Positions 1-52,284 of a DNA stretch of 52,284 nt are shown piece after piece. This stretch comes from Elainella saxicola E1 (GTDB lineage: Bacteria; Cyanobacteriota; Cyanobacteriia; Elainellales; Elainellaceae): positions 10,238 to 62,521 of the forward strand of contig LUGL01000001.1 of the NCBI GenBank assembly GCA_002796835.1, read 5' to 3'. The position numbers and the translations under genes were made by a program. The notes beneath the pieces were generated by a model, which saw nothing but the letters and a program-made list of their open reading frames with translations, was not told the DNA's origin and did no database searches. How positions within the stretch are numbered: position 1 is the stretch's first letter; each line of letters starts with the position of its first letter.

Positions 1-2
1 TT

Positions 3-1175
3 GAGCCTATCTCTTTTGAGCAGATTCAGGCTTTGTTATGCGATCGCACTGCGTTGCTTGAATGGTATCTGTTGGATGACTACTTTCTGGTTCTAATCGT
101 CGTTGGACATCAATCTGAATTTAAGGTTTGGACGTCCACACCAGAAGATTTACAGTCTTTGAAGACATGGGTGGTTAAGTATTTACAGGCATATGTTCAG
201 CCGTCTCGGCAGGATTGGAAGGAAAGCTTGGAACCCCTGCTAAATGAGCTTACTCAGATTCTCCATATCAAAGAAATTCTGGCTTACCTGCCTTCTTATT
301 GTGACCAACTGGTCATGATTCCTCATCGTTTTTTGCATCTGTTACCCCTCCATGCGCTGCCGCTGGTTGACCACACTTATCTACTGGATCGCTTCTCGGC
401 AGGGGTTCGCTATGCCCCCAGTTGTCAACTTCTGCAACTAACTCAAGACTTTCACCCTCCCTCGTTCAGCCATCTAATTGGAATACAGAATCCGACCAAT
501 GACTTGAGTTTTAGCGACCTTGAGATGGACTGTATCCGATCCATGTTTCAACCTCATGCAACAATTCTGCCGAAAGCAGAGGCAACCAAAACAGCCTTTA
601 GCACTCAAGATCTTCAAAGCACTCACTGCGTTCATTTTGCCTGTCATGGGGTCTTCGATTTTGACACACCTTTGCGCTCTGCCTTGGTCTTGGCTGGCAC
701 TTCGGTTGAGGAGATTGATCTGGAAAAGTGTTTGACATTGGGCGAAATTTTCGATCTGAATCTACAACAATGCCGTTTAGTGACACTATCGGCTTGTGAA
801 ACAGGTTTGACCGATATTCGCAGCCTAGGTGACGAATATGTAGGGTTAACCAGTGGCTTTCTCTACGCGGGTAGTCCTAATATCGTTAGCTCCCTTTGGA
901 CAGTCAATGATATTTCGACCGCCTTCCTAATGATCCGTTTTTACCAAAATTTATTTGAGGGCGAATTTGTTGCTGTAGCACTGAACAAAGCTCAGAAGTG
1001 GTTGCGGGATGTTAGCGGACCAGAGTTAGATGATTGGATTAGAGAGCATCAAATACCTTTGGATTTATCCCAAATGCAACCTACACAAAGAGTGAATTTC
1101 AAGCGGATCTTGAAAAATTCCTCTCCTTTTCAAAATCCTTTATACTGGGCTGCATTTTGTGCGATCGGACAGTGA
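3..1175 (+). CDS. CHAT-domain protease-like protein, C-terminal part (copy A of six)
   Basis: The reading frame is open at the left edge of the window, so this is the 3' part of a longer gene (about 390 residues visible). The visible part is a CHAT (caspase HetF associated with TPRs) domain. The likely catalytic His is in the CHG motif (codon at 645) and the likely Cys is in the SACETG motif (codon at 795). The downstream conserved blocks GDEYVGL, FLYAGSP and SSLWTVND match the five complete paralogs, as does the WAAFCAIGQ C-terminus. The paralogs carry a long TPR region upstream, so this gene probably does too. Its stop overlaps the ATG of the next paralog (TGATG), indicating translational coupling. 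CHAT proteins are caspase-like cysteine peptidases; the substrate is unknown. The internal TTG at 33 should not be taken as a start. Confidence 0.9.
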   Translation, partial: EPISFEQIQALLCDRTALLEWYLLDDYFLVLIVVGHQSEFKVWTSTPEDLQSLKTWVVKYLQAYVQPSRQDWKESLEPLLNELTQILHIKEILAYLPSYCDQLVMIPHRFLHLLPLHALPLVDHTYLLDRFSAGVRYAPSCQLLQLTQDFHPPSFSHLIGIQNPTNDLSFSDLEMDCIRSMFQPHATILPKAEATKTAFSTQDLQSTHCVHFACHGVFDFDTPLRSALVLAGTSVEEIDLEKCLTLGEIFDLNLQQCRLVTLSACETGLTDIRSLGDEYVGLTSGFLYAGSPNIVSSLWTVNDISTAFLMIRFYQNLFEGEFVAVALNKAQKWLRDVSGPELDDWIREHQIPLDLSQMQPTQRVNFKRILKNSSPFQNPLYWAAFCAIGQ

Positions 1176-4100
1176 TGGCTACACAACTCGAAACAATGTT
1201 ACAAATCCTGCAAGCGGTTCATGACAGCGACGGAGATCCGCAGGTTGTTTATCCGCTGCTGGAAGCTCATTTAGATGACCTGGACGAAAACTTTGCTCAA
1301 GTGCTGCGAAATTGGGCGATCGCTACGCTACCTAAACTTGATCCTATTCAGGCTCAGGGCACAGCAGCAGCGGTCTTTAGCTTCAGTGATTTGATTCTGC
1401 AATATCCCTATGGGGAGCAAGCCATTCATCAAGAAATTGCGATCGCTGGCTATGAAGCAGTAACAATCGTGGCAACTCAGGAAGCCTTTCCTCAGGAGTG
1501 GGCGACCACCCAGGTTAGTTTAGGAAATGCCTATGCCGATCGCATTTACGGAGATCAAGCAGATAATTTGGAAACGGCTATCCGCTGTTATTGCGGTGCT
1601 TTAGAGATTTACACCTGCGAAGCTAATCCAGAACAATGGGGAATTATCCAGGAGAACCTGGGCAATGTTTATTCCGATCTGATCCAGGGCGATCGCTCCA
1701 AAAACCTAGAAATAGCGATTGAGTATTACACTTCGGCATTGGGTGTATTTACCCGTGAAATATTTCCTGAGCGATGGGCACGAGTCCACAAAAATTTAGG
1801 AGTGGTCTATCTGTCGCGAATTGAGGGCGAGCAGGTAGACAACCTAGAAGTGGCGTTACGCTGTTACCTGGCATCCCTGGAAGTTTACACTCAGGAATCC
1901 TTTCCCGCAGACTGGGCAGAACTGCATAACAATCTGGGATTAGTGTATCAGGAGCGGATTCGAGGAGAAGAAGCAGAAAATTTGGAAGCCGCGATCCGCT
2001 CCTATTTGGCAGCATTACAGGTCTACACTCGTGAAACATATCCTTGGCAATGGGCGATCGCACAGACCAATTTAGGGGGAGCCTATAAACGTCGCATTCG
2101 GGGACAAGCACAGGAGAATCAGGCAGCAGCAATTCAGTGTTACCTGGATGGACTGGACGTGTGTACTCAAGAGGCATTCCCAGAACAGTGGTCCTTGCTG
2201 CAAAACAACCTGGGAAGTCTCTACTACGACTACGGGCAGGATGAAGCTGGGGAAAATTTTGAGACCGCTATCCGTTACTTCTCTGCCGCGCTAGAGGTAC
2301 GGACTCGCGAGGCAATGCCCGAACGTTGGGCAGAAATTCAGAACAATCTGGGCAATATTTACCTCGATCGGATTCAAGGAGATAAGGCAGAAAACTTAGA
2401 AACTGCCATCCACCATTACTCTGCGGCGTTGAAAGTTTACACCCACAAGGACTTTCCCGGAGCCTGGGCGGATACCCAAAGCAATCTTGGCATCACCTAC
2501 CGACTGAGAATCAAAGGCGATCGCTCCGAGAACTTAGAACGATCAATTCAGTGTCATCTGCAACCCTTGAAGATTTATCCTCGCGAAACCTTTCCCCAAG
2601 ATTGGTTGACTTCTCAGAATAACCTGGGTATTGCGTATCAAGAGGCTGGGCAACTTGAAAATGCTTATATTGCCTTTGAATCAGCAATCGACCTGGTGGA
2701 ATCGCTGCGAGGTGAAATCATCACAGGTTCTGGCAGAGGTGAAGACAAGCAGAGGCTTGCTGAGCAATGGAACGTGCTTTATCAGCGAATGGTAGAAGTT
2801 TGTCTGGCTTTAGAACAGGTGGATCAAGCAATCGCTTATGTCGAGCGCAGTAAAACTCGGAATTTAGTAGATCTGATTCTCAGCCGAGACCTTGCCTCCA
2901 TTTTTCCACCCGATGTAGTCAGCCACTTGCAGCAACTTCAGGAGGAAATCGTCAGCAATCAACATCAATTGCAGATGGCGATTGCTGAAAACCCATCTGC
3001 TCTGGCTCAACACTTGCAGCAGTTACGTCAACAGCGCAACGACTTACAGGATCGTTATCTGTCGATTGGTTCTAGTTTTGGCCTCAAGCAGACCCAGGCT
3101 AACCTGGATGAGCGTACTGCTATTATCCAGTGGTTCATCACTCGTCAAGGCTTCTACACCTTCATCATCACTGGCTCTAATTCCCAACCTTGGGTGGCAT
3201 CACATACAGCGGCTGAACTGCAAGCATTGGAAAACTGGTCAAGAACCTACTGGCGACTTTACTATCGCAAAAATCGCCAATGGTGGCGTAATCAGTTATC
3301 ACAACGCCTGAAAAAACTTGCCCAAATTCTGGGTTTAGATGCTGTACTGCACCAATTGCCTGAGGCGATCGACCAACTTATCCTCATTCCCCACCGATTT
3401 CTGCATTTGCTGCCGTTACACGCCTTACCCTTGGAAAGTAAGTTAGAGCAAGGCTCCTCCCCAGAGAACTTGAGCAATTGTGGGTATACCATTCCGTTAT
3501 CTTCCAACTGCTTACTCGATCGCTTTCCTAGAGGGGTGCGGTACGCTCCCAGTTGCCAGTTACTTCAATTGGCTCAAATACGACAGCGTCCCCAGTTTAC
3601 TCATCTCCTCGCTGTGCAAAATCCGACTAATGATCCAGACTTGGCGTACACTGACCTCGAAATTGAAGCGATTAAGGGGTACTTTGAGTTGGTAAAAATC
3701 CTGAAGCAGACAGCAGCTACTAAGATTGCGGTCAATCATCAGTCCACAGCATCCACTCATTGTGCGCACTTCTCGTGCCACGGTTCATTTGATTCCATCA
3801 ATCCGCTAAATTCAGCTTTGCAACTGGCAGATGAACCACTGACACTAGGCGAAATCTTCTCAATGGATCTGCAACAAGCCCGTCTGGTCACGCTGTCTGC
3901 CTGTGAAACAGGGTTAACTGACCCAACCAGCCTCAGCGATGAGTACATTGGACTGCCCAGTGCGTTTCTTTATGCGGGTAGTCCGAATGTGGTCAGTTCC
4001 CTTTGGTCGGTAGGGGATATTTCTACAGCGTTGCTGATGGCTAAGTTTTACGAGAATTTGCAAACTCAGTCATCAGTTGCAGTGGCGCTTAATCAAGCGC

Positions 4101-4264
4101 AATGTTGGTTGAGGGAGGTGAGGGGAAATGAGCTAAAACAATGGGTGGAGAATAAGCGGTTATCCCTCAACCCAACATTAAAGATAGATCTATTGCGACG
4201 GTTTAAGCAGAAACAACCATTTCAATCACCTTACTACTGGGCAGGGTTTGAAGCCATCTTGTAA
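1175..4264 (+). CDS. TPR-CHAT protease-like protein (copy B)
   Basis: A 1029-residue protein. I chose the ATG at 1175 because it overlaps the stop of copy A (TGATG) and gives an N-terminus aligned with the paralogs. Domains in order: an N-terminal helical region (about 1-90); about nine long TPR-type units (about 90-520), each marked by a FPxxWA motif and a NLGNxY...NLExAI core with a period of about 51-53 residues; a linker containing YVERSKTRNLVDL and a glutamine-rich coiled coil (about 560-640); and a C-terminal CHAT domain (about 650-1029). The likely catalytic dyad is H869 (SCHG) and C910 (SACETG), both intact. Such proteins act as cytoplasmic sensor-proteases in NTPase-linked conflict systems and resemble the TPR-CHAT of type III-E CRISPR systems. 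The inference here is a sensor TPR region controlling a protease. The substrate is unknown. Confidence 0.9.
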   Translation: MATQLETMLQILQAVHDSDGDPQVVYPLLEAHLDDLDENFAQVLRNWAIATLPKLDPIQAQGTAAAVFSFSDLILQYPYGEQAIHQEIAIAGYEAVTIVATQEAFPQEWATTQVSLGNAYADRIYGDQADNLETAIRCYCGALEIYTCEANPEQWGIIQENLGNVYSDLIQGDRSKNLEIAIEYYTSALGVFTREIFPERWARVHKNLGVVYLSRIEGEQVDNLEVALRCYLASLEVYTQESFPADWAELHNNLGLVYQERIRGEEAENLEAAIRSYLAALQVYTRETYPWQWAIAQTNLGGAYKRRIRGQAQENQAAAIQCYLDGLDVCTQEAFPEQWSLLQNNLGSLYYDYGQDEAGENFETAIRYFSAALEVRTREAMPERWAEIQNNLGNIYLDRIQGDKAENLETAIHHYSAALKVYTHKDFPGAWADTQSNLGITYRLRIKGDRSENLERSIQCHLQPLKIYPRETFPQDWLTSQNNLGIAYQEAGQLENAYIAFESAIDLVESLRGEIITGSGRGEDKQRLAEQWNVLYQRMVEVCLALEQVDQAIAYVERSKTRNLVDLILSRDLASIFPPDVVSHLQQLQEEIVSNQHQLQMAIAENPSALAQHLQQLRQQRNDLQDRYLSIGSSFGLKQTQANLDERTAIIQWFITRQGFYTFIITGSNSQPWVASHTAAELQALENWSRTYWRLYYRKNRQWWRNQLSQRLKKLAQILGLDAVLHQLPEAIDQLILIPHRFLHLLPLHALPLESKLEQGSSPENLSNCGYTIPLSSNCLLDRFPRGVRYAPSCQLLQLAQIRQRPQFTHLLAVQNPTNDPDLAYTDLEIEAIKGYFELVKILKQTAATKIAVNHQSTASTHCAHFSCHGSFDSINPLNSALQLADEPLTLGEIFSMDLQQARLVTLSACETGLTDPTSLSDEYIGLPSAFLYAGSPNVVSSLWSVGDISTALLMAKFYENLQTQSSVAVALNQAQCWLREVRGNELKQWVENKRLSLNPTLKIDLLRRFKQKQPFQSPYYWAGFEAIL

Positions 4265-4446
4265 AATGACAATTTTCTAAACATTTCACGACAATAGAAG
4301 ACTCAGATAGAGTCACAAAAGTTTAAGCTGAGCAAAAAAATAATTAAGTAATTGCCTTCCTTAGAATTTTATAGATTACGATTGTCTACTATAAAGACCT
4401 TATGTAAAACTCTCACTTCTTTCAAGAACGAAGAGAAACTAAGCTT

Positions 4447-5595
4447 ATGCATAATTACAATGTGATCGTCTTAGGTCCATCTGGGTCAGGGAAAACTGTT
4501 TACCTTGCAAGTATGTATAAATCACTCTCTATACAAAAGGGGCACACTTCTTTCTTCCTTGAGACAAACGCAGAGCAACGGAAGCTACTGATTAATAAAT
4601 ATACTCAAATCGCTGGACCAGGAGATTGGCCCCCTCCAACACAGTATAGAGAGATATCTGAATGGCAGTTTAGAGTATGTGTTGAAAACGAAAGTCAGTA
4701 CAAATTTCCAGCATTTCAGTTTACCTACCTTGATTATGCTGGAGAAAGAATTGTGGATGCAAAGCAAGATGGTGCTGCAGAAGCTGAGTTTGAGACTAGA
4801 TTGCAGGAAGCAGATGCTCTTGTAGGAATTCTTGATGGACGAAGAATCCTATCACTCATGAGAGGAGAAAGTGATTCACAAATATTTCTTCTAAGGGAAT
4901 TGCAAAACATTCTTGATATTATGCAAGGTACTCGATGTCCGGGACACTTTGTGATTACCAAATGGGATCTCTTGGATGGTAAATATTCTCTTGGGGAAGT
5001 TCGTGACGAACTTTTGAAGAACGAAGACTTTAAAGCACTTGTGAAACAGAGATCAAAAACAATGAAGCTCCCACTCCGATTGATTCCCATAAGCTCTGTT
5101 GGAAATGGGTTTGCTGAACTTCAACCAGATGGCGAGATGCGTAAAATTCCTGGGGCTCAGCCAAAACCCTTTCAGGTCGAAATGCCTCTCGCATGTGTCC
5201 TACCAGATCAGTTGAAGACTCAATTGGAAAAGATAAAAGAAAAAGAATTGAAAATTCAATCAGAATCAATAGAAACTGAACCTGATTTAAGTTTATGGGA
5301 TATTTTTGGGGAATTAATTGGCTCAGGGCTTCGGACAGTAAGACAATACCTACGTGATGAGTTTCAGCTCGATGATAATCTATTAAAACTTCTAATTTCT
5401 TACGCAGAAATGGGGGCTCGTGGCAAGCGTGAGGAAGCAGAAAAGCGTTCCGAGGAACTTCGTCTTGAGAAAGAGGAGTCGCTCAAATTAGTTCGGGATG
5501 ATAAGACAGCAATTGAACATGCTATACGTAGTTTTGGCTATCTCGTGAGCGTACTTGAGCGAGACTTTCCTGAATCCAACCTGTCTTCCATCTAA
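4447..5595 (+). CDS. TRAFAC-type P-loop GTPase-like protein
   Basis: A 382-residue protein. A P-loop GPSGSGKT sits at residues 10-17, a G3-like DYAG at about 96-99 and a G4-like TKWD at 171-174 (T/NKxD gives guanine specificity). This is the layout of a GTPase rather than an ATPase. The C-terminal 100 residues are highly charged and probably helical or coiled coil (about 315-365). There is no signal peptide or membrane segment. It starts 182 bp after copy B and is followed 34 bp later by a WD40 protein, which suggests a two-gene unit. This 2.7-kb pair is noticeably AT-richer than copies B and D and contains no GCGATCGC octamer that I could see, so it may have entered separately. GTPases of this class occur as switch components in bacterial conflict systems. 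A precise family name cannot be given from the sequence alone. Confidence 0.72.
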   Translation: MHNYNVIVLGPSGSGKTVYLASMYKSLSIQKGHTSFFLETNAEQRKLLINKYTQIAGPGDWPPPTQYREISEWQFRVCVENESQYKFPAFQFTYLDYAGERIVDAKQDGAAEAEFETRLQEADALVGILDGRRILSLMRGESDSQIFLLRELQNILDIMQGTRCPGHFVITKWDLLDGKYSLGEVRDELLKNEDFKALVKQRSKTMKLPLRLIPISSVGNGFAELQPDGEMRKIPGAQPKPFQVEMPLACVLPDQLKTQLEKIKEKELKIQSESIETEPDLSLWDIFGELIGSGLRTVRQYLRDEFQLDDNLLKLLISYAEMGARGKREEAEKRSEELRLEKEESLKLVRDDKTAIEHAIRSFGYLVSVLERDFPESNLSSI

Positions 5596-5629
5596 GTTCA
5601 TTTTTAGATATAACGCAAGGCTATGCAAT

Positions 5630-7114
5630 ATGAGTGACAAAGTATGGCCCTTTCTAGTCAGTCGCAATAAAAATCTTGGTTATCGTACAGTTGTCGCTCC
5701 TGATTTCTTAGTCAGTGAGAAAATGCATATGCTACTCGCTGAGGTGGCAGGAGGGGAGTTAACAAGAGAAGGATTTGCTATCTATCGAGAGGTTCATGGT
5801 TCTCCATTTGGAGAACTTACTCTAGTTTTTCGTGTAGTACGTGCAGATAAGCGTTTTCTTGGAGATGAGGAAGAAGGGGTACTACGCGATTATCATGGAC
5901 GTCCCATTGATTTTATAGAGGGAGTTGTCCTTCTGCAAGCTCCTGTTTCTGATCTTGTATTTACAGATAATTTATTTCTTAAAGCTCACACTCAGCTTGA
6001 AAAACCATATCAAGAATTCTGGAAAGATGAAACAAGTCTTTTTACTGTTCAGCCTTCGGAAGCCATCTCTTTAGCACATGAGGGCAAAGCATTAGCTTTA
6101 CTGGAAGAGTCACCTTTTAATATATCTCCTAAAATAAAAGTTCCATCAAATTGGAAATCTCAGAAAATCTTCCATGGGAAGTATCCTGTTAAAGCCTTTG
6201 GGTTCAGCCCAAGTGCTAAGTTCTTCATTGTTTGCTACAAGACAGTAGAAAATGATGTTGAAATATATACCTTAGGCATTGAAAATAATTATTCTGTTTC
6301 ACGTAATGTTGGGTTATGTAATGTAAATACTTTTGCTTTTCACCCTAAGAAGGAATCTATAGTTTTTGGTATTAAAAAAGGCTTCTTGAAGAAACTTCCT
6401 TATCTGATAATTAGAGACGCCCCTCAGTGGGATCCACCTATTGAGCTTCAAGAAAATGGAACATTAGAAGCAGCAAATTCTATAGCTTTTGATTCATCTG
6501 GTCAATCCATTGTGACTGTTAGTCAAGATGCAGAAGGATTGAGCCAGCTTGTGGTTTGGAGAGTTGAATCAAGGGAAATACTATACAAATGGACTGTAGA
6601 TATATCACAAGTTCAGTCCATCGCCTTTCATCCCTATGAGAATTTAATCGCTATTGCTGGTGATACTGGTTTGGTAAAACTTTTTAGGCTGTCTTTACCA
6701 GAGGATAGATTTGTCCAGATACGAGAGGAAAGTTTAGCCTCAGAGTATTCTTCCTTCCAAGATAACGGCACTATTCGAACTTTAACTTATAGCCCGGATG
6801 GTAGAATGTTAGCAAGTGCTGGTAACAGCAAAGTTATAAAAATTTTGAATGTTCGCAATAAGGAGATTATGGCTTCTCTTGAAGGGCACAAAGGTGTTAT
6901 TAACACTCTATCCTTCAGTTCGGATAGTAAGGTTCTTGCTAGTGGTAGTGATGATGGAACTATTAAAGTATGGGATCTCAATGAAAAGAAGGAGATTTTT
7001 GATCGATGTGAGCATGATGGAAGCGTTTACTGCGTTGCCTTTCTTGCTCATAGCTTAAACCTTATTAGTGCAAGCAAGGATCGCACTGTTAGACTTTGGC
7101 AAGTAGATAGCTAG
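5630..7114 (+). CDS. WD40 beta-propeller protein with unknown N-terminal domain
   Basis: A 494-residue protein. The start was set at the ATG at 5630 (MSDKVWPF); the frame is open further upstream, but that part overlaps the GTPase gene and does not look conserved. The N-terminal about 180 residues form an unrecognised domain, rich in beta-strand-like segments. From about residue 185 onward come WD40 blades, diverged at first and then classic. Examples are the repeats ending IKVWDLN and VRLWQVD, with GHKGVINTLSF and SGSDDGT cores, giving six to seven blades in all. WD40 propellers are protein-interaction platforms. Lying directly behind a GTPase and between TPR-CHAT genes, it is a plausible adaptor or sensor for the same system. 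The codon use is AT-rich like the GTPase. No catalytic residues are visible. Confidence 0.78.
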   Translation: MSDKVWPFLVSRNKNLGYRTVVAPDFLVSEKMHMLLAEVAGGELTREGFAIYREVHGSPFGELTLVFRVVRADKRFLGDEEEGVLRDYHGRPIDFIEGVVLLQAPVSDLVFTDNLFLKAHTQLEKPYQEFWKDETSLFTVQPSEAISLAHEGKALALLEESPFNISPKIKVPSNWKSQKIFHGKYPVKAFGFSPSAKFFIVCYKTVENDVEIYTLGIENNYSVSRNVGLCNVNTFAFHPKKESIVFGIKKGFLKKLPYLIIRDAPQWDPPIELQENGTLEAANSIAFDSSGQSIVTVSQDAEGLSQLVVWRVESREILYKWTVDISQVQSIAFHPYENLIAIAGDTGLVKLFRLSLPEDRFVQIREESLASEYSSFQDNGTIRTLTYSPDGRMLASAGNSKVIKILNVRNKEIMASLEGHKGVINTLSFSSDSKVLASGSDDGTIKVWDLNEKKEIFDRCEHDGSVYCVAFLAHSLNLISASKDRTVRLWQVDS

Positions 7115-7245
7115 CAATAACAGTCAGAGTGGATTCAACGTCACTTGTAAGAGTATAAAATTGTTTATTTGGCTCTTTCTTTGAAAGAAGTTGTAGATAG
7201 TTTATTTATTAAAATCTAAACTTAGTTTTGCTACTAAGTTGGCTT

Positions 7246-10200
7246 ATGAAATTGATTAAATGGTTAGGAGATCTTGCGACACTCTTAGTATCTACATTAA
7301 AGATTGCATTATTATCACCATCTTCTCTAGCTGCTCTCGGCTTGTGGTTGAATATCTTTCAAAGAGTAGCTGAAAGTAATGGTGATCCAAATGGTTTATA
7401 TCCTATACTGCAACAAAATCTTGATATTCTCGATGATAATTTTGCTCAACTAGTTAGTTGTTGGGCTGAAGAGAATTTAGCTGGTGTAGAACCAGAGGTT
7501 GCACAAAGTATTGCAATAAATATTGGTAACTTTAGTAACTTAATATGGCAGTTTCCTTTAGGAAGTAGAGCAAGCAATGTAGAAATTGCTCTAGCAGGAT
7601 ATGAAGCAATTGCCTCTATTTTTAACCGAGATACTTATCCAGAATTATGGGCATTTCATCAGATGAATCAAGGTGGTGCCTACTTGTACCGAGTGCGAGG
7701 AAACCGATCAGAAAATTTAGAATTAGCAATTGAAAAATGTCAGTCTGCACTGCAATTTTTTACTCAGCAAACTTATCCTGAGCAATGGGCATCTGTTCAA
7801 ACGAACTTGTGTGAGATTTACCGCAATCGAATAGAAGGAAGTCATGCTCAGAATATCGATTTAGCAATCGAATACGCCCAATTAGCATTAGCAGTTTTCT
7901 CGGAACAGAATTTTCCGGAACAATGGGCAGCGACTCAATTGAATCTAGGCAATGCTTACATATCCAGGATGCATAAAGATCGATCCCAGGATATAGAACA
8001 GGCAATTGAGGCTTATCAGGTATCTCTGCATGTTTACACAAAGGAAAAATCGCCTGCTCTATGGGCAATGGCTCATAATAATCTTGCAGCAGCTTACTGT
8101 CAGCGGATACGAGAAGATAAATCACAAAATCTAAGACTTGCTATTCAGGCTTATCAGCAGTCATTACAGATTTATAACGAACAGGATTTTCCTGAGCAGT
8201 GGGCAATGACACAGCTTAATTTAGGGAATTGTTATTGTGAACATGTTCTCGGTAATCGAACCCAAAATTTAGAAATGGCAATTGCTGCCTATGAAAATGC
8301 ACTAACGGTTGTTACGCAGGAGGCTTTACCAGAGCAATGGGCAATGATTCAAATTTGTTTAGGCGAGGCTTATCGTAACCGACTTTGCGAAGAACGAGTA
8401 CTAAATCTAGAAACTGCCATTGCACATTTTCAGCAAGCATTGCAAATCTATACGCAGCAAGATTTTCCAGAACAGTGGGCAATGATCCAAAATAATCTTG
8501 GTAATGCTTACACAGATCGTATTCAAGGTGATCGAGAAGAAAATCTAGAGAGAGCAATTGTTGCTTATGAATTGGCTCAGGAAATTTATACTCAAATTAC
8601 TTATCCAAGTGATTGGGCAATGACGACCCTCAACCTTGCTTGCACTTACTTCTCCAGAGTTCGTGGTGAGCGAGCTGAAAATATAGAATTTGCTATTCGA
8701 CTGTTTAACCAAACGCTACAGATTTACACACAATCAGCTTTTCCAGAACCTTGGGCAAGAGTGAAAAATAATCTAGGAATTGCTTACGAGTATCGTATTA
8801 AAGGCAATCATGAGGAAAACTTACGACAAGCAGTTTCTGCCTTCCAATCTGCTTTAGAGGTTTATAAGCGGGAAACCTTTCCAGAGCATTGGGCAACTAT
8901 CCAAAATAATTTGGGAAACGTCTACAGTGATCTGGTTAAGCAGAATTCAATAGAAAGTTGGAACTTGGCTATTGAAGCTTATCGTACTGCGCTGCAAGTT
9001 AGGACACAGGAAGCTTTTCCTGAGCAATGGGCTAAAACTCACAATAATCTAGGTAATGTTTTTAGTGCACGTGGACAAATTTCTGAGGCGATCGAGTACT
9101 ATCGTTTAGCCTTGAGTGTTCTTAAGCCAGAAACCTCACCTACTGAGTGTTTACAAGCTGGACGAAACTTTGGCAAAAATGCAATAAATGCTCAACATTG
9201 GTCAGAGGCAATCGAGGGATATGGAATTGCTGTTGAGGCACTTGAAAGAAGTCGCACTTGGGCGAACACGGGTGCGAGACGTAAAGAGATTATGTCTGAG
9301 GCAATTGATATTTATGCCAATATAGTTTTAGCCTACATTAATACTGAACAGTTCATAAAAGCAATTGAATATGTTGAGCGTAGCAAAACTCGCAATCTAG
9401 TTGAGCTTTTATATAATCGAGACTTGCTCCCAAAAGGAGATATTCCTGATGCTATCATCGCTCGCTTGAAACAATTACGACAAGCAGTCATTGCTGAACA
9501 AAATCGCATTGAATTAGTTGAGGTCTATTCTTCTAGTCAACTAATTCAAGATGCTAATGACAGTCAAGATAATGCCCGAAACTGGTTGCTAGATCGCTCT
9601 AAAATCAACTATCTTCAAAAACAACTCGATAGTTTAATCCAAGAAGAGATTCAGCCTTATGATCCCAATTTTAGCTTAACACAAAGAGTTCAAGCGATTG
9701 AATTTTCAGCTATTCAACAATCGATACCTAATGAAAACACTTCTTTAATAGAATGGTATATAACTGGAGAGAAACTACTAGGATTTGTTGTTAACAAGTA
9801 CACTCCAGTGCCTATTGTTTGGCAGTCTTCATCCCAAACCTTACAAGCCTTTCTGAATTGGGTAGGTCAATATCTCGACTCATACTACAACAATAGACAA
9901 CAGTGGAAGTCTGAGTTGAATGTTAGGCTCCATCAACTTGCTGAGATTCTAGAAATTGATAATATTCTTTCCCTTCTCCCTAAAGAATGTAATCAACTGA
10001 TCTTCATTCCTCACATATTCCTTCACGTACCTGCTCTCCATGCACTGCCTCTTGCTGATGGCTCATGTTTGCTGGATCGTTTTCCTCGGGGAGTGAATTA
10101 TGCCCCAAGTTGCCAGTTACTACAGATCAGTCAAAGGCAAAAACATCCTCATTTCCACAATCTTATTGCAATACAAAATCCCACAATAGATCTCACTTAT

Positions 10201-10857
10201 TCTGATTTAGAAATCGAAGCTATTCAATCAATGTTTCCTGAAGCGAAAGTTTTAAAAAACCAAGATGCTACGAAGTTAGCATTTATGAATCAGGATTTAT
10301 CAACGATTCACTGTGCTCACTTTTCCTGTCATGGCATTTTCAATTTGCAGTCGCCTCTAGAATCAGCTTTATTCCTGGCAGAAGGAAGTAGTGCCGAGAT
10401 GCAAGATACTCGGCTTCTTCTGGAAGAAATCTTTAACCTCAATCTGAGCCAATGCCGTTTAGCCACTCTATCTGCTTGTGAGACTGGTCTGACGGATTTC
10501 ACCGTTCTCAGCGATGAGTACATTGGATTGCCTAGTGGGTTCCTCTACGCCGGAAGCCCTAGTGTTGTTAGTTCTCTCTGGGGTGTCAACGACCTTTCCA
10601 CGGCGTTGTTGATGGCGAAGTTTTACGAGAATCTCCGAACTGAATCGTCAATTGCGATCGCGCTTAACCAAGCACAATGCTGGCTGCGAGACTCAAGCAA
10701 AGCAAACTTGGAAACCTGGATAAAGGATCAACCCTTCTATCAGAGTCCAACGATCCGATTGATGTTGCGGCAACGACTACACAAAATACCTGATAATACT
10801 TGCCCCTTCGCAGAACCATTTTACTGGGCGGCATTCTGCGCCATTGGGCAGCCATGA
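7246..10857 (+). CDS. TPR-CHAT protease-like protein (copy C)
   Basis: A 1203-residue protein. The ATG at 7246 was preferred over the in-frame TTG at 7228; neither has a strong ribosome binding site. It begins with a hydrophobic stretch (about residues 1-30, WLGDLATLLVST...) not seen in the other copies, which could be a membrane anchor or simply an amphipathic helix. Eleven or twelve FPEQWA-type TPR units follow (about 115-640), the longest repeat region with copy E. Then come the YVERSKTRNLVEL linker and the CHAT domain. H1029 (SCHG) and C1078 (SACETG) are intact. The gene is AT-richer than copies B and D but carries a HIP1 octamer near 10657. Its stop overlaps the next start (ATGA at 10854). 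Confidence 0.88.
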   Translation: MKLIKWLGDLATLLVSTLKIALLSPSSLAALGLWLNIFQRVAESNGDPNGLYPILQQNLDILDDNFAQLVSCWAEENLAGVEPEVAQSIAINIGNFSNLIWQFPLGSRASNVEIALAGYEAIASIFNRDTYPELWAFHQMNQGGAYLYRVRGNRSENLELAIEKCQSALQFFTQQTYPEQWASVQTNLCEIYRNRIEGSHAQNIDLAIEYAQLALAVFSEQNFPEQWAATQLNLGNAYISRMHKDRSQDIEQAIEAYQVSLHVYTKEKSPALWAMAHNNLAAAYCQRIREDKSQNLRLAIQAYQQSLQIYNEQDFPEQWAMTQLNLGNCYCEHVLGNRTQNLEMAIAAYENALTVVTQEALPEQWAMIQICLGEAYRNRLCEERVLNLETAIAHFQQALQIYTQQDFPEQWAMIQNNLGNAYTDRIQGDREENLERAIVAYELAQEIYTQITYPSDWAMTTLNLACTYFSRVRGERAENIEFAIRLFNQTLQIYTQSAFPEPWARVKNNLGIAYEYRIKGNHEENLRQAVSAFQSALEVYKRETFPEHWATIQNNLGNVYSDLVKQNSIESWNLAIEAYRTALQVRTQEAFPEQWAKTHNNLGNVFSARGQISEAIEYYRLALSVLKPETSPTECLQAGRNFGKNAINAQHWSEAIEGYGIAVEALERSRTWANTGARRKEIMSEAIDIYANIVLAYINTEQFIKAIEYVERSKTRNLVELLYNRDLLPKGDIPDAIIARLKQLRQAVIAEQNRIELVEVYSSSQLIQDANDSQDNARNWLLDRSKINYLQKQLDSLIQEEIQPYDPNFSLTQRVQAIEFSAIQQSIPNENTSLIEWYITGEKLLGFVVNKYTPVPIVWQSSSQTLQAFLNWVGQYLDSYYNNRQQWKSELNVRLHQLAEILEIDNILSLLPKECNQLIFIPHIFLHVPALHALPLADGSCLLDRFPRGVNYAPSCQLLQISQRQKHPHFHNLIAIQNPTIDLTYSDLEIEAIQSMFPEAKVLKNQDATKLAFMNQDLSTIHCAHFSCHGIFNLQSPLESALFLAEGSSAEMQDTRLLLEEIFNLNLSQCRLATLSACETGLTDFTVLSDEYIGLPSGFLYAGSPSVVSSLWGVNDLSTALLMAKFYENLRTESSIAIALNQAQCWLRDSSKANLETWIKDQPFYQSPTIRLMLRQRLHKIPDNTCPFAEPFYWAAFCAIGQP

Positions 10858-13800
10858 AATCCGAGCAACCGGCAGAAGGTGAGAACTCCAAGTCTGCGTT
10901 ACTCAGACTTGAAGCCTATGTTGCTTTCCTACTGGAGATTTTGCAAACGATCGCAGACCACGAAACCGAGCCACAGAAGGTATATCCTCGCCTAAAAGCT
11001 AATCTTGACAAGTTGGATGACACCTTTGTTGAGGTGTTACGCCGTTGGGCAGCAATTACTTTGCCCCAAGTTGAACCAGTTCAAGCACTCATCATTGCCG
11101 CTGCACTCGTAAATTTTGGAAACAGTCTTCGCAGCTTTCCCCATGGGAATAAAGCCATCAATCTAGAAATTGCGATCGCAGCCTGTGAAGCAACTGCCCC
11201 TATCCTGACCCGTGCAGCCTTTCCAGAACATTGGGCAACTGCTCAAAACATGCTGGGGATTCTCTATCGCAACCGTATTCGAGGCGATCGCGCTCAAAAC
11301 CTGGAACAATCGATTCGATACTTTGAGAATGCACTCCAGATCCGTAACCGGGCAGATTCTCCTGAACTGTGCGCTGAAACTCAGAACAGTCTGGGTAATG
11401 CCTATAACGAGCACATCAGTGGCAGTCGGCTGGATAACGTTGAGAATGCGATCGCAGCCTTTGAAGCAGCCCTTGAAGTCCGTACTCGAGCAGCCCTGCC
11501 AGAAAATTGGGCAACCACGCAAAACAACCTGGGGATTGCCTATTACAACCGCCTCAAAGGGGATCGGGCTGACAATCTGGAGCAAGCGATCGCCTGCTAT
11601 CAAAATGCGCTGCAAATTCGCACTCGGGAGCAGTTTCCTACCCAGTGGGCTGAGACACAAAACAATCTGGCAAATGCTTACAGCGAAAGAATCCGAGGGG
11701 ATCGAGCTGAAAACCTAGAGCAGGCGCTCAAGGCTTTTCAATCTGTGCTGCAAGTTTACACATGGGAAGCCTTTCCGTCAGATTGGGCAATGACCCAAAA
11801 CAACCTAGGGGAAACCTATCGCGATCGACTTATGGGCGATCGCAGTGAAAACCTAGACGCTGCAATTGCTGCCTATCAAGCTGCCCTACATGTGTATACT
11901 TGCGAAGTGTTTCCAGAACAGTGGGCAATTGTGCAAAATAACCTCGGAATTGCCTATTACAGTCAGCTTTTAGAGGATCGATCTGAGGCTCTGGAACAGG
12001 CAATCGCTTGCTATGAGAATGCGCTAAAAGTGCGTACTCCAACCGACTTTCCAGAACAATGGGCAGATACCCAAAATAACTTGGGCAACGCCTACAGTGA
12101 TCGTGTCCGAGGAAATCGAGCTGATAATCTGGATCGAGCGATCGCAGCTTATCAGGCTGCTCTGCAAGTTCACACTTGCGAATTGTTCCCGATGGAGTGG
12201 GCGAAGACTCATAACAACCTGGCACTGGTATATCGGGATGGAGGGCAGTTGACGGAGGCGATCGCTTGTTTTCAGGTTGCTTTACAGGTTTATACTCCTT
12301 TGGCATTTCCCTTTGAGTGCTTGATCACGGGACGGAATCTGGGCAGAACTGCTTATTCCATTGCAGACTGGGAACAATCAATAGCAGGCTTTGACATTGC
12401 CATACAAGCCGTAGAAAAAAGTCGAGCGCAGGCAAGTACGAGCGGGCGGCGGCAGGAAATTCTATCGGCAGCCATTGATGTCTACAGTGGGGTAGTACAA
12501 GCTTGCCTACAGTGTGATGCAACAATAAAAGCACTGGAATATGTGGAGCGTAGCAAGTCCCGTAATCTGGTGGAACTGTTCGCCACCCGTAACCTTTTGC
12601 CCAGAGGTCATGTTCCTCCTGACGTTCTAGATCGACTGGAAAACTTGCGTCGAGAAATTGGTATCGAACAGCGTCGTCTCGATCAGAACGACCAACGCCG
12701 TTCTCGTACCACAATAATCAGCCGTAGTGAACTGATTGAGCCTGCTGAAGGTTGGTTTTCGGATCGTATGCATCTGAATCAGCTTCAACAACAGCTTCAA
12801 TCGCTGATTCAGCAGGAGATTCGTCCCTATGATTCAACGTTCGGTTTAACCCAACAGGTTGAGTCGATCTCCTTTACACAGATCCAGCAGTTGCTTCCCA
12901 ATGAACAAACAGCCCTGATCGAGTGGTACTTCACGGATGAAGCCTTACTGGCTTTTCTGATCCTTCCCCAGCGTGAAACCCCACTTGTCTGGCGTTCCTC
13001 GCCTGAAGATTTGCAGGCTCTGGAGCAGTGGGGTGATGGCTATCTGACTGCTTACACCAACCGTAAGCAACAGTGGCAGGAGGACTTGAGCGATCGTCTA
13101 CACCAACTGGCTGAAATCCTGCATCTTGATACGCTCCTGTCGCTGCTACCAGAAGACTGTCTCCAACTCATCCTCATCCCCCACCGTTTCCTTCACGTCC
13201 TGCCTCTCCATGCGTTGCCGTTTCGTGATCGTTCCTGTTTGCTGGAGCGGTTTCCGCAAGGCGTACGTTATGCTCCAAGCTGCCAGTTGTTGCACTTGAC
13301 CCAAAATCAAAAAAAGTCATTCTTTTTCGAGTCCTTGTGGGCAGTGCAAAATCCAACTGGGGATTTGAGCTATGCAGATTTAGAAGTATCAGCCATTCGA
13401 TCGACCTTTCCAACTGCTCAGGTTTTAGCCGGACGGGAAGCCACTAAAACGGCTTTAATCACTCATCCGGATGACATCCAAGCTGATTGTGTTCATTTCG
13501 CCTGTCATGGCATCTTTGATCTGGAGTCACCGTTGGAATCCGCACTGATACTAGCACAGGAGCAAGGCGAACCCTCCTCACAGGGAGAGCGTCTCTTGTT
13601 GAGCGAAATCTTTGATCTGGACTTGAGGCGATGTGGTTTGGTCACCCTGTCTGCCTGCGAAACGGGACTGACAGACTTTACGGTGCTGAGTGATGAATAT
13701 GTGGGGTTGCCGAGCGGGTTTCTGTATGCCGGTACTCCTTGCTTGGTCAGTTCTCTCTGGACGGTTAGTGATGTTTCTACGGCAATTCTCATGGGTCGGT

Positions 13801-14027
13801 TTTATGAGAATCTGCAAAGCCAGATGCCTGTGGCTGTCGCTCTGAACCAAGCACAATGCTGGTTGCGGGATGCAACTGGGGATAAGTTAAACCAGTGGAT
13901 AGAGGAAAGGCCGTTGCCGCTAAGTGCGACCCTGCGGCTGTCCTTGAAACGAAGGTTTAGGCAAGAGCAGCACCCCTTTCGATTTCCTTACTACTGGGCA
14001 GCATTTTGTGCGATCGGGCAATCGTAA
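10854..14027 (+). CDS. TPR-CHAT protease-like protein (copy D)
   Basis: A 1057-residue protein. The start ATG at 10854 overlaps the stop of copy C (ATGA), so the two are probably translationally coupled. About nine TPR units with the WA(x)TQNNLG...RGDRAENLEQAI pattern occupy roughly residues 110-510. The linker has YVERSKSRNLVEL and an arginine-rich stretch (about 590-625). The CHAT domain follows with H885 (ACHG) and C935 (SACETG). The gene is rich in GCGATCGC/GCGATCGG octamers, unlike its upstream neighbour, so the two coupled genes seem to have different composition histories. It is followed by a strong hairpin, which probably ends this transcription unit. Confidence 0.9.
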   Translation: MKSEQPAEGENSKSALLRLEAYVAFLLEILQTIADHETEPQKVYPRLKANLDKLDDTFVEVLRRWAAITLPQVEPVQALIIAAALVNFGNSLRSFPHGNKAINLEIAIAACEATAPILTRAAFPEHWATAQNMLGILYRNRIRGDRAQNLEQSIRYFENALQIRNRADSPELCAETQNSLGNAYNEHISGSRLDNVENAIAAFEAALEVRTRAALPENWATTQNNLGIAYYNRLKGDRADNLEQAIACYQNALQIRTREQFPTQWAETQNNLANAYSERIRGDRAENLEQALKAFQSVLQVYTWEAFPSDWAMTQNNLGETYRDRLMGDRSENLDAAIAAYQAALHVYTCEVFPEQWAIVQNNLGIAYYSQLLEDRSEALEQAIACYENALKVRTPTDFPEQWADTQNNLGNAYSDRVRGNRADNLDRAIAAYQAALQVHTCELFPMEWAKTHNNLALVYRDGGQLTEAIACFQVALQVYTPLAFPFECLITGRNLGRTAYSIADWEQSIAGFDIAIQAVEKSRAQASTSGRRQEILSAAIDVYSGVVQACLQCDATIKALEYVERSKSRNLVELFATRNLLPRGHVPPDVLDRLENLRREIGIEQRRLDQNDQRRSRTTIISRSELIEPAEGWFSDRMHLNQLQQQLQSLIQQEIRPYDSTFGLTQQVESISFTQIQQLLPNEQTALIEWYFTDEALLAFLILPQRETPLVWRSSPEDLQALEQWGDGYLTAYTNRKQQWQEDLSDRLHQLAEILHLDTLLSLLPEDCLQLILIPHRFLHVLPLHALPFRDRSCLLERFPQGVRYAPSCQLLHLTQNQKKSFFFESLWAVQNPTGDLSYADLEVSAIRSTFPTAQVLAGREATKTALITHPDDIQADCVHFACHGIFDLESPLESALILAQEQGEPSSQGERLLLSEIFDLDLRRCGLVTLSACETGLTDFTVLSDEYVGLPSGFLYAGTPCLVSSLWTVSDVSTAILMGRFYENLQSQMPVAVALNQAQCWLRDATGDKLNQWIEERPLPLSATLRLSLKRRFRQEQHPFRFPYYWAAFCAIGQS

Positions 14028-14083
14028 GCTCAAGAAGCGCCCGAACAGATATCACTAGTCAGGCAAGCATGTTTACTTACTGG

Positions 14084-14125
14084 CTGAACTCAAATAGTAC
14101 CTGCAAGGGTACTATTTGAGTTCAG
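14084..14125. terminator. Perfect 18-bp inverted repeat between TPR-CHAT copies D and E
   Basis: The arms CTGAACTCAAATAGTACC (14084-14101) and its exact reverse complement (14108-14125) are separated by a 6-nt loop. The structure lies 57 bp after the stop of copy D. No long T-tract follows on either strand, so it is not a canonical intrinsic terminator. It could be a factor-assisted terminator, an mRNA-stabilising 3' hairpin or a protein-binding palindrome. Its right arm reaches to within 10 bp of a TATAAT hexamer. Confidence 0.55.
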
Positions 14126-14141
14126 TTTACCTCTGTATAAT
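14112..14141 (+). promoter_or_regulatory. Candidate promoter for the copy E transcription unit
   Basis: A perfect -10 hexamer TATAAT lies at 14136-14141, about 100 bp before the ATG of copy E. No good -35 hexamer lies at the usual distance. The best candidate, TTGAGT (14116-14121), has a spacer of only 14 bp and sits inside the right arm of the hairpin at 14084-14125. The overlap could let a palindrome-binding factor control the promoter. Confidence 0.4.
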
Positions 14142-14242
14142 GAAAATTGTCGCAAGTTGAGAGATGTACGCCGCTTAGTTACACACTAAGTACTGTTTTG
14201 TCCTGCTGTATAGCATTTAACCTAAATTCATAAGGTGCTCTG

Positions 14243-17200
14243 ATGGATGAACAAAAGTTTGAGGCTTGTTCTCAGGTAACGCAAGAACTCCTAGATTGCA
14301 GCAGTAATGAGGAGGCATATCAGATTCTCGGTGCAAACTTGGAATTAATCCATAACGGACTTATACCATTCATTGTGGAGTTTGCAGCAGTGAATGAGGA
14401 TGATAGCGAACAGTTGATCAACAAGTTTTCTCAGCTTTTGCTTCCTTGGGCAACAATGGTGTTGCCTCAGATGGAGATTGGTCAAGCTCAGGATACTGCT
14501 GAAACAGTAGCTAATTTTAGCCAATCAATTTGGCAATCTTCACTGCGTAACAAGCCAAGTAGTTTGAGCATTATCGTTAGTGGATATGAAGTAGCACTAA
14601 CGATCCTTACCCAAGAGACATTTCCAACTCGATGGGCACAGATTCAAGGAGAGTTAGGGCTTATCTATAGTGACACCGAAATTTCTAATCGAAGAGCTGA
14701 TGATTTTGAGCAAGCAATCGTTCATTTTCAGGCTGCTTTAGCTGTTTTTACGCCTGAGGAATATCTGCAACAGTGGGCAATAACTCAAAATAACTTAGGA
14801 GAAACATATCGTAACCGAATCTCTGGCAAAAGAAGTACGAATTTAGAACAAGCGATTAGCTACTTCCAATCCGCCTTGGACATCTTTACTTATGAAGAAC
14901 ATCCACAGCAGTGGGCGTTACTGCAAAGTAACCTGGGAGACACATATAGTGATTATTATGCTGCAAGTTATAAGTCTGAAAACCTTGAATTAGCAATATT
15001 TTCCTACAAACAAGCTTTACAAGTATTTAGCAAAGAGCTTCATCCTCTAAGGTGGGCAAGAATAAACAACAGCATGGGTGATTTGTACCGGCAGCGAGAA
15101 GTAGACAGGGCAGGGAGTTTGGAACTAGCTATTGACTACTACTCAAAAGCTTTGGAGATCCACACGCGACCAGCTTTTCCAAAACGTTGGGCAAAAATTT
15201 TTAATAACTTAGGATTTATTTATATTCACCGAATTCGAGGCAAGACAGCAGAGAATTTAGAACAAGGAATTCAGCATTTCTTATACGCTCTAGAGGTATT
15301 TACTCGTGAGAAATTTCCTCAAGAATGGGCAATACTTCAGAGCAATCTAGGTGAAGTTTATCGCCAGCGTATTTTGGGAGAAGAGGCAGAGAATTTAGAG
15401 AGAGCTATTCGCTATCACCTAAATGCTTTGGAAGTACTTAGCTCTGAAATTCAACCTGAAAAGTGGGCAATGGCTAAAACTAATTTAGGCATCGCTTATG
15501 CTAATTATAGTAGGGGAAGAAAAGAATCAAATTTAGAACAAGCTATTCAATGCCTTTCAGATGCACTGACAGTGTTCACCTATGAAAACTTTCCAGAAAA
15601 GTGGGCAACAGTTAAATTAAATTTGGGTATGGCTTATCTAAACCGACTCCATGAGAATAGAAATGCGAATTTAGAACAGGCTATTCAATACTTTTCAGAT
15701 GCCTTCAAGGTGTTCACTTATGAAAAATTTCCTCGACAGTGGGCACAAGTTCAAAGTAATTTGGGAATGGCTTACCGTAATTTTCCATTGAAGAATGGAG
15801 AAAATTTAGAGAAGTCAATTTGCTGCCATCTATCTGCTTTACAAGTGCACACTCGTCAGGACTTTCCTAAATATTGGGCAATGGCACAAATGAATCTTGG
15901 AGCCGCTCATTTTCAGCGATACCACATTAAGAAGGATGAAACGGAAGAACTGACAACAGCAATTCACTGTTACTTAAGTGCTTTAGAGATATTTACTCGT
16001 GAAACTTTTCCTCAAAGATATGCAGAAGTTCAAGACAATCTAGGCATTGCATATAAAGAGAACCAACAATTTATTGAAGCCTATACTGCCTTTGATGCTG
16101 CTATTGACATAGTGGAAGAATTTCGCCAGGAAATACTTTTCGGCTCTGCAATAGAAGGTGACAAGAAGAATCTAGCCGAAAAATGGAATCAGCTTTATCA
16201 GAATATAGTGGATGTCTGTCTGGACTTAGGTCAATATGACCGACAGTATTACAGTAAAGCTATAGAATATGTTGAACGTAGCAAAACTCGCAACTTAGTT
16301 GAACAGATTCTTAGCCGTGATCTGAAAACTATCTTCCCCCCAGAAGTTGTCACTCAACTAGAACAATACAGGGACGACATAGCTGTGGGGCAATACCAAA
16401 TCCAACACGGCGAAGCTGAGAATCCAGGAGTTTTAGTACAACACCTACAAGAATTGCGACAGCAGCGGAATAAATTGCAAAACTGCTATTTACCTATCGG
16501 TTCTGGCTTTGACTTTGAGCATTTTTGGCAGAAGCTGGATAACCACATTGCCGTTGTCGAATTTTACATTACAGGGAATAGACTGCTCACTTTTATTTTC
16601 ATCCACCAAACTCAGCAGCCTATCATTGTGCAGTCTCAGCCACAAGATTTAGAAAATTTGTCAAATTGGATAGATGGATATTTACAAGGCTATTACACTC
16701 AAAAAAATGATTGGAAAAGCCAACTAAGTAATCGCCTACATTCACTGGCGCAAATTTTGCACATTGATGACATTATTCAGCAAATACCCTCAGAATGCGA
16801 CAGATTAATCTTAATACCTCATCGATATTTGCACTTATTCCCGCTTCATGCCTTGCCGATTAATAGTCAGCAGGGGAAGTTGACATCTGAAATTCTCATG
16901 CACCGCTTTCCGCTAGGTGTAAGCTACGCTCCTAGCTGTCAACTCCTAGAACTGTCTCAAACCAGAAAACGTTTTGACTTTACTCACCTGTTTGCTGTCC
17001 AAAACCCTACTGATGATTTGTACTACACAAATATCGAAATAGATGCCATCAAAAGCTACTTCAATCCAGTAGCTACAAATATCCTTGTCACAAAAGATGC
17101 TACTAAAGCTGCCATAGATAACAAACTCCTCAACACATTTCACTGTGCCCATCTGAGCTGCCACGGTTACTTCAACCTTAAGCAGCCTCAAAAGTCTGCC

Positions 17201-17734
17201 CTCATTCTGGCAGATGCCCATCTTAGCCCTGCACCTAATGAACTCAATCTAGAGCACCATCTACTTTTAGATAACGGTGAAGTGATTGATTTAGATAAAT
17301 GTCTGACCTTAGATGCGGTCTTCGCTCTGAAATTAGATAAATGCCGCCTTGTAACCCTTTCTGCTTGCGAAACAGGATTAATTGACTTCACCAACATCAG
17401 CGACGAATACATTGGCTTACCCAGTGGGTTCCTTGTGGCAGGAAGTCCAGCTGTGGTGAGTAGCCTATGGACGGTAAATGACCTGTCTACAGCATTGTTA
17501 ATGATCAAATTCTACGAGAATCTGCATCATCAGATGTCTTTGGCTGTTGCCCTGAACCAGGCACAACTCTGGCTGCGAGATGCAAGTCGAACAGAATTAA
17601 CTCAATGGATTAAAGCAGGAAACTTGCCTCTGAGTCCAGCACTGAGGATTTCTCTATTCAAAGGATTGAAACCTGATGACAAGCCATTTCACCATCCTTT
17701 CCATTGGGCAGCGTTCTGTGCGATCGGGCAGTAG
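14243..17734 (+). CDS. TPR-CHAT protease-like protein (copy E)
   Basis: A 1163-residue protein. The ATG at 14243 is preceded by AAGGTG at a suitable distance. The N-terminal about 80 residues form an extra helical domain (ELLDCSSNEEAYQILGANLELI), also seen in copy F and absent from B-D. This points to an alternative association module. About eleven long TPR units follow (about 120-590), then the YVERSKTRNLVE linker and a CHAT domain. H974 (SCHG) and C1042 (SACETG) are intact. The CHAT domain has a longer insertion between the dyad residues (about 68 residues apart versus about 40 in copy B). It is followed after 9 bp by the P-loop NTPase gene, so the two are likely co-expressed. Confidence 0.9.
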   Translation: MDEQKFEACSQVTQELLDCSSNEEAYQILGANLELIHNGLIPFIVEFAAVNEDDSEQLINKFSQLLLPWATMVLPQMEIGQAQDTAETVANFSQSIWQSSLRNKPSSLSIIVSGYEVALTILTQETFPTRWAQIQGELGLIYSDTEISNRRADDFEQAIVHFQAALAVFTPEEYLQQWAITQNNLGETYRNRISGKRSTNLEQAISYFQSALDIFTYEEHPQQWALLQSNLGDTYSDYYAASYKSENLELAIFSYKQALQVFSKELHPLRWARINNSMGDLYRQREVDRAGSLELAIDYYSKALEIHTRPAFPKRWAKIFNNLGFIYIHRIRGKTAENLEQGIQHFLYALEVFTREKFPQEWAILQSNLGEVYRQRILGEEAENLERAIRYHLNALEVLSSEIQPEKWAMAKTNLGIAYANYSRGRKESNLEQAIQCLSDALTVFTYENFPEKWATVKLNLGMAYLNRLHENRNANLEQAIQYFSDAFKVFTYEKFPRQWAQVQSNLGMAYRNFPLKNGENLEKSICCHLSALQVHTRQDFPKYWAMAQMNLGAAHFQRYHIKKDETEELTTAIHCYLSALEIFTRETFPQRYAEVQDNLGIAYKENQQFIEAYTAFDAAIDIVEEFRQEILFGSAIEGDKKNLAEKWNQLYQNIVDVCLDLGQYDRQYYSKAIEYVERSKTRNLVEQILSRDLKTIFPPEVVTQLEQYRDDIAVGQYQIQHGEAENPGVLVQHLQELRQQRNKLQNCYLPIGSGFDFEHFWQKLDNHIAVVEFYITGNRLLTFIFIHQTQQPIIVQSQPQDLENLSNWIDGYLQGYYTQKNDWKSQLSNRLHSLAQILHIDDIIQQIPSECDRLILIPHRYLHLFPLHALPINSQQGKLTSEILMHRFPLGVSYAPSCQLLELSQTRKRFDFTHLFAVQNPTDDLYYTNIEIDAIKSYFNPVATNILVTKDATKAAIDNKLLNTFHCAHLSCHGYFNLKQPQKSALILADAHLSPAPNELNLEHHLLLDNGEVIDLDKCLTLDAVFALKLDKCRLVTLSACETGLIDFTNISDEYIGLPSGFLVAGSPAVVSSLWTVNDLSTALLMIKFYENLHHQMSLAVALNQAQLWLRDASRTELTQWIKAGNLPLSPALRISLFKGLKPDDKPFHHPFHWAAFCAIGQ

Positions 17735-17743
17735 AGGTGGCTT

Positions 17744-20575
17744 ATGGTTTTACAAAACCTTTTCAAAGAATACCCTCAGCGACCGCCCTCTGGCTTTGTC
17801 GGTCGTGAGGCAGAGCTTAACCTGTTTCACCGTACCCTGAATCGATTGTCTCGTGAACCAGGGTGTTTTATCGTCAATATTTCCGGGCAGGCGGGGGTTG
17901 GCAAAACTGAACTGCTGCGCCAGTATCGCAAACGGCTGGATACCGCAGAAGTGTTATTGGCTCTAACATCTGAAACGGAGCCGGATGTTCCTACTGTGAT
18001 GGGCAAAATTGCCGAACAATTCAAGCAACAGGGGCGTGTCCTGCGGAAATTTAGCGATCGCTACCACACTTACCTCCAATGTTTACAGCGCCTAGAAGCA
18101 GACCCAGAGAAACCGCAAGGGTTAACAAAGGCCGTTGGGCAAGCTGCAACCAAAGGGTTAGTCACGGGTGCCCGACAAATCCCCGGTTTGGGTGTAGTGG
18201 TTGGAATGTTCGATGAGAATACTCTGGCAGCCCAAGGCGGTGAATGGCTTGCCTTTGTTGCCAAAAAGCTGACCAACAAAGACGACGTTCGCCTCGTCAA
18301 ATCCCCAGTTGAGGAATTAACTCCATTATTCTTGCAAGGTCTGCACAGTATTTCCAACAAACATTCGATCGTTCTATGTTTTGATGCCTATGAACGAACC
18401 AATTCCTATCTGGACAAATGGCTGAGAGAGGTTCTGGTCGGTGAGCAGTATGGTAGGACTCCAGACAAACTTCTGCTGATCATTGCTGGGCAACAAGAAT
18501 TGAACCGTACAGACTGGGATGTTTTTAGACCAGAAGTGATTCGCCAACCCCTACAGCCGTTTACAGAGCAAGAGTCACGGGATTTCCTCAAGCACAAGGG
18601 CATTACAGAAGCCTCTCTAGTCACTGAGATGTTGGAGTTGTCCCATCGGCTCCCGCTTCTGCTCAATACCCTGGCAGTCCAGGCACCGACCAGTTCTACT
18701 GGTGTTGTAGATCGGGCAGAAGATATAGTCGATCGCTATCTCCGCTGGATTGAAGACCCCCAGCAGCGCAAACTGGTACTGGATGCCGCCCTTGCCCGAT
18801 CTGTGAATCAGGATGTGATTGCCACGCTCACCACCCCTGATCAAGCCGATGCCCTGTTTGATTGGCTGGTTAAACAGCCCTTTGTGAGTAAGAAAACAAA
18901 AACCTGGTGCTATGAGTCCCTGATGCGAGAGATGATGGTACGCCACAAGCGGCAACGTACTGTGCTTGAGTGGGTAACACTCCATGAAAAGCTGGCGCAA
19001 CTCTATCAGCAGTTGTGCGATATTCAAGGACTGGACGCAAAGATCAGCCAGTACAACCTGACCTGGCAAACCTATCAGCTTGAAAAGTTGTACCATCAAC
19101 TCTGTCAGGCTCCCCAGAAATTCCTACAGTCCGCTCTTCTGGAGTTTCTAGCTGCCTTCAAACGCCAACCTTTGACTGCTCATCTTTGGGCTGATACGAT
19201 TCAGCAGGCTGGAGAAGAAACAGGGTTCGATGAATTAATCCAGTGGGGTGAACAAATGGTTCGCGGACTGGCCGCCTATGATCAGGACACACCAGCTGAC
19301 GCGATCGCCCTCTTCACGGTCTTGCTCAAACAGAAAGACCTTGAACCTGAATGGCAGGCAAACGTTTTCCGTTGGCGGGGAAACCTGTATGGTCGGACAA
19401 AACAATATGCGGATGCCCTGGCCGACTTGAATGAAGCGATCCGTCTCGCCCCTCAAACCGCTGAATCCTATCGCGATCGCGGCTTGGTTTATCTGTTGGA
19501 TGGGCAGTACGCCCAAGCCTTGTCAGACTTGGCTCAAGCCATTGAACTCAATCCAGAAGATGCTAAGGCAAGTGCCTACCAGGGCATTATTTATGCGGCT
19601 CAAGCAAACTGCCGTAGGGCGATCGAGAACTTTACCCAGGCCCTAAAGTCGCAACCTAACTTTCAAGCCGTTCTGGTCAGCAGGGCTGCCGCCTATCGGG
19701 ATGTGGAGGATTATCCAGCCGCTTTAGCCGACCTGGATCGGGCATTGGAACTGGTACCGGGGGATCTCAGTGCGATCGCCGAACGCGGCAAACTCTATCA
19801 AGCAATGGAACGCCCTGAAGATGCACTGCTCGATCTCAATCAGGGACTCACCCAAAATCCTGATAACGTAAGCTTACTCTTCCATCGAGGGATCGTTTTC
19901 CAGCAACTGGAGCAATATGATCAAGCCCTGGCAGACTTCAAACGGGTGCTGGAGTTGGAACCTGGCAATTCCGATGCTCTAGCGAATCGAGGTGAGACTT
20001 TCCGACGGTTGGAACGGTATGAAGAGGCGATCGCAGACCTGAGTCGGGTGATTGAGCAACATCCAGAGGATGCATGGGCGATCGGAATTCGCGGAACAGC
20101 TTATTTTCAATTTGGACATTTTGAGGAAGCACTGAAGGATATTAATAAGGCACTGAATCTAGAACCAGAAAAAAGTTGGTGGTACTATCGCCGAGCATTA
20201 ATTCACCTTCAGCTCCATCAAATTGATGCTGTCCGAGCAGACCTGCGAGGTGCAATTCAACTGGAAACTAAAAAATCTCAACAATCCTCTCAAGACTGGT
20301 GCAGCAGATTGAATTTAGCACTTTACTATATGGCTGGTAATAACCACAAGCAATCCCAGAGCATTTATCAGGCAGCTTCAGAACATGCTTCTTCTGCTCA
20401 ACTTCAAAATGCACTGAATGATTTAGAGGAGTTACAAATCAATCTCCCGACTCATCCACACATTCAAGCAGTCAGAAGTTTATTGAAGCTAAGAATAGAG
20501 GATTTAAGGAAAGTAAATTTGGTCGAGAATCAGAGTTTAAAATGTGAAGTTTATAGTAAAACAACTGGAGGGTAG
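17744..20575 (+). CDS. STAND-like P-loop NTPase with C-terminal TPR repeats
   Basis: A 943-residue protein. The N-terminal motif GFVGREAEL (17-25) is typical of AAA/STAND ATPases. It is followed by Walker A GQAGVGKT (48-55) and a Walker B-like IVLCFDAYE (209-217). A winged-helix-like region follows, then from about residue 520 eight to nine canonical 34-residue TPRs with the ALADLxxAIxLxPxxAxxY pattern. These are unlike the 51-53-residue units of the neighbouring CHAT proteins. STAND proteins are signal-dependent switches that oligomerise on nucleotide exchange. With TPR-CHAT genes 9 bp upstream and 4 bp downstream, the natural reading is a sensor/oligomerisation partner that activates the proteases. 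GAGG before the ATG supports the start. HIP1 octamers are frequent. Confidence 0.85.
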   Translation: MVLQNLFKEYPQRPPSGFVGREAELNLFHRTLNRLSREPGCFIVNISGQAGVGKTELLRQYRKRLDTAEVLLALTSETEPDVPTVMGKIAEQFKQQGRVLRKFSDRYHTYLQCLQRLEADPEKPQGLTKAVGQAATKGLVTGARQIPGLGVVVGMFDENTLAAQGGEWLAFVAKKLTNKDDVRLVKSPVEELTPLFLQGLHSISNKHSIVLCFDAYERTNSYLDKWLREVLVGEQYGRTPDKLLLIIAGQQELNRTDWDVFRPEVIRQPLQPFTEQESRDFLKHKGITEASLVTEMLELSHRLPLLLNTLAVQAPTSSTGVVDRAEDIVDRYLRWIEDPQQRKLVLDAALARSVNQDVIATLTTPDQADALFDWLVKQPFVSKKTKTWCYESLMREMMVRHKRQRTVLEWVTLHEKLAQLYQQLCDIQGLDAKISQYNLTWQTYQLEKLYHQLCQAPQKFLQSALLEFLAAFKRQPLTAHLWADTIQQAGEETGFDELIQWGEQMVRGLAAYDQDTPADAIALFTVLLKQKDLEPEWQANVFRWRGNLYGRTKQYADALADLNEAIRLAPQTAESYRDRGLVYLLDGQYAQALSDLAQAIELNPEDAKASAYQGIIYAAQANCRRAIENFTQALKSQPNFQAVLVSRAAAYRDVEDYPAALADLDRALELVPGDLSAIAERGKLYQAMERPEDALLDLNQGLTQNPDNVSLLFHRGIVFQQLEQYDQALADFKRVLELEPGNSDALANRGETFRRLERYEEAIADLSRVIEQHPEDAWAIGIRGTAYFQFGHFEEALKDINKALNLEPEKSWWYYRRALIHLQLHQIDAVRADLRGAIQLETKKSQQSSQDWCSRLNLALYYMAGNNHKQSQSIYQAASEHASSAQLQNALNDLEELQINLPTHPHIQAVRSLLKLRIEDLRKVNLVENQSLKCEVYSKTTGG

Positions 20576-20579
20576 TGTT

Positions 20580-23500
20580 ATGGATACACAACGTACCCAA
20601 GCTTGCACAGAACTTATCAAAAAAATTCTTGAGGTTAAGAGTGATGAAGAGTTTAGCCGCCTCATAGCTGCACACATGCTGCTAGGCAATGAGAATTTGA
20701 TCGATAGCGATTTTTTGCAGATAATGCTCAAAACTGCTCAAGAGAAGGGACTAACTGGAAATAATGAAGTAGCTGATCGCTTAATCAACTATGCTTACCA
20801 ACTTGCTGAAGCATTACAGCTACCATCTCCAGAGATGCCTCCCCTCCCTCCGGATATTGCCGCACGATTGAATTTGTTACTGAATTTACTAGAGATGATT
20901 CCCAGTTATGGCTGGAATTCTGAACCATTGGTTTATCCCTTAATCAATCAGAATCAGGACTTGTTGGATGAGGAATTCATTACTGTTTTAAAGCACTGGA
21001 CAACTGCGCAATTGTCTAGGCTGGAACCTAAGCAGGCAGAATATTTTGCTGAAGTGGTTGCAGACCTGGGAGACAAGTTCAAAAACATTCCATCAACGGA
21101 TCAAACTATCAACTTAGAAGTTGCGATTGTCTCTTATGAAATTGCAACTCGAGTTTTCACATACGAGCTTCACCCTGAACAATGGGCGCGATTACAGAGT
21201 ATTCTATGCAGTCTCTATACAGAACGTATGCAGGGAGATCAAGAACAAAATATAGAAATTGCTATTCAGTATGGTGAAGCAGCATTAAAGGTTCGGATTC
21301 ATCAATCCCCTCCTGAATGTGCCACTACGCGGAACCATTTAGGAAACGCTTACTATGTACGTATTAGAGGGAATAAAGAAGAAAATTTAGAAAAGGCGAT
21401 TGGCTATTATAAAGCTGCTTTATGCGGATACAATTGGCGGAACAGTTTACGCTATCCAGAAAAATGGGCTGAGACTCTAATCAAGCTTGGTAAAGCTTAT
21501 GGGGAACGCAACAAAGGTGTGCATAAGAAGAATTTGAAGTTTCAAATTCGTTGCTATGAGGCTGCCTTGCAAATATTTATACCTCAGGCTAAAAGTTCTG
21601 CTCGTGATCTCATGCGATGGGCAACAACTACTTTGTGCCTAGGAGAGGCATATAGTAGATTAGAAAAGAAGAATCAACACAATTTAGACAAAGCCATTAA
21701 ATATTATGAGGTTGTCTTAGAAGTACTTTCAAGCTCTTCTTCAACTCAAGGTTTCTTGGATCAGCAATATCTACTCTTACTTTGGGGACTTACTCATTAT
21801 CAGCTATATAGTGCCTATTACCAGAACGTTTCAGGGGATAGAGGTAATAATTTAGAAAAAGCAATTCAGCATTGTCAATCGATTTTAGAGTCTATTAAAT
21901 ATCAAGATGAGCCAGAACTTTGGGTAGCTACTCAAATAAACCTGGGATTAGCTTATAGCGATCGCATTTATGGAGAACGGGCGGCGAATATTGAATTAGC
22001 TATTAGCAGCCACAACGCCGCTCTTAGCGTCACAGAATATCCAAGTCGAGCTTGGGCTAATGCCCAATGGAACTTGGGGGTCGCTTATGATAGACGCATT
22101 CGAGGAAACTCAGCAGAGAACCTGGAAATCGCAATTCGTTGTCTTAAAGAATCTCAGAGAGTTTTTACCCTTCAAGCCTTCCCAGAAGAATGGGCAAGAA
22201 TTCAGATTGTTTTAGGTAGTGTTTATCGTAGGCGTATCCAAAGCGATCTCGCAAGGCAGGAGTTATCAATAGGTATTGCTTACAACGCTGAAGAGCTTAA
22301 ACGCATTATTCAACGGGGACGAGCAGAAAATTTAGAAGCTGCAATTCGCTGTTATGAGTCAGCTCTAGAAATTCTCACCTGTCAAACAGATCCCAAACAC
22401 TGGGCAGAACTACAGGATAATCTAGGTAATGCTTACAGCGACAGAGTTTTCGGTGAGCGGTCAGACAATCTAGAGATTGCTATCCACTGCTTTAATGCTT
22501 CGTTAGATGTTTTTACTCGACAGGATTTCCCTGAAGAATGGTCTATGGCTCACATGAATTTGGGTTTAACCTATTTTGAGCGAAGTCTAGGGAATAAGTT
22601 AGACAACCTTAAGCAGGCTATTCACTGCTACTTAGCTGCGCTAGAGGTTTTTACCTGTCAAGCATTTCCCTATCGATACATAGAATGTCTTTTCAATCTC
22701 GGTCTAATTTATCAGGCGGCTCAACAATTCCATGATGCTTATCAAGTTCTTGAACAAGCAATTAGCACCGTAGAATCCCTGCGACTCGCGATCAGATCTG
22801 GTTCCGCTGTGGAAGAGGATAAACAAAAGCTTGCTGAACAGTTTAATGGGCTTTATAGAAGAATCGTAGAGGTTTGTTTGGAACTGGCTAAAGCAGAACC
22901 TCTTTACTACGATCGCGCAATTGAATTTGCCGAACGCAGTAAAGCTCGGAACCTTGTTGAACTCATTTCTGTGAAAGGTTTTTATCCCAAACCCAATGTC
23001 TATGCCGATCGATCGTATGAACAGATTTGTAACGAATTAGATTTTTTCAGAGTGCAAATTCCAGTCAAACAAAGACAGCTAGAGATGGTTAGCAATCAAC
23101 GCTTAGAGCGAATAGACCAGAAGCTGTTAGATACATTACAGGCAGAGCTAGATACATTGTTGGAACAGCAGAATCAACTTTTTGAGAAAATTGCAGCAGT
23201 AGACTCAAGTTTTAAGCTTTCTCAACAGGTTCCTTCAATCGCTTTTGATGAAATCAAAAATCTAATCGATCCACACACAGCCATTGTTGAATGGTATTTC
23301 ACTAAAGAGCAAATTATCGCGTTCATTATTACTCATCAGAATCCACATCCCGTTGTTCTTAAATTCACCGGTATAAATTCCCGCACATTCTGGCACTTTA
23401 GTCATGATTATCTAACCACCTATCAATTTCAAAAGAATCAATGGCTCTCAACCTTGAATCAAAAATTAAGACAACTTGCTCAGATTTTGCATCTAGACGA

Positions 23501-24410
23501 AATCCTATTAGAAATTCCTGCAATATGTGACCAGTTGATTCTCATTCCGCATCAATTTTTGCACTCATTTCCTCTTCATGCTCTACCTTTACCTGATCAA
23601 CAGGATAAGTCTCTTCTAGACCACTTCAAGAGGGGCGTACGATACGCTCCTAGCTGCCAGTTACTGCAACTGAGCCAACAACAATATCGCTCGGCTTTTC
23701 ATCACCTTTTTGCAATTCAGAATCCTACAGATGACCTTGACTACACCAACATAGAAGTTGAAGCTATTCGTACCTCTTTCCTCTCCTTTGAAGTGTTGGC
23801 GGGTGAGGCTGCCAATGAAGTTGCTATCAAAATGAATCAAAATTTAGAACGAGCACATTGTTGCCATTTTTCTTGCCACGGTTACTTTGATCCAGGATCG
23901 CCTTTAAATTCGGCTTTGGTTTTAGCAGAATCTGTAAAATCAGATAGTTTGCACGAGCAAAAGCTAGAAGATGGTTACTTAACTCTTGCAGAGATTTTTG
24001 GTTTAAATCTAAAACAATGCCGACTGGTTACACTTTCTGCTTGTGAAACAGGTATGATTGACCCGCTTAGTCTCAGTGATGAATACATCGGTTTACCTAG
24101 CGGTTTTCTCTATGCAGGTAGCCCAAGTGTTGTTAGCTCTCTATGGACGGTTAATGACCTTTCTACAGCATTTTTAATGATCAAGTTTTATGATAATCTT
24201 CAGCAACAAGCACCTATTGCTGTTGCCCTCAATCAAGCACAGACTTGGCTTCGAGATATCTCAGGTTGGCAATTAAAGAAATGGGTTGAAGATAGAAAGA
24301 TACCTTTGAGCCAAATGCTGAGAACCCGTTGGTTAAACAGAATAAAGGATGATGAACAACCATTTCAAGCTTCATTTTACTGGGCAGCATTTTGTGCGAT
24401 TGGTCAATAA
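20580..24410 (+). CDS. TPR-CHAT protease-like protein (copy F)
   Basis: A 1276-residue protein, the largest copy. The start at 20580 is supported by a GGAGGG site that overlaps the end of the NTPase gene. The frame is open further upstream, but that would overlap the NTPase. An N-terminal helical module (about 1-75, ILEVKSDEEFSRLIAAHMLLG) is shared in type with copy E. A proline-rich joint (about 78-95) and irregular TPR units follow, some separated by insertions (about 360-400 and 550-585). Then come the FAERSKARNLVEL linker, a coiled coil (about 820-880) and the CHAT domain. H1100 (SCHG) and C1155 (SACETG) are intact. The TPR region is the most diverged of the six while the CHAT domain stays close to the others. 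Confidence 0.88.
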   Translation: MDTQRTQACTELIKKILEVKSDEEFSRLIAAHMLLGNENLIDSDFLQIMLKTAQEKGLTGNNEVADRLINYAYQLAEALQLPSPEMPPLPPDIAARLNLLLNLLEMIPSYGWNSEPLVYPLINQNQDLLDEEFITVLKHWTTAQLSRLEPKQAEYFAEVVADLGDKFKNIPSTDQTINLEVAIVSYEIATRVFTYELHPEQWARLQSILCSLYTERMQGDQEQNIEIAIQYGEAALKVRIHQSPPECATTRNHLGNAYYVRIRGNKEENLEKAIGYYKAALCGYNWRNSLRYPEKWAETLIKLGKAYGERNKGVHKKNLKFQIRCYEAALQIFIPQAKSSARDLMRWATTTLCLGEAYSRLEKKNQHNLDKAIKYYEVVLEVLSSSSSTQGFLDQQYLLLLWGLTHYQLYSAYYQNVSGDRGNNLEKAIQHCQSILESIKYQDEPELWVATQINLGLAYSDRIYGERAANIELAISSHNAALSVTEYPSRAWANAQWNLGVAYDRRIRGNSAENLEIAIRCLKESQRVFTLQAFPEEWARIQIVLGSVYRRRIQSDLARQELSIGIAYNAEELKRIIQRGRAENLEAAIRCYESALEILTCQTDPKHWAELQDNLGNAYSDRVFGERSDNLEIAIHCFNASLDVFTRQDFPEEWSMAHMNLGLTYFERSLGNKLDNLKQAIHCYLAALEVFTCQAFPYRYIECLFNLGLIYQAAQQFHDAYQVLEQAISTVESLRLAIRSGSAVEEDKQKLAEQFNGLYRRIVEVCLELAKAEPLYYDRAIEFAERSKARNLVELISVKGFYPKPNVYADRSYEQICNELDFFRVQIPVKQRQLEMVSNQRLERIDQKLLDTLQAELDTLLEQQNQLFEKIAAVDSSFKLSQQVPSIAFDEIKNLIDPHTAIVEWYFTKEQIIAFIITHQNPHPVVLKFTGINSRTFWHFSHDYLTTYQFQKNQWLSTLNQKLRQLAQILHLDEILLEIPAICDQLILIPHQFLHSFPLHALPLPDQQDKSLLDHFKRGVRYAPSCQLLQLSQQQYRSAFHHLFAIQNPTDDLDYTNIEVEAIRTSFLSFEVLAGEAANEVAIKMNQNLERAHCCHFSCHGYFDPGSPLNSALVLAESVKSDSLHEQKLEDGYLTLAEIFGLNLKQCRLVTLSACETGMIDPLSLSDEYIGLPSGFLYAGSPSVVSSLWTVNDLSTAFLMIKFYDNLQQQAPIAVALNQAQTWLRDISGWQLKKWVEDRKIPLSQMLRTRWLNRIKDDEQPFQASFYWAAFCAIGQ

Positions 24411-24427
24411 AGGAGGATTAACCCACC

Positions 24428-24781
24428 ATGTCTCCATATGAACAAAATATCTTGGATTTCTACAAAATCTACGAAGAGCATCCTAACCTCTTCACCGATT
24501 CGGATCGTGTCTCTTTAGAAGCATTGAAAGCGATCTTTTCAGAAGATGATAGTGTTGAGAAAATCTCAGATGCGATCGCCCTCTGGTGTGAAGATCATCC
24601 CCACATCCTCAATGTACTTCTGGAAATTCCTCCAGCTGATACCGGCGAACGAGGTCCAGGAAACCGTCCACCCCGTCTGACTCCAAAAGAAGCTTTAGAA
24701 TTGCTCGAGAATATTGTTCGTCAGAGCAAACCTGATTCTGAACCCCCATCCTCCCAACCTCAAACCCCATCTAAACTATGA
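24428..24781 (+). CDS. 117-aa acidic small protein, unknown function
   Basis: A very good AGGAGG site precedes the ATG at 24428, 17 bp after copy F, and the last codons overlap the next start (ATGA), so this is a genuine gene. The N-terminal 75 residues are predicted helical and acidic (FYKIYEEHPNLFTDSD, ALKAIFSEDDSVEKISDAIALW). The C-terminus is proline-rich and probably disordered (about residues 73-85 and 102-117). There is no signal peptide, membrane segment or catalytic motif. By size and position it could be an adaptor (effector-associated-like helical domain) linking copy F to the membrane protein encoded after it. I do not recognise the family. Confidence 0.75.
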   Translation: MSPYEQNILDFYKIYEEHPNLFTDSDRVSLEALKAIFSEDDSVEKISDAIALWCEDHPHILNVLLEIPPADTGERGPGNRPPRLTPKEALELLENIVRQSKPDSEPPSSQPQTPSKL

Positions 24782-26187
24782 GCGAGATTTCCTCAGCTCA
24801 GACATTGCAGAACCCTAGTCTGACACTTTACGCCTTCCACCTGCGTACCGACATCAGCAAGGGAGCAGAGCAGGTTGCGTCCAAAGCCTCACAATTGTGG
24901 GAGCAGTTAATGGAGCTGGGGAATACGCTGAAAATCCCTAAGCTGCAATCCCTGCACCAAAAGCTAATCTGCTATCAGTCCGCGCGGTATCAGCCATCCG
25001 TCGAGGATCAGTTGGCTCCGGGACAACAAAACCTTTTATCGAACAGAGAGGATAGCCTTAATTTTCAGTTGGCTGCTCAAATCAATCATGGAGAGCTGGA
25101 ATTCAATGGCTCGCTTGTTCCCTTTCGCATCCACGATACCTATGCGATCGACCTCACTCTGTCCTCTCCAAACCCCATTCCTCTAAATCAACTTCATCAG
25201 CTTAATCCTCAAAATCTTCTACTGCCTCCCCACATTCAGGCATCCCTGGGGCAAACTCTACTCCTGTATGCCGAAGTTGATTCCCTCCGGAAAGAGGATC
25301 GAGCGATCGCTGATGCCTGTGTTGCTCAGTTATTTCATCAGCGAACAACGCCTGAATTCCTCGCCGAAGGTAAACTCCTGGGTAGCTCAATCTTCGAGTA
25401 CGATACCCTGACAACCGATCCAACTCAGCAACGTCATATGCTGGTCTGGCTCAACCATGAAAACCTAGCTTCAGAAGTTGATGAAGTATCAGGAACATTA
25501 CTTTACATTCTGCTTTGCCGTCATAAGATTCTTTACGCCTATGACCAATCCCGTTGGTGCGATCGTCAGGCTAAACAGATCTACAGCAAACTAGATCAGG
25601 AATTTGTTCAAAAATTTACCCAAGTTGCTCAAGCCCCTGACCATTTGCGACAATTTCAAATTTGGCTGCGAGAAGACCTGCCACCAATGGCATTTGAGTA
25701 TGCCCGTCAGTTGCGTGACCTTTCCGATCACCTCACGACAATTCAAACCAACCTTGAGAACTACCAGAGCCAGATGGCAAAACTTGCTCGATTGCCAGGA
25801 AATGACCTGATCTTTCTACAGCAATTTTCTGATCTGGCTCAGAACAAGTTTCTCCGGCAAATTCAGGTTGATCGGGAATACCTGGTTCCAGGACAAGCCA
25901 TTTTTCAACAACTGATCGAGACCATTCGGGGATTAGCTGAACTTGAACAGACCGAGAGCGATCGCCGCTTAGAACGCACCATTCAGGTAGTGGGTGTTGG
26001 TTTAGGAGTTGGTGCAATTTTTGGCTCAAGCTCTGCATTTATCGATCGCCCCTGGAAGCCCCCCTTCTCTCCTAATACAACTATTCATCCTTTTGTTTCT
26101 TCCCTGCTAGTAAGCCTTCTCGCTGCACTAATGGCAGCCCTTTTTACTTGGTTGCTTACCAAACCTAAAAGAGGGAAAAAGTTCTGA
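24778..26187 (+). CDS. Membrane-anchored protein with two C-terminal transmembrane helices; possible effector
   Basis: A 469-residue protein whose ATG overlaps the preceding stop (ATGA). Residues 1 to about 395 look soluble: a mixed domain followed by a helical region (about 290-400) with glutamine-rich, coiled-coil-like character. Two hydrophobic helices end the protein: about 402-420 (VVGVGLGVGAIFGSSSAFI) and about 437-459 (FVSSLLVSLLAALMAALF), followed by a basic tail (KPKRGKKF). There is no N-terminal signal peptide. A large soluble part with a tail anchor at the end of a protease/NTPase operon is the layout of a membrane-damaging effector or of a membrane tether. Cleavage by the CHAT proteases is an inference, with no direct sequence evidence. 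No known domain was recognised. Confidence 0.72.
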   Translation: MSEISSAQTLQNPSLTLYAFHLRTDISKGAEQVASKASQLWEQLMELGNTLKIPKLQSLHQKLICYQSARYQPSVEDQLAPGQQNLLSNREDSLNFQLAAQINHGELEFNGSLVPFRIHDTYAIDLTLSSPNPIPLNQLHQLNPQNLLLPPHIQASLGQTLLLYAEVDSLRKEDRAIADACVAQLFHQRTTPEFLAEGKLLGSSIFEYDTLTTDPTQQRHMLVWLNHENLASEVDEVSGTLLYILLCRHKILYAYDQSRWCDRQAKQIYSKLDQEFVQKFTQVAQAPDHLRQFQIWLREDLPPMAFEYARQLRDLSDHLTTIQTNLENYQSQMAKLARLPGNDLIFLQQFSDLAQNKFLRQIQVDREYLVPGQAIFQQLIETIRGLAELEQTESDRRLERTIQVVGVGLGVGAIFGSSSAFIDRPWKPPFSPNTTIHPFVSSLLVSLLAALMAALFTWLLTKPKRGKKF

Positions 26188-26224
26188 CAACTGATGAAGT
26201 GATGCTCATAAGGGTAATGGGGAA

Positions 26225-27040
26225 ATGGATCATGACTACGCAAAACTTGTAGCACGAGTTGCCAGGATTTTGTTTGAATCGCCTTTCGGTCTGACCCCTC
26301 TGGAAATGGCGGCATCAGAGGGGAGAATGCCTATCTTAAATGACCCGACAAGAACACGAATTTTGAAAAGCTGCTTGATTCAGTTAGATTTGTGCGATCG
26401 TGAGGGTAACATCCTCGATCTGGCTGAATTTCAAATATTCATGCATCAGGTTCAAGGAGCACTGTGGGCATATACGGATGTCAAAACCCTAACTCCCAGG
26501 ATTCAACTGGTTATGACAGAGCCTGATTGGATTAGACAGAGCAAACTTCGACGTACCGAGGATGTGTTCCGTGATTTAATTCAAACGGCAACTGATAATC
26601 TTTGGATTGTCAATCCGTTTTTCAGCATCGACAGCCCTCAAGTTATGAATTTGTTCGCCCTGATCGCTTCACGTCTCCAGCAAGGTAGTATTTCGATTCG
26701 ACTGATATTAAGGAGAGTCGCACCGAATCGACGGGAGTTTGCGCTACCTGCTCTGAGGAGACTATGCTCTATGCTTCCTGGCCATTGCCTTAGTCAGTTA
26801 AAGGTCTATAGTTTAGACCTGAATGAGGGAGCGGAGCGTCAAACATTTCACTCAAAAATCATAGTCCAGGATGATAGGGCTGCCTATATCGGGTCGGCAA
26901 ATTGGACAGAGAGTAGCTTGCAGCGTGCTGTAGAACTTGGAGTGCTGGTGGAGGGAGCAGTCATTCAGCACCAGCTTATTCCTGTCCTTCAAACCTTATT
27001 GAGCCATGCTGAGCCAATTGTGCTGGAGACGCTGCAATGA
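26225..27040 (+). CDS. drmC: DISARM protein DrmC, phospholipase D-like nuclease
   Basis: A 271-residue protein with a single HKD motif: H209, K211 and D216 in FHSKIIVQD, followed by the family-typical GSANWTESS. This is the PLD-superfamily active site, used in nucleases as a dimer. An N-terminal winged-helix-like region (about 1-80) precedes it. DrmC is the PLD core component of DISARM, an anti-phage restriction-modification system. Here it is the first DISARM gene and begins only 37 bp after the membrane protein of the TPR-CHAT cluster. Its stop overlaps the methyltransferase start (ATGA). The assignment rests on the motif and on the complete set of DISARM neighbours. Confidence 0.85.
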   Translation: MDHDYAKLVARVARILFESPFGLTPLEMAASEGRMPILNDPTRTRILKSCLIQLDLCDREGNILDLAEFQIFMHQVQGALWAYTDVKTLTPRIQLVMTEPDWIRQSKLRRTEDVFRDLIQTATDNLWIVNPFFSIDSPQVMNLFALIASRLQQGSISIRLILRRVAPNRREFALPALRRLCSMLPGHCLSQLKVYSLDLNEGAERQTFHSKIIVQDDRAAYIGSANWTESSLQRAVELGVLVEGAVIQHQLIPVLQTLLSHAEPIVLETLQ

Positions 27041-28248
27041 GTCTGAAAGCATTGGATTTATTCTGCGGCATGGGCGGGTTATCGTGGGGAATACAAGCGA
27101 CGGGATTGATCGATCCCGTTTGGGCAGTTGATAAGCACCTTCCAGCCCTAGAACTGTATGAACGCAACTTTCCTAGCACCCACGTTCTGCCGCTTGATTT
27201 ATCCCAACGCTCAGACATCGATCAACTCCTTGAAAAAATCAGATTCTACGGTGATGAAGTAGATATTGTGGTGGGTGGCAGTCCCTGTCGAGGTTTCACC
27301 CAGATTCGGAATGGGCAGGATACTCAGTCCGATCCCCATAACCGTCTGGCAATGAAGTTTGCTGAAATTGTCCGGGCTTTGAACCCGCTCCTATTCATCT
27401 ACGAGAATGTACCCCAGCTAGAAAGTTTCTCCATGTTTCCAAAATTTTTGGGCAGATTGAGGGGAAGAGGCTGCTACCGGGTTAGTCATGCTGTTGTCGA
27501 AGCTGCGAATTTTGGCACACCATCTCGTCGAACCAGACTATTCGTCGTGGGCTTTCGAGTAGACCTAGGGCAAACTCCTGACATTTCACGCGGGTTGGAT
27601 ATTCCCCATCAACAGTTTTGGTGGCAGCGAAATGTTGAAGAAAACAAAATTACTTACTCTCCCCGATTATCAGAGCCTTGGAAATCTATTCTGCTAGATC
27701 CTAATGATCTGCGCTTAGTTAACGTTGAGCAAGCGATCGCGGATTTACCATTGCTTCAACCTGGAGTTTCAGCAGGCAAACTGGTCTATGCCACCCCTGC
27801 TCAGAGTGCTTATCAAAAGTGGGCAAGGCAAGGAATTCGTAAACCGGATGGTCATGCAGTTCCACTGATTCGTCCTGAGACTCAGGCTCGTTTAGAGGCG
27901 ATTCCACCTGGGGGGAATTGGCGTGACTTGCCGGAGCCGCTGACTCGTAAAATTCCCCATGATTTAACCAGTAGTTTGTTAAAGCGTCGTCATTACAGCG
28001 CTTATCGTCGTTTGTTACCAGAAGGTCATAGCCCCACCGTTCAGGGACATGCGGATTTTGCCTACCATTATCAATATGAGCGGGCACTAACTCCTCGTGA
28101 ATTAGCACGTTTGATGGGATTTTCAGATAAATTTCAACTTGGTCAGGGTCACGACGCTGTAGTGCAAGCGATCGGAAACGCCGTGCCGCCGCGAATGGCT
28201 ACAGGAATCACAACTGGCTTACTTCGCCAACTGGGAATGATGAAGTAA
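27037..28248 (+). CDS. drmMII: DISARM DNA cytosine-5 methyltransferase DrmMII
   Basis: A 403-residue protein with the ordered motifs of C5-cytosine DNA methyltransferases. Motif I is LDLFCGMGG (6-14). Motif IV, GGSPCRGF, holds the catalytic Cys at C84. The ENV motif VI, SRRTRLFVVGF motif VIII, a variable target-recognition region (about 190-330) and GNAVPPRMA motif X follow. In class 2 DISARM this enzyme marks host DNA so that it is spared. The target sequence cannot be read from the protein. The start overlaps the drmC stop (ATGA). All key residues are present, so it should be active. Confidence 0.93.
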   Translation: MSLKALDLFCGMGGLSWGIQATGLIDPVWAVDKHLPALELYERNFPSTHVLPLDLSQRSDIDQLLEKIRFYGDEVDIVVGGSPCRGFTQIRNGQDTQSDPHNRLAMKFAEIVRALNPLLFIYENVPQLESFSMFPKFLGRLRGRGCYRVSHAVVEAANFGTPSRRTRLFVVGFRVDLGQTPDISRGLDIPHQQFWWQRNVEENKITYSPRLSEPWKSILLDPNDLRLVNVEQAIADLPLLQPGVSAGKLVYATPAQSAYQKWARQGIRKPDGHAVPLIRPETQARLEAIPPGGNWRDLPEPLTRKIPHDLTSSLLKRRHYSAYRRLLPEGHSPTVQGHADFAYHYQYERALTPRELARLMGFSDKFQLGQGHDAVVQAIGNAVPPRMATGITTGLLRQLGMMK

Positions 28249-28391
28249 ATTATTGAGGTTTCACAATTCAAAAAGATTTTTGAAGGCGAGGTAAAACTTA
28301 CCTGGTATGGGCGCAGAACCCTGGTGTACTTTCTACCATCATGATTAGGGCAATCTGATCCTCCCCCCGGTTGTTTTACTGATGGGAGTTG

Positions 28392-31118
28392 ATGGGCACT
28401 CTTAGTAAACCAGGAGTTAGCAGGGTATATCAGGTGCAAGAGCATGTCAGATGGCGGCGGAAGTCTAAGCTGTTAGCTGATGGCATGGTTCAGCTATCGC
28501 TTGATTTTGCATCCGATACTGTCTCATCTGAGATCCCTCAGCTTCAAGATATACCATCTGTTACTGAAGATACAAATTCTGAGAATGCAACAGACAAGCA
28601 GCCATCTGTGCAGTTGCCGATGCCTGCTCCTGCCAGGTTCGTTGAAGTAACCCAGCCAAGACCACGACTGATTTATATTCCACCCAAAGAGCCACGGAAG
28701 CTGCACCAGCCACCTTCTCCCCAATGGCTGCAAATGATGCAGGGTTGGTATCAACAGAATTGGGCAGAGGAGTTTTATGGTCAAATTCCCTGGGAACGCA
28801 TTCAAAGCCTATTTGACCCACTCTTGGGACACTTGAAGGTAGGGAAACCCATTAGAGTTGGCAATTGGTCGAGAACGTATCCTCTACAAATCCATCGTTT
28901 GGAAAAGGACTTGGTTTACTTGATCGCGATCGCGATCGCAAAGCAAGCTCAACTTTTCCTCAGTCTGCCCGTTTCCCCTAGCTCTTTGGGAATCTTAACA
29001 GTAGCTTATTACGCTACTTTATCAAGGGATGAAAGGGATCTCTTCAGTGGAAACCATGCTGTTTCACCCAAGCATTTTGTGATCTGGATTCGCCCTCGCG
29101 ATAATGGGCAGATTCAAAATCTCAGGATTGCCAGAACGGTGAAAGATGTGGTGAATCTCAGCAATCGCATCGTCTGCATTCCCAGTTCTAGATTCGATGA
29201 AGGTATTAAGGAAAGCCGCCTCAAGGTCGTTACAGTTCGTTCTCTTGAAGAGGGCAGAGAACTGCTCAAGCAATCAAAATACTGTTCCCTTGTGATTTTG
29301 GATGACGATTTAGGACGGACTTGTCCGTCCCCTTCCCAGTATGGCAATGAAGCATTCAAACTGGCGAGCTTATGCCGGCAGAAACAGATTCCAATGATTA
29401 GCTTGGTGCCACCCTGGTCAATGAAAGCCTTAGAGCGGCATGAAAACGAACACCAGATGGGTATTGGACTTTGGGCAATCGATGCCCCTGCTCTATGCTC
29501 CTACCCATCCGAGAACAACCTGTTTGAGACAAATGCACTACCCCATCCCATTGAAAAGAGCTTCCAAGCAATTAATCAACGACGAGAGTTTTTAGGGGCA
29601 GCCCAAATCACGCTCAAAACCTTTAGCTTGAGTATAGAAGATGAAGGAAGGATAGCAGATGCCTTTCAGGAAGCGGCTGATTTGCTCATCGCACTTGGGA
29701 ATCGACCAGATTTAAGGCAAGTTTGGGCAAGTGGATGGGGAATTTGGCGGGATCTCTCTGCTCCAGTCTTGCCATTTCATTTATTGTGGGAGCAATTTCT
29801 TGAGGGTGCTTTGAAACGGCTTGAAGCTGCAGCCGAACGTTGTGGTGAGCCAAAGGCTTTAGCACTCTACCGTATTCTACAGTCCTTATCAATGAGGTTT
29901 CAGAAGCTTTCTCGTAACCCTTTTGTTGAATGGCTTGAAAAGTTTGATTCCAGAACGACAATTGCGATCGCAGATACAACGCGGTTGGATGCGTTAAAAG
30001 ATTTTTTAATAGCTCAATGCAATACTTCAGCACCTAAAGTCTTTACCCTGAAAGATTTGCAAGGGCAGGTCGGGACACACCTAGTAGTTATTGGGCAGCC
30101 CAAAGCTTGTCATCGAAGCCTTCTACAAACGTGCTTTTTCCAAAAAGTTGATGTGCTGCTGTGGGCGGTATTAGCAGAGCGTGCAGAGCATTGGTGGAGT
30201 GGGTTAGAGATCGATTCGAGAGCATGGCATAACAGAACTTGGCAATCTCTGACCCAGCAAGAGTTCTTTGGACGTTATGACTACAGCTATCAGCCCATAC
30301 CAGTCAGGATTGAGCATGAGGGTACAATCAGGCTGCATCGAGGGGTTGATGTTTCTAGGCTAGAAGAACAATTTAGCCAATTGAACCACTCCAGTTTGGA
30401 TTCTGGCTTCAGCAGCTCTACTTCAAATGGGTTGAATGCTCATTATTGTGTGAGGTTTGAGCACAATCTTCAAATCCGAGTTTCCGTCAATAGTGAATTT
30501 TTGGTATTGATCAGAAAACAGGCTCAGGTCGTCTCTGTGAAAGAACTCGCTGCTGGCACGAAGGTTGTCCTGTTTGAGGGGATGAATCGGGATGAACTTT
30601 TTGCTCAAAAGGCTGGACTGCTGGAAGAAACCAGGGCTAATTGGCTGTACCGCTCACTACTTGATGCTTGGCGCGAATTAGTGAAAAAGAGAGTACAGCG
30701 ACTCAGCTATCTATCAATTAGCCGTCAAATTTATCGTGAAACTGGGTTTGACATTAGTGAAACAGCAATCCAAACTTGGCTAAACGGTGATGATTTACTG
30801 ACGCTGCCACGGTTGAAAGAGCATTTTCTATGGTTTATTCCACCCCTTGCTCATACAGGCTTTGAAGAATTCTGGAATACCGCCAATGACTTGCGGAAAG
30901 CGCGAAGGTTATTAGGTAGGGTTATCTCCGAGTGTGCTCAGGAAGGCTGGCGCGATCGCGATGCCGATGACATCGTTTTTCAGTATCAACAGGTCTTTAT
31001 CACGGTTGGAGAGTTAAGAGATGCAATGCAAATTCTTCAAGTCCTTCGACCACCAGAGCTAATTTCACGTCCACCCGCGTATCCAATTAATCGGCTATTT
31101 CGTAATGGAGCGTCATGA
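28392..31118 (+). CDS. drmE: DISARM protein DrmE
   Basis: A 908-residue protein. I set the start at the ATG at 28392 (GGGAG just upstream), one codon after an in-frame TTG. The N-terminal about 110 residues are low-complexity and proline/glutamine-rich, after a short basic segment (RWRRKSK). The rest has alternating hydrophobic strands and helices without a clean Walker motif. Near the C-terminus (about 765-800, SISRQIYRETGFDISETAIQTW) there is a helix-turn-helix-like segment. DrmE is the class 2-specific DISARM component of unknown biochemical role. The assignment relies on size, the position between drmMII and drmA, and the ATGA overlap with drmA. The gene contains overlapping GCGATCGC octamers near 28926, encoding an Ile-Ala repeat. 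A 143-bp gap before it could hold a promoter. Confidence 0.75.
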   Translation: MGTLSKPGVSRVYQVQEHVRWRRKSKLLADGMVQLSLDFASDTVSSEIPQLQDIPSVTEDTNSENATDKQPSVQLPMPAPARFVEVTQPRPRLIYIPPKEPRKLHQPPSPQWLQMMQGWYQQNWAEEFYGQIPWERIQSLFDPLLGHLKVGKPIRVGNWSRTYPLQIHRLEKDLVYLIAIAIAKQAQLFLSLPVSPSSLGILTVAYYATLSRDERDLFSGNHAVSPKHFVIWIRPRDNGQIQNLRIARTVKDVVNLSNRIVCIPSSRFDEGIKESRLKVVTVRSLEEGRELLKQSKYCSLVILDDDLGRTCPSPSQYGNEAFKLASLCRQKQIPMISLVPPWSMKALERHENEHQMGIGLWAIDAPALCSYPSENNLFETNALPHPIEKSFQAINQRREFLGAAQITLKTFSLSIEDEGRIADAFQEAADLLIALGNRPDLRQVWASGWGIWRDLSAPVLPFHLLWEQFLEGALKRLEAAAERCGEPKALALYRILQSLSMRFQKLSRNPFVEWLEKFDSRTTIAIADTTRLDALKDFLIAQCNTSAPKVFTLKDLQGQVGTHLVVIGQPKACHRSLLQTCFFQKVDVLLWAVLAERAEHWWSGLEIDSRAWHNRTWQSLTQQEFFGRYDYSYQPIPVRIEHEGTIRLHRGVDVSRLEEQFSQLNHSSLDSGFSSSTSNGLNAHYCVRFEHNLQIRVSVNSEFLVLIRKQAQVVSVKELAAGTKVVLFEGMNRDELFAQKAGLLEETRANWLYRSLLDAWRELVKKRVQRLSYLSISRQIYRETGFDISETAIQTWLNGDDLLTLPRLKEHFLWFIPPLAHTGFEEFWNTANDLRKARRLLGRVISECAQEGWRDRDADDIVFQYQQVFITVGELRDAMQILQVLRPPELISRPPAYPINRLFRNGAS

Positions 31119-34100
31119 TGCAACCTGAAATGATTCTGAGTGATGATGGCTTGAATGTCCTGGATGCCTTGTCTCAGGAGAAACATTTACAGTTTGTGAA
31201 AAGTTTCTACAAGCGCATCCGAAGCCACATTATGGGCAGTTCAGAACATCGTGAGCGCATTCGGGGTGCAGCTGAACCACGCCGATTAATGCCAACAGCA
31301 TACCTATCACCCCAGGCACCTTCTTCCTCAGTTCCTACCAGCAGCCAGCAGCAAAATAACTTCCGTCCCAGCAACTGCGGTTTGGCAATTAACCTTGCTC
31401 CTACATGGGAAAAACAGGAGTTACCCATCGAAGTAAATGTGCGGTTCAGTGTATTTCTACCAAAACTAGATCTCAAAGATGTTGCACAGCGATCGCTCCG
31501 AACTCTATGGCAACGATACGATGTGTCTGCTGGTACTAGCTGTACGATTCAAGCATTAATAGAACCAGGCTCTCAGATTCTTGCAGAGTTGAATCAGGAA
31601 ATTTCAAAGCAGTTATCTGCCATCATCAGCGAACACAATCAAGATCCACAAGCTTGGCTAAATGGGTTGGATCGCACTATTGATGACCTCTCGCCAAAGG
31701 AAGTGGAATATGCTCAGAGTGATCTGAGCAAGCTACAGCTTGAACTGCGTCAACGAGCACTGACCAAACATACCAAGAAAACTAAGCCTGAAGACACTGA
31801 AAAAAACGAAGAACTGGGACAAGTCGCCTCTGTAGACTACGTGGTTAAAGTAGAAGTACAGAAGCGCGAAACCAGTGGACAAGATCGTCTCCGCTTATTT
31901 CTGCGAAATAAAACGAATGCAGTTGGGGGTTTTACCGATCCAAGGGATGGGGGAATATTTGGTGCTTATCTTGAAATTCTTATCCCCAAAGCATTATGGA
32001 AGCCCATTGAACTCTCTCGCTTTCAAATTTCCTATCAGGTTGATTCTAGTATCCCTGCTCAGGGCATCAACTGTACTCCTGGTGTAGACCCCGATTTAGA
32101 CCCGATGCCCATCTGGACTGAGTTTTTGCCTGTGCACTGGCAAAAACGCTTGTATGCTCCTAATTTTGAAGCACCCTTCGAAAAACTGGCTCAGTCAACA
32201 GGAGATGTAGATCTTCAAGTCCTGCGAACAATTCTCCAGAATATGGAGGCTTATCGAAACAACTGGCAAGCCTTGATTGACAAAAAACACTTCCAGAAGG
32301 GAGGCACAGACAATACCAACGATGCCCAAATCGATTTAGATAAATTTGATGCAGAAATTGCTCGATTTCAATTGGGCATCCAAGTTCTAGAAAATTTCAA
32401 ATACCGCAGCTTGAGACGAGCGTTTAATCTAATGAACCAAACGTTTGCTGCAATTGACCAGAAACGTGCTGACAGAGGAAAATCTCTCTACCAGAATTGG
32501 CGACCTTTCCAAATCGTCTACATTGTTTGTAACTTGGCAGCTTTAGCATCACGGCAGTGGTCAGCAGATTTTGCTGGAAACTCTCTGGCACAAATTGACC
32601 ATGCAGCAGTTGTCCACTTTCCCACAGGAGGTGGAAAGTCAGAAGCTGTGATGGGCATTATTCTGACCCAAGCATTTTTCGATCGTCTAAGGGGAAGAGA
32701 TTGGGGTGTTGTGGCTTGGCTACGTTATCCTTTGCGCCTGCTGACTTATCAACAGTTACAGCGGTTTCTCGATACGCTAGTAATTGCAGATGAAGTGAGA
32801 CAACAGCAGCCAGATTTAGCTAAAACTCCCGAATTTACAGTAGGTTACTATGGTGGGGGCGAAAATAGCCCGAATGACCTGAAGAGCTTGTCTGAAGAAT
32901 TTCGGCAACGATATGGTTCAAGAGCGAAACAGCGAATGCAAGATAACGGCATTCAAAATATTCCAAAATTTTTGTCTTTGTCGGATGTGGGGTATTACGT
33001 TCCTGAATCAATTCAACAATATCGAATGGTAATGCGCTGTCCGCACTGCAGTTCGGAGAAGGTTCATACTTTTATTGATCGAGATACAAATGAATTACGA
33101 CACCGCTGTGGAACACTTGGGGAACCGCTGCCAAAAGAAGCTTGTGGGAAGGAAATTCCTCTATATATTGTTGACTCAGATATTTACAGTCGATTACCAA
33201 CTTTGGTGGTTGGTACTCTAGATAAGATTGCCAACATTACCTTCCGTCCGGCGAGTCGGACACTCTTTGGTGCAGCATCTAATGTTTGCTCAGTTCATGG
33301 TTTTGTCGCTAATAATACTTGCCACAAGCAAGGATTTGGCACCTGCACTCGCAGGAGTCTAAAAGCCTTACCTAAAGCCGCTGTCGATCCTGGTATTCCC
33401 CTGATTTTTCAGGATGAACTGCATTTGTTGCGAGAGGAATTGGGCACCTTTGATGGACATTATGAAGCATTAATTGATGCAATCCATCAGGAACGCAATG
33501 CAACTCGCCCGCGAGTTTTAGCGGCAACGGCAACAATTGAAGGAGCAGAACAACAAATTCGTCACTTGTATTGGCGATCGCTCTCTCAGTTCCCAGAACG
33601 TGGCCCAGATAGAGGGCGAAGTTTTTATGCTAACGCTCACAGTAAATATGTCACACGGGGATTTGTCGGTCTGCGTCCCACATCTGCCAATCCGCTAGAT
33701 ACGGCAATGGCACTGTTACAGGCAATTCGTACTGAGCTAGAAATTCTTCGGGGTAATCCCACAATATTTAAAGCTGAATATGGGCTGGCATCGTTGACTG
33801 ATGATGAATTCCTTAAATTAGTCGATGATCACGATTTGTGCTGTACCTATGTCAACTCAAAAAATGATGGATCGGATATTCGTCGCTCCATCAATGAGCA
33901 AGTCAAAGCTGGATTGCGAGAGGAATTTGGTGAAGATGCAGCCAACCGTATGTTACCCGAAGCGGTCACGCTTTCTGGCGATGACGATATTGAAACGGTT
34001 AAGTCAGTTCTTAAGCAAATGGAAACTCCTCAGAAAGGCTTGGCAGTTGATGACCCAAATCGACTTTCTGATGTGGTAGCTACCAGCATGATTTCACATG

Positions 34101-34744
34101 GGGTAGATATCGATCGCCTTAATCTGATGCTGTTTTTTGGCTGGCCGACTACAACAGCAGAGTATATTCAAGCATCAAGTCGTGCTGGTCGAACAATGCC
34201 AGGATTAGTGTTTGTTCTCTTTCGACCCCAGCGTGCTCGTGAACGCGCTATTTTTGATTATTTTGAGAAGGCACATGAATATCTTGACCAGATGGTTGAA
34301 GCCGTTCCAATTGATCGGTTTGCCCACAATGCTTTATATCGAACAGCCTTTGGATTGATGCTTGGCCGTCTGCTACATCTTGATGGTCCTGCTGCTCGAC
34401 CCGCCAACCAAGAAGCTGATTTGGCCGAACTGGATAAGTTGGACGAAGTGCAGAAGTTAATTGATGGAACTGGAGTAGGGCGATCGCCCATTGATTTGAA
34501 GACTGTTGTAGCAAAAATCCGATCTACCCTCAACCCAGATGGTTGGGCAGAAGGGCAAGTATTTGATGAACCGCTCAATCTTGTAGAGGATGCTTTTCTA
34601 TCTCAAGTTAGAAAAATTGTCCAAGACCCTAACGAGAAGAGCCACGTTACTAGTGGATTGACCAAAGAAGACATTCCTCATGATTTTCGACTTTTGCTGT
34701 CGTTGCGGGATGTGGATCCAGGCATTGACATTAACATCTATTAA
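31115..34744 (+). CDS. drmA: DISARM helicase DrmA
   Basis: A 1209-residue superfamily 2 helicase. Walker A is PTGGGKSE (K508), the DExH-box motif II is DELH (D767) and motif III is ATAT. Motif V is SHGVDIDRLNLMLFFGWP and motif VI is QASSRAGRT (Q1019, R1023, R1026). A zinc-finger-like insertion (CPHC from C642, then RHRCG) lies between the two helicase cores. The N-terminal 450 residues are a large family-specific region. DrmA with DrmB forms the DNA-recognising complex of DISARM. It starts with an ATGA overlap on drmE, with an alternative ATG at 31118, and lies 18 bp before the drmB ATG. All core helicase motifs are intact. Confidence 0.93.
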   Translation: MMQPEMILSDDGLNVLDALSQEKHLQFVKSFYKRIRSHIMGSSEHRERIRGAAEPRRLMPTAYLSPQAPSSSVPTSSQQQNNFRPSNCGLAINLAPTWEKQELPIEVNVRFSVFLPKLDLKDVAQRSLRTLWQRYDVSAGTSCTIQALIEPGSQILAELNQEISKQLSAIISEHNQDPQAWLNGLDRTIDDLSPKEVEYAQSDLSKLQLELRQRALTKHTKKTKPEDTEKNEELGQVASVDYVVKVEVQKRETSGQDRLRLFLRNKTNAVGGFTDPRDGGIFGAYLEILIPKALWKPIELSRFQISYQVDSSIPAQGINCTPGVDPDLDPMPIWTEFLPVHWQKRLYAPNFEAPFEKLAQSTGDVDLQVLRTILQNMEAYRNNWQALIDKKHFQKGGTDNTNDAQIDLDKFDAEIARFQLGIQVLENFKYRSLRRAFNLMNQTFAAIDQKRADRGKSLYQNWRPFQIVYIVCNLAALASRQWSADFAGNSLAQIDHAAVVHFPTGGGKSEAVMGIILTQAFFDRLRGRDWGVVAWLRYPLRLLTYQQLQRFLDTLVIADEVRQQQPDLAKTPEFTVGYYGGGENSPNDLKSLSEEFRQRYGSRAKQRMQDNGIQNIPKFLSLSDVGYYVPESIQQYRMVMRCPHCSSEKVHTFIDRDTNELRHRCGTLGEPLPKEACGKEIPLYIVDSDIYSRLPTLVVGTLDKIANITFRPASRTLFGAASNVCSVHGFVANNTCHKQGFGTCTRRSLKALPKAAVDPGIPLIFQDELHLLREELGTFDGHYEALIDAIHQERNATRPRVLAATATIEGAEQQIRHLYWRSLSQFPERGPDRGRSFYANAHSKYVTRGFVGLRPTSANPLDTAMALLQAIRTELEILRGNPTIFKAEYGLASLTDDEFLKLVDDHDLCCTYVNSKNDGSDIRRSINEQVKAGLREEFGEDAANRMLPEAVTLSGDDDIETVKSVLKQMETPQKGLAVDDPNRLSDVVATSMISHGVDIDRLNLMLFFGWPTTTAEYIQASSRAGRTMPGLVFVLFRPQRARERAIFDYFEKAHEYLDQMVEAVPIDRFAHNALYRTAFGLMLGRLLHLDGPAARPANQEADLAELDKLDEVQKLIDGTGVGRSPIDLKTVVAKIRSTLNPDGWAEGQVFDEPLNLVEDAFLSQVRKIVQDPNEKSHVTSGLTKEDIPHDFRLLLSLRDVDPGIDINIY

Positions 34745-34762
34745 TCCTTGGGGAGAATTTGC

Positions 34763-36820
34763 ATGGCTACACCAAAATATACTCGCTCAAAAGGACAGGT
34801 TCTCCATCGATTCGAGCCAGGAGCCGTTGCCACTGCTCCTGCCGGAACAGCAGAAATTGTTAAACACTTTGCCCGGAGACAAGGTAAACTCCGTGCAGAC
34901 CTCCGCGATGCAGTTGAGCAAGAACTTAGGCGATGGCGGCATTTCGACTCTCAGATGCAAGCTTTTCTGAATCACACAGCAGATTTAGTTCCAGTAGATA
35001 TTGCTTCTGTTCAGGGGTATCGGCTTCAAACGCAAGAATGTGCCAAGTGTGGGGCTATTCGTAATACTGGTGATCCACAATGGCGCAAGCAAGCTGATGC
35101 TCCATGCCATCAATGTGGGCATCCGACGTTGAATGAAATCCCATTTGTGTTTGCTCATGCTGATGGCACGATGCTGCAACTAACGCCAGAACCCTGTCCA
35201 GAGCATGGCTACAAATTTTTGATCTTGGAACGTACTGCCTCAAAACGTTGGCGCTGTCGAGTTTCAGGTTGTAGCCATATCAAACAAATTAATCGTGCTC
35301 TATCGACACGATCCCTTATGCGACAGTCTCAAATTGCAAACCGAGTCCAAGAAGAAACAGGTAAACTTCCTAACCCAATGATGAGCCTCTCTCCTGTTTC
35401 AGACAAAAAGCTTCAAGTGGTTCACTCGATTTCACGCATTGATCCAACTCCCAACTTTGCCAAGTTCAAAAATTTGCCAGAGAGTCTAAAGGTGCTTTTA
35501 TGTATTCATTTAGAATATCTAAGCTGGACTGGCAAACCTCTCCTGGAACTTTATGAAGCCCTGACAGTTGTTGGTAATGGCAGCCAAGAAGATCAAGCTA
35601 AAGAAGGACAGCTGATTCAGGCAATGCGAGATAGTGGTTTGGACGAAGCCATGATACAAACCATTCTGGCAAAAAATAAAGCCATTCAAGAAAATAATGT
35701 TGGTGGTCCGGTCGTATCTCAGGTACGTCAGGCATTGCAGAAGCTTTCTTCCGATGCAATGGATTTATTAGGAGATGCTCAAGCAGAAGCGGAAACTCAT
35801 GATCGCGGAGAGCCACTAACCCCTAAACAAGATAATGCCCGAACTTTACGCGAGCAGCTAATTAATCAAGGTGTTCTGTTGGATCTCAAACGGGAAAATA
35901 TTGACGCTACGATCCAACGCCTCAGCGCTTCCCCATTCAGCTTCAGCTTAGAAGAGGCAAGGGATGACATGCGGACTAAATTGGGTATTACCCAAGCTGA
36001 GATTATTCAGGATTTACCAATCATGCATCTTGCCTATGGCTACACCCGCCTCTCCCACCAGCCAGAAGCAGCCGTTTTATGGGCGTTTGATCGTGCAAAG
36101 TTTGATTTGGCAGGAGACGAGCCAACAGGAAACTGGATACCTGCACCAGTCTATAAGCTTGAAACCGAAGCACTATCATTCCAATTCGACTCCAAGCGGA
36201 TTTTGCGCTGGTTGCATGCGAATAATCTTGCTCCCGACCCTCAAACCATTTCGGAACCAACTTTGTGGTTACTTCAACGCCATAGTCGAATTCACAGCCG
36301 AAGTGGACCTGCTTTCAGCGATGTACTTGACTCCGATTTTCTAATTCCCTGGTTGGTCGGTTCAGCCATTCACAGCGCGACACACCTTATGATTCGGGCG
36401 ATCGCAGACCAAAGCAGTTTTGGTGAAACGGCATTATCTGAACACTTGTTACTTAGCCTCAACCAATCCCTTATTTTCGTGAATCGCCTACAAGAATTTT
36501 CTCTTGGTGGGCTTAAAACATTTTTTGAACAGCGGCTCGATCAAGCCTTCAAGAGTTTGCTAGAAGAACGCAACGATTGTATGTTTGATCCGTATTGTGA
36601 GGAAACTCTGGGCGGAGCTTGCGCGGGATGCCTGCATCTTCCTGAAGTGGTGTGTCGCCTTTTTAACAATGCTCTCAGCCGGATCTTACTTTATGGTGGA
36701 GATTTAAGAACGGACATTGAGGGTGACGGTTCAGAGCGAACTCTTTGGAAGAATCCAAATCTTGAGGCTATAACTGGGCAGCAAATTTTTATTGGTTTCT
36801 GGGACAGGTGCATTGATTAA
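34763..36820 (+). CDS. drmB: DISARM protein DrmB (DUF1998)
   Basis: A 685-residue protein. The ATG at 34763 follows a GGGGAG site seven bases upstream, which decides the start over an in-frame TTG at 34748. An N-terminal zinc-ribbon-like region contains CAKCG...CHQCG (about 93-122), then CPEHGY and CRVSGC. The C-terminal part contains the DUF1998 hallmark block around CEETLGGACAGCLHLPEVVC (about 616-635), with further Cys residues that suggest a bound metal. DUF1998 proteins partner with the DrmA helicase in all DISARM types. The last DISARM gene here, it ends 12 bp before an IS terminal repeat. Confidence 0.88.
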   Translation: MATPKYTRSKGQVLHRFEPGAVATAPAGTAEIVKHFARRQGKLRADLRDAVEQELRRWRHFDSQMQAFLNHTADLVPVDIASVQGYRLQTQECAKCGAIRNTGDPQWRKQADAPCHQCGHPTLNEIPFVFAHADGTMLQLTPEPCPEHGYKFLILERTASKRWRCRVSGCSHIKQINRALSTRSLMRQSQIANRVQEETGKLPNPMMSLSPVSDKKLQVVHSISRIDPTPNFAKFKNLPESLKVLLCIHLEYLSWTGKPLLELYEALTVVGNGSQEDQAKEGQLIQAMRDSGLDEAMIQTILAKNKAIQENNVGGPVVSQVRQALQKLSSDAMDLLGDAQAEAETHDRGEPLTPKQDNARTLREQLINQGVLLDLKRENIDATIQRLSASPFSFSLEEARDDMRTKLGITQAEIIQDLPIMHLAYGYTRLSHQPEAAVLWAFDRAKFDLAGDEPTGNWIPAPVYKLETEALSFQFDSKRILRWLHANNLAPDPQTISEPTLWLLQRHSRIHSRSGPAFSDVLDSDFLIPWLVGSAIHSATHLMIRAIADQSSFGETALSEHLLLSLNQSLIFVNRLQEFSLGGLKTFFEQRLDQAFKSLLEERNDCMFDPYCEETLGGACAGCLHLPEVVCRLFNNALSRILLYGGDLRTDIEGDGSERTLWKNPNLEAITGQQIFIGFWDRCID

Positions 36821-36832
36821 GAAAATAATTTA

Positions 36833-37079
36833 GGGGTCATGTAAAAATGACTTGAGCAATTAACTGAGATTTCTAGGACAATTGATAGTTCCAATCACAA
36901 TGAAACTGCTTGCGCTGAATCGCAATCGCACTGAATTGTTCATCCGTCGCCTTAGTCCCTGTTAGGTATTGATTTTTATTGAGTCGAGTCTGAACGGTTA
37001 ACCCTTGTTCAGTGGTAGTGCTGCAAATTAGGGTGACGATGACCTGCAAACTCGTTAACGGTCTAGCGCATCCTAACTC
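36833..37079 (-). pseudogene. ISAzo13-family transposase, C-terminal remnant with terminal inverted repeat
   Basis: On the minus strand an uninterrupted frame from 37079 to a TAG at 36873 reads RPLTSLQVIVTLI, STTTEQGLTVQTRL, TKATDEQFSAIAI and FHCDWNYQLS. This is the conserved C-terminus of ISAzo13-family (Rhodopirellula-type DDE) transposases. It has no start codon or catalytic domain: the rest is missing, and the Argonaute gene abuts it upstream. The remnant frame is the same as the Argonaute frame, directly after its TAG. At 36833-36862 a sequence starting GGGGTCATGTAAAAATGAC looks like the element's outer terminal repeat. A similar solo copy occurs at 51464-51493. Confidence 0.75.
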
Positions 37080-39290
37080 CTACAACCAGAACTGTCGATC
37101 GCCCTCCAACAAGCTACTTGGGTATATCCCTTGAAGCCGCAATCCAGCTACCCGATCCGCGCCATAAATCGGCATGGGTAAGCGAGGTGCTTTCAAAGCT
37201 CCATGGTGGAGCAGTGTGAGTTTCAACGTTGTATCGATAATTTGCTCAATTGGTGCAGGTTCCCCTGCTTCATGCACTGTTAATCGGAGGGGTCTGGCTA
37301 ACCCTACTCGTTCAGACACTTGGGTTGTAATCAGCACTGCTTCACGCGAGGATAACCGCAAAGCTAAGCCCTGTGATGGTGCAACCAAAGTTCTTTGGCT
37401 CAAGTTATATAACCTTGGGATGCCAGATTTTCTGCATTCCACCAAAATAAACCTTGCCCCGATCGCTCGTGCTCGCTCCAACAAATGTGGAATCTCTTGA
37501 CCGCAGAATCGCCCATCACGGTAAATTAAAACCGTTTTGCCTTCCAGCGTTGCTGGTAACAAGCGTTCTAGTAATCGTTGCGAAATTTCTTCTCCTTCCA
37601 GTAGAGCATCCTCCAAGACATAACGAATAAATTCGCCCTGCTTTCCGTAAAGCCGTACACTAGCACAGGCATTCAGGGTTCCAGCAAGTTTGGCTTTGGG
37701 CGATCGCGAGATGTCTAATCCAATGAAGTAATCAGCGATTTCCAACGGCTCTGCCAGAATGAAAGGCAAATTCCCTAGCTTTGCTAAAATTCCTGGAATG
37801 ACCTGGTTCAGAATTTGTCCATGCTCAACCTCGGCTAACGTACCATCGTAAATCACTTGGCTTGCGATATTTCGACGCAGAAGCAGCGAGTAGACCAGAT
37901 GATAAAAACTGCCGCCATCCTCTTCATCGGCTTCGCGATCGCTCTGTGGCAGAAAGGTCAACACGATATCAACTGGAACTGTGATTAACTTATTGACGGT
38001 TCTCTCCAGAGCAGCTCTTGCCTCAGCAGCACTAAGCCCGCTAATCGATAGAGCTTTGCGGTCAATGATTTCACTTTCAAACCCATATCGTTTTAGTCGC
38101 TGTTGAGCTGCTTCCAGGAAACCGTTCACACTACCGTCGCATAACTTCAGCGCAGCAATCCGAATCATGCCAGGTTGAAAATTGGGATGACGTTGGTAAA
38201 CTCCACCAGCTGATAGCCCCTGTAAAATACGCCCTCGAACACCCGTAACTCCTTTACCAAACAGCAACGGGGTCTGGTCTACAGGAGTTGCTGGCTGCCA
38301 GAAGAGATCAGGATGTTCCAGGCTGTTCAAGCTCCGTCCAATTTCAAAACCGTAAGGCATCAGCACATCTGTTGCCTGGGCTTTGAAGGTGGTTAGCAAT
38401 CGTTGCCGTTCCGCATGAGGAATTTTTGTGAATCGTAAAAACTGTCCGTAATCAAATCCAAACCGTCCTGCCGTTTCAGCCGTAATCGAAGGACGAAGCG
38501 CGGAAAGTGGATAGTGAAACGTTTTTTTCCCTTTACCAAACTGGATTGCAACCACTAATTCATCGTCATGAGCAGTCTCGATGATGTGCCGTGTTGAGTA
38601 ACCTGCTGCAAGTTTGAGCAGACGATCGCGATGCTCCCTGACGACACCGACAAGCCGAACAATACTGCCACTACCGCCCATGTCAAAATCCTGAACGGGC
38701 AAGCCCACTAGCAAATCTTCTGGATTCCCTTGAGCCGCATTGTTGGCATAAAAATCCGCCAAGCTCCCTGAGTATGCAATCTCAGTTTGAACTGCTAATG
38801 ACAATGCTGCGCGTTCTTGTCCTTGAAGTTCGATCGTTTCTGCCCAAAACTTAATTTTGCGATTTACCGCTAATCCTGCGATCGATGTGACAGAAATTGG
38901 TCTGAAGGGTTGCTTGATCCGTAGAATCTGAAACGCGAGTTTGGACAGAACAGATGATGATGAGATCGCAGCACTGTCTTGTTGAAGTCGGAGAGGTTGA
39001 TCGCACAAATCTGGAATATCTTGCTGGAGTGCTGAGAGGGCTATCTGGCACTGAGACAAATTCAATGCTGGTCGTTGCATTGGAGTGAGTATCCACAGCC
39101 GATACTCATACCAAATGACAACAGCGTGTTCTAGTTTTCGCGAGAGATGGAAACTCAAGCGATTTCCAGTTTCTTGATCAATCTCAGGGGTTATCGTAAA
39201 GCTGGCAAGATTAGACTGAGCGATCGCCAGTGGAAACACTTCACTGAGAAAGACCAATGCTTGTGAGGGAGCAGCGGTAATAGCAGTCAT
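37080..39290 (-). CDS. Long prokaryotic Argonaute (pAgo) with intact PIWI tetrad
   Basis: A 736-residue protein. I chose the ATG at 39290, which overlaps the nuclease stop (ATGA), rather than the longer frame up to 39338. The layout fits N, PAZ-like, MID and PIWI. The MID region (about 440-520) holds conserved Tyr/Arg/Gln/Lys positions (YSLLLRR, SQVI, ILAKLG). In PIWI the likely DEDD tetrad is D526 (GLD), a Glu finger in LLEGEEIS (565-568), D592 (YRDGR) and D712 (YGAD). That makes it a catalytically competent long pAgo, similar in size and C-terminus (QFWL) to cyanobacterial DNA-guided, DNA-cleaving Argonautes. It is co-transcribed with a Cas4-like nuclease and probably attacks plasmid or phage DNA. 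An IS remnant follows directly downstream. Confidence 0.9.
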   Translation of the reverse strand: MTAITAAPSQALVFLSEVFPLAIAQSNLASFTITPEIDQETGNRLSFHLSRKLEHAVVIWYEYRLWILTPMQRPALNLSQCQIALSALQQDIPDLCDQPLRLQQDSAAISSSSVLSKLAFQILRIKQPFRPISVTSIAGLAVNRKIKFWAETIELQGQERAALSLAVQTEIAYSGSLADFYANNAAQGNPEDLLVGLPVQDFDMGGSGSIVRLVGVVREHRDRLLKLAAGYSTRHIIETAHDDELVVAIQFGKGKKTFHYPLSALRPSITAETAGRFGFDYGQFLRFTKIPHAERQRLLTTFKAQATDVLMPYGFEIGRSLNSLEHPDLFWQPATPVDQTPLLFGKGVTGVRGRILQGLSAGGVYQRHPNFQPGMIRIAALKLCDGSVNGFLEAAQQRLKRYGFESEIIDRKALSISGLSAAEARAALERTVNKLITVPVDIVLTFLPQSDREADEEDGGSFYHLVYSLLLRRNIASQVIYDGTLAEVEHGQILNQVIPGILAKLGNLPFILAEPLEIADYFIGLDISRSPKAKLAGTLNACASVRLYGKQGEFIRYVLEDALLEGEEISQRLLERLLPATLEGKTVLIYRDGRFCGQEIPHLLERARAIGARFILVECRKSGIPRLYNLSQRTLVAPSQGLALRLSSREAVLITTQVSERVGLARPLRLTVHEAGEPAPIEQIIDTTLKLTLLHHGALKAPRLPMPIYGADRVAGLRLQGIYPSSLLEGDRQFWL

Positions 39291-40108
39291 GCAGAGACCT
39301 CCTGGGCAGCAAATTGACAAATTGAGTTGAACTGGCAATATTGGCAGCGAAAGCCGGGGTTGGGCGGAAAAATGCGATCGAACTCCGCAGGGTTCTTGCG
39401 GTACTGTTTCTTCTCCGCCTCATGCCGTTGAGCCAAGCGCGCTAGCTCTATCCGAACAGCATTCAGTTGGCTCATGGTTGCCGTAATTGGTTCTGACCAC
39501 TTGCAAAGTTCAAGGTTATAGAACGAGGCGATCGTTCGTTTGCGGGGAAAGAGGTAGCTGGCTGCCAGCAGATAAACAAATGCCTGTCGTTCATCAAAAT
39601 CAGAATGGCCCGTCTTCAAATCCAGAATGTGTAGTGTTCCATCTGGTTCAAGCAGGATGCAGTCGATCGCAGCGAAGAGGTTGAAGGTTATGCTTCCGTA
39701 ATAGAGCTTGATGGGTTCTGGGAAACCCTCATTACCTCGGCTCAGGCTAAAAATTCGCTTTTTGAGAAGAATAGGGTTCTCATAATACTGAGACAAAATT
39801 TGGTTCAGTCGTTCCTGCACTTCATCAGCTTGCTGATCGAGTTTAAGAATCTCGGAAACCTGTGCGACTCCATCAATATCCTTAAGTCGTTGAGAGTTCA
39901 AGTGAAATTCATAAACCCCCTGCTGTGCTAAGAGACCAATAGTTTGCGGAACGGTGTCTTGTGCCAAGATTGCCGCAACATCCGGTTCTCGCTTCCGAAC
40001 TTTGGCATGCCCCCGCTTCATGTCACAGTGCCAATGCTCCTGCCCGACTGCCGAAGCAAAAAGTGACCAAAGATTGTAGCTTGCAAACGGTAGCCAGCTT
40101 TTTCCCAT
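39287..40108 (-). CDS. Cas4-like PD-(D/E)XK nuclease with likely iron-sulfur cluster, partner of pAgo
   Basis: A 273-residue protein. The ATG at 40108 has a GAGGAG site eight bases upstream and is preferred over the TTG at 40153. The nuclease core shows D149 (AAIDCILL), then D163-L-K165 (ILDLKTG) with Q175 and Y179 after it, the PD-(D/E)XK pattern of the Cas4/RecB family. Four Cys residues, C28 near the N-terminus and C255, C258 and C264 near the C-terminus, match the 4Fe-4S arrangement of Cas4 and AddB-type nucleases. Its stop overlaps the Argonaute start. Cas4-like partners are known next to several cyanobacterial pAgos and may trim guides or degrade targets; the role is unproven here. Divergent from the operon starting at 40286. 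Confidence 0.85.
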   Translation of the reverse strand: MGKSWLPFASYNLWSLFASAVGQEHWHCDMKRGHAKVRKREPDVAAILAQDTVPQTIGLLAQQGVYEFHLNSQRLKDIDGVAQVSEILKLDQQADEVQERLNQILSQYYENPILLKKRIFSLSRGNEGFPEPIKLYYGSITFNLFAAIDCILLEPDGTLHILDLKTGHSDFDERQAFVYLLAASYLFPRKRTIASFYNLELCKWSEPITATMSQLNAVRIELARLAQRHEAEKKQYRKNPAEFDRIFPPNPGFRCQYCQFNSICQFAAQEVSA

Positions 40109-40218
40109 CTCACCAATCTCCTCATATGGCTGCTGATAAGCGTTGCGCCTCAATGCCAGCCCTGATCTTCAAACTCTAAATTCGCAGTATTTAAGGGCGC
40201 ACGTTTGACAAAACAAAA

Positions 40219-40275
40219 TCGTTGTGTTAGCACTATAGCACAGGAAAACGGCAAGACAACTTTTTCGTTGTGTTA
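40219..40275 (+). promoter_or_regulatory. Direct repeat TCGTTGTGTTA x2, candidate operator
   Basis: The 11-mer TCGTTGTGTTA occurs at 40219-40229 and again at 40265-40275, starting 46 bp apart (about 4.4 helical turns). Both lie in the 177-bp region between the divergent Cas4-like/pAgo and NTase-like/XRE operons. A TTGACA hexamer lies at 40205-40210 and TATGAT at 40274-40279, but they are not at a mutual promoter distance. The XRE protein encoded just downstream is the natural candidate to bind these repeats. This is inference. Confidence 0.4.
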
Positions 40276-40285
40276 TGATGATTTT

Positions 40286-40726
40286 ATGATTCCACCCTTT
40301 AACGAAGATGGATTATTACCGCCCGGAATCCACACCGCAGCTTCGTGGCAGGAGTTTGCTCGTCGTTTTGGGCACACTCCACACCGACAGAACCTACTTT
40401 CAGGAATGAAAGTGGCTCTGTTAGGGCTGCGAGGGGCTGGCTGCCAGGTTGTCTACGTCGATGGCAGTTTCGTGACGGCAAAGGAACATCCCAATGACTT
40501 TGATATTTGCTGGGATATTACGGGAGTCAATCCCGAGCAACTCGATCCGCTGTTACGTAACAACAGTCGAGTTGCTCAGAAGGTGAAGTATCTTGGCGAA
40601 TTTTTTCCGGCACAAACCACTGAAGGAGTGAGCGGAAAAATATTTCTAGATTTTTTTCAAATCGATAAGGCAACGGGAAACTCCAAAGGCATTGTTGCCC
40701 TAAACCTGTGGGAGATATGGTCATGA
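40286..40726 (+). CDS. DUF6932-like nucleotidyltransferase-fold protein, putative toxin-like partner
   Basis: A 146-residue protein. I start it at the ATG at 40286 (MIPPFNEDGLLPPG), the conserved beginning of this family, not at the upstream TTG. It contains G60-S61 followed by D71 and D73 (GSF...NDFDICWD). This is the GS-x(n)-DxD signature of minimal nucleotidyltransferases such as MNT and AbiEii. Such proteins modify proteins or tRNA with nucleotides in toxin-antitoxin pairs. The stop overlaps the start of an XRE/ImmA-IrrE protein (ATGA), which suggests a functional pair. The family name is from memory of the N-terminal motif, and enzymatic activity is inference. Confidence 0.72.
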   Translation: MIPPFNEDGLLPPGIHTAASWQEFARRFGHTPHRQNLLSGMKVALLGLRGAGCQVVYVDGSFVTAKEHPNDFDICWDITGVNPEQLDPLLRNNSRVAQKVKYLGEFFPAQTTEGVSGKIFLDFFQIDKATGNSKGIVALNLWEIWS

Positions 40727-42186
40727 TTAAGAATGAGCGGCAATACCGCATTACTAAAGCTCAAATCGAGAAGTTTTCAAATGCCCTCACTCAATTGTCG
40801 GCTTCATCTCAGCAGGATCAGTCTGTCCATCCCATCCTGCGGAAAGCCGAAAGAGAGTCACTGGAATCTCAGCTTACGGAACTGCGCGTCCAAGTCGAAG
40901 AGTATGAGGCATTGAAGGAGGGACAACAAGCAGTCCTGGAATTGGATTCGCTTGAAGCCTTACCACACGCCCTAATTAAAGCTCGGATTGCTGCTGGATT
41001 GACTCAGAAGGATCTGGCTGAGCGATTGGGAATTAAGGAACAGCAAGTCCAACGTTATGAGGATACAGAGTACGCTTCTGCCAGCTTCGCACGGTTGCTA
41101 GAAGTTAGTCGTGCGATCGGCGTTCAAGTACGCGAAGAAGTCTTGTTGCCCAGAGTTTCACCTGCTGATTTGTTGAGCCGATTGAGTCAGGCTGGAATCG
41201 ATCGCGACCTTATTCTCAACCGTTTCTTTCCCAACTTGAGTGCTGAGACTTCACACGGTGAAGATGAAGTCTCTACTAATGCCCTAGTACTTCGTGCCGC
41301 AACTGCTTTGAAGCGAGTGTTTGGATGGTCATTGGCTGATCTATTTAGCTCTAGACCGCTTCAGCTTGATTTAACTCCCCTTGGAGCTGTTCACTTCAAA
41401 GTTAATGCAAAAGCAAATCAGAAACGATTAAGTGCGTACACAGTTTATGCTCATTTCCTAGCATTGCTTGTACTAGAAGCCACAGCAGATTTACCAGCGA
41501 AGCCGATCCCAACCGATCCAAAGCAAGTTCGTGAAGCCATCTGCTCAACGTATGGTGAACTAACGTTTTCAAATGCTTTGCAGTATGTCTGGAGTTTGGG
41601 TATACCCGTTCTTCCACTGAGGGATGCTGGCGCATTTCACGGTGCCTTCTGGCGCGTCAACGGACGAAACGTAATTGTTCTAAAGCAGCGCACTAGATCC
41701 TCGGCTCGCTGGCTGCTCGATCTTCTCCATGAACTTTGGCATGCTGCTCAAGAACCAGAGCGAACTGAGCGAACTGTGGTTGAAGAAGGGGATATTGCAC
41801 AGGAACGGCAAGACTCACCTGAAGAAAAGACGGCTACAAGATTTGGCGAACACATTCTACTCAACGGTCGCCAAAAGGAATTGGTTGAGATGTGTACCGA
41901 AGAAGCAAAAGGTAGTATTGAGCGACTCAAGAATGTCGTCTTTAAAGTTGCTGCAAGGGAAAAAGTTTTAGTTGGAGCTTTAGCTGATCACATTGCTTAT
42001 CGGCTATCACTCCAAGGTGAAAACTGGTGGGGTGCTGCAACCAATCTACAAACGGAAGATATTGAGCCGTGGCAGATTGCTCGTGACGTACTCCTAGAGA
42101 AGATTAATTTTGAAGTTTTGAATGATGTGGATCAAACACTCTTGATCAGAGCTTTGTCAGATAACTTGCCTCAGCAGGAATTTTAG
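40723..42186 (+). CDS. XRE-family HTH protein fused to ImmA/IrrE-type metallopeptidase
   Basis: A 487-residue protein. The ATG at 40723 overlaps the previous stop and has GGGAG eight bases upstream. The N-terminal 70 residues are a helical coil (QIEKFSNALTQL...). An XRE helix-turn-helix lies at about 82-135 (AGLTQKDLAERLGI, QRYEDTEY). The C-terminal half holds the zinc-peptidase motif HELWH (336-340), with an EE pair near 354-355 as a possible third ligand. ImmA/IrrE proteases cleave repressors or antitoxins after stress; fusion to the DNA-binding domain gives a single-chain regulator. It is probably the antitoxin or regulator of the preceding NTase-like gene and may also control the genes after it, which begin only 21 bp later. 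Confidence 0.86.
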   Translation: MIKNERQYRITKAQIEKFSNALTQLSASSQQDQSVHPILRKAERESLESQLTELRVQVEEYEALKEGQQAVLELDSLEALPHALIKARIAAGLTQKDLAERLGIKEQQVQRYEDTEYASASFARLLEVSRAIGVQVREEVLLPRVSPADLLSRLSQAGIDRDLILNRFFPNLSAETSHGEDEVSTNALVLRAATALKRVFGWSLADLFSSRPLQLDLTPLGAVHFKVNAKANQKRLSAYTVYAHFLALLVLEATADLPAKPIPTDPKQVREAICSTYGELTFSNALQYVWSLGIPVLPLRDAGAFHGAFWRVNGRNVIVLKQRTRSSARWLLDLLHELWHAAQEPERTERTVVEEGDIAQERQDSPEEKTATRFGEHILLNGRQKELVEMCTEEAKGSIERLKNVVFKVAAREKVLVGALADHIAYRLSLQGENWWGAATNLQTEDIEPWQIARDVLLEKINFEVLNDVDQTLLIRALSDNLPQQEF

Positions 42187-42207
42187 AAGTTATGGAGGTT
42201 AAACGTA

Positions 42208-42852
42208 ATGTCGGATGATTGGAATGTTGAGGAGGAATTAAAACCACTCAAACTAAAATGCACTAGCTCAGACTGCAAAAATGGGCATCACTCGTATAGA
42301 CCTACACCTAAACAAAAGGCAGCAAATACAGTAGGACAGTGTCGATCCTGTGATGAGACGCCTTCCTTTGAGTGGGAGCGGTTACATAAGCTTGATCCCG
42401 AAGACCTAGACTATACGATCGCTGCCTTGAAGAATGAACTCATTCGCCAACATTACTGGACAAATGAGATTCCTCAGCAGGTTGAAAATTATGCCCGCCG
42501 TAAGGGGGTAAAAGGAATGGAGGCGGCAGTAGAAAAGCGGATTCGCGACTCTATGAGTCCACCTGCCAATGATTTTGATGGGCGTCAAACGCCCGCCGAG
42601 GATTCAGCCAAAGTCAATGCAGTTCACTTTGCTCAGCACGCCACCGCTTCTTGTTGTCGCAAATGTATAGAGTATTGGTATGGCATTCCTCGAGATCGAT
42701 CGCTGACAGAACACGAAATATCGTATTTATCCAGATTGGGAATGAGATTTATCAGTGAACGATTTCCGCTACTAACTGAAACAGGAGAGAAGGTCTCACC
42801 CATTCGTCGGGCTGGCAAATCAAATACCAAAGGTCAAAAACAGACGGAGTGA
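42208..42852 (+). CDS. Zinc-ribbon protein with DUF4186-like C-terminus
   Basis: A 214-residue protein with GGAGG upstream of the ATG. The N-terminal 50 residues hold a Cys pattern CTSSDC...CRSC (about 17-48), resembling a zinc ribbon. The C-terminal part contains HFAQHATASCCRKCIEYWYG (about 138-157), with closely spaced His/Cys that look like metal ligands. This is followed by IPRDRSLTEHEISYL. The latter block matches what I remember of DUF4186, a family of unknown function found in bacteria and phages. It is the first of five tightly packed genes leading to the radical SAM enzyme; its stop overlaps a possible GTG start of that gene. A DNA- or RNA-binding role is plausible but unproven. Confidence 0.7.
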   Translation: MSDDWNVEEELKPLKLKCTSSDCKNGHHSYRPTPKQKAANTVGQCRSCDETPSFEWERLHKLDPEDLDYTIAALKNELIRQHYWTNEIPQQVENYARRKGVKGMEAAVEKRIRDSMSPPANDFDGRQTPAEDSAKVNAVHFAQHATASCCRKCIEYWYGIPRDRSLTEHEISYLSRLGMRFISERFPLLTETGEKVSPIRRAGKSNTKGQKQTE

Positions 42853-42860
42853 AAGTTGCA

Positions 42861-43871
42861 ATGGTGATTGACACTGAGGCTTTATCTGCACGTTATCGAG
42901 AAGCATCTGTGGATTTGTACAGTAAGCGGTTGCGGATTACAAATTTCCACAATACACAGCAAGAAAATGACCTTACAGAGCCTCCTAATTGCAAGGGCTT
43001 TGGGCGTATTCGGCACTTCAGGCGATCGAGCAACAATGATTGGCCTTGCAACCCATTACCGATCGATCCAGCTTGTAGAGCACTGGGTCTACAAGCAACC
43101 AACATGATTCGAGCGCAAGTTTTTCAAAGTGCAGCTTGTAATTGGCGATGTTGGTACTGCTTCGTTCCATTTGAGCTGCTGTCTGCCAATCGTAAATATT
43201 CCGAGTGGATGAGTCCATCTCAATTGATTGATCTTTATTTAGATCAACCTGACCCTCCTTCAATGATTGATTTAACAGGAGGACAACCTGACTTGGTTCC
43301 AGAGTGGGTTCCTTGGATGATGGCGGAACTGAAAGAGCGAGGTTTAGAGCGCCAAGTTTATCTTTGGTCTGACGACAACTTGAGCAACGACTACTTCTGG
43401 CAGTTTTTATCAGACGCGGATCTTGAACTCGTCGCGACTTATCCAAAGTATGGTCGTGTCTGCTGCTTTAAAGGATTTAATTCTGAGTCTTTTGCATTTA
43501 ATACTTGTGCTGAACCTGATCTCTTTGATCGGCAGTTTCAATTAATAAAGCGATTGCTGGAGTTAGGAATTGACATCTACGCTTATGCAACATTCACAAT
43601 ACCAGCAGCTTCAGAAATTGTTGCAGATATGGCTCGTTTTGTCGATCGACTCCAGGCAATAGATCACGATCTTCCACTCCGAACGGTTCCGCTGGAAATT
43701 CAAGCGTTTACCCCAGTTAAAGGACGACTCAATGATGGCACTCAAGCTGCATTAAGGAACCAATACCTTGCGATTGAAGCTTGGAAAACAGAATTGGAAA
43801 ATCGATACTCCTGTATTGAGCGATCGCAATCAATCACAGACATTTCCTTACACACAAAGCAACTTCTATGA
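42861..43871 (+). CDS. Radical SAM superfamily enzyme
   Basis: A 336-residue protein. The 4Fe-4S/SAM motif is CNWRCWYC (CX3CX2C: C93, C97, C100). The GGE-like motif that binds the SAM amino group is TGGQPDLVPEW (139-149), in the right place after the first strand-helix. An N-terminal extension of about 85 residues carries further Cys residues (C44, C63, C72) that could hold a second metal site. ATG 42861 is used; a GTG at 42849 overlapping the upstream stop (GTGA) is an alternative. Radical SAM enzymes generate a 5'-deoxyadenosyl radical for difficult C-H chemistry. The substrate is not apparent. Methyltransferase, ASCH and kinase genes downstream in the same operon favour a nucleotide or nucleic-acid substrate. 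The stop overlaps the next gene (ATGA). Confidence 0.85.
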   Translation: MVIDTEALSARYREASVDLYSKRLRITNFHNTQQENDLTEPPNCKGFGRIRHFRRSSNNDWPCNPLPIDPACRALGLQATNMIRAQVFQSAACNWRCWYCFVPFELLSANRKYSEWMSPSQLIDLYLDQPDPPSMIDLTGGQPDLVPEWVPWMMAELKERGLERQVYLWSDDNLSNDYFWQFLSDADLELVATYPKYGRVCCFKGFNSESFAFNTCAEPDLFDRQFQLIKRLLELGIDIYAYATFTIPAASEIVADMARFVDRLQAIDHDLPLRTVPLEIQAFTPVKGRLNDGTQAALRNQYLAIEAWKTELENRYSCIERSQSITDISLHTKQLL

Positions 43872-45169
43872 CAATTACTGAAATCGAGTCACAAGCGTTT
43901 GAACAGTTTGTTGAACGATGGGTTTTGCATGCGATTGCATCTGGAGTAGGCACGTTCAATCAGTTGGTCAAGGCATTACCCAGTGTTGATCCAATCATCA
44001 TTGCTCACACGTTGCGAAGACTAAGTTCTAATTCAACCATGCCTCAAGATATTTGGGAAAAATTGAACACTTCAGCAAGTCAGACCTCAACAAGGATTCC
44101 CTATTCTCACTACCAGATTGGATTGCCCCTGCCACATCCACTTGACTTTGACTGGCGTTTTACTGATGGATCGGTGGAGTACTTGTTGAAATCTTGTGAG
44201 ACATTGACGAACCTAAATGATACCATAGTACTACTTGGGGCTCCTAGCTTATTTCGAGGTGGTCTTGCACTGTCCTGGCAACGACGGATGATTTTGCTTG
44301 AGGCAAACAAAACCATGACAAATTATCTGACCTCACTGACCTCCCGATCTCAAGTTATGCGGTCTGACCTTTTGAATGGTGATGTCCCAAGATTATCAGG
44401 GGCTGCAGTCGTTATGGATCCGCCCTGGTATTTTGAACACATTCAGTCATTTTTATGGGCTGCTTGCCAAATCTGTCAATTAGGTGGGCATATTTTTGTA
44501 AGTCTCCCACCCGTTGGCACTAGACCTGGAATCAACCAGGAGTGGAAGGAAACATTGGTATGGGCAAAGCGACTTGGGCTTAAACTCGTTCATCGAGAGG
44601 ACTTGTCACTTTCTTATCTAACTCCAGTGTTCGAGCGCAATGCCTTTAGAGTTGCAGGGCTTCCTGCAATCGAGCATGACTGGAGACGAGGGGATTTAGC
44701 AATTTTTCAACGGGTAAGCAGCACCCAGGTTTCCCGTCCTGGCGTGGCGCAGCAACAGGCTACTTGGTCTGAAGTTAGTTTGCTCGGTGTGCGGATTCGA
44801 GTTCGCCCTTGGACTAGTTCAGAATTTGAAAATCCAAAATTAGTACCAATCCTGCCAGGTAATGTACTCACCTCTGTGAGTCGTCGGGATTCTCGACGAC
44901 AGTTAGCTGACGTCTGGACATCTGGGAACCGGGTCTTTATATGCCAAGGGCGCGGTATACTTTGGCATGTTTTGCAGGCAATTTCAACCGGAGACCAACC
45001 TCATGCTGTAGTAGAAGCATTTTTGAAGCGATCGCTAGATCCAAACGAAGGAGTCCTGATTGCTGAAGTAACCAATCAAATTCTGTCTCTGATCAGCCTG
45101 GAACAAAAGGAGAACTTACTCTTTAATGACTACTGGAACGATACGAACCTCACTCTTGCCGCTAGTTAA
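43868..45169 (+). CDS. Class I methyltransferase-like protein with DPPW motif
   Basis: A 433-residue protein overlapping the radical SAM gene (ATGA). An N-terminal winged-helix-like region (about 8-55) is followed by a Rossmann-like core. A degenerate glycine motif (LLGAPSLFRGG, 122-132), an acidic residue after the second strand (LLEANK, 143-148) and DPPW at 184-187 appear in order. DPPW is the motif IV of N6-adenine/N4-cytosine type amino methyltransferases, including the MT-A70 family. The glycine loop departs from the usual FxGxG, so SAM binding may be altered or lost. The C-terminal 170 residues are unrecognised. In this context it could act on a modified base or serve as a DNA-recognition subunit. 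Confidence 0.7.
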   Translation: MTITEIESQAFEQFVERWVLHAIASGVGTFNQLVKALPSVDPIIIAHTLRRLSSNSTMPQDIWEKLNTSASQTSTRIPYSHYQIGLPLPHPLDFDWRFTDGSVEYLLKSCETLTNLNDTIVLLGAPSLFRGGLALSWQRRMILLEANKTMTNYLTSLTSRSQVMRSDLLNGDVPRLSGAAVVMDPPWYFEHIQSFLWAACQICQLGGHIFVSLPPVGTRPGINQEWKETLVWAKRLGLKLVHREDLSLSYLTPVFERNAFRVAGLPAIEHDWRRGDLAIFQRVSSTQVSRPGVAQQQATWSEVSLLGVRIRVRPWTSSEFENPKLVPILPGNVLTSVSRRDSRRQLADVWTSGNRVFICQGRGILWHVLQAISTGDQPHAVVEAFLKRSLDPNEGVLIAEVTNQILSLISLEQKENLLFNDYWNDTNLTLAAS

Positions 45170-45665
45170 TGAGCTGAAGTCAGCTGTGAAGGGAGATTTA
45201 TTTTGGGAAAATTATCTCTCCCCTCTGTCTGAGCAAGCTTCTTTCCCATTCGCATTACATCTAGGGGTTTTTATAGAGCCGTATCTCCAGTTCATTTTAG
45301 AGGGCAAAAAAACGATAGAATCTCGATTTGCCACTCGCCGATTTGCGCCGTACAACCAGGTTGAGAAAGGGGATGTGATCCTCCTAAAGCAATCTTGTGG
45401 TCCTATTATTGGAATTTGCCAGGTAACGCATTGCTGGTTCTACCAACTTGACCCAGAATCCTGGGAAACAATTCAACGCGACTTTGCCCAAGCTTTGTGC
45501 GCTCAGGATCCAGAGTTTTGGCAGCAGCGGCAGGCTGCCTGCTATGCAACCCTCATGAGAATTCAATTCGTTAAAGTGATTGAGCCAATTCCATTTGCTA
45601 AACGCGATCGTCGGGGATGGGTAGTTTTGCAATCTAGCGATCAGCAGCTAAAACTTGAGCTATAG
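45126..45665 (+). CDS. ASCH-domain (PUA-like) protein
   Basis: A 179-residue protein. The start at 45126 overlaps the previous gene by 44 nt; a shorter GTG start near 45186 is possible. The ASCH core spans about residues 44-165: LHLGVFIEPYLQFILEGKK, then the KTIESRF signature (K-x2-E-x-R), VEKGDVILLKQS and GICQVTHCW. ASCH proteins have the PUA-like fold and bind RNA or nucleosides; at least one group hydrolyses N4-acetylcytidine. Between a methyltransferase-like gene and a P-loop kinase, a role in recognising or processing a modified nucleoside is a reasonable inference. The two genes are separated by only three bases. Confidence 0.8.
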   Translation: MTTGTIRTSLLPLVNELKSAVKGDLFWENYLSPLSEQASFPFALHLGVFIEPYLQFILEGKKTIESRFATRRFAPYNQVEKGDVILLKQSCGPIIGICQVTHCWFYQLDPESWETIQRDFAQALCAQDPEFWQQRQAACYATLMRIQFVKVIEPIPFAKRDRRGWVVLQSSDQQLKLEL

Positions 45666-45668
45666 CCT

Positions 45669-46217
45669 ATGAAGCCAGCCGTAATTGCTTTTTCGGGTAG
45701 CATTGCCAGTGGAAAGTCTACTCTCTCGCAAGAAGTTGCTAAGACATTCCAGTGGAAGCGCGCTAGTTTTGGTGATTATGTTCGGTCGGTTGCTCAAAAT
45801 CGGGGAATTGCAAACTCGCGAGAGGTTTTACAGGCGATCGGAGCAGATTTACTTCAAAGGGATATGGAAGGCTTCTGTCGTACAGTTCTAGCCCAGGCAG
45901 ATTGGCAACTCGGACAGCCCCTTGTTATTGATGGCATACGTCACGTAGAAGTGCTTGATAACCTGAAGCAGATTGTTGCGCCAATGCCACTATTTCTAGT
46001 TTTGGTCACTGTTGATGAGTCTACTCGAACGAATCGATTGCTTGAAAGAGGAACGGTCGATTTAGAGAAGTATCAACATTTGGAACACGACTCTACCGAA
46101 CAACAGGTAAAGTCTGCGCTAGCAAATATAGCCGATTTAGTAATGGATAGTGGACATTCACTTGAAGAAAATGTCGAACAGCTTGTTAGCTGGCTCAAAC
46201 ATATTGATTCAATCTAA
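45669..46217 (+). CDS. P-loop nucleotide/nucleoside-monophosphate kinase-like protein
   Basis: A 182-residue protein. Walker A is GSIASGKST (10-18). It is followed by FGDYVRSVAQ, QAIGADLLQ and VIDGIRHVEVL (about 89-99), a layout typical of dephospho-CoA kinase, cytidylate kinase and phage deoxynucleoside monophosphate kinases. A mobile LID-like region with HLEHDSTEQQV follows (about 137-147). No membrane segment is present. A dedicated NMP kinase is what a pathway needs to raise an unusual nucleotide to the triphosphate, which fits with the radical SAM and ASCH genes upstream; the substrate is unknown. Last gene of the seven-gene operon, convergent with tniQ 32 bp away. Confidence 0.78.
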   Translation: MKPAVIAFSGSIASGKSTLSQEVAKTFQWKRASFGDYVRSVAQNRGIANSREVLQAIGADLLQRDMEGFCRTVLAQADWQLGQPLVIDGIRHVEVLDNLKQIVAPMPLFLVLVTVDESTRTNRLLERGTVDLEKYQHLEHDSTEQQVKSALANIADLVMDSGHSLEENVEQLVSWLKHIDSI

Positions 46218-46249
46218 GCTCTGGACCTCATGTTGCTGCTTCAGAACCT

Positions 46250-46765
46250 CTAATAGGGCTTTTGCTTCTTCACCATGCTTTTGAAGGACATTCCACAGTG
46301 AACACACCCCTGTTGTTTTAATAGTCCCTCAACTGAAAAGTTCTTCTCACATGCCCAACATCTGGGAAGTAATCGCAGTCTGTGGCGATCGCATCCCCCC
46401 GTTGAATACAACTGCCAAGCAATGCGGTGGTATGGGTCCTCCAAACAGCAGGCTGCGCAAATGCGGATGGTGTTGGGTTGCGATCGCTCACCTTTGGGAG
46501 GAAACATTTGCCATAGTCTATCAACCTCGACTTGCGTAACCTTGCTGAGCGCCTCTACCTGTTTTTGCTTGGGTCTCCTTCCACCAAATAGAAGATCCTC
46601 CCAGCGATTGATCGCAGTACCAACTTCAAGGATCTCTCCTAATTGGCTGGCAGACGAAATCCGATTGCCTTTCGCTCGTCGGAAGCGGTACAAGAAGCTG
46701 GCAATGCTTTCTCCTTCCAGGGGGTGGACGATCGTATAAGGGTGGTTTGGATCAAAGGTGTACAC
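46250..46765 (-). CDS. tniQ: TniQ-family transposition protein (short form)
   Basis: A 171-residue protein. The N-terminus (HPLEGESIASFLYRFRRAKG) is the conserved opening of TniQ/TnsD proteins. The C-terminal half carries zinc-binding Cys/His pairs: CAACC, CDRHR, CWAC and CVHCG. The short length matches the TniQ of type V-K CRISPR-associated transposons (about 165 aa) rather than the long TnsD target selectors. TniQ caps the TnsC filament and links it to the targeting complex. It lies 18 bp downstream of tnsC in a tnsB-tnsC-tniQ operon on the minus strand. No Cas12k gene follows it here; the neighbouring gene on the far side is in the opposite direction. Confidence 0.88.
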   Translation of the reverse strand: MYTFDPNHPYTIVHPLEGESIASFLYRFRRAKGNRISSASQLGEILEVGTAINRWEDLLFGGRRPKQKQVEALSKVTQVEVDRLWQMFPPKGERSQPNTIRICAACCLEDPYHRIAWQLYSTGGCDRHRLRLLPRCWACEKNFSVEGLLKQQGCVHCGMSFKSMVKKQKPY

Positions 46766-46783
46766 TGGTTTGTTCCCTGATAG

Positions 46784-47653
46784 TTAATCGCTCGGCGCAG
46801 CTACCGTTATTTCACCATATCTTTCCAAAACTTGATTCAGTACCTGGTCATCAAAGTAGAAGGCTTCGTCCGTTGAGGAATTCTTAACGACCTGGATCAG
46901 GATTTCAATCAGCGATCCGAAATTTCCAACAGAGGCATTAAATAAATTTGTTGTTGCTTTTGAATCAATAAGCTTGACCGACTCCGGCAGTTTGAGAAAG
47001 TCCCGCTCAAAGGTTTTGATCAGACCTGAGAATTCAGTTGCGGAAAGGTTACTAAATGGGTAGTGCGGCTGGAAGTATTCAAATAAGTCGAGTTTCTTCA
47101 ACACTTTGTCCAGTCCGGTTGGACCCATCAAGACAACTGAAATTCCACAGTCCTTCGCTAGCTCAGTAAGGTCACAAATGGCCTTTTCAGTCAGATAGTG
47201 AGCATTATCTACCAACAGCGCTTCGAGCCTGAATAATTCCGCTGCGTCATACGCTCGGAAGCGATAATCCTCTGGCTGTCCACCTCGGGCACCCCGGCCT
47301 AGCTCCTTTGTGATTTGATTGAACAGTTTTCGCGAGTGCCAGGACGTGAGGCACTTCGTGTAGTGTGCCCGCAACGGAATTGGTCGCAATGCCCCCTTCT
47401 GACCACTAATGCGATCGACACACTCAGTAGCAATTGTGGTCTTGCCGCATCTCTGGGGTCCAATGATGCGACCACACAGTCTATCCTCACAGCGTTCTCT
47501 CAGCCACTGTTCCAACTCAGTTAAGTGCGATGTCTCAGCAAAGAACTCGCGGTTGATGAGCGCCTTGATTTGCGCTCTCACCTTGCTGGCATTGGGCGCA
47601 GGCTGGTGCGAGTGGTTTAAGGGAACACGCCTTGTCTCTGGCTCTGGTAACAT
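46784..47653 (-). CDS. tnsC: TnsC, AAA+ transposition ATPase
   Basis: A 289-residue protein with Walker A GPQRCGKTT (65-73) and Walker B ALLVDNAHYL (around D149). The order and length match TnsC of type V-K-like Tn7 relatives (about 275 aa), not the 550-aa TnsC of Tn7. TnsC forms ATP-dependent filaments on target DNA and recruits TnsB. The helix before the P-loop (LTELEQWLRERCEDRLCGRIIG) is typical of this group. It starts 15 bp after the tnsB stop, in the same operon. Confidence 0.9.
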   Translation of the reverse strand: MLPEPETRRVPLNHSHQPAPNASKVRAQIKALINREFFAETSHLTELEQWLRERCEDRLCGRIIGPQRCGKTTIATECVDRISGQKGALRPIPLRAHYTKCLTSWHSRKLFNQITKELGRGARGGQPEDYRFRAYDAAELFRLEALLVDNAHYLTEKAICDLTELAKDCGISVVLMGPTGLDKVLKKLDLFEYFQPHYPFSNLSATEFSGLIKTFERDFLKLPESVKLIDSKATTNLFNASVGNFGSLIEILIQVVKNSSTDEAFYFDDQVLNQVLERYGEITVAAPSD

Positions 47654-47668
47654 AGCAATCTAACCTCA

Positions 47669-49795
47669 TCAAAACCGTTTGGTGCGGCGCGGAACAATCA
47701 GCTTGGGCCGCTGTTCCTCGGCTAGCTTTAGCTGCTCTTCAAAGAATTCTACCTGACTTTTTTCCTGAAGACGCTTTTGCATATCGATCACGTTGCTGGA
47801 TTCAGTAGGCGACGCTATTGATTGACTGTTGTCTACACCAGTAATCGAGACAATGGGATTTTGCGAGACTGTCACTGGTTCCGGGGTGAGCGTAGAGGCT
47901 GCTGTAAGTCCCTGGTCTGACTTCAATGGTGTGGTGACTTCTGGTGTCACGAGATCCATAGCGACTTCTACAGGTTGGGGGTTTGAGTTTTCAGGGCGAC
48001 TAGAAGCTTTTGCGGCTGCCCGTAAACGCTTGTGTTCCTTGGTTTGCTGTTCTTTCTTATTATTTTTTCTTGTGTCGATCAAGTCGGTTTGATTACCTTG
48101 ATATTTTAACCGGGTGCCCCGATTGGACTGTTTAGTCTGTTTGGCTTTCGCGGCCACAGCCTTTCGGATTTCCTTCAAATCAGCCAAGCTCAATGTTTCA
48201 GTATCAAGTTTGTTGAGATTGATTTTGCTAATGTCGAGATTTAATTCATCAATCCACTCATTGAGAAGCTTCACCTCATCCCTGAGCATTTCTACATAGC
48301 CCAGGAATCGCCCTGGCTTCTCATTCACTTCCTTCTCAAAGGCCAGTAGGCGGAGTATGTTGTCCGGGTTGTATCTGAGCGTGACAGATGCAGCATGAAC
48401 GCCCTTTAATACCTCCCCCCTGTATTTCCGTGTCATAAAGCGAACGGTGCCATGACGGTACAGTTTCGCATCAACGACTTTCATCAAACAACTGTCGAGC
48501 TTCCGTTCCTCCATCACGACGGGCAGTTCTTTATCGAGTCCATCTATCCAAACTTCATAGCGAGTTCTCGTCTCAAACTTGGGATGATTGTCGTGATTAT
48601 GAATAGCATACAAATGCCAGGACACCAGTTTGTCGAGGTCTCGTGAACTCAGACATACTTCTGACTCAACATTTTTCGGACGTTTCTGCACGTTAGAACC
48701 AGTGTACCCCGGACACTGGCTCCAAACTTGATGATTCAGTCCGTTAAAAACAGCTTCTATATCCCCTCCATCAGAGACTTTTCGACGCAAATGGCAGGTA
48801 AATCCAATCTCTGCGCTAATCTTTGCTAGCTGTTCGCCAATGGCTTTGACGTGTTTCGAGTCTAAATCTCTGCCACCATCGGTATACAAGTGACGAAAAA
48901 AGCCGTAGGGAATTTTTACATCGCGTAAATCGTAGTCAGCAGGAAAATACTTGGGAAGAATTGCACGTCGAATTAATAAAGCAACTTCTTCCGACCCTGG
49001 TTGCTTTGCACTAAATAAATGACTCAAGATACACTTGGAGAAGGAATCTTTGAGAATCGATAGCCATAGGCGCGTTGCTCCCGCTTCAGGAGGCACCTTG
49101 TGGTCCTTCACTTGCTTAAACTGCAAGACGATTTCATCATTTTCATAATTTGAGAGCACGTCTACTAGAGTGTGGTCAGCCTGTACAACTTTGTTGGGAT
49201 AGGAAGCCTTCAGCACCTTACCATCTCGTGTAGGCAGAAGTGGCTCATGACATTGACCCGCACTGCACTGACCTTCTTTAATTTCTCGCTCCTTAATTAA
49301 GTCTTTGACAATGCCAAGTACTGTTGTGTAGGAAGGGAAATTTTTTGCGTTGTTTTTGTCTGCTTCCTGCTCAACTTTTTCATGAACCTTCACAGCACTC
49401 ATGATTTTGCCGTTTGTACTGCCTTTCTTCCAGGTTTCAACGATGAAAGGCTTCCACAATTGGGTCAGCAAATGGTCACCTTTTTTGCGAGGAGTTTCTG
49501 TTGGAACGGCTTCTTTCCCTCCCCTATAGTACGAACTAAGCCAATTGTAAAAGGTACGTTTAGGAAGATTGTTGTAATATTCGCGTACAGCTTTTATTCT
49601 TCCTTTCTTGATGGACTGATTGAGAGAATCAGCCACCCACTGTATCAGGCGAGGTCGAAATTCAGTTTCTGCTACTCCCTGGTTTACCAGATACTTGACA
49701 AACTCGTGAATATCCGTGCTGTAACTGCTTTCGTCCAGCAATACAGCATCCGCAGAACATTCAGGAAGTTCGGTTGTGAGGCGATCGCCAGACAT
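47669..49795 (-). CDS. tnsB: TnsB, DDE transposase of a Tn7-like/CAST-like element
   Basis: A 708-residue protein. N-terminal DNA-binding helical domains (about 40-175) precede an RNase H-fold catalytic core with the DDE triad D207 (VVQADHTLVD), D306 (LYTDGGRD) and E347 (GGDIEAVFNGLNHQ). The PGYTGSN block that follows is characteristic of the TnsB/MuA-like family. It is longer than ShCAST-type TnsB because of a charged, probably disordered C-terminal tail (about 585-708) that normally ends in a TnsC-contacting hook; the last residues PRRTKRF are basic. TnsB cuts and joins both transposon ends. It reads away from the repeat array at 51153-51321, which marks the left end of the element. Confidence 0.92.
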   Translation of the reverse strand: MSGDRLTTELPECSADAVLLDESSYSTDIHEFVKYLVNQGVAETEFRPRLIQWVADSLNQSIKKGRIKAVREYYNNLPKRTFYNWLSSYYRGGKEAVPTETPRKKGDHLLTQLWKPFIVETWKKGSTNGKIMSAVKVHEKVEQEADKNNAKNFPSYTTVLGIVKDLIKEREIKEGQCSAGQCHEPLLPTRDGKVLKASYPNKVVQADHTLVDVLSNYENDEIVLQFKQVKDHKVPPEAGATRLWLSILKDSFSKCILSHLFSAKQPGSEEVALLIRRAILPKYFPADYDLRDVKIPYGFFRHLYTDGGRDLDSKHVKAIGEQLAKISAEIGFTCHLRRKVSDGGDIEAVFNGLNHQVWSQCPGYTGSNVQKRPKNVESEVCLSSRDLDKLVSWHLYAIHNHDNHPKFETRTRYEVWIDGLDKELPVVMEERKLDSCLMKVVDAKLYRHGTVRFMTRKYRGEVLKGVHAASVTLRYNPDNILRLLAFEKEVNEKPGRFLGYVEMLRDEVKLLNEWIDELNLDISKINLNKLDTETLSLADLKEIRKAVAAKAKQTKQSNRGTRLKYQGNQTDLIDTRKNNKKEQQTKEHKRLRAAAKASSRPENSNPQPVEVAMDLVTPEVTTPLKSDQGLTAASTLTPEPVTVSQNPIVSITGVDNSQSIASPTESSNVIDMQKRLQEKSQVEFFEEQLKLAEEQRPKLIVPRRTKRF

Positions 49796-51152
49796 TGCAG
49801 GAGAGTGCGTATAAAGTGGACAATGTCAATAATTTAAAGGATTTGGAAAATTTGCGCCACTGATTTACGAAAGTTTGCTGTGCTCGACTTCGTAGTGCGA
49901 CTAATCACGAGGACAAATGCGCTAAACGGGTGCAGTTGACAATAAAACCATCTCTGGTGCAAATAACGATGCGACGAGAGCCAGGGCAGACAGCAAAGTC
50001 ATCGATCGGCTCAGAGCGCGCCTCTTTGATGTACGATTCAGCGAGTTATTGATTCAAGGCGGGTTTGACACCGTGAGACTGCACAGTAGAACGACTGAGC
50101 ACGCCAGTTGAGTGGTGTCAGTGACCCTTGATGCTAGTGATAAGACGACCGCAAGTGGCAGCAACGACCAAAGTGTGAAGCCTTGGAACTGGGAGACCAG
50201 AAGGTGTCTCAAAATCTTGCAAGCTGTGTCAGCGTTGCCATTCATGCGATTGCGTTTCAGCCTGCCTTTTTTGAGGCTAAGGCCTTAACTCAGCCCTGTC
50301 AAGAATTTAGATTCAATTTGAAGAATAATGCTGGAACCCTGATTCTTCGTTCCGAATTTTGCTTTTCGCCTCGATAGTCAGGTTTTAACAAGTGGCAGCG
50401 GTGACTACATGGTGAGGTGAAGTTGCAGGATTGCCGGCTTGCCAGTGATTTCATATACCTTGAGGAAACTAGTATCAGAATTGCCTTTCACCCTACTGGA
50501 CAACTGCACAATACGGCCACTCACGATTACACCGTATAGCTCCGGGCTAGTCAGACGGCGACTACCTCATTTTTACGGGAGACTCAAAACAACATTAAAA
50601 TGGTCAGGCGCAGTCGAGGATCTGTCTAGCAGAAGCACACTGATGCTTGATTTGGCGGGAGTAATCGCGTCTTGCTGCTTGGTTAAGGGATGTTTGACAG
50701 GCAGGGTGAGCGCTTCCGACCCTCTTTTTGCAGCAATTTTCCCTTAAGTTAAGACCGGAAATCTAATGTCAGTCGAGACTTCACGTAATCGAAAATTTGT
50801 GCCACTGATTTAATAAAAACCTTGACGAAGAAATTTCTGCAAGAATTATGCTTTTGCCAACTCTGCCTCATATGCGGAACAAGACGGCGTTTGAAAAGGT
50901 TGCAGTGCAGTGGTTTGAGCAGCACAGAATTTTGTGCCACCAATTTTCAAACTGAGAAAAGCCAAGATTTTGGCTACAAACAACCTTTTTGTCGGCGTAT
51001 AATAACTCTGTGCCACCAATTTCCAAATCGCCTAAACTGAGAAGCAGAAAAGCTAGAATCGTCGAAAGCACTATAAATGAACGATTTCATGCTTTGGAGG
51101 GCTGTGCCAGCAATTTACGAATTGTGCCATATTCTTTGATTACTCACAAGAG
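49796..51152. other. Gene-poor region upstream of tnsB with dispersed GTGCCA repeats
   Basis: About 1.35 kb without a convincing gene. Frames in this interval lack conserved motifs. One short minus-strand stretch (about 50045-49908, reading IDDFAVCPGSRRIVICTRDG) looks protein-like but has no start codon and may be a gene fragment. Five plus-strand copies of a motif close to TGTGCCAC(C/T)(A/G)ATTT lie at about 49851, 50797, 50931, 51008 and 51102. The first two share about 20 bp almost exactly. They may be internal transposase-binding sites or the remains of another element. Confidence 0.5.
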
Positions 51153-51321
51153 CGAAGAAATAAGTGTCCGTGGCGAAGAAATCACAAAATGTCACACCGA
51201 AGAATTATTTGTCAAAACCGAAGAAATCAATGTCAAAGTAGCGAAGAATTAGCTGTCAATTAGTTGGAACGGTGAAGAATTAACTGTCAATTAATTGGAA
51301 CGGCGAAGAATTATTTGTCAA
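51153..51321. repeat. Seven TnsB-binding-site-like repeats at the transposon left end
   Basis: Seven copies of CGAAGAATTAnnTGTCAA start at 51153, 51174, 51198, 51219, 51242, 51273 and 51304. The spacing is 21-31 bp and all have the same orientation. Copies 5-7 belong to a 31-bp tandem unit that also includes TTGGAACGG. Read on the minus strand the core is TTGACAnnTAATTCTTCG, resembling the GACA-AATTA-type TnsB sites at the ends of V-K CRISPR-associated transposons. tnsB starts 1.36 kb inside them. The exact terminus is unclear: candidates are just after the last repeat (about 51321) or the ACA at 51350-51352, since Tn7-like ends read TGT...ACA. Confidence 0.75.
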
Positions 51322-51891
51322 ATCTTCTGCTGACTTGATGTTTATTCAAACAGTTAATAACCCTTTTAGGCCTCCAATTACAACAATGTCTAGTTCTCCA
51401 AATCCATACTTCTAATTTCTTCAATTTATCCCATCTAAGAGAAGAAGGGCAATGATAGCCTGAGGGATCCTTGCAAAAATAACTTGAGTAACCCTCAACT
51501 TAAAGCATACTTTGCTAAGTATGAGAATACTAGAAGTCATGAAGCTTTAATTTTCGAGGCTCCTAGATATTGGGCGTTGAGAATTCAAGTTTTTTAGTTA
51601 TTGTCTACATATTTTTGTATTAAATGCTAATGGAATAACTAATTCACAGATGAATTCATGCGAACTCAAGATCAGAACTGGAAACAGAATTCAGTTTTCC
51701 TTCTATTTCCATTGGAGATGCTGCTTCTTTATATGGAAGTCTTGCCATTTGGCAAAGAAATGCCTTAACTTTTTCTCTACAATGAATATCAGGGAAAGTG
51801 AAAAAGGCAGAGGTCTGCAAAATCACAGTGTCGTGAGGCTTGATGGTCTTTGATTGCCAAGCCAAGCCTCAACTCAATTCTTATTCATATA
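51322..51891. other. Intergenic stretch between transposon end and CRISPR array
   Basis: About 570 bp, AT-rich, without a credible gene, tRNA or tracrRNA anti-repeat that I could identify. The only recognisable piece is a solo IS terminal repeat at 51464-51493, listed separately. The reading frames over 51650-51865 on both strands show no conserved motif. Confidence 0.5.
51464..51493 (+). repeat. Solo ISAzo13-type terminal repeat
   Basis: The sequence beginning GGGATCCTTGCAAAAATAAC and continuing TTGAGTAACC matches the IS end at 36833-36862 at roughly 24 of 30 positions when one gap is allowed. No transposase frame is visible on either side, so it is a solo end or part of a miniature derivative. 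Confidence 0.45.
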
Positions 51892-52284
51892 CTTTTCATT
51901 TACTCATATCCCAAAAGGCTATTGCGCCCTCGGCACCTTGGGTTTAACGATCGGCGACTTGTACTTTCAACTCACCCATATCCCAAAAGGCTATTGCGCC
52001 TACCGAGTCAGATTGGGCCGCACGATCATCAAGGCAATCTTTCAACTCACCCATACCCCAAAAGGCTATTGCGCCAAGCTGAAAAAACATTCCATAATTG
52101 TTAGCCATTCGTCTTTCAACTCACCCATATCCCAAAAGGCTATTGCGCCCCCCTACATAGCGTTTCCTGGGGCTATCGCCAAACAGCTTTCAACTCACCC
52201 ATATCCCAAAAGGCTATTGCGCCGCTTTGAGATTTGGAATGATGACATGCATTTTTAGATCTTTCAACTCACCCATATCCCAAA
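51892..52284 (-). CRISPR. CRISPR array, trailer end (six repeats, five spacers visible; continues past the window)
   Basis: 37-nt repeats start at 51892, 51964, 52039, 52113, 52187 and 52261 (the last cut by the window end). Spacers are 35, 38, 37, 37 and 37 nt, all different. On the plus strand the repeat begins CTTTCAACTCACCCATATCC and ends CCAAAAGGCTATTGCGCC. The copy at 51892 is degenerate in its first 14 bases, which marks the leader-distal end, and the copy at 52039 has one T-to-C change. Transcription is therefore probably on the minus strand, where the repeat ends GGGTGAGTTGAAAG, like other cyanobacterial repeats including V-K types. No cas gene or anti-repeat is in the window, so the subtype is open. 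Confidence 0.95.

Follow-up and report, generated by a model that had tools for sequence, protein, structure and literature searches.

The question raised by this locus is whether a run of closely packed genes in a 52,284-nucleotide stretch of Elainella saxicola E1 DNA (hereafter, the window) forms one functional unit and, if so, what that unit would make. The initial annotation had described a five-gene operon, running from a DUF4186 gene to a nucleotide kinase gene and packed with GTGA and ATGA overlaps, a 44-nt overlap and a 3-nt gap.

Composition and conservation of the gene unit

An open reading frame check found all five genes intact on the plus strand, and the packing was borne out at the exact coordinates (Table 1). 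The DUF4186 and radical SAM genes share a GTGA overlap at 42849, the radical SAM and transferase genes share an ATGA overlap at 43868, the transferase and ASCH genes overlap by 44 nt (45126-45169), and 3 nt separate the ASCH and kinase genes. The five-gene operon is real, but it is part of a larger unit consisting of DUF6932, XRE/ImmA-like, DUF4186, radical SAM, BpsA-like transferase, ASCH and NMP-kinase-like genes. The XRE gene, which had been regarded as a neighbor possibly regulating the operon, instead belongs to the unit itself; its end at 42186 lies 21 bp from DUF4186, and it is joined to DUF6932 through an ATGA overlap. The DUF6932 reading frame opens at TTG 40205, and homologues favor ATG 40286 as the probable start. 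In Pfam, none of the seven families in the window matched a nuclease and none of the seven core families a transporter, and Rfam returned nothing in the window at or above the gathering score.

Table 1. Coordinates and assignments of the features of the locus in the window
Feature	Coordinates	Strand	Assignment and evidence
DUF6932	40286..40726	+	Nucleotidyltransferase-like (predicted); Pfam PF22014 1.2e-36
XRE/ImmA-like	40723..42186	+	HTH_3 7.5e-9; C-terminal ImmA-like zincin domain from motifs
DUF4186	42208..42852	+	PF13811 7.8e-23, residues 70-182; N-terminal Cys/His zinc-ribbon-like extension
Radical SAM	42849..43871	+	Pfam Radical_SAM 2.5e-6; CxxxCxxC
BpsA-architecture SAM transferase	43868..45169	+	Class I; winged helix, Rossmann, DPPW, C-terminal domain
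ASCH-domain protein	45126..45665	+	PF04266 5.1e-6
NMP-kinase-like P-loop protein (AAA_18/AdkA-like)	45669..46217	+	PF13238 5e-13
TniQ	46250..46765	-	PF06527 2.6e-10; end gene of Tn7-like carrier, outside operon
TnsC/TniB-type ATPase	46784..47653	-	AAA_22 7.8e-13, TniB 8.6e-6; carrier transposon
TnsB/TniA-type transposase	47669..49795	-	Mu-transpos_C 2.7e-7; carrier transposon
Recombination breakpoint	43900..43998		Identity drop versus L007/L008/L009

Relatives of the radical SAM protein numbered 87 in 84,980 species genomes, being encoded in 87 of 225 candidate stretches. The locus set (n = 86) comprised 80 of these together with five plasmid loci and the window, and gene presence was counted in the 65 loci with at least 4 kb on both sides of the radical SAM gene. 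Absence of co-occurrence elsewhere had been named beforehand as a result that would refute the proposed system; the families do co-occur, and strongly, with all seven genes present in 39 of the 65 loci, which supports a single functional unit. Chance is excluded, because the set is conserved in distant genomes. The genes are colinear on one strand in 56 of the 65 loci (counting L085, which has the radical SAM gene only), and the median gaps between successive genes are -4, 3, -4, -4, -26 and -4 nt, as taken from longest open reading frames with approximate starts. Pairwise protein distances correlate among the seven genes (r 0.65-0.92, 46 loci). The transferase is missing in 7 of the 65 loci, and DUF6932 is present in just 48, the chemistry genes remaining where it is absent.

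The distribution of the unit is patchy. Relatives fall under 15 phylum labels, one Thaumarchaeota bin among them, and among 60 related genomes a true copy was found only in the window's own, with weak partial radical SAM matches in two others. The earlier statement that no described system has this set agrees with the literature searched, in which no published account of the seven-gene set was found; bioRxiv and most subscription journals lay outside its coverage.

Predicted functions of the encoded proteins

DUF6932 carries the motif GS...PxDxD, in which G87, S88, P96, D98 and D100 (counted from 40205) are each conserved at 1.00 in 60 homologues, and this motif is the sole basis on which the protein is predicted to be NTase-like; a profile search gave no PDB relative. 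The XRE protein contains the zincin motifs HExxH and ExxANxFA, with conservation in 77 homologues of 1.00 for H341, 0.97 for E342, 1.00 for H345 and 0.99 for E373 (counted from GTG at 40708). The Peptidase_M78 profile did not match this protein at E<=1, so the label "ImmA-like" rests on motifs. DUF6932 was found in 17 of 244 genomes, the window's own included, and in about 16 of the 244 it forms a stand-alone cassette with a short XRE gene, homologous to the two upstream genes of the unit. Of 22 fetched stretches, some of which represent the same place, 21 have the short XRE gene next to DUF6932. Its product, of about 150 amino acids, lacks the zincin domain, and the roughly 1.5 kb fetched to either side of the cassette contains none of the unit's chemistry genes. 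In being two neighboring genes that are also found by themselves, the pair agrees with type II-like toxin-antitoxin systems.

DUF4186 conserves C18, C23, H28, C45 and C48 and a core AQHATAxCCRxC. Assignment of its AF2 model (pLDDT 91.6) to a known fold was dropped after comparison with the PDB gave no match (Foldseek best E 1.5, VIA best Z 2.5), a result that does not establish the fold as new; in BFVD the model matched one uncharacterised giant-virus protein (1.6e-6). A profile comparison of the kinase with DUF4186 gave no match. DUF4186 also occurs in 67 of the 244 genomes, namely the window's own and 66 that share one family code. Twenty short stretches with solo DUF4186 contained no other gene of the unit, and in nine of them an opposite-strand neighbor encodes a protein of about 304 residues, from which nothing is inferred because the genomes are kin.

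The radical SAM protein scored 28.2 bits with Pfam Radical_SAM, slightly below the cut-off of 29.5. Its CxxxCxxC motif (C97/C101/C104) is invariant among relatives, C48 and C206 are also conserved, and no close solved relative was found by sequence (QueE 0.2-0.31, 5wgg 0.0065).

The transferase had been described as base methyltransferase-like. That it is a SAM enzyme with a DPPW motif stands, but the closest solved fold to its AF2 model (pLDDT 93.4) is BpsA (branched-chain polyamine synthase; PF01861; PDB 6j27, 5xnc), and BpsA-architecture SAM transferase is the better description. The match to 6j27_A (VIA Z 23.0, rmsd 3.3, 274 aligned residues, model 5-339) covers the N-terminal winged helix, which the two proteins have in common together with a DPP motif. 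The next matches, after BpsA and its relative 2qm3, were the RNA methyltransferases PH1948 and METTL5 (Z 17-18), the alignment with METTL5-type enzymes being limited to the Rossmann part. The sequence signal for BpsA is weak, with the BpsA_C profile touched at E<=1 by 3 of 53 members (best 0.0046) and the window protein not among them, and the unit's transferase has an extra C-terminal domain. BpsA has an acidic GDDD loop; the loop at this position in the unit's transferase reads G-x-P-x-L. The N6-adenineMlase profile (PF10237) was touched by 34 of 53 members (best 1.9e-8) and by the window protein at 0.0098, below cut-off. A simple N6-adenine methyltransferase was set aside despite these matches; the full-length fold is nearer to BpsA, and the protein is therefore named a SAM transferase, a label that commits to no donor chemistry.

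In the ASCH protein, K62, R67, D83, K159, D161 and W165 are invariant (40-row alignment). The kinase matched AAA_18 (5e-13) and AAA_17 (1e-9) in Pfam, and its best near-full-length match was the AdkA-like 3lw7 (7.2e-12), two higher rows covering the P-loop region alone; G15, K16, R91, H92 and R123 are invariant (45 rows). A dGTP triphosphohydrolase gene lies directly after the kinase gene, above the curated cut-off, in loci L007 and L012, with homologues also in L009 and L008 (the L008 copy being cut short at 214 amino acids). In five loci, which belong to two clades, a dCTP-deaminase-like (DCD-fold) gene separates DUF4186 from radical SAM; four of the encoded proteins were tested and scored 57-85 bits against the dCTP-deaminase cut-off of 92.8, and the DCD-like proteins may be inactive. 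The nucleotide chemistry proposed by the initial annotation receives indirect support from the NMP-kinase profile and from this recruitment of nucleotide enzymes in some relatives; the window operon has neither the dGTPase nor the DCD-like gene. Only in a few relatives is the unit followed by an HNH or DUF763 gene.

Mobility and exchange of the downstream half

The radical SAM gene was found in 7 of 72,556 plasmid records, six of which were typed conjugative, and all five plasmid loci that were read carry the unit. TniQ, TnsC and TnsB genes adjoin the unit in the window and in L007, the TniQ homologue lying at the same place in the latter; with these genes at one end, the unit in the window has the arrangement of Tn7-like transposon cargo. 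A CRISPR array lies just beyond the end-repeat-like region. In Tolypothrix, the unit lies inside an 18,401-bp insertion that distinguishes two strains; the available part of the source names some of these genes in the insertion and proposes no system (PMC9679502). Recombinase, DDE transposase and ATPase genes are also present in this insertion.

Upstream of positions 43900..43998, the window is 78-98% identical to L008 and L009 and 80-96% identical to L007 (73-75% in two DUF4186 bins); downstream, identity to all three is 50-73%. L007 and L008 are 80-91% identical to one another in the downstream bins, but 70% in the last 13 bases. There is a sharp break at the radical SAM/transferase junction, and the transferase-ASCH-kinase half of the window has been swapped relative to its near relatives. 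Such an exchange would fit an arms race.

Possible roles of the unit and comparison with known systems

Tentatively, we favor a mobile operon that is controlled by a toxin-antitoxin-like switch and whose product is a modified nucleotide, used most probably in genetic conflict as an anti-phage defence. This explanation is supported by the conserved catalytic motifs, the stand-alone switch cassette, the nucleotide-enzyme partners and the mobility of the unit. The gene unit itself is demonstrated; the chemistry and the defence role are inferred, as follows. The XRE protein would repress the operon until infection or DNA damage is sensed, when its zincin domain would lift repression, with DUF6932 as the NTase partner in the cassette. 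The radical SAM enzyme, aided by the Zn-ribbon DUF4186, would modify a nucleoside or nucleotide, to which the BpsA-like enzyme, where present, would attach a SAM-derived group; ASCH would bind the modified nucleoside, and the kinase would phosphorylate it towards the triphosphate. The product may be an antimetabolite, or phage polymerases may take it as an altered substrate; a mark that depends on a restriction enzyme is less expected, since the core is without a nuclease. Where present, the dGTPase or dCTP-deaminase-like partners may deplete the normal dNTPs that compete with the product, or act as sensors of these dNTPs. A fuller version, which we consider unlikely, is a new class of inducible antiviral system in which a protease-released switch governs a hitherto unknown radical SAM-derived (deoxy)nucleotide, BpsA-derived aminopropyl or aminocarboxypropyl transfer, a dedicated NMP kinase and dNTP-pool enzymes, and in which transferase-ASCH-kinase cassettes, swapped in an arms race, change the product.

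A rather unlikely alternative is base hypermodification, in which a modified dNTP, or an in-place change to a polynucleotide, would mark host or element DNA or RNA, with ASCH reading or installing the mark. An NMP-type kinase and a SAM transferase with DPPW are in keeping with this, as are the dGTPase genes of four loci, which could clear a competing dNTP, and the PUA-like ASCH domain, a type tied to modified bases in the available part of one account (PMC7641849). It is weakened by the missing nuclease and by the seven loci that do without the transferase. A further weakness is that the likeness to phage hypermodification clusters drawn earlier finds no counterpart in phages: neither the radical SAM nor the kinase protein matched any of 50,697 phage records, and two scans of viral contigs gave no radical SAM relative. 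Relatives of ASCH (three loci) and DUF4186 (eight loci) do occur on phage contigs, the rest of the unit not being in the fetched flanks; one XRE match, in L102, was seen among these flanks. Improbable, too, is modification or repair of tRNA or rRNA, for which the radical SAM enzyme and transferase would act on an RNA base while ASCH and the kinase could act on RNA instead, the one binding it and the other working on RNA ends or decay nucleotides. PH1948 and METTL5 rank next for the transferase, and PUA/ASCH domains are generally RNA-linked in the portion of the review available (PMC7641849), but the dGTPase and dCTP-deaminase-like partners belong to deoxynucleotide metabolism and the patchy distribution is unlike that of housekeeping RNA modification.

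The stand-alone cassettes and the carriage on plasmids and a transposon would also suit toxin-antitoxin-type addiction or abortive infection, with DUF6932 as toxin, the XRE/ImmA-like protein as antitoxin and trigger, and radical SAM genes that make or neutralise a toxic nucleotide, chiefly stabilising the mobile element. Retention of the chemistry genes in loci lacking DUF6932 counts against this role, which we consider unlikely. Small-molecule biosynthesis, of a nucleoside antibiotic or a polyamine-like compound through aminopropyl or aminocarboxypropyl transfer, is quite improbable: the BpsA fold extends over 274 residues, winged helix included, and a radical SAM enzyme with a kinase would suit nucleoside natural products, but the core families contain no transporter, the transferase is optional and the BpsA_C signal is confined to three members.

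If the modified-nucleotide explanation is true, organisms of about 15 phylum labels have in common an undescribed route with a toxin-antitoxin-like switch, spread by transposon and plasmid. It would be a second radical SAM nucleotide pathway beside viperin, one that might yield new chain terminators, and DUF4186 and DUF6932 would gain assigned roles. Even without a defence role, the gene unit is real and conserved, and the radical SAM profile eases its detection in genomes.

Among known systems, prokaryotic viperins (pVip) have in common with the unit a radical SAM gene and a small NMP-kinase-like gene, with weak profile similarity. The radical SAM protein scored 24.1 bits with PADLOC pVip (residues 95-167), and there was a PADLOC match of 38.2 bits to VakA, which we take to be the viperin-associated kinase. 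Viperins produce 3'-deoxy-3',4'-didehydro nucleotides. Membership of this family was rejected (equivalog NF038283 19.2 bits versus a cut-off of 180), and the unit adds DUF4186, BpsA-like, ASCH and XRE/DUF6932 genes, for which, to our knowledge, viperin loci are not known.

No PADLOC enrichment was found in the flanks, where 128 proteins (of 393 eligible reading frames in 77 loci, including a few in-operon dGTPase and DCD-like accessories) gave 102 families against 211 from 127 random control proteins from stretches of one phylum, the cyanobacteria. This test is weak, because families were counted rather than proteins matched, and the defence claim makes no use of it. Genes similar to anti-phage dCTP deaminases and dGTPases are accessories in some relatives. 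Restriction-modification systems differ in having an endonuclease, and phage hypermodification clusters in their carriage by phages. The (PIN)-GNAT-EVE operons, in the part of their description available, pair ASCH with a small AAA_17-type P-loop protein, as the unit does, and some of them fuse ASCH to an XRE domain (PMC7641849). Pfam matched no GNAT, EVE or PIN domain at E<=0.1 among the ten proteins encoded from 37083 to 46765; the unit has a radical SAM enzyme, DUF4186 and a SAM transferase instead.

Extent and conservation of the operon

The initial annotation had proposed five ORFs, from DUF4186 to an NMP-kinase-like gene, as one operon, and re-reading of the sequence returned these ORFs exactly as described, with the same junctions and the same 21 bp separating them from the XRE gene. 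Their reading frames are intact, catalytic and metal motifs are kept across relatives, and Pfam analysis of the five proteins gave DUF4186, Radical_SAM (slightly under the cut-off), a weak N6-adenine methylase, ASCH and AAA_18. The operon is real but was incomplete as first delimited: plasmid loci and gene maps revealed that the unit starts two genes further upstream and runs in the order DUF6932, XRE/ImmA-like, DUF4186, radical SAM, SAM-dependent transferase (MT), ASCH and kinase.

A protein search of 72,556 plasmid records returned 7 with the radical SAM gene, and the five plasmid regions read had identical neighbours in identical order, starting two genes upstream of DUF4186. A species-genome collection (84,980 species) scanned with a six-row alignment yielded 225 candidate stretches, 87 of which encoded relatives, a lower bound because the scan relies on short patterns. 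The 80 kept, together with the five plasmid loci and the window, made up 86 loci; counts were taken from the 65 in which at least 4 kb flanks the radical SAM gene on both sides, and the 21 near a contig end were excluded. The five families do co-occur elsewhere, all seven genes being present in 39 of the 65 loci (XRE, 60; DUF4186, 59; MT, 58; ASCH, 58; kinase, 61; DUF6932, 48). One-strand colinearity was observed in 56 loci (one trivially, with the radical SAM gene alone), and 9 were arranged otherwise. Protein distances, uncorrected for species relatedness, were correlated for every gene pair (r 0.65-0.92; 46 loci, 1,035 pairs).

The simplest arrangement containing kinase and ASCH lacks MT and DUF6932 and was found in L021 and L016, the latter among the loci excluded for a contig end. 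MT alone is absent in three further loci, so the core likely consists of XRE, DUF4186, radical SAM, ASCH and kinase.

Features of the window and of loci from other genomes (L-numbers)
Feature	Location	Strand	Remarks
Large CHAT/TPR protein series	window 3-24410	+	with WD40 protein and Double-GTPase-like protein
DISARM-like cluster	window 26225-36820	+	PLD protein, C5 cytosine methylase, helicase, DrmB-like protein
Long pAgo class II and Cas4-like nuclease	window 37080-40153	-	divergent from operon; arrangement recurs in L007, L008, L009
Seven-gene operon	window 40286-46217	+	
CRISPR array	window 51883-52284		six 37-nt repeat copies (CTTTCAACTCACCC...), first degenerate, last cut by contig end; just beyond end-repeat-like region at ~49.8-51.3 kb
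DCD-like accessory	L035, L046, L054, L057, L073		between DUF4186 and radical SAM; DCD fold by profile
DCD-like accessory	L027:12968-13771		after kinase; DCD fold by profile
DUF763 family protein	L005:11321-12583		eighth gene, 3' of kinase; alphaproteobacterial; Pfam
DUF763 family protein	L076:8894-10168		as L005; by clustering
DUF763 family protein	L062:13323-14573		as L005; by clustering
TA-like DUF6932 and short XRE cassettes	L144-L154, L156-L166		stand-alone

Mobility and exchange

No true copy was present in 59 related genomes, which gave two weak partial radical SAM matches. When 244 genomes of the phylum were searched for the ASCH subfamily at E<=1e-8, it was found only in the genome that holds the window. 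A tree of the radical SAM proteins, covering 85 of the 86 rows, required 27 phylum-label changes for 15 labelled groups, one of them a Thaumarchaeota bin, against a minimum of 14 and a shuffled mean of 54.1; the labels derive from submitters' titles, many of bins. This indicates clustering by phylum, yet more changes than vertical descent alone requires. In the window, the operon adjoins TniQ, TnsC and TnsB genes, as it does in the near relative L007. Compared with Tolypothrix PCC 7601, strain PCC 7712 has an insertion of 18,401 bp in which the unit lies (PMC9679502); the insertion additionally carries recombinase, DDE transposase and ATPase genes. The radical SAM protein was encoded by none of 50,697 phage records, nor by any viral contig found.

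In 250-base bins, the window is 78-98% identical to the near relatives L008 and L009 as far as the radical SAM gene extends, and 80-96% to L007 save for two DUF4186 bins (73-75%). From the start of MT to the kinase, identity to all three is 50-73%, while L007 and L008 share 80-91% (70% in the last 13 bases). The DUF4186 gene of L007 is divergent from the others (72-80%). Given this break and the divergent DUF4186, MT-ASCH-kinase and, separately, DUF4186 seem to have been swapped blockwise, the radical SAM gene that they flank being stable. The kinase is followed by a dGTPase gene in L007, L008 (shortened, 214 aa), L009 and L012; TniQ takes its place in the window.

Proteins of the unit and accessory genes

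The MT model (pLDDT 93.4) matched the aminopropyltransferase BpsA (Z 23.0) in an alignment that spans residues 5-339 and takes in the winged helix, followed by the RNA methyltransferases PH1948 and METTL5 over the Rossmann part (Z 17-18); by sequence, the family is closer to PF10237 (34/53 members) than to BpsA_C (3/53). The DUF4186 model, also of high confidence (pLDDT 91.6), had no match in the PDB. Short solo DUF4186 proteins, mostly 115-130 residues, occur in one family of the phylum and, judging from length, should lack the N-terminal Cys/His cluster. Nine of 20 solo stretches, from kin genomes (L109-L111, L114-L116, L118-L120), have an opposite-strand neighbour of ~304 residues. The kinase profile aligned to AdkA-like proteins across nearly the whole length. 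A viral-contig ASCH relative (48% identical; L093 and L094) lies slightly upstream of a presumably DUF5131-like protein.

The GS...PxDxD motif is invariant in DUF6932, which suggests a nucleotidyltransferase. DUF6932 was found in 17 of 244 genomes, the window's own included, and is named in no paper of the partially covered literature searched. It forms a stand-alone pair with a short XRE protein (~150 residues) in 21 of 22 fetched stretches, some being one place twice. The C-terminal domain of the operon's XRE protein bears HExxH and ExxANxFA motifs and is read here as ImmA-like; the Peptidase_M78 profile did not recognize the protein.

The four DCD-like accessory proteins tested fell below the dCTP-deaminase cut-off, and the C-terminal end is a hydrophobic stretch. 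Given that the catalytic glutamate of deaminases is substituted, the accessory may be a sensor; it is probably inactive as a deaminase.

Proposed chemistry and relation to known systems

The gene combination points to nucleotide chemistry, since it joins ASCH and a SAM transferase to an NMP-kinase-like enzyme, with dNTP enzymes recruited in some loci. Classic self-marking plus restriction is disfavored, since the core contains no nuclease; the simplest reading, by analogy with viperin, is a product that would act as an antimetabolite or altered substrate. The data show the unit itself, its gene order and conservation, signs that it is mobile, and exchange of its parts. We infer that a protease would activate the operon and that the substrate would be a nucleotide, with a presumed order of reactions along the pathway. 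The effect may be antiviral, and a PADLOC comparison of flanking with random cyanobacterial proteins gave no support for defence.

In CapH/CapP, an XRE-type repressor is cut by a metallopeptidase upon DNA damage. The same is described for Deinococcus PprI-DdrO (PMC10904395). No system with this gene set was found in the partially covered literature, nor was agreement in all defining features established for any of the named systems compared. As a building block, the unit's pairing of ASCH with a kinase has a precedent, since Bell et al. (PMC7641849) report ASCH with an AAA_17 ATPase beside (PIN)-GNAT-EVE genes. The operon may work like viperin while standing outside the viperin family.
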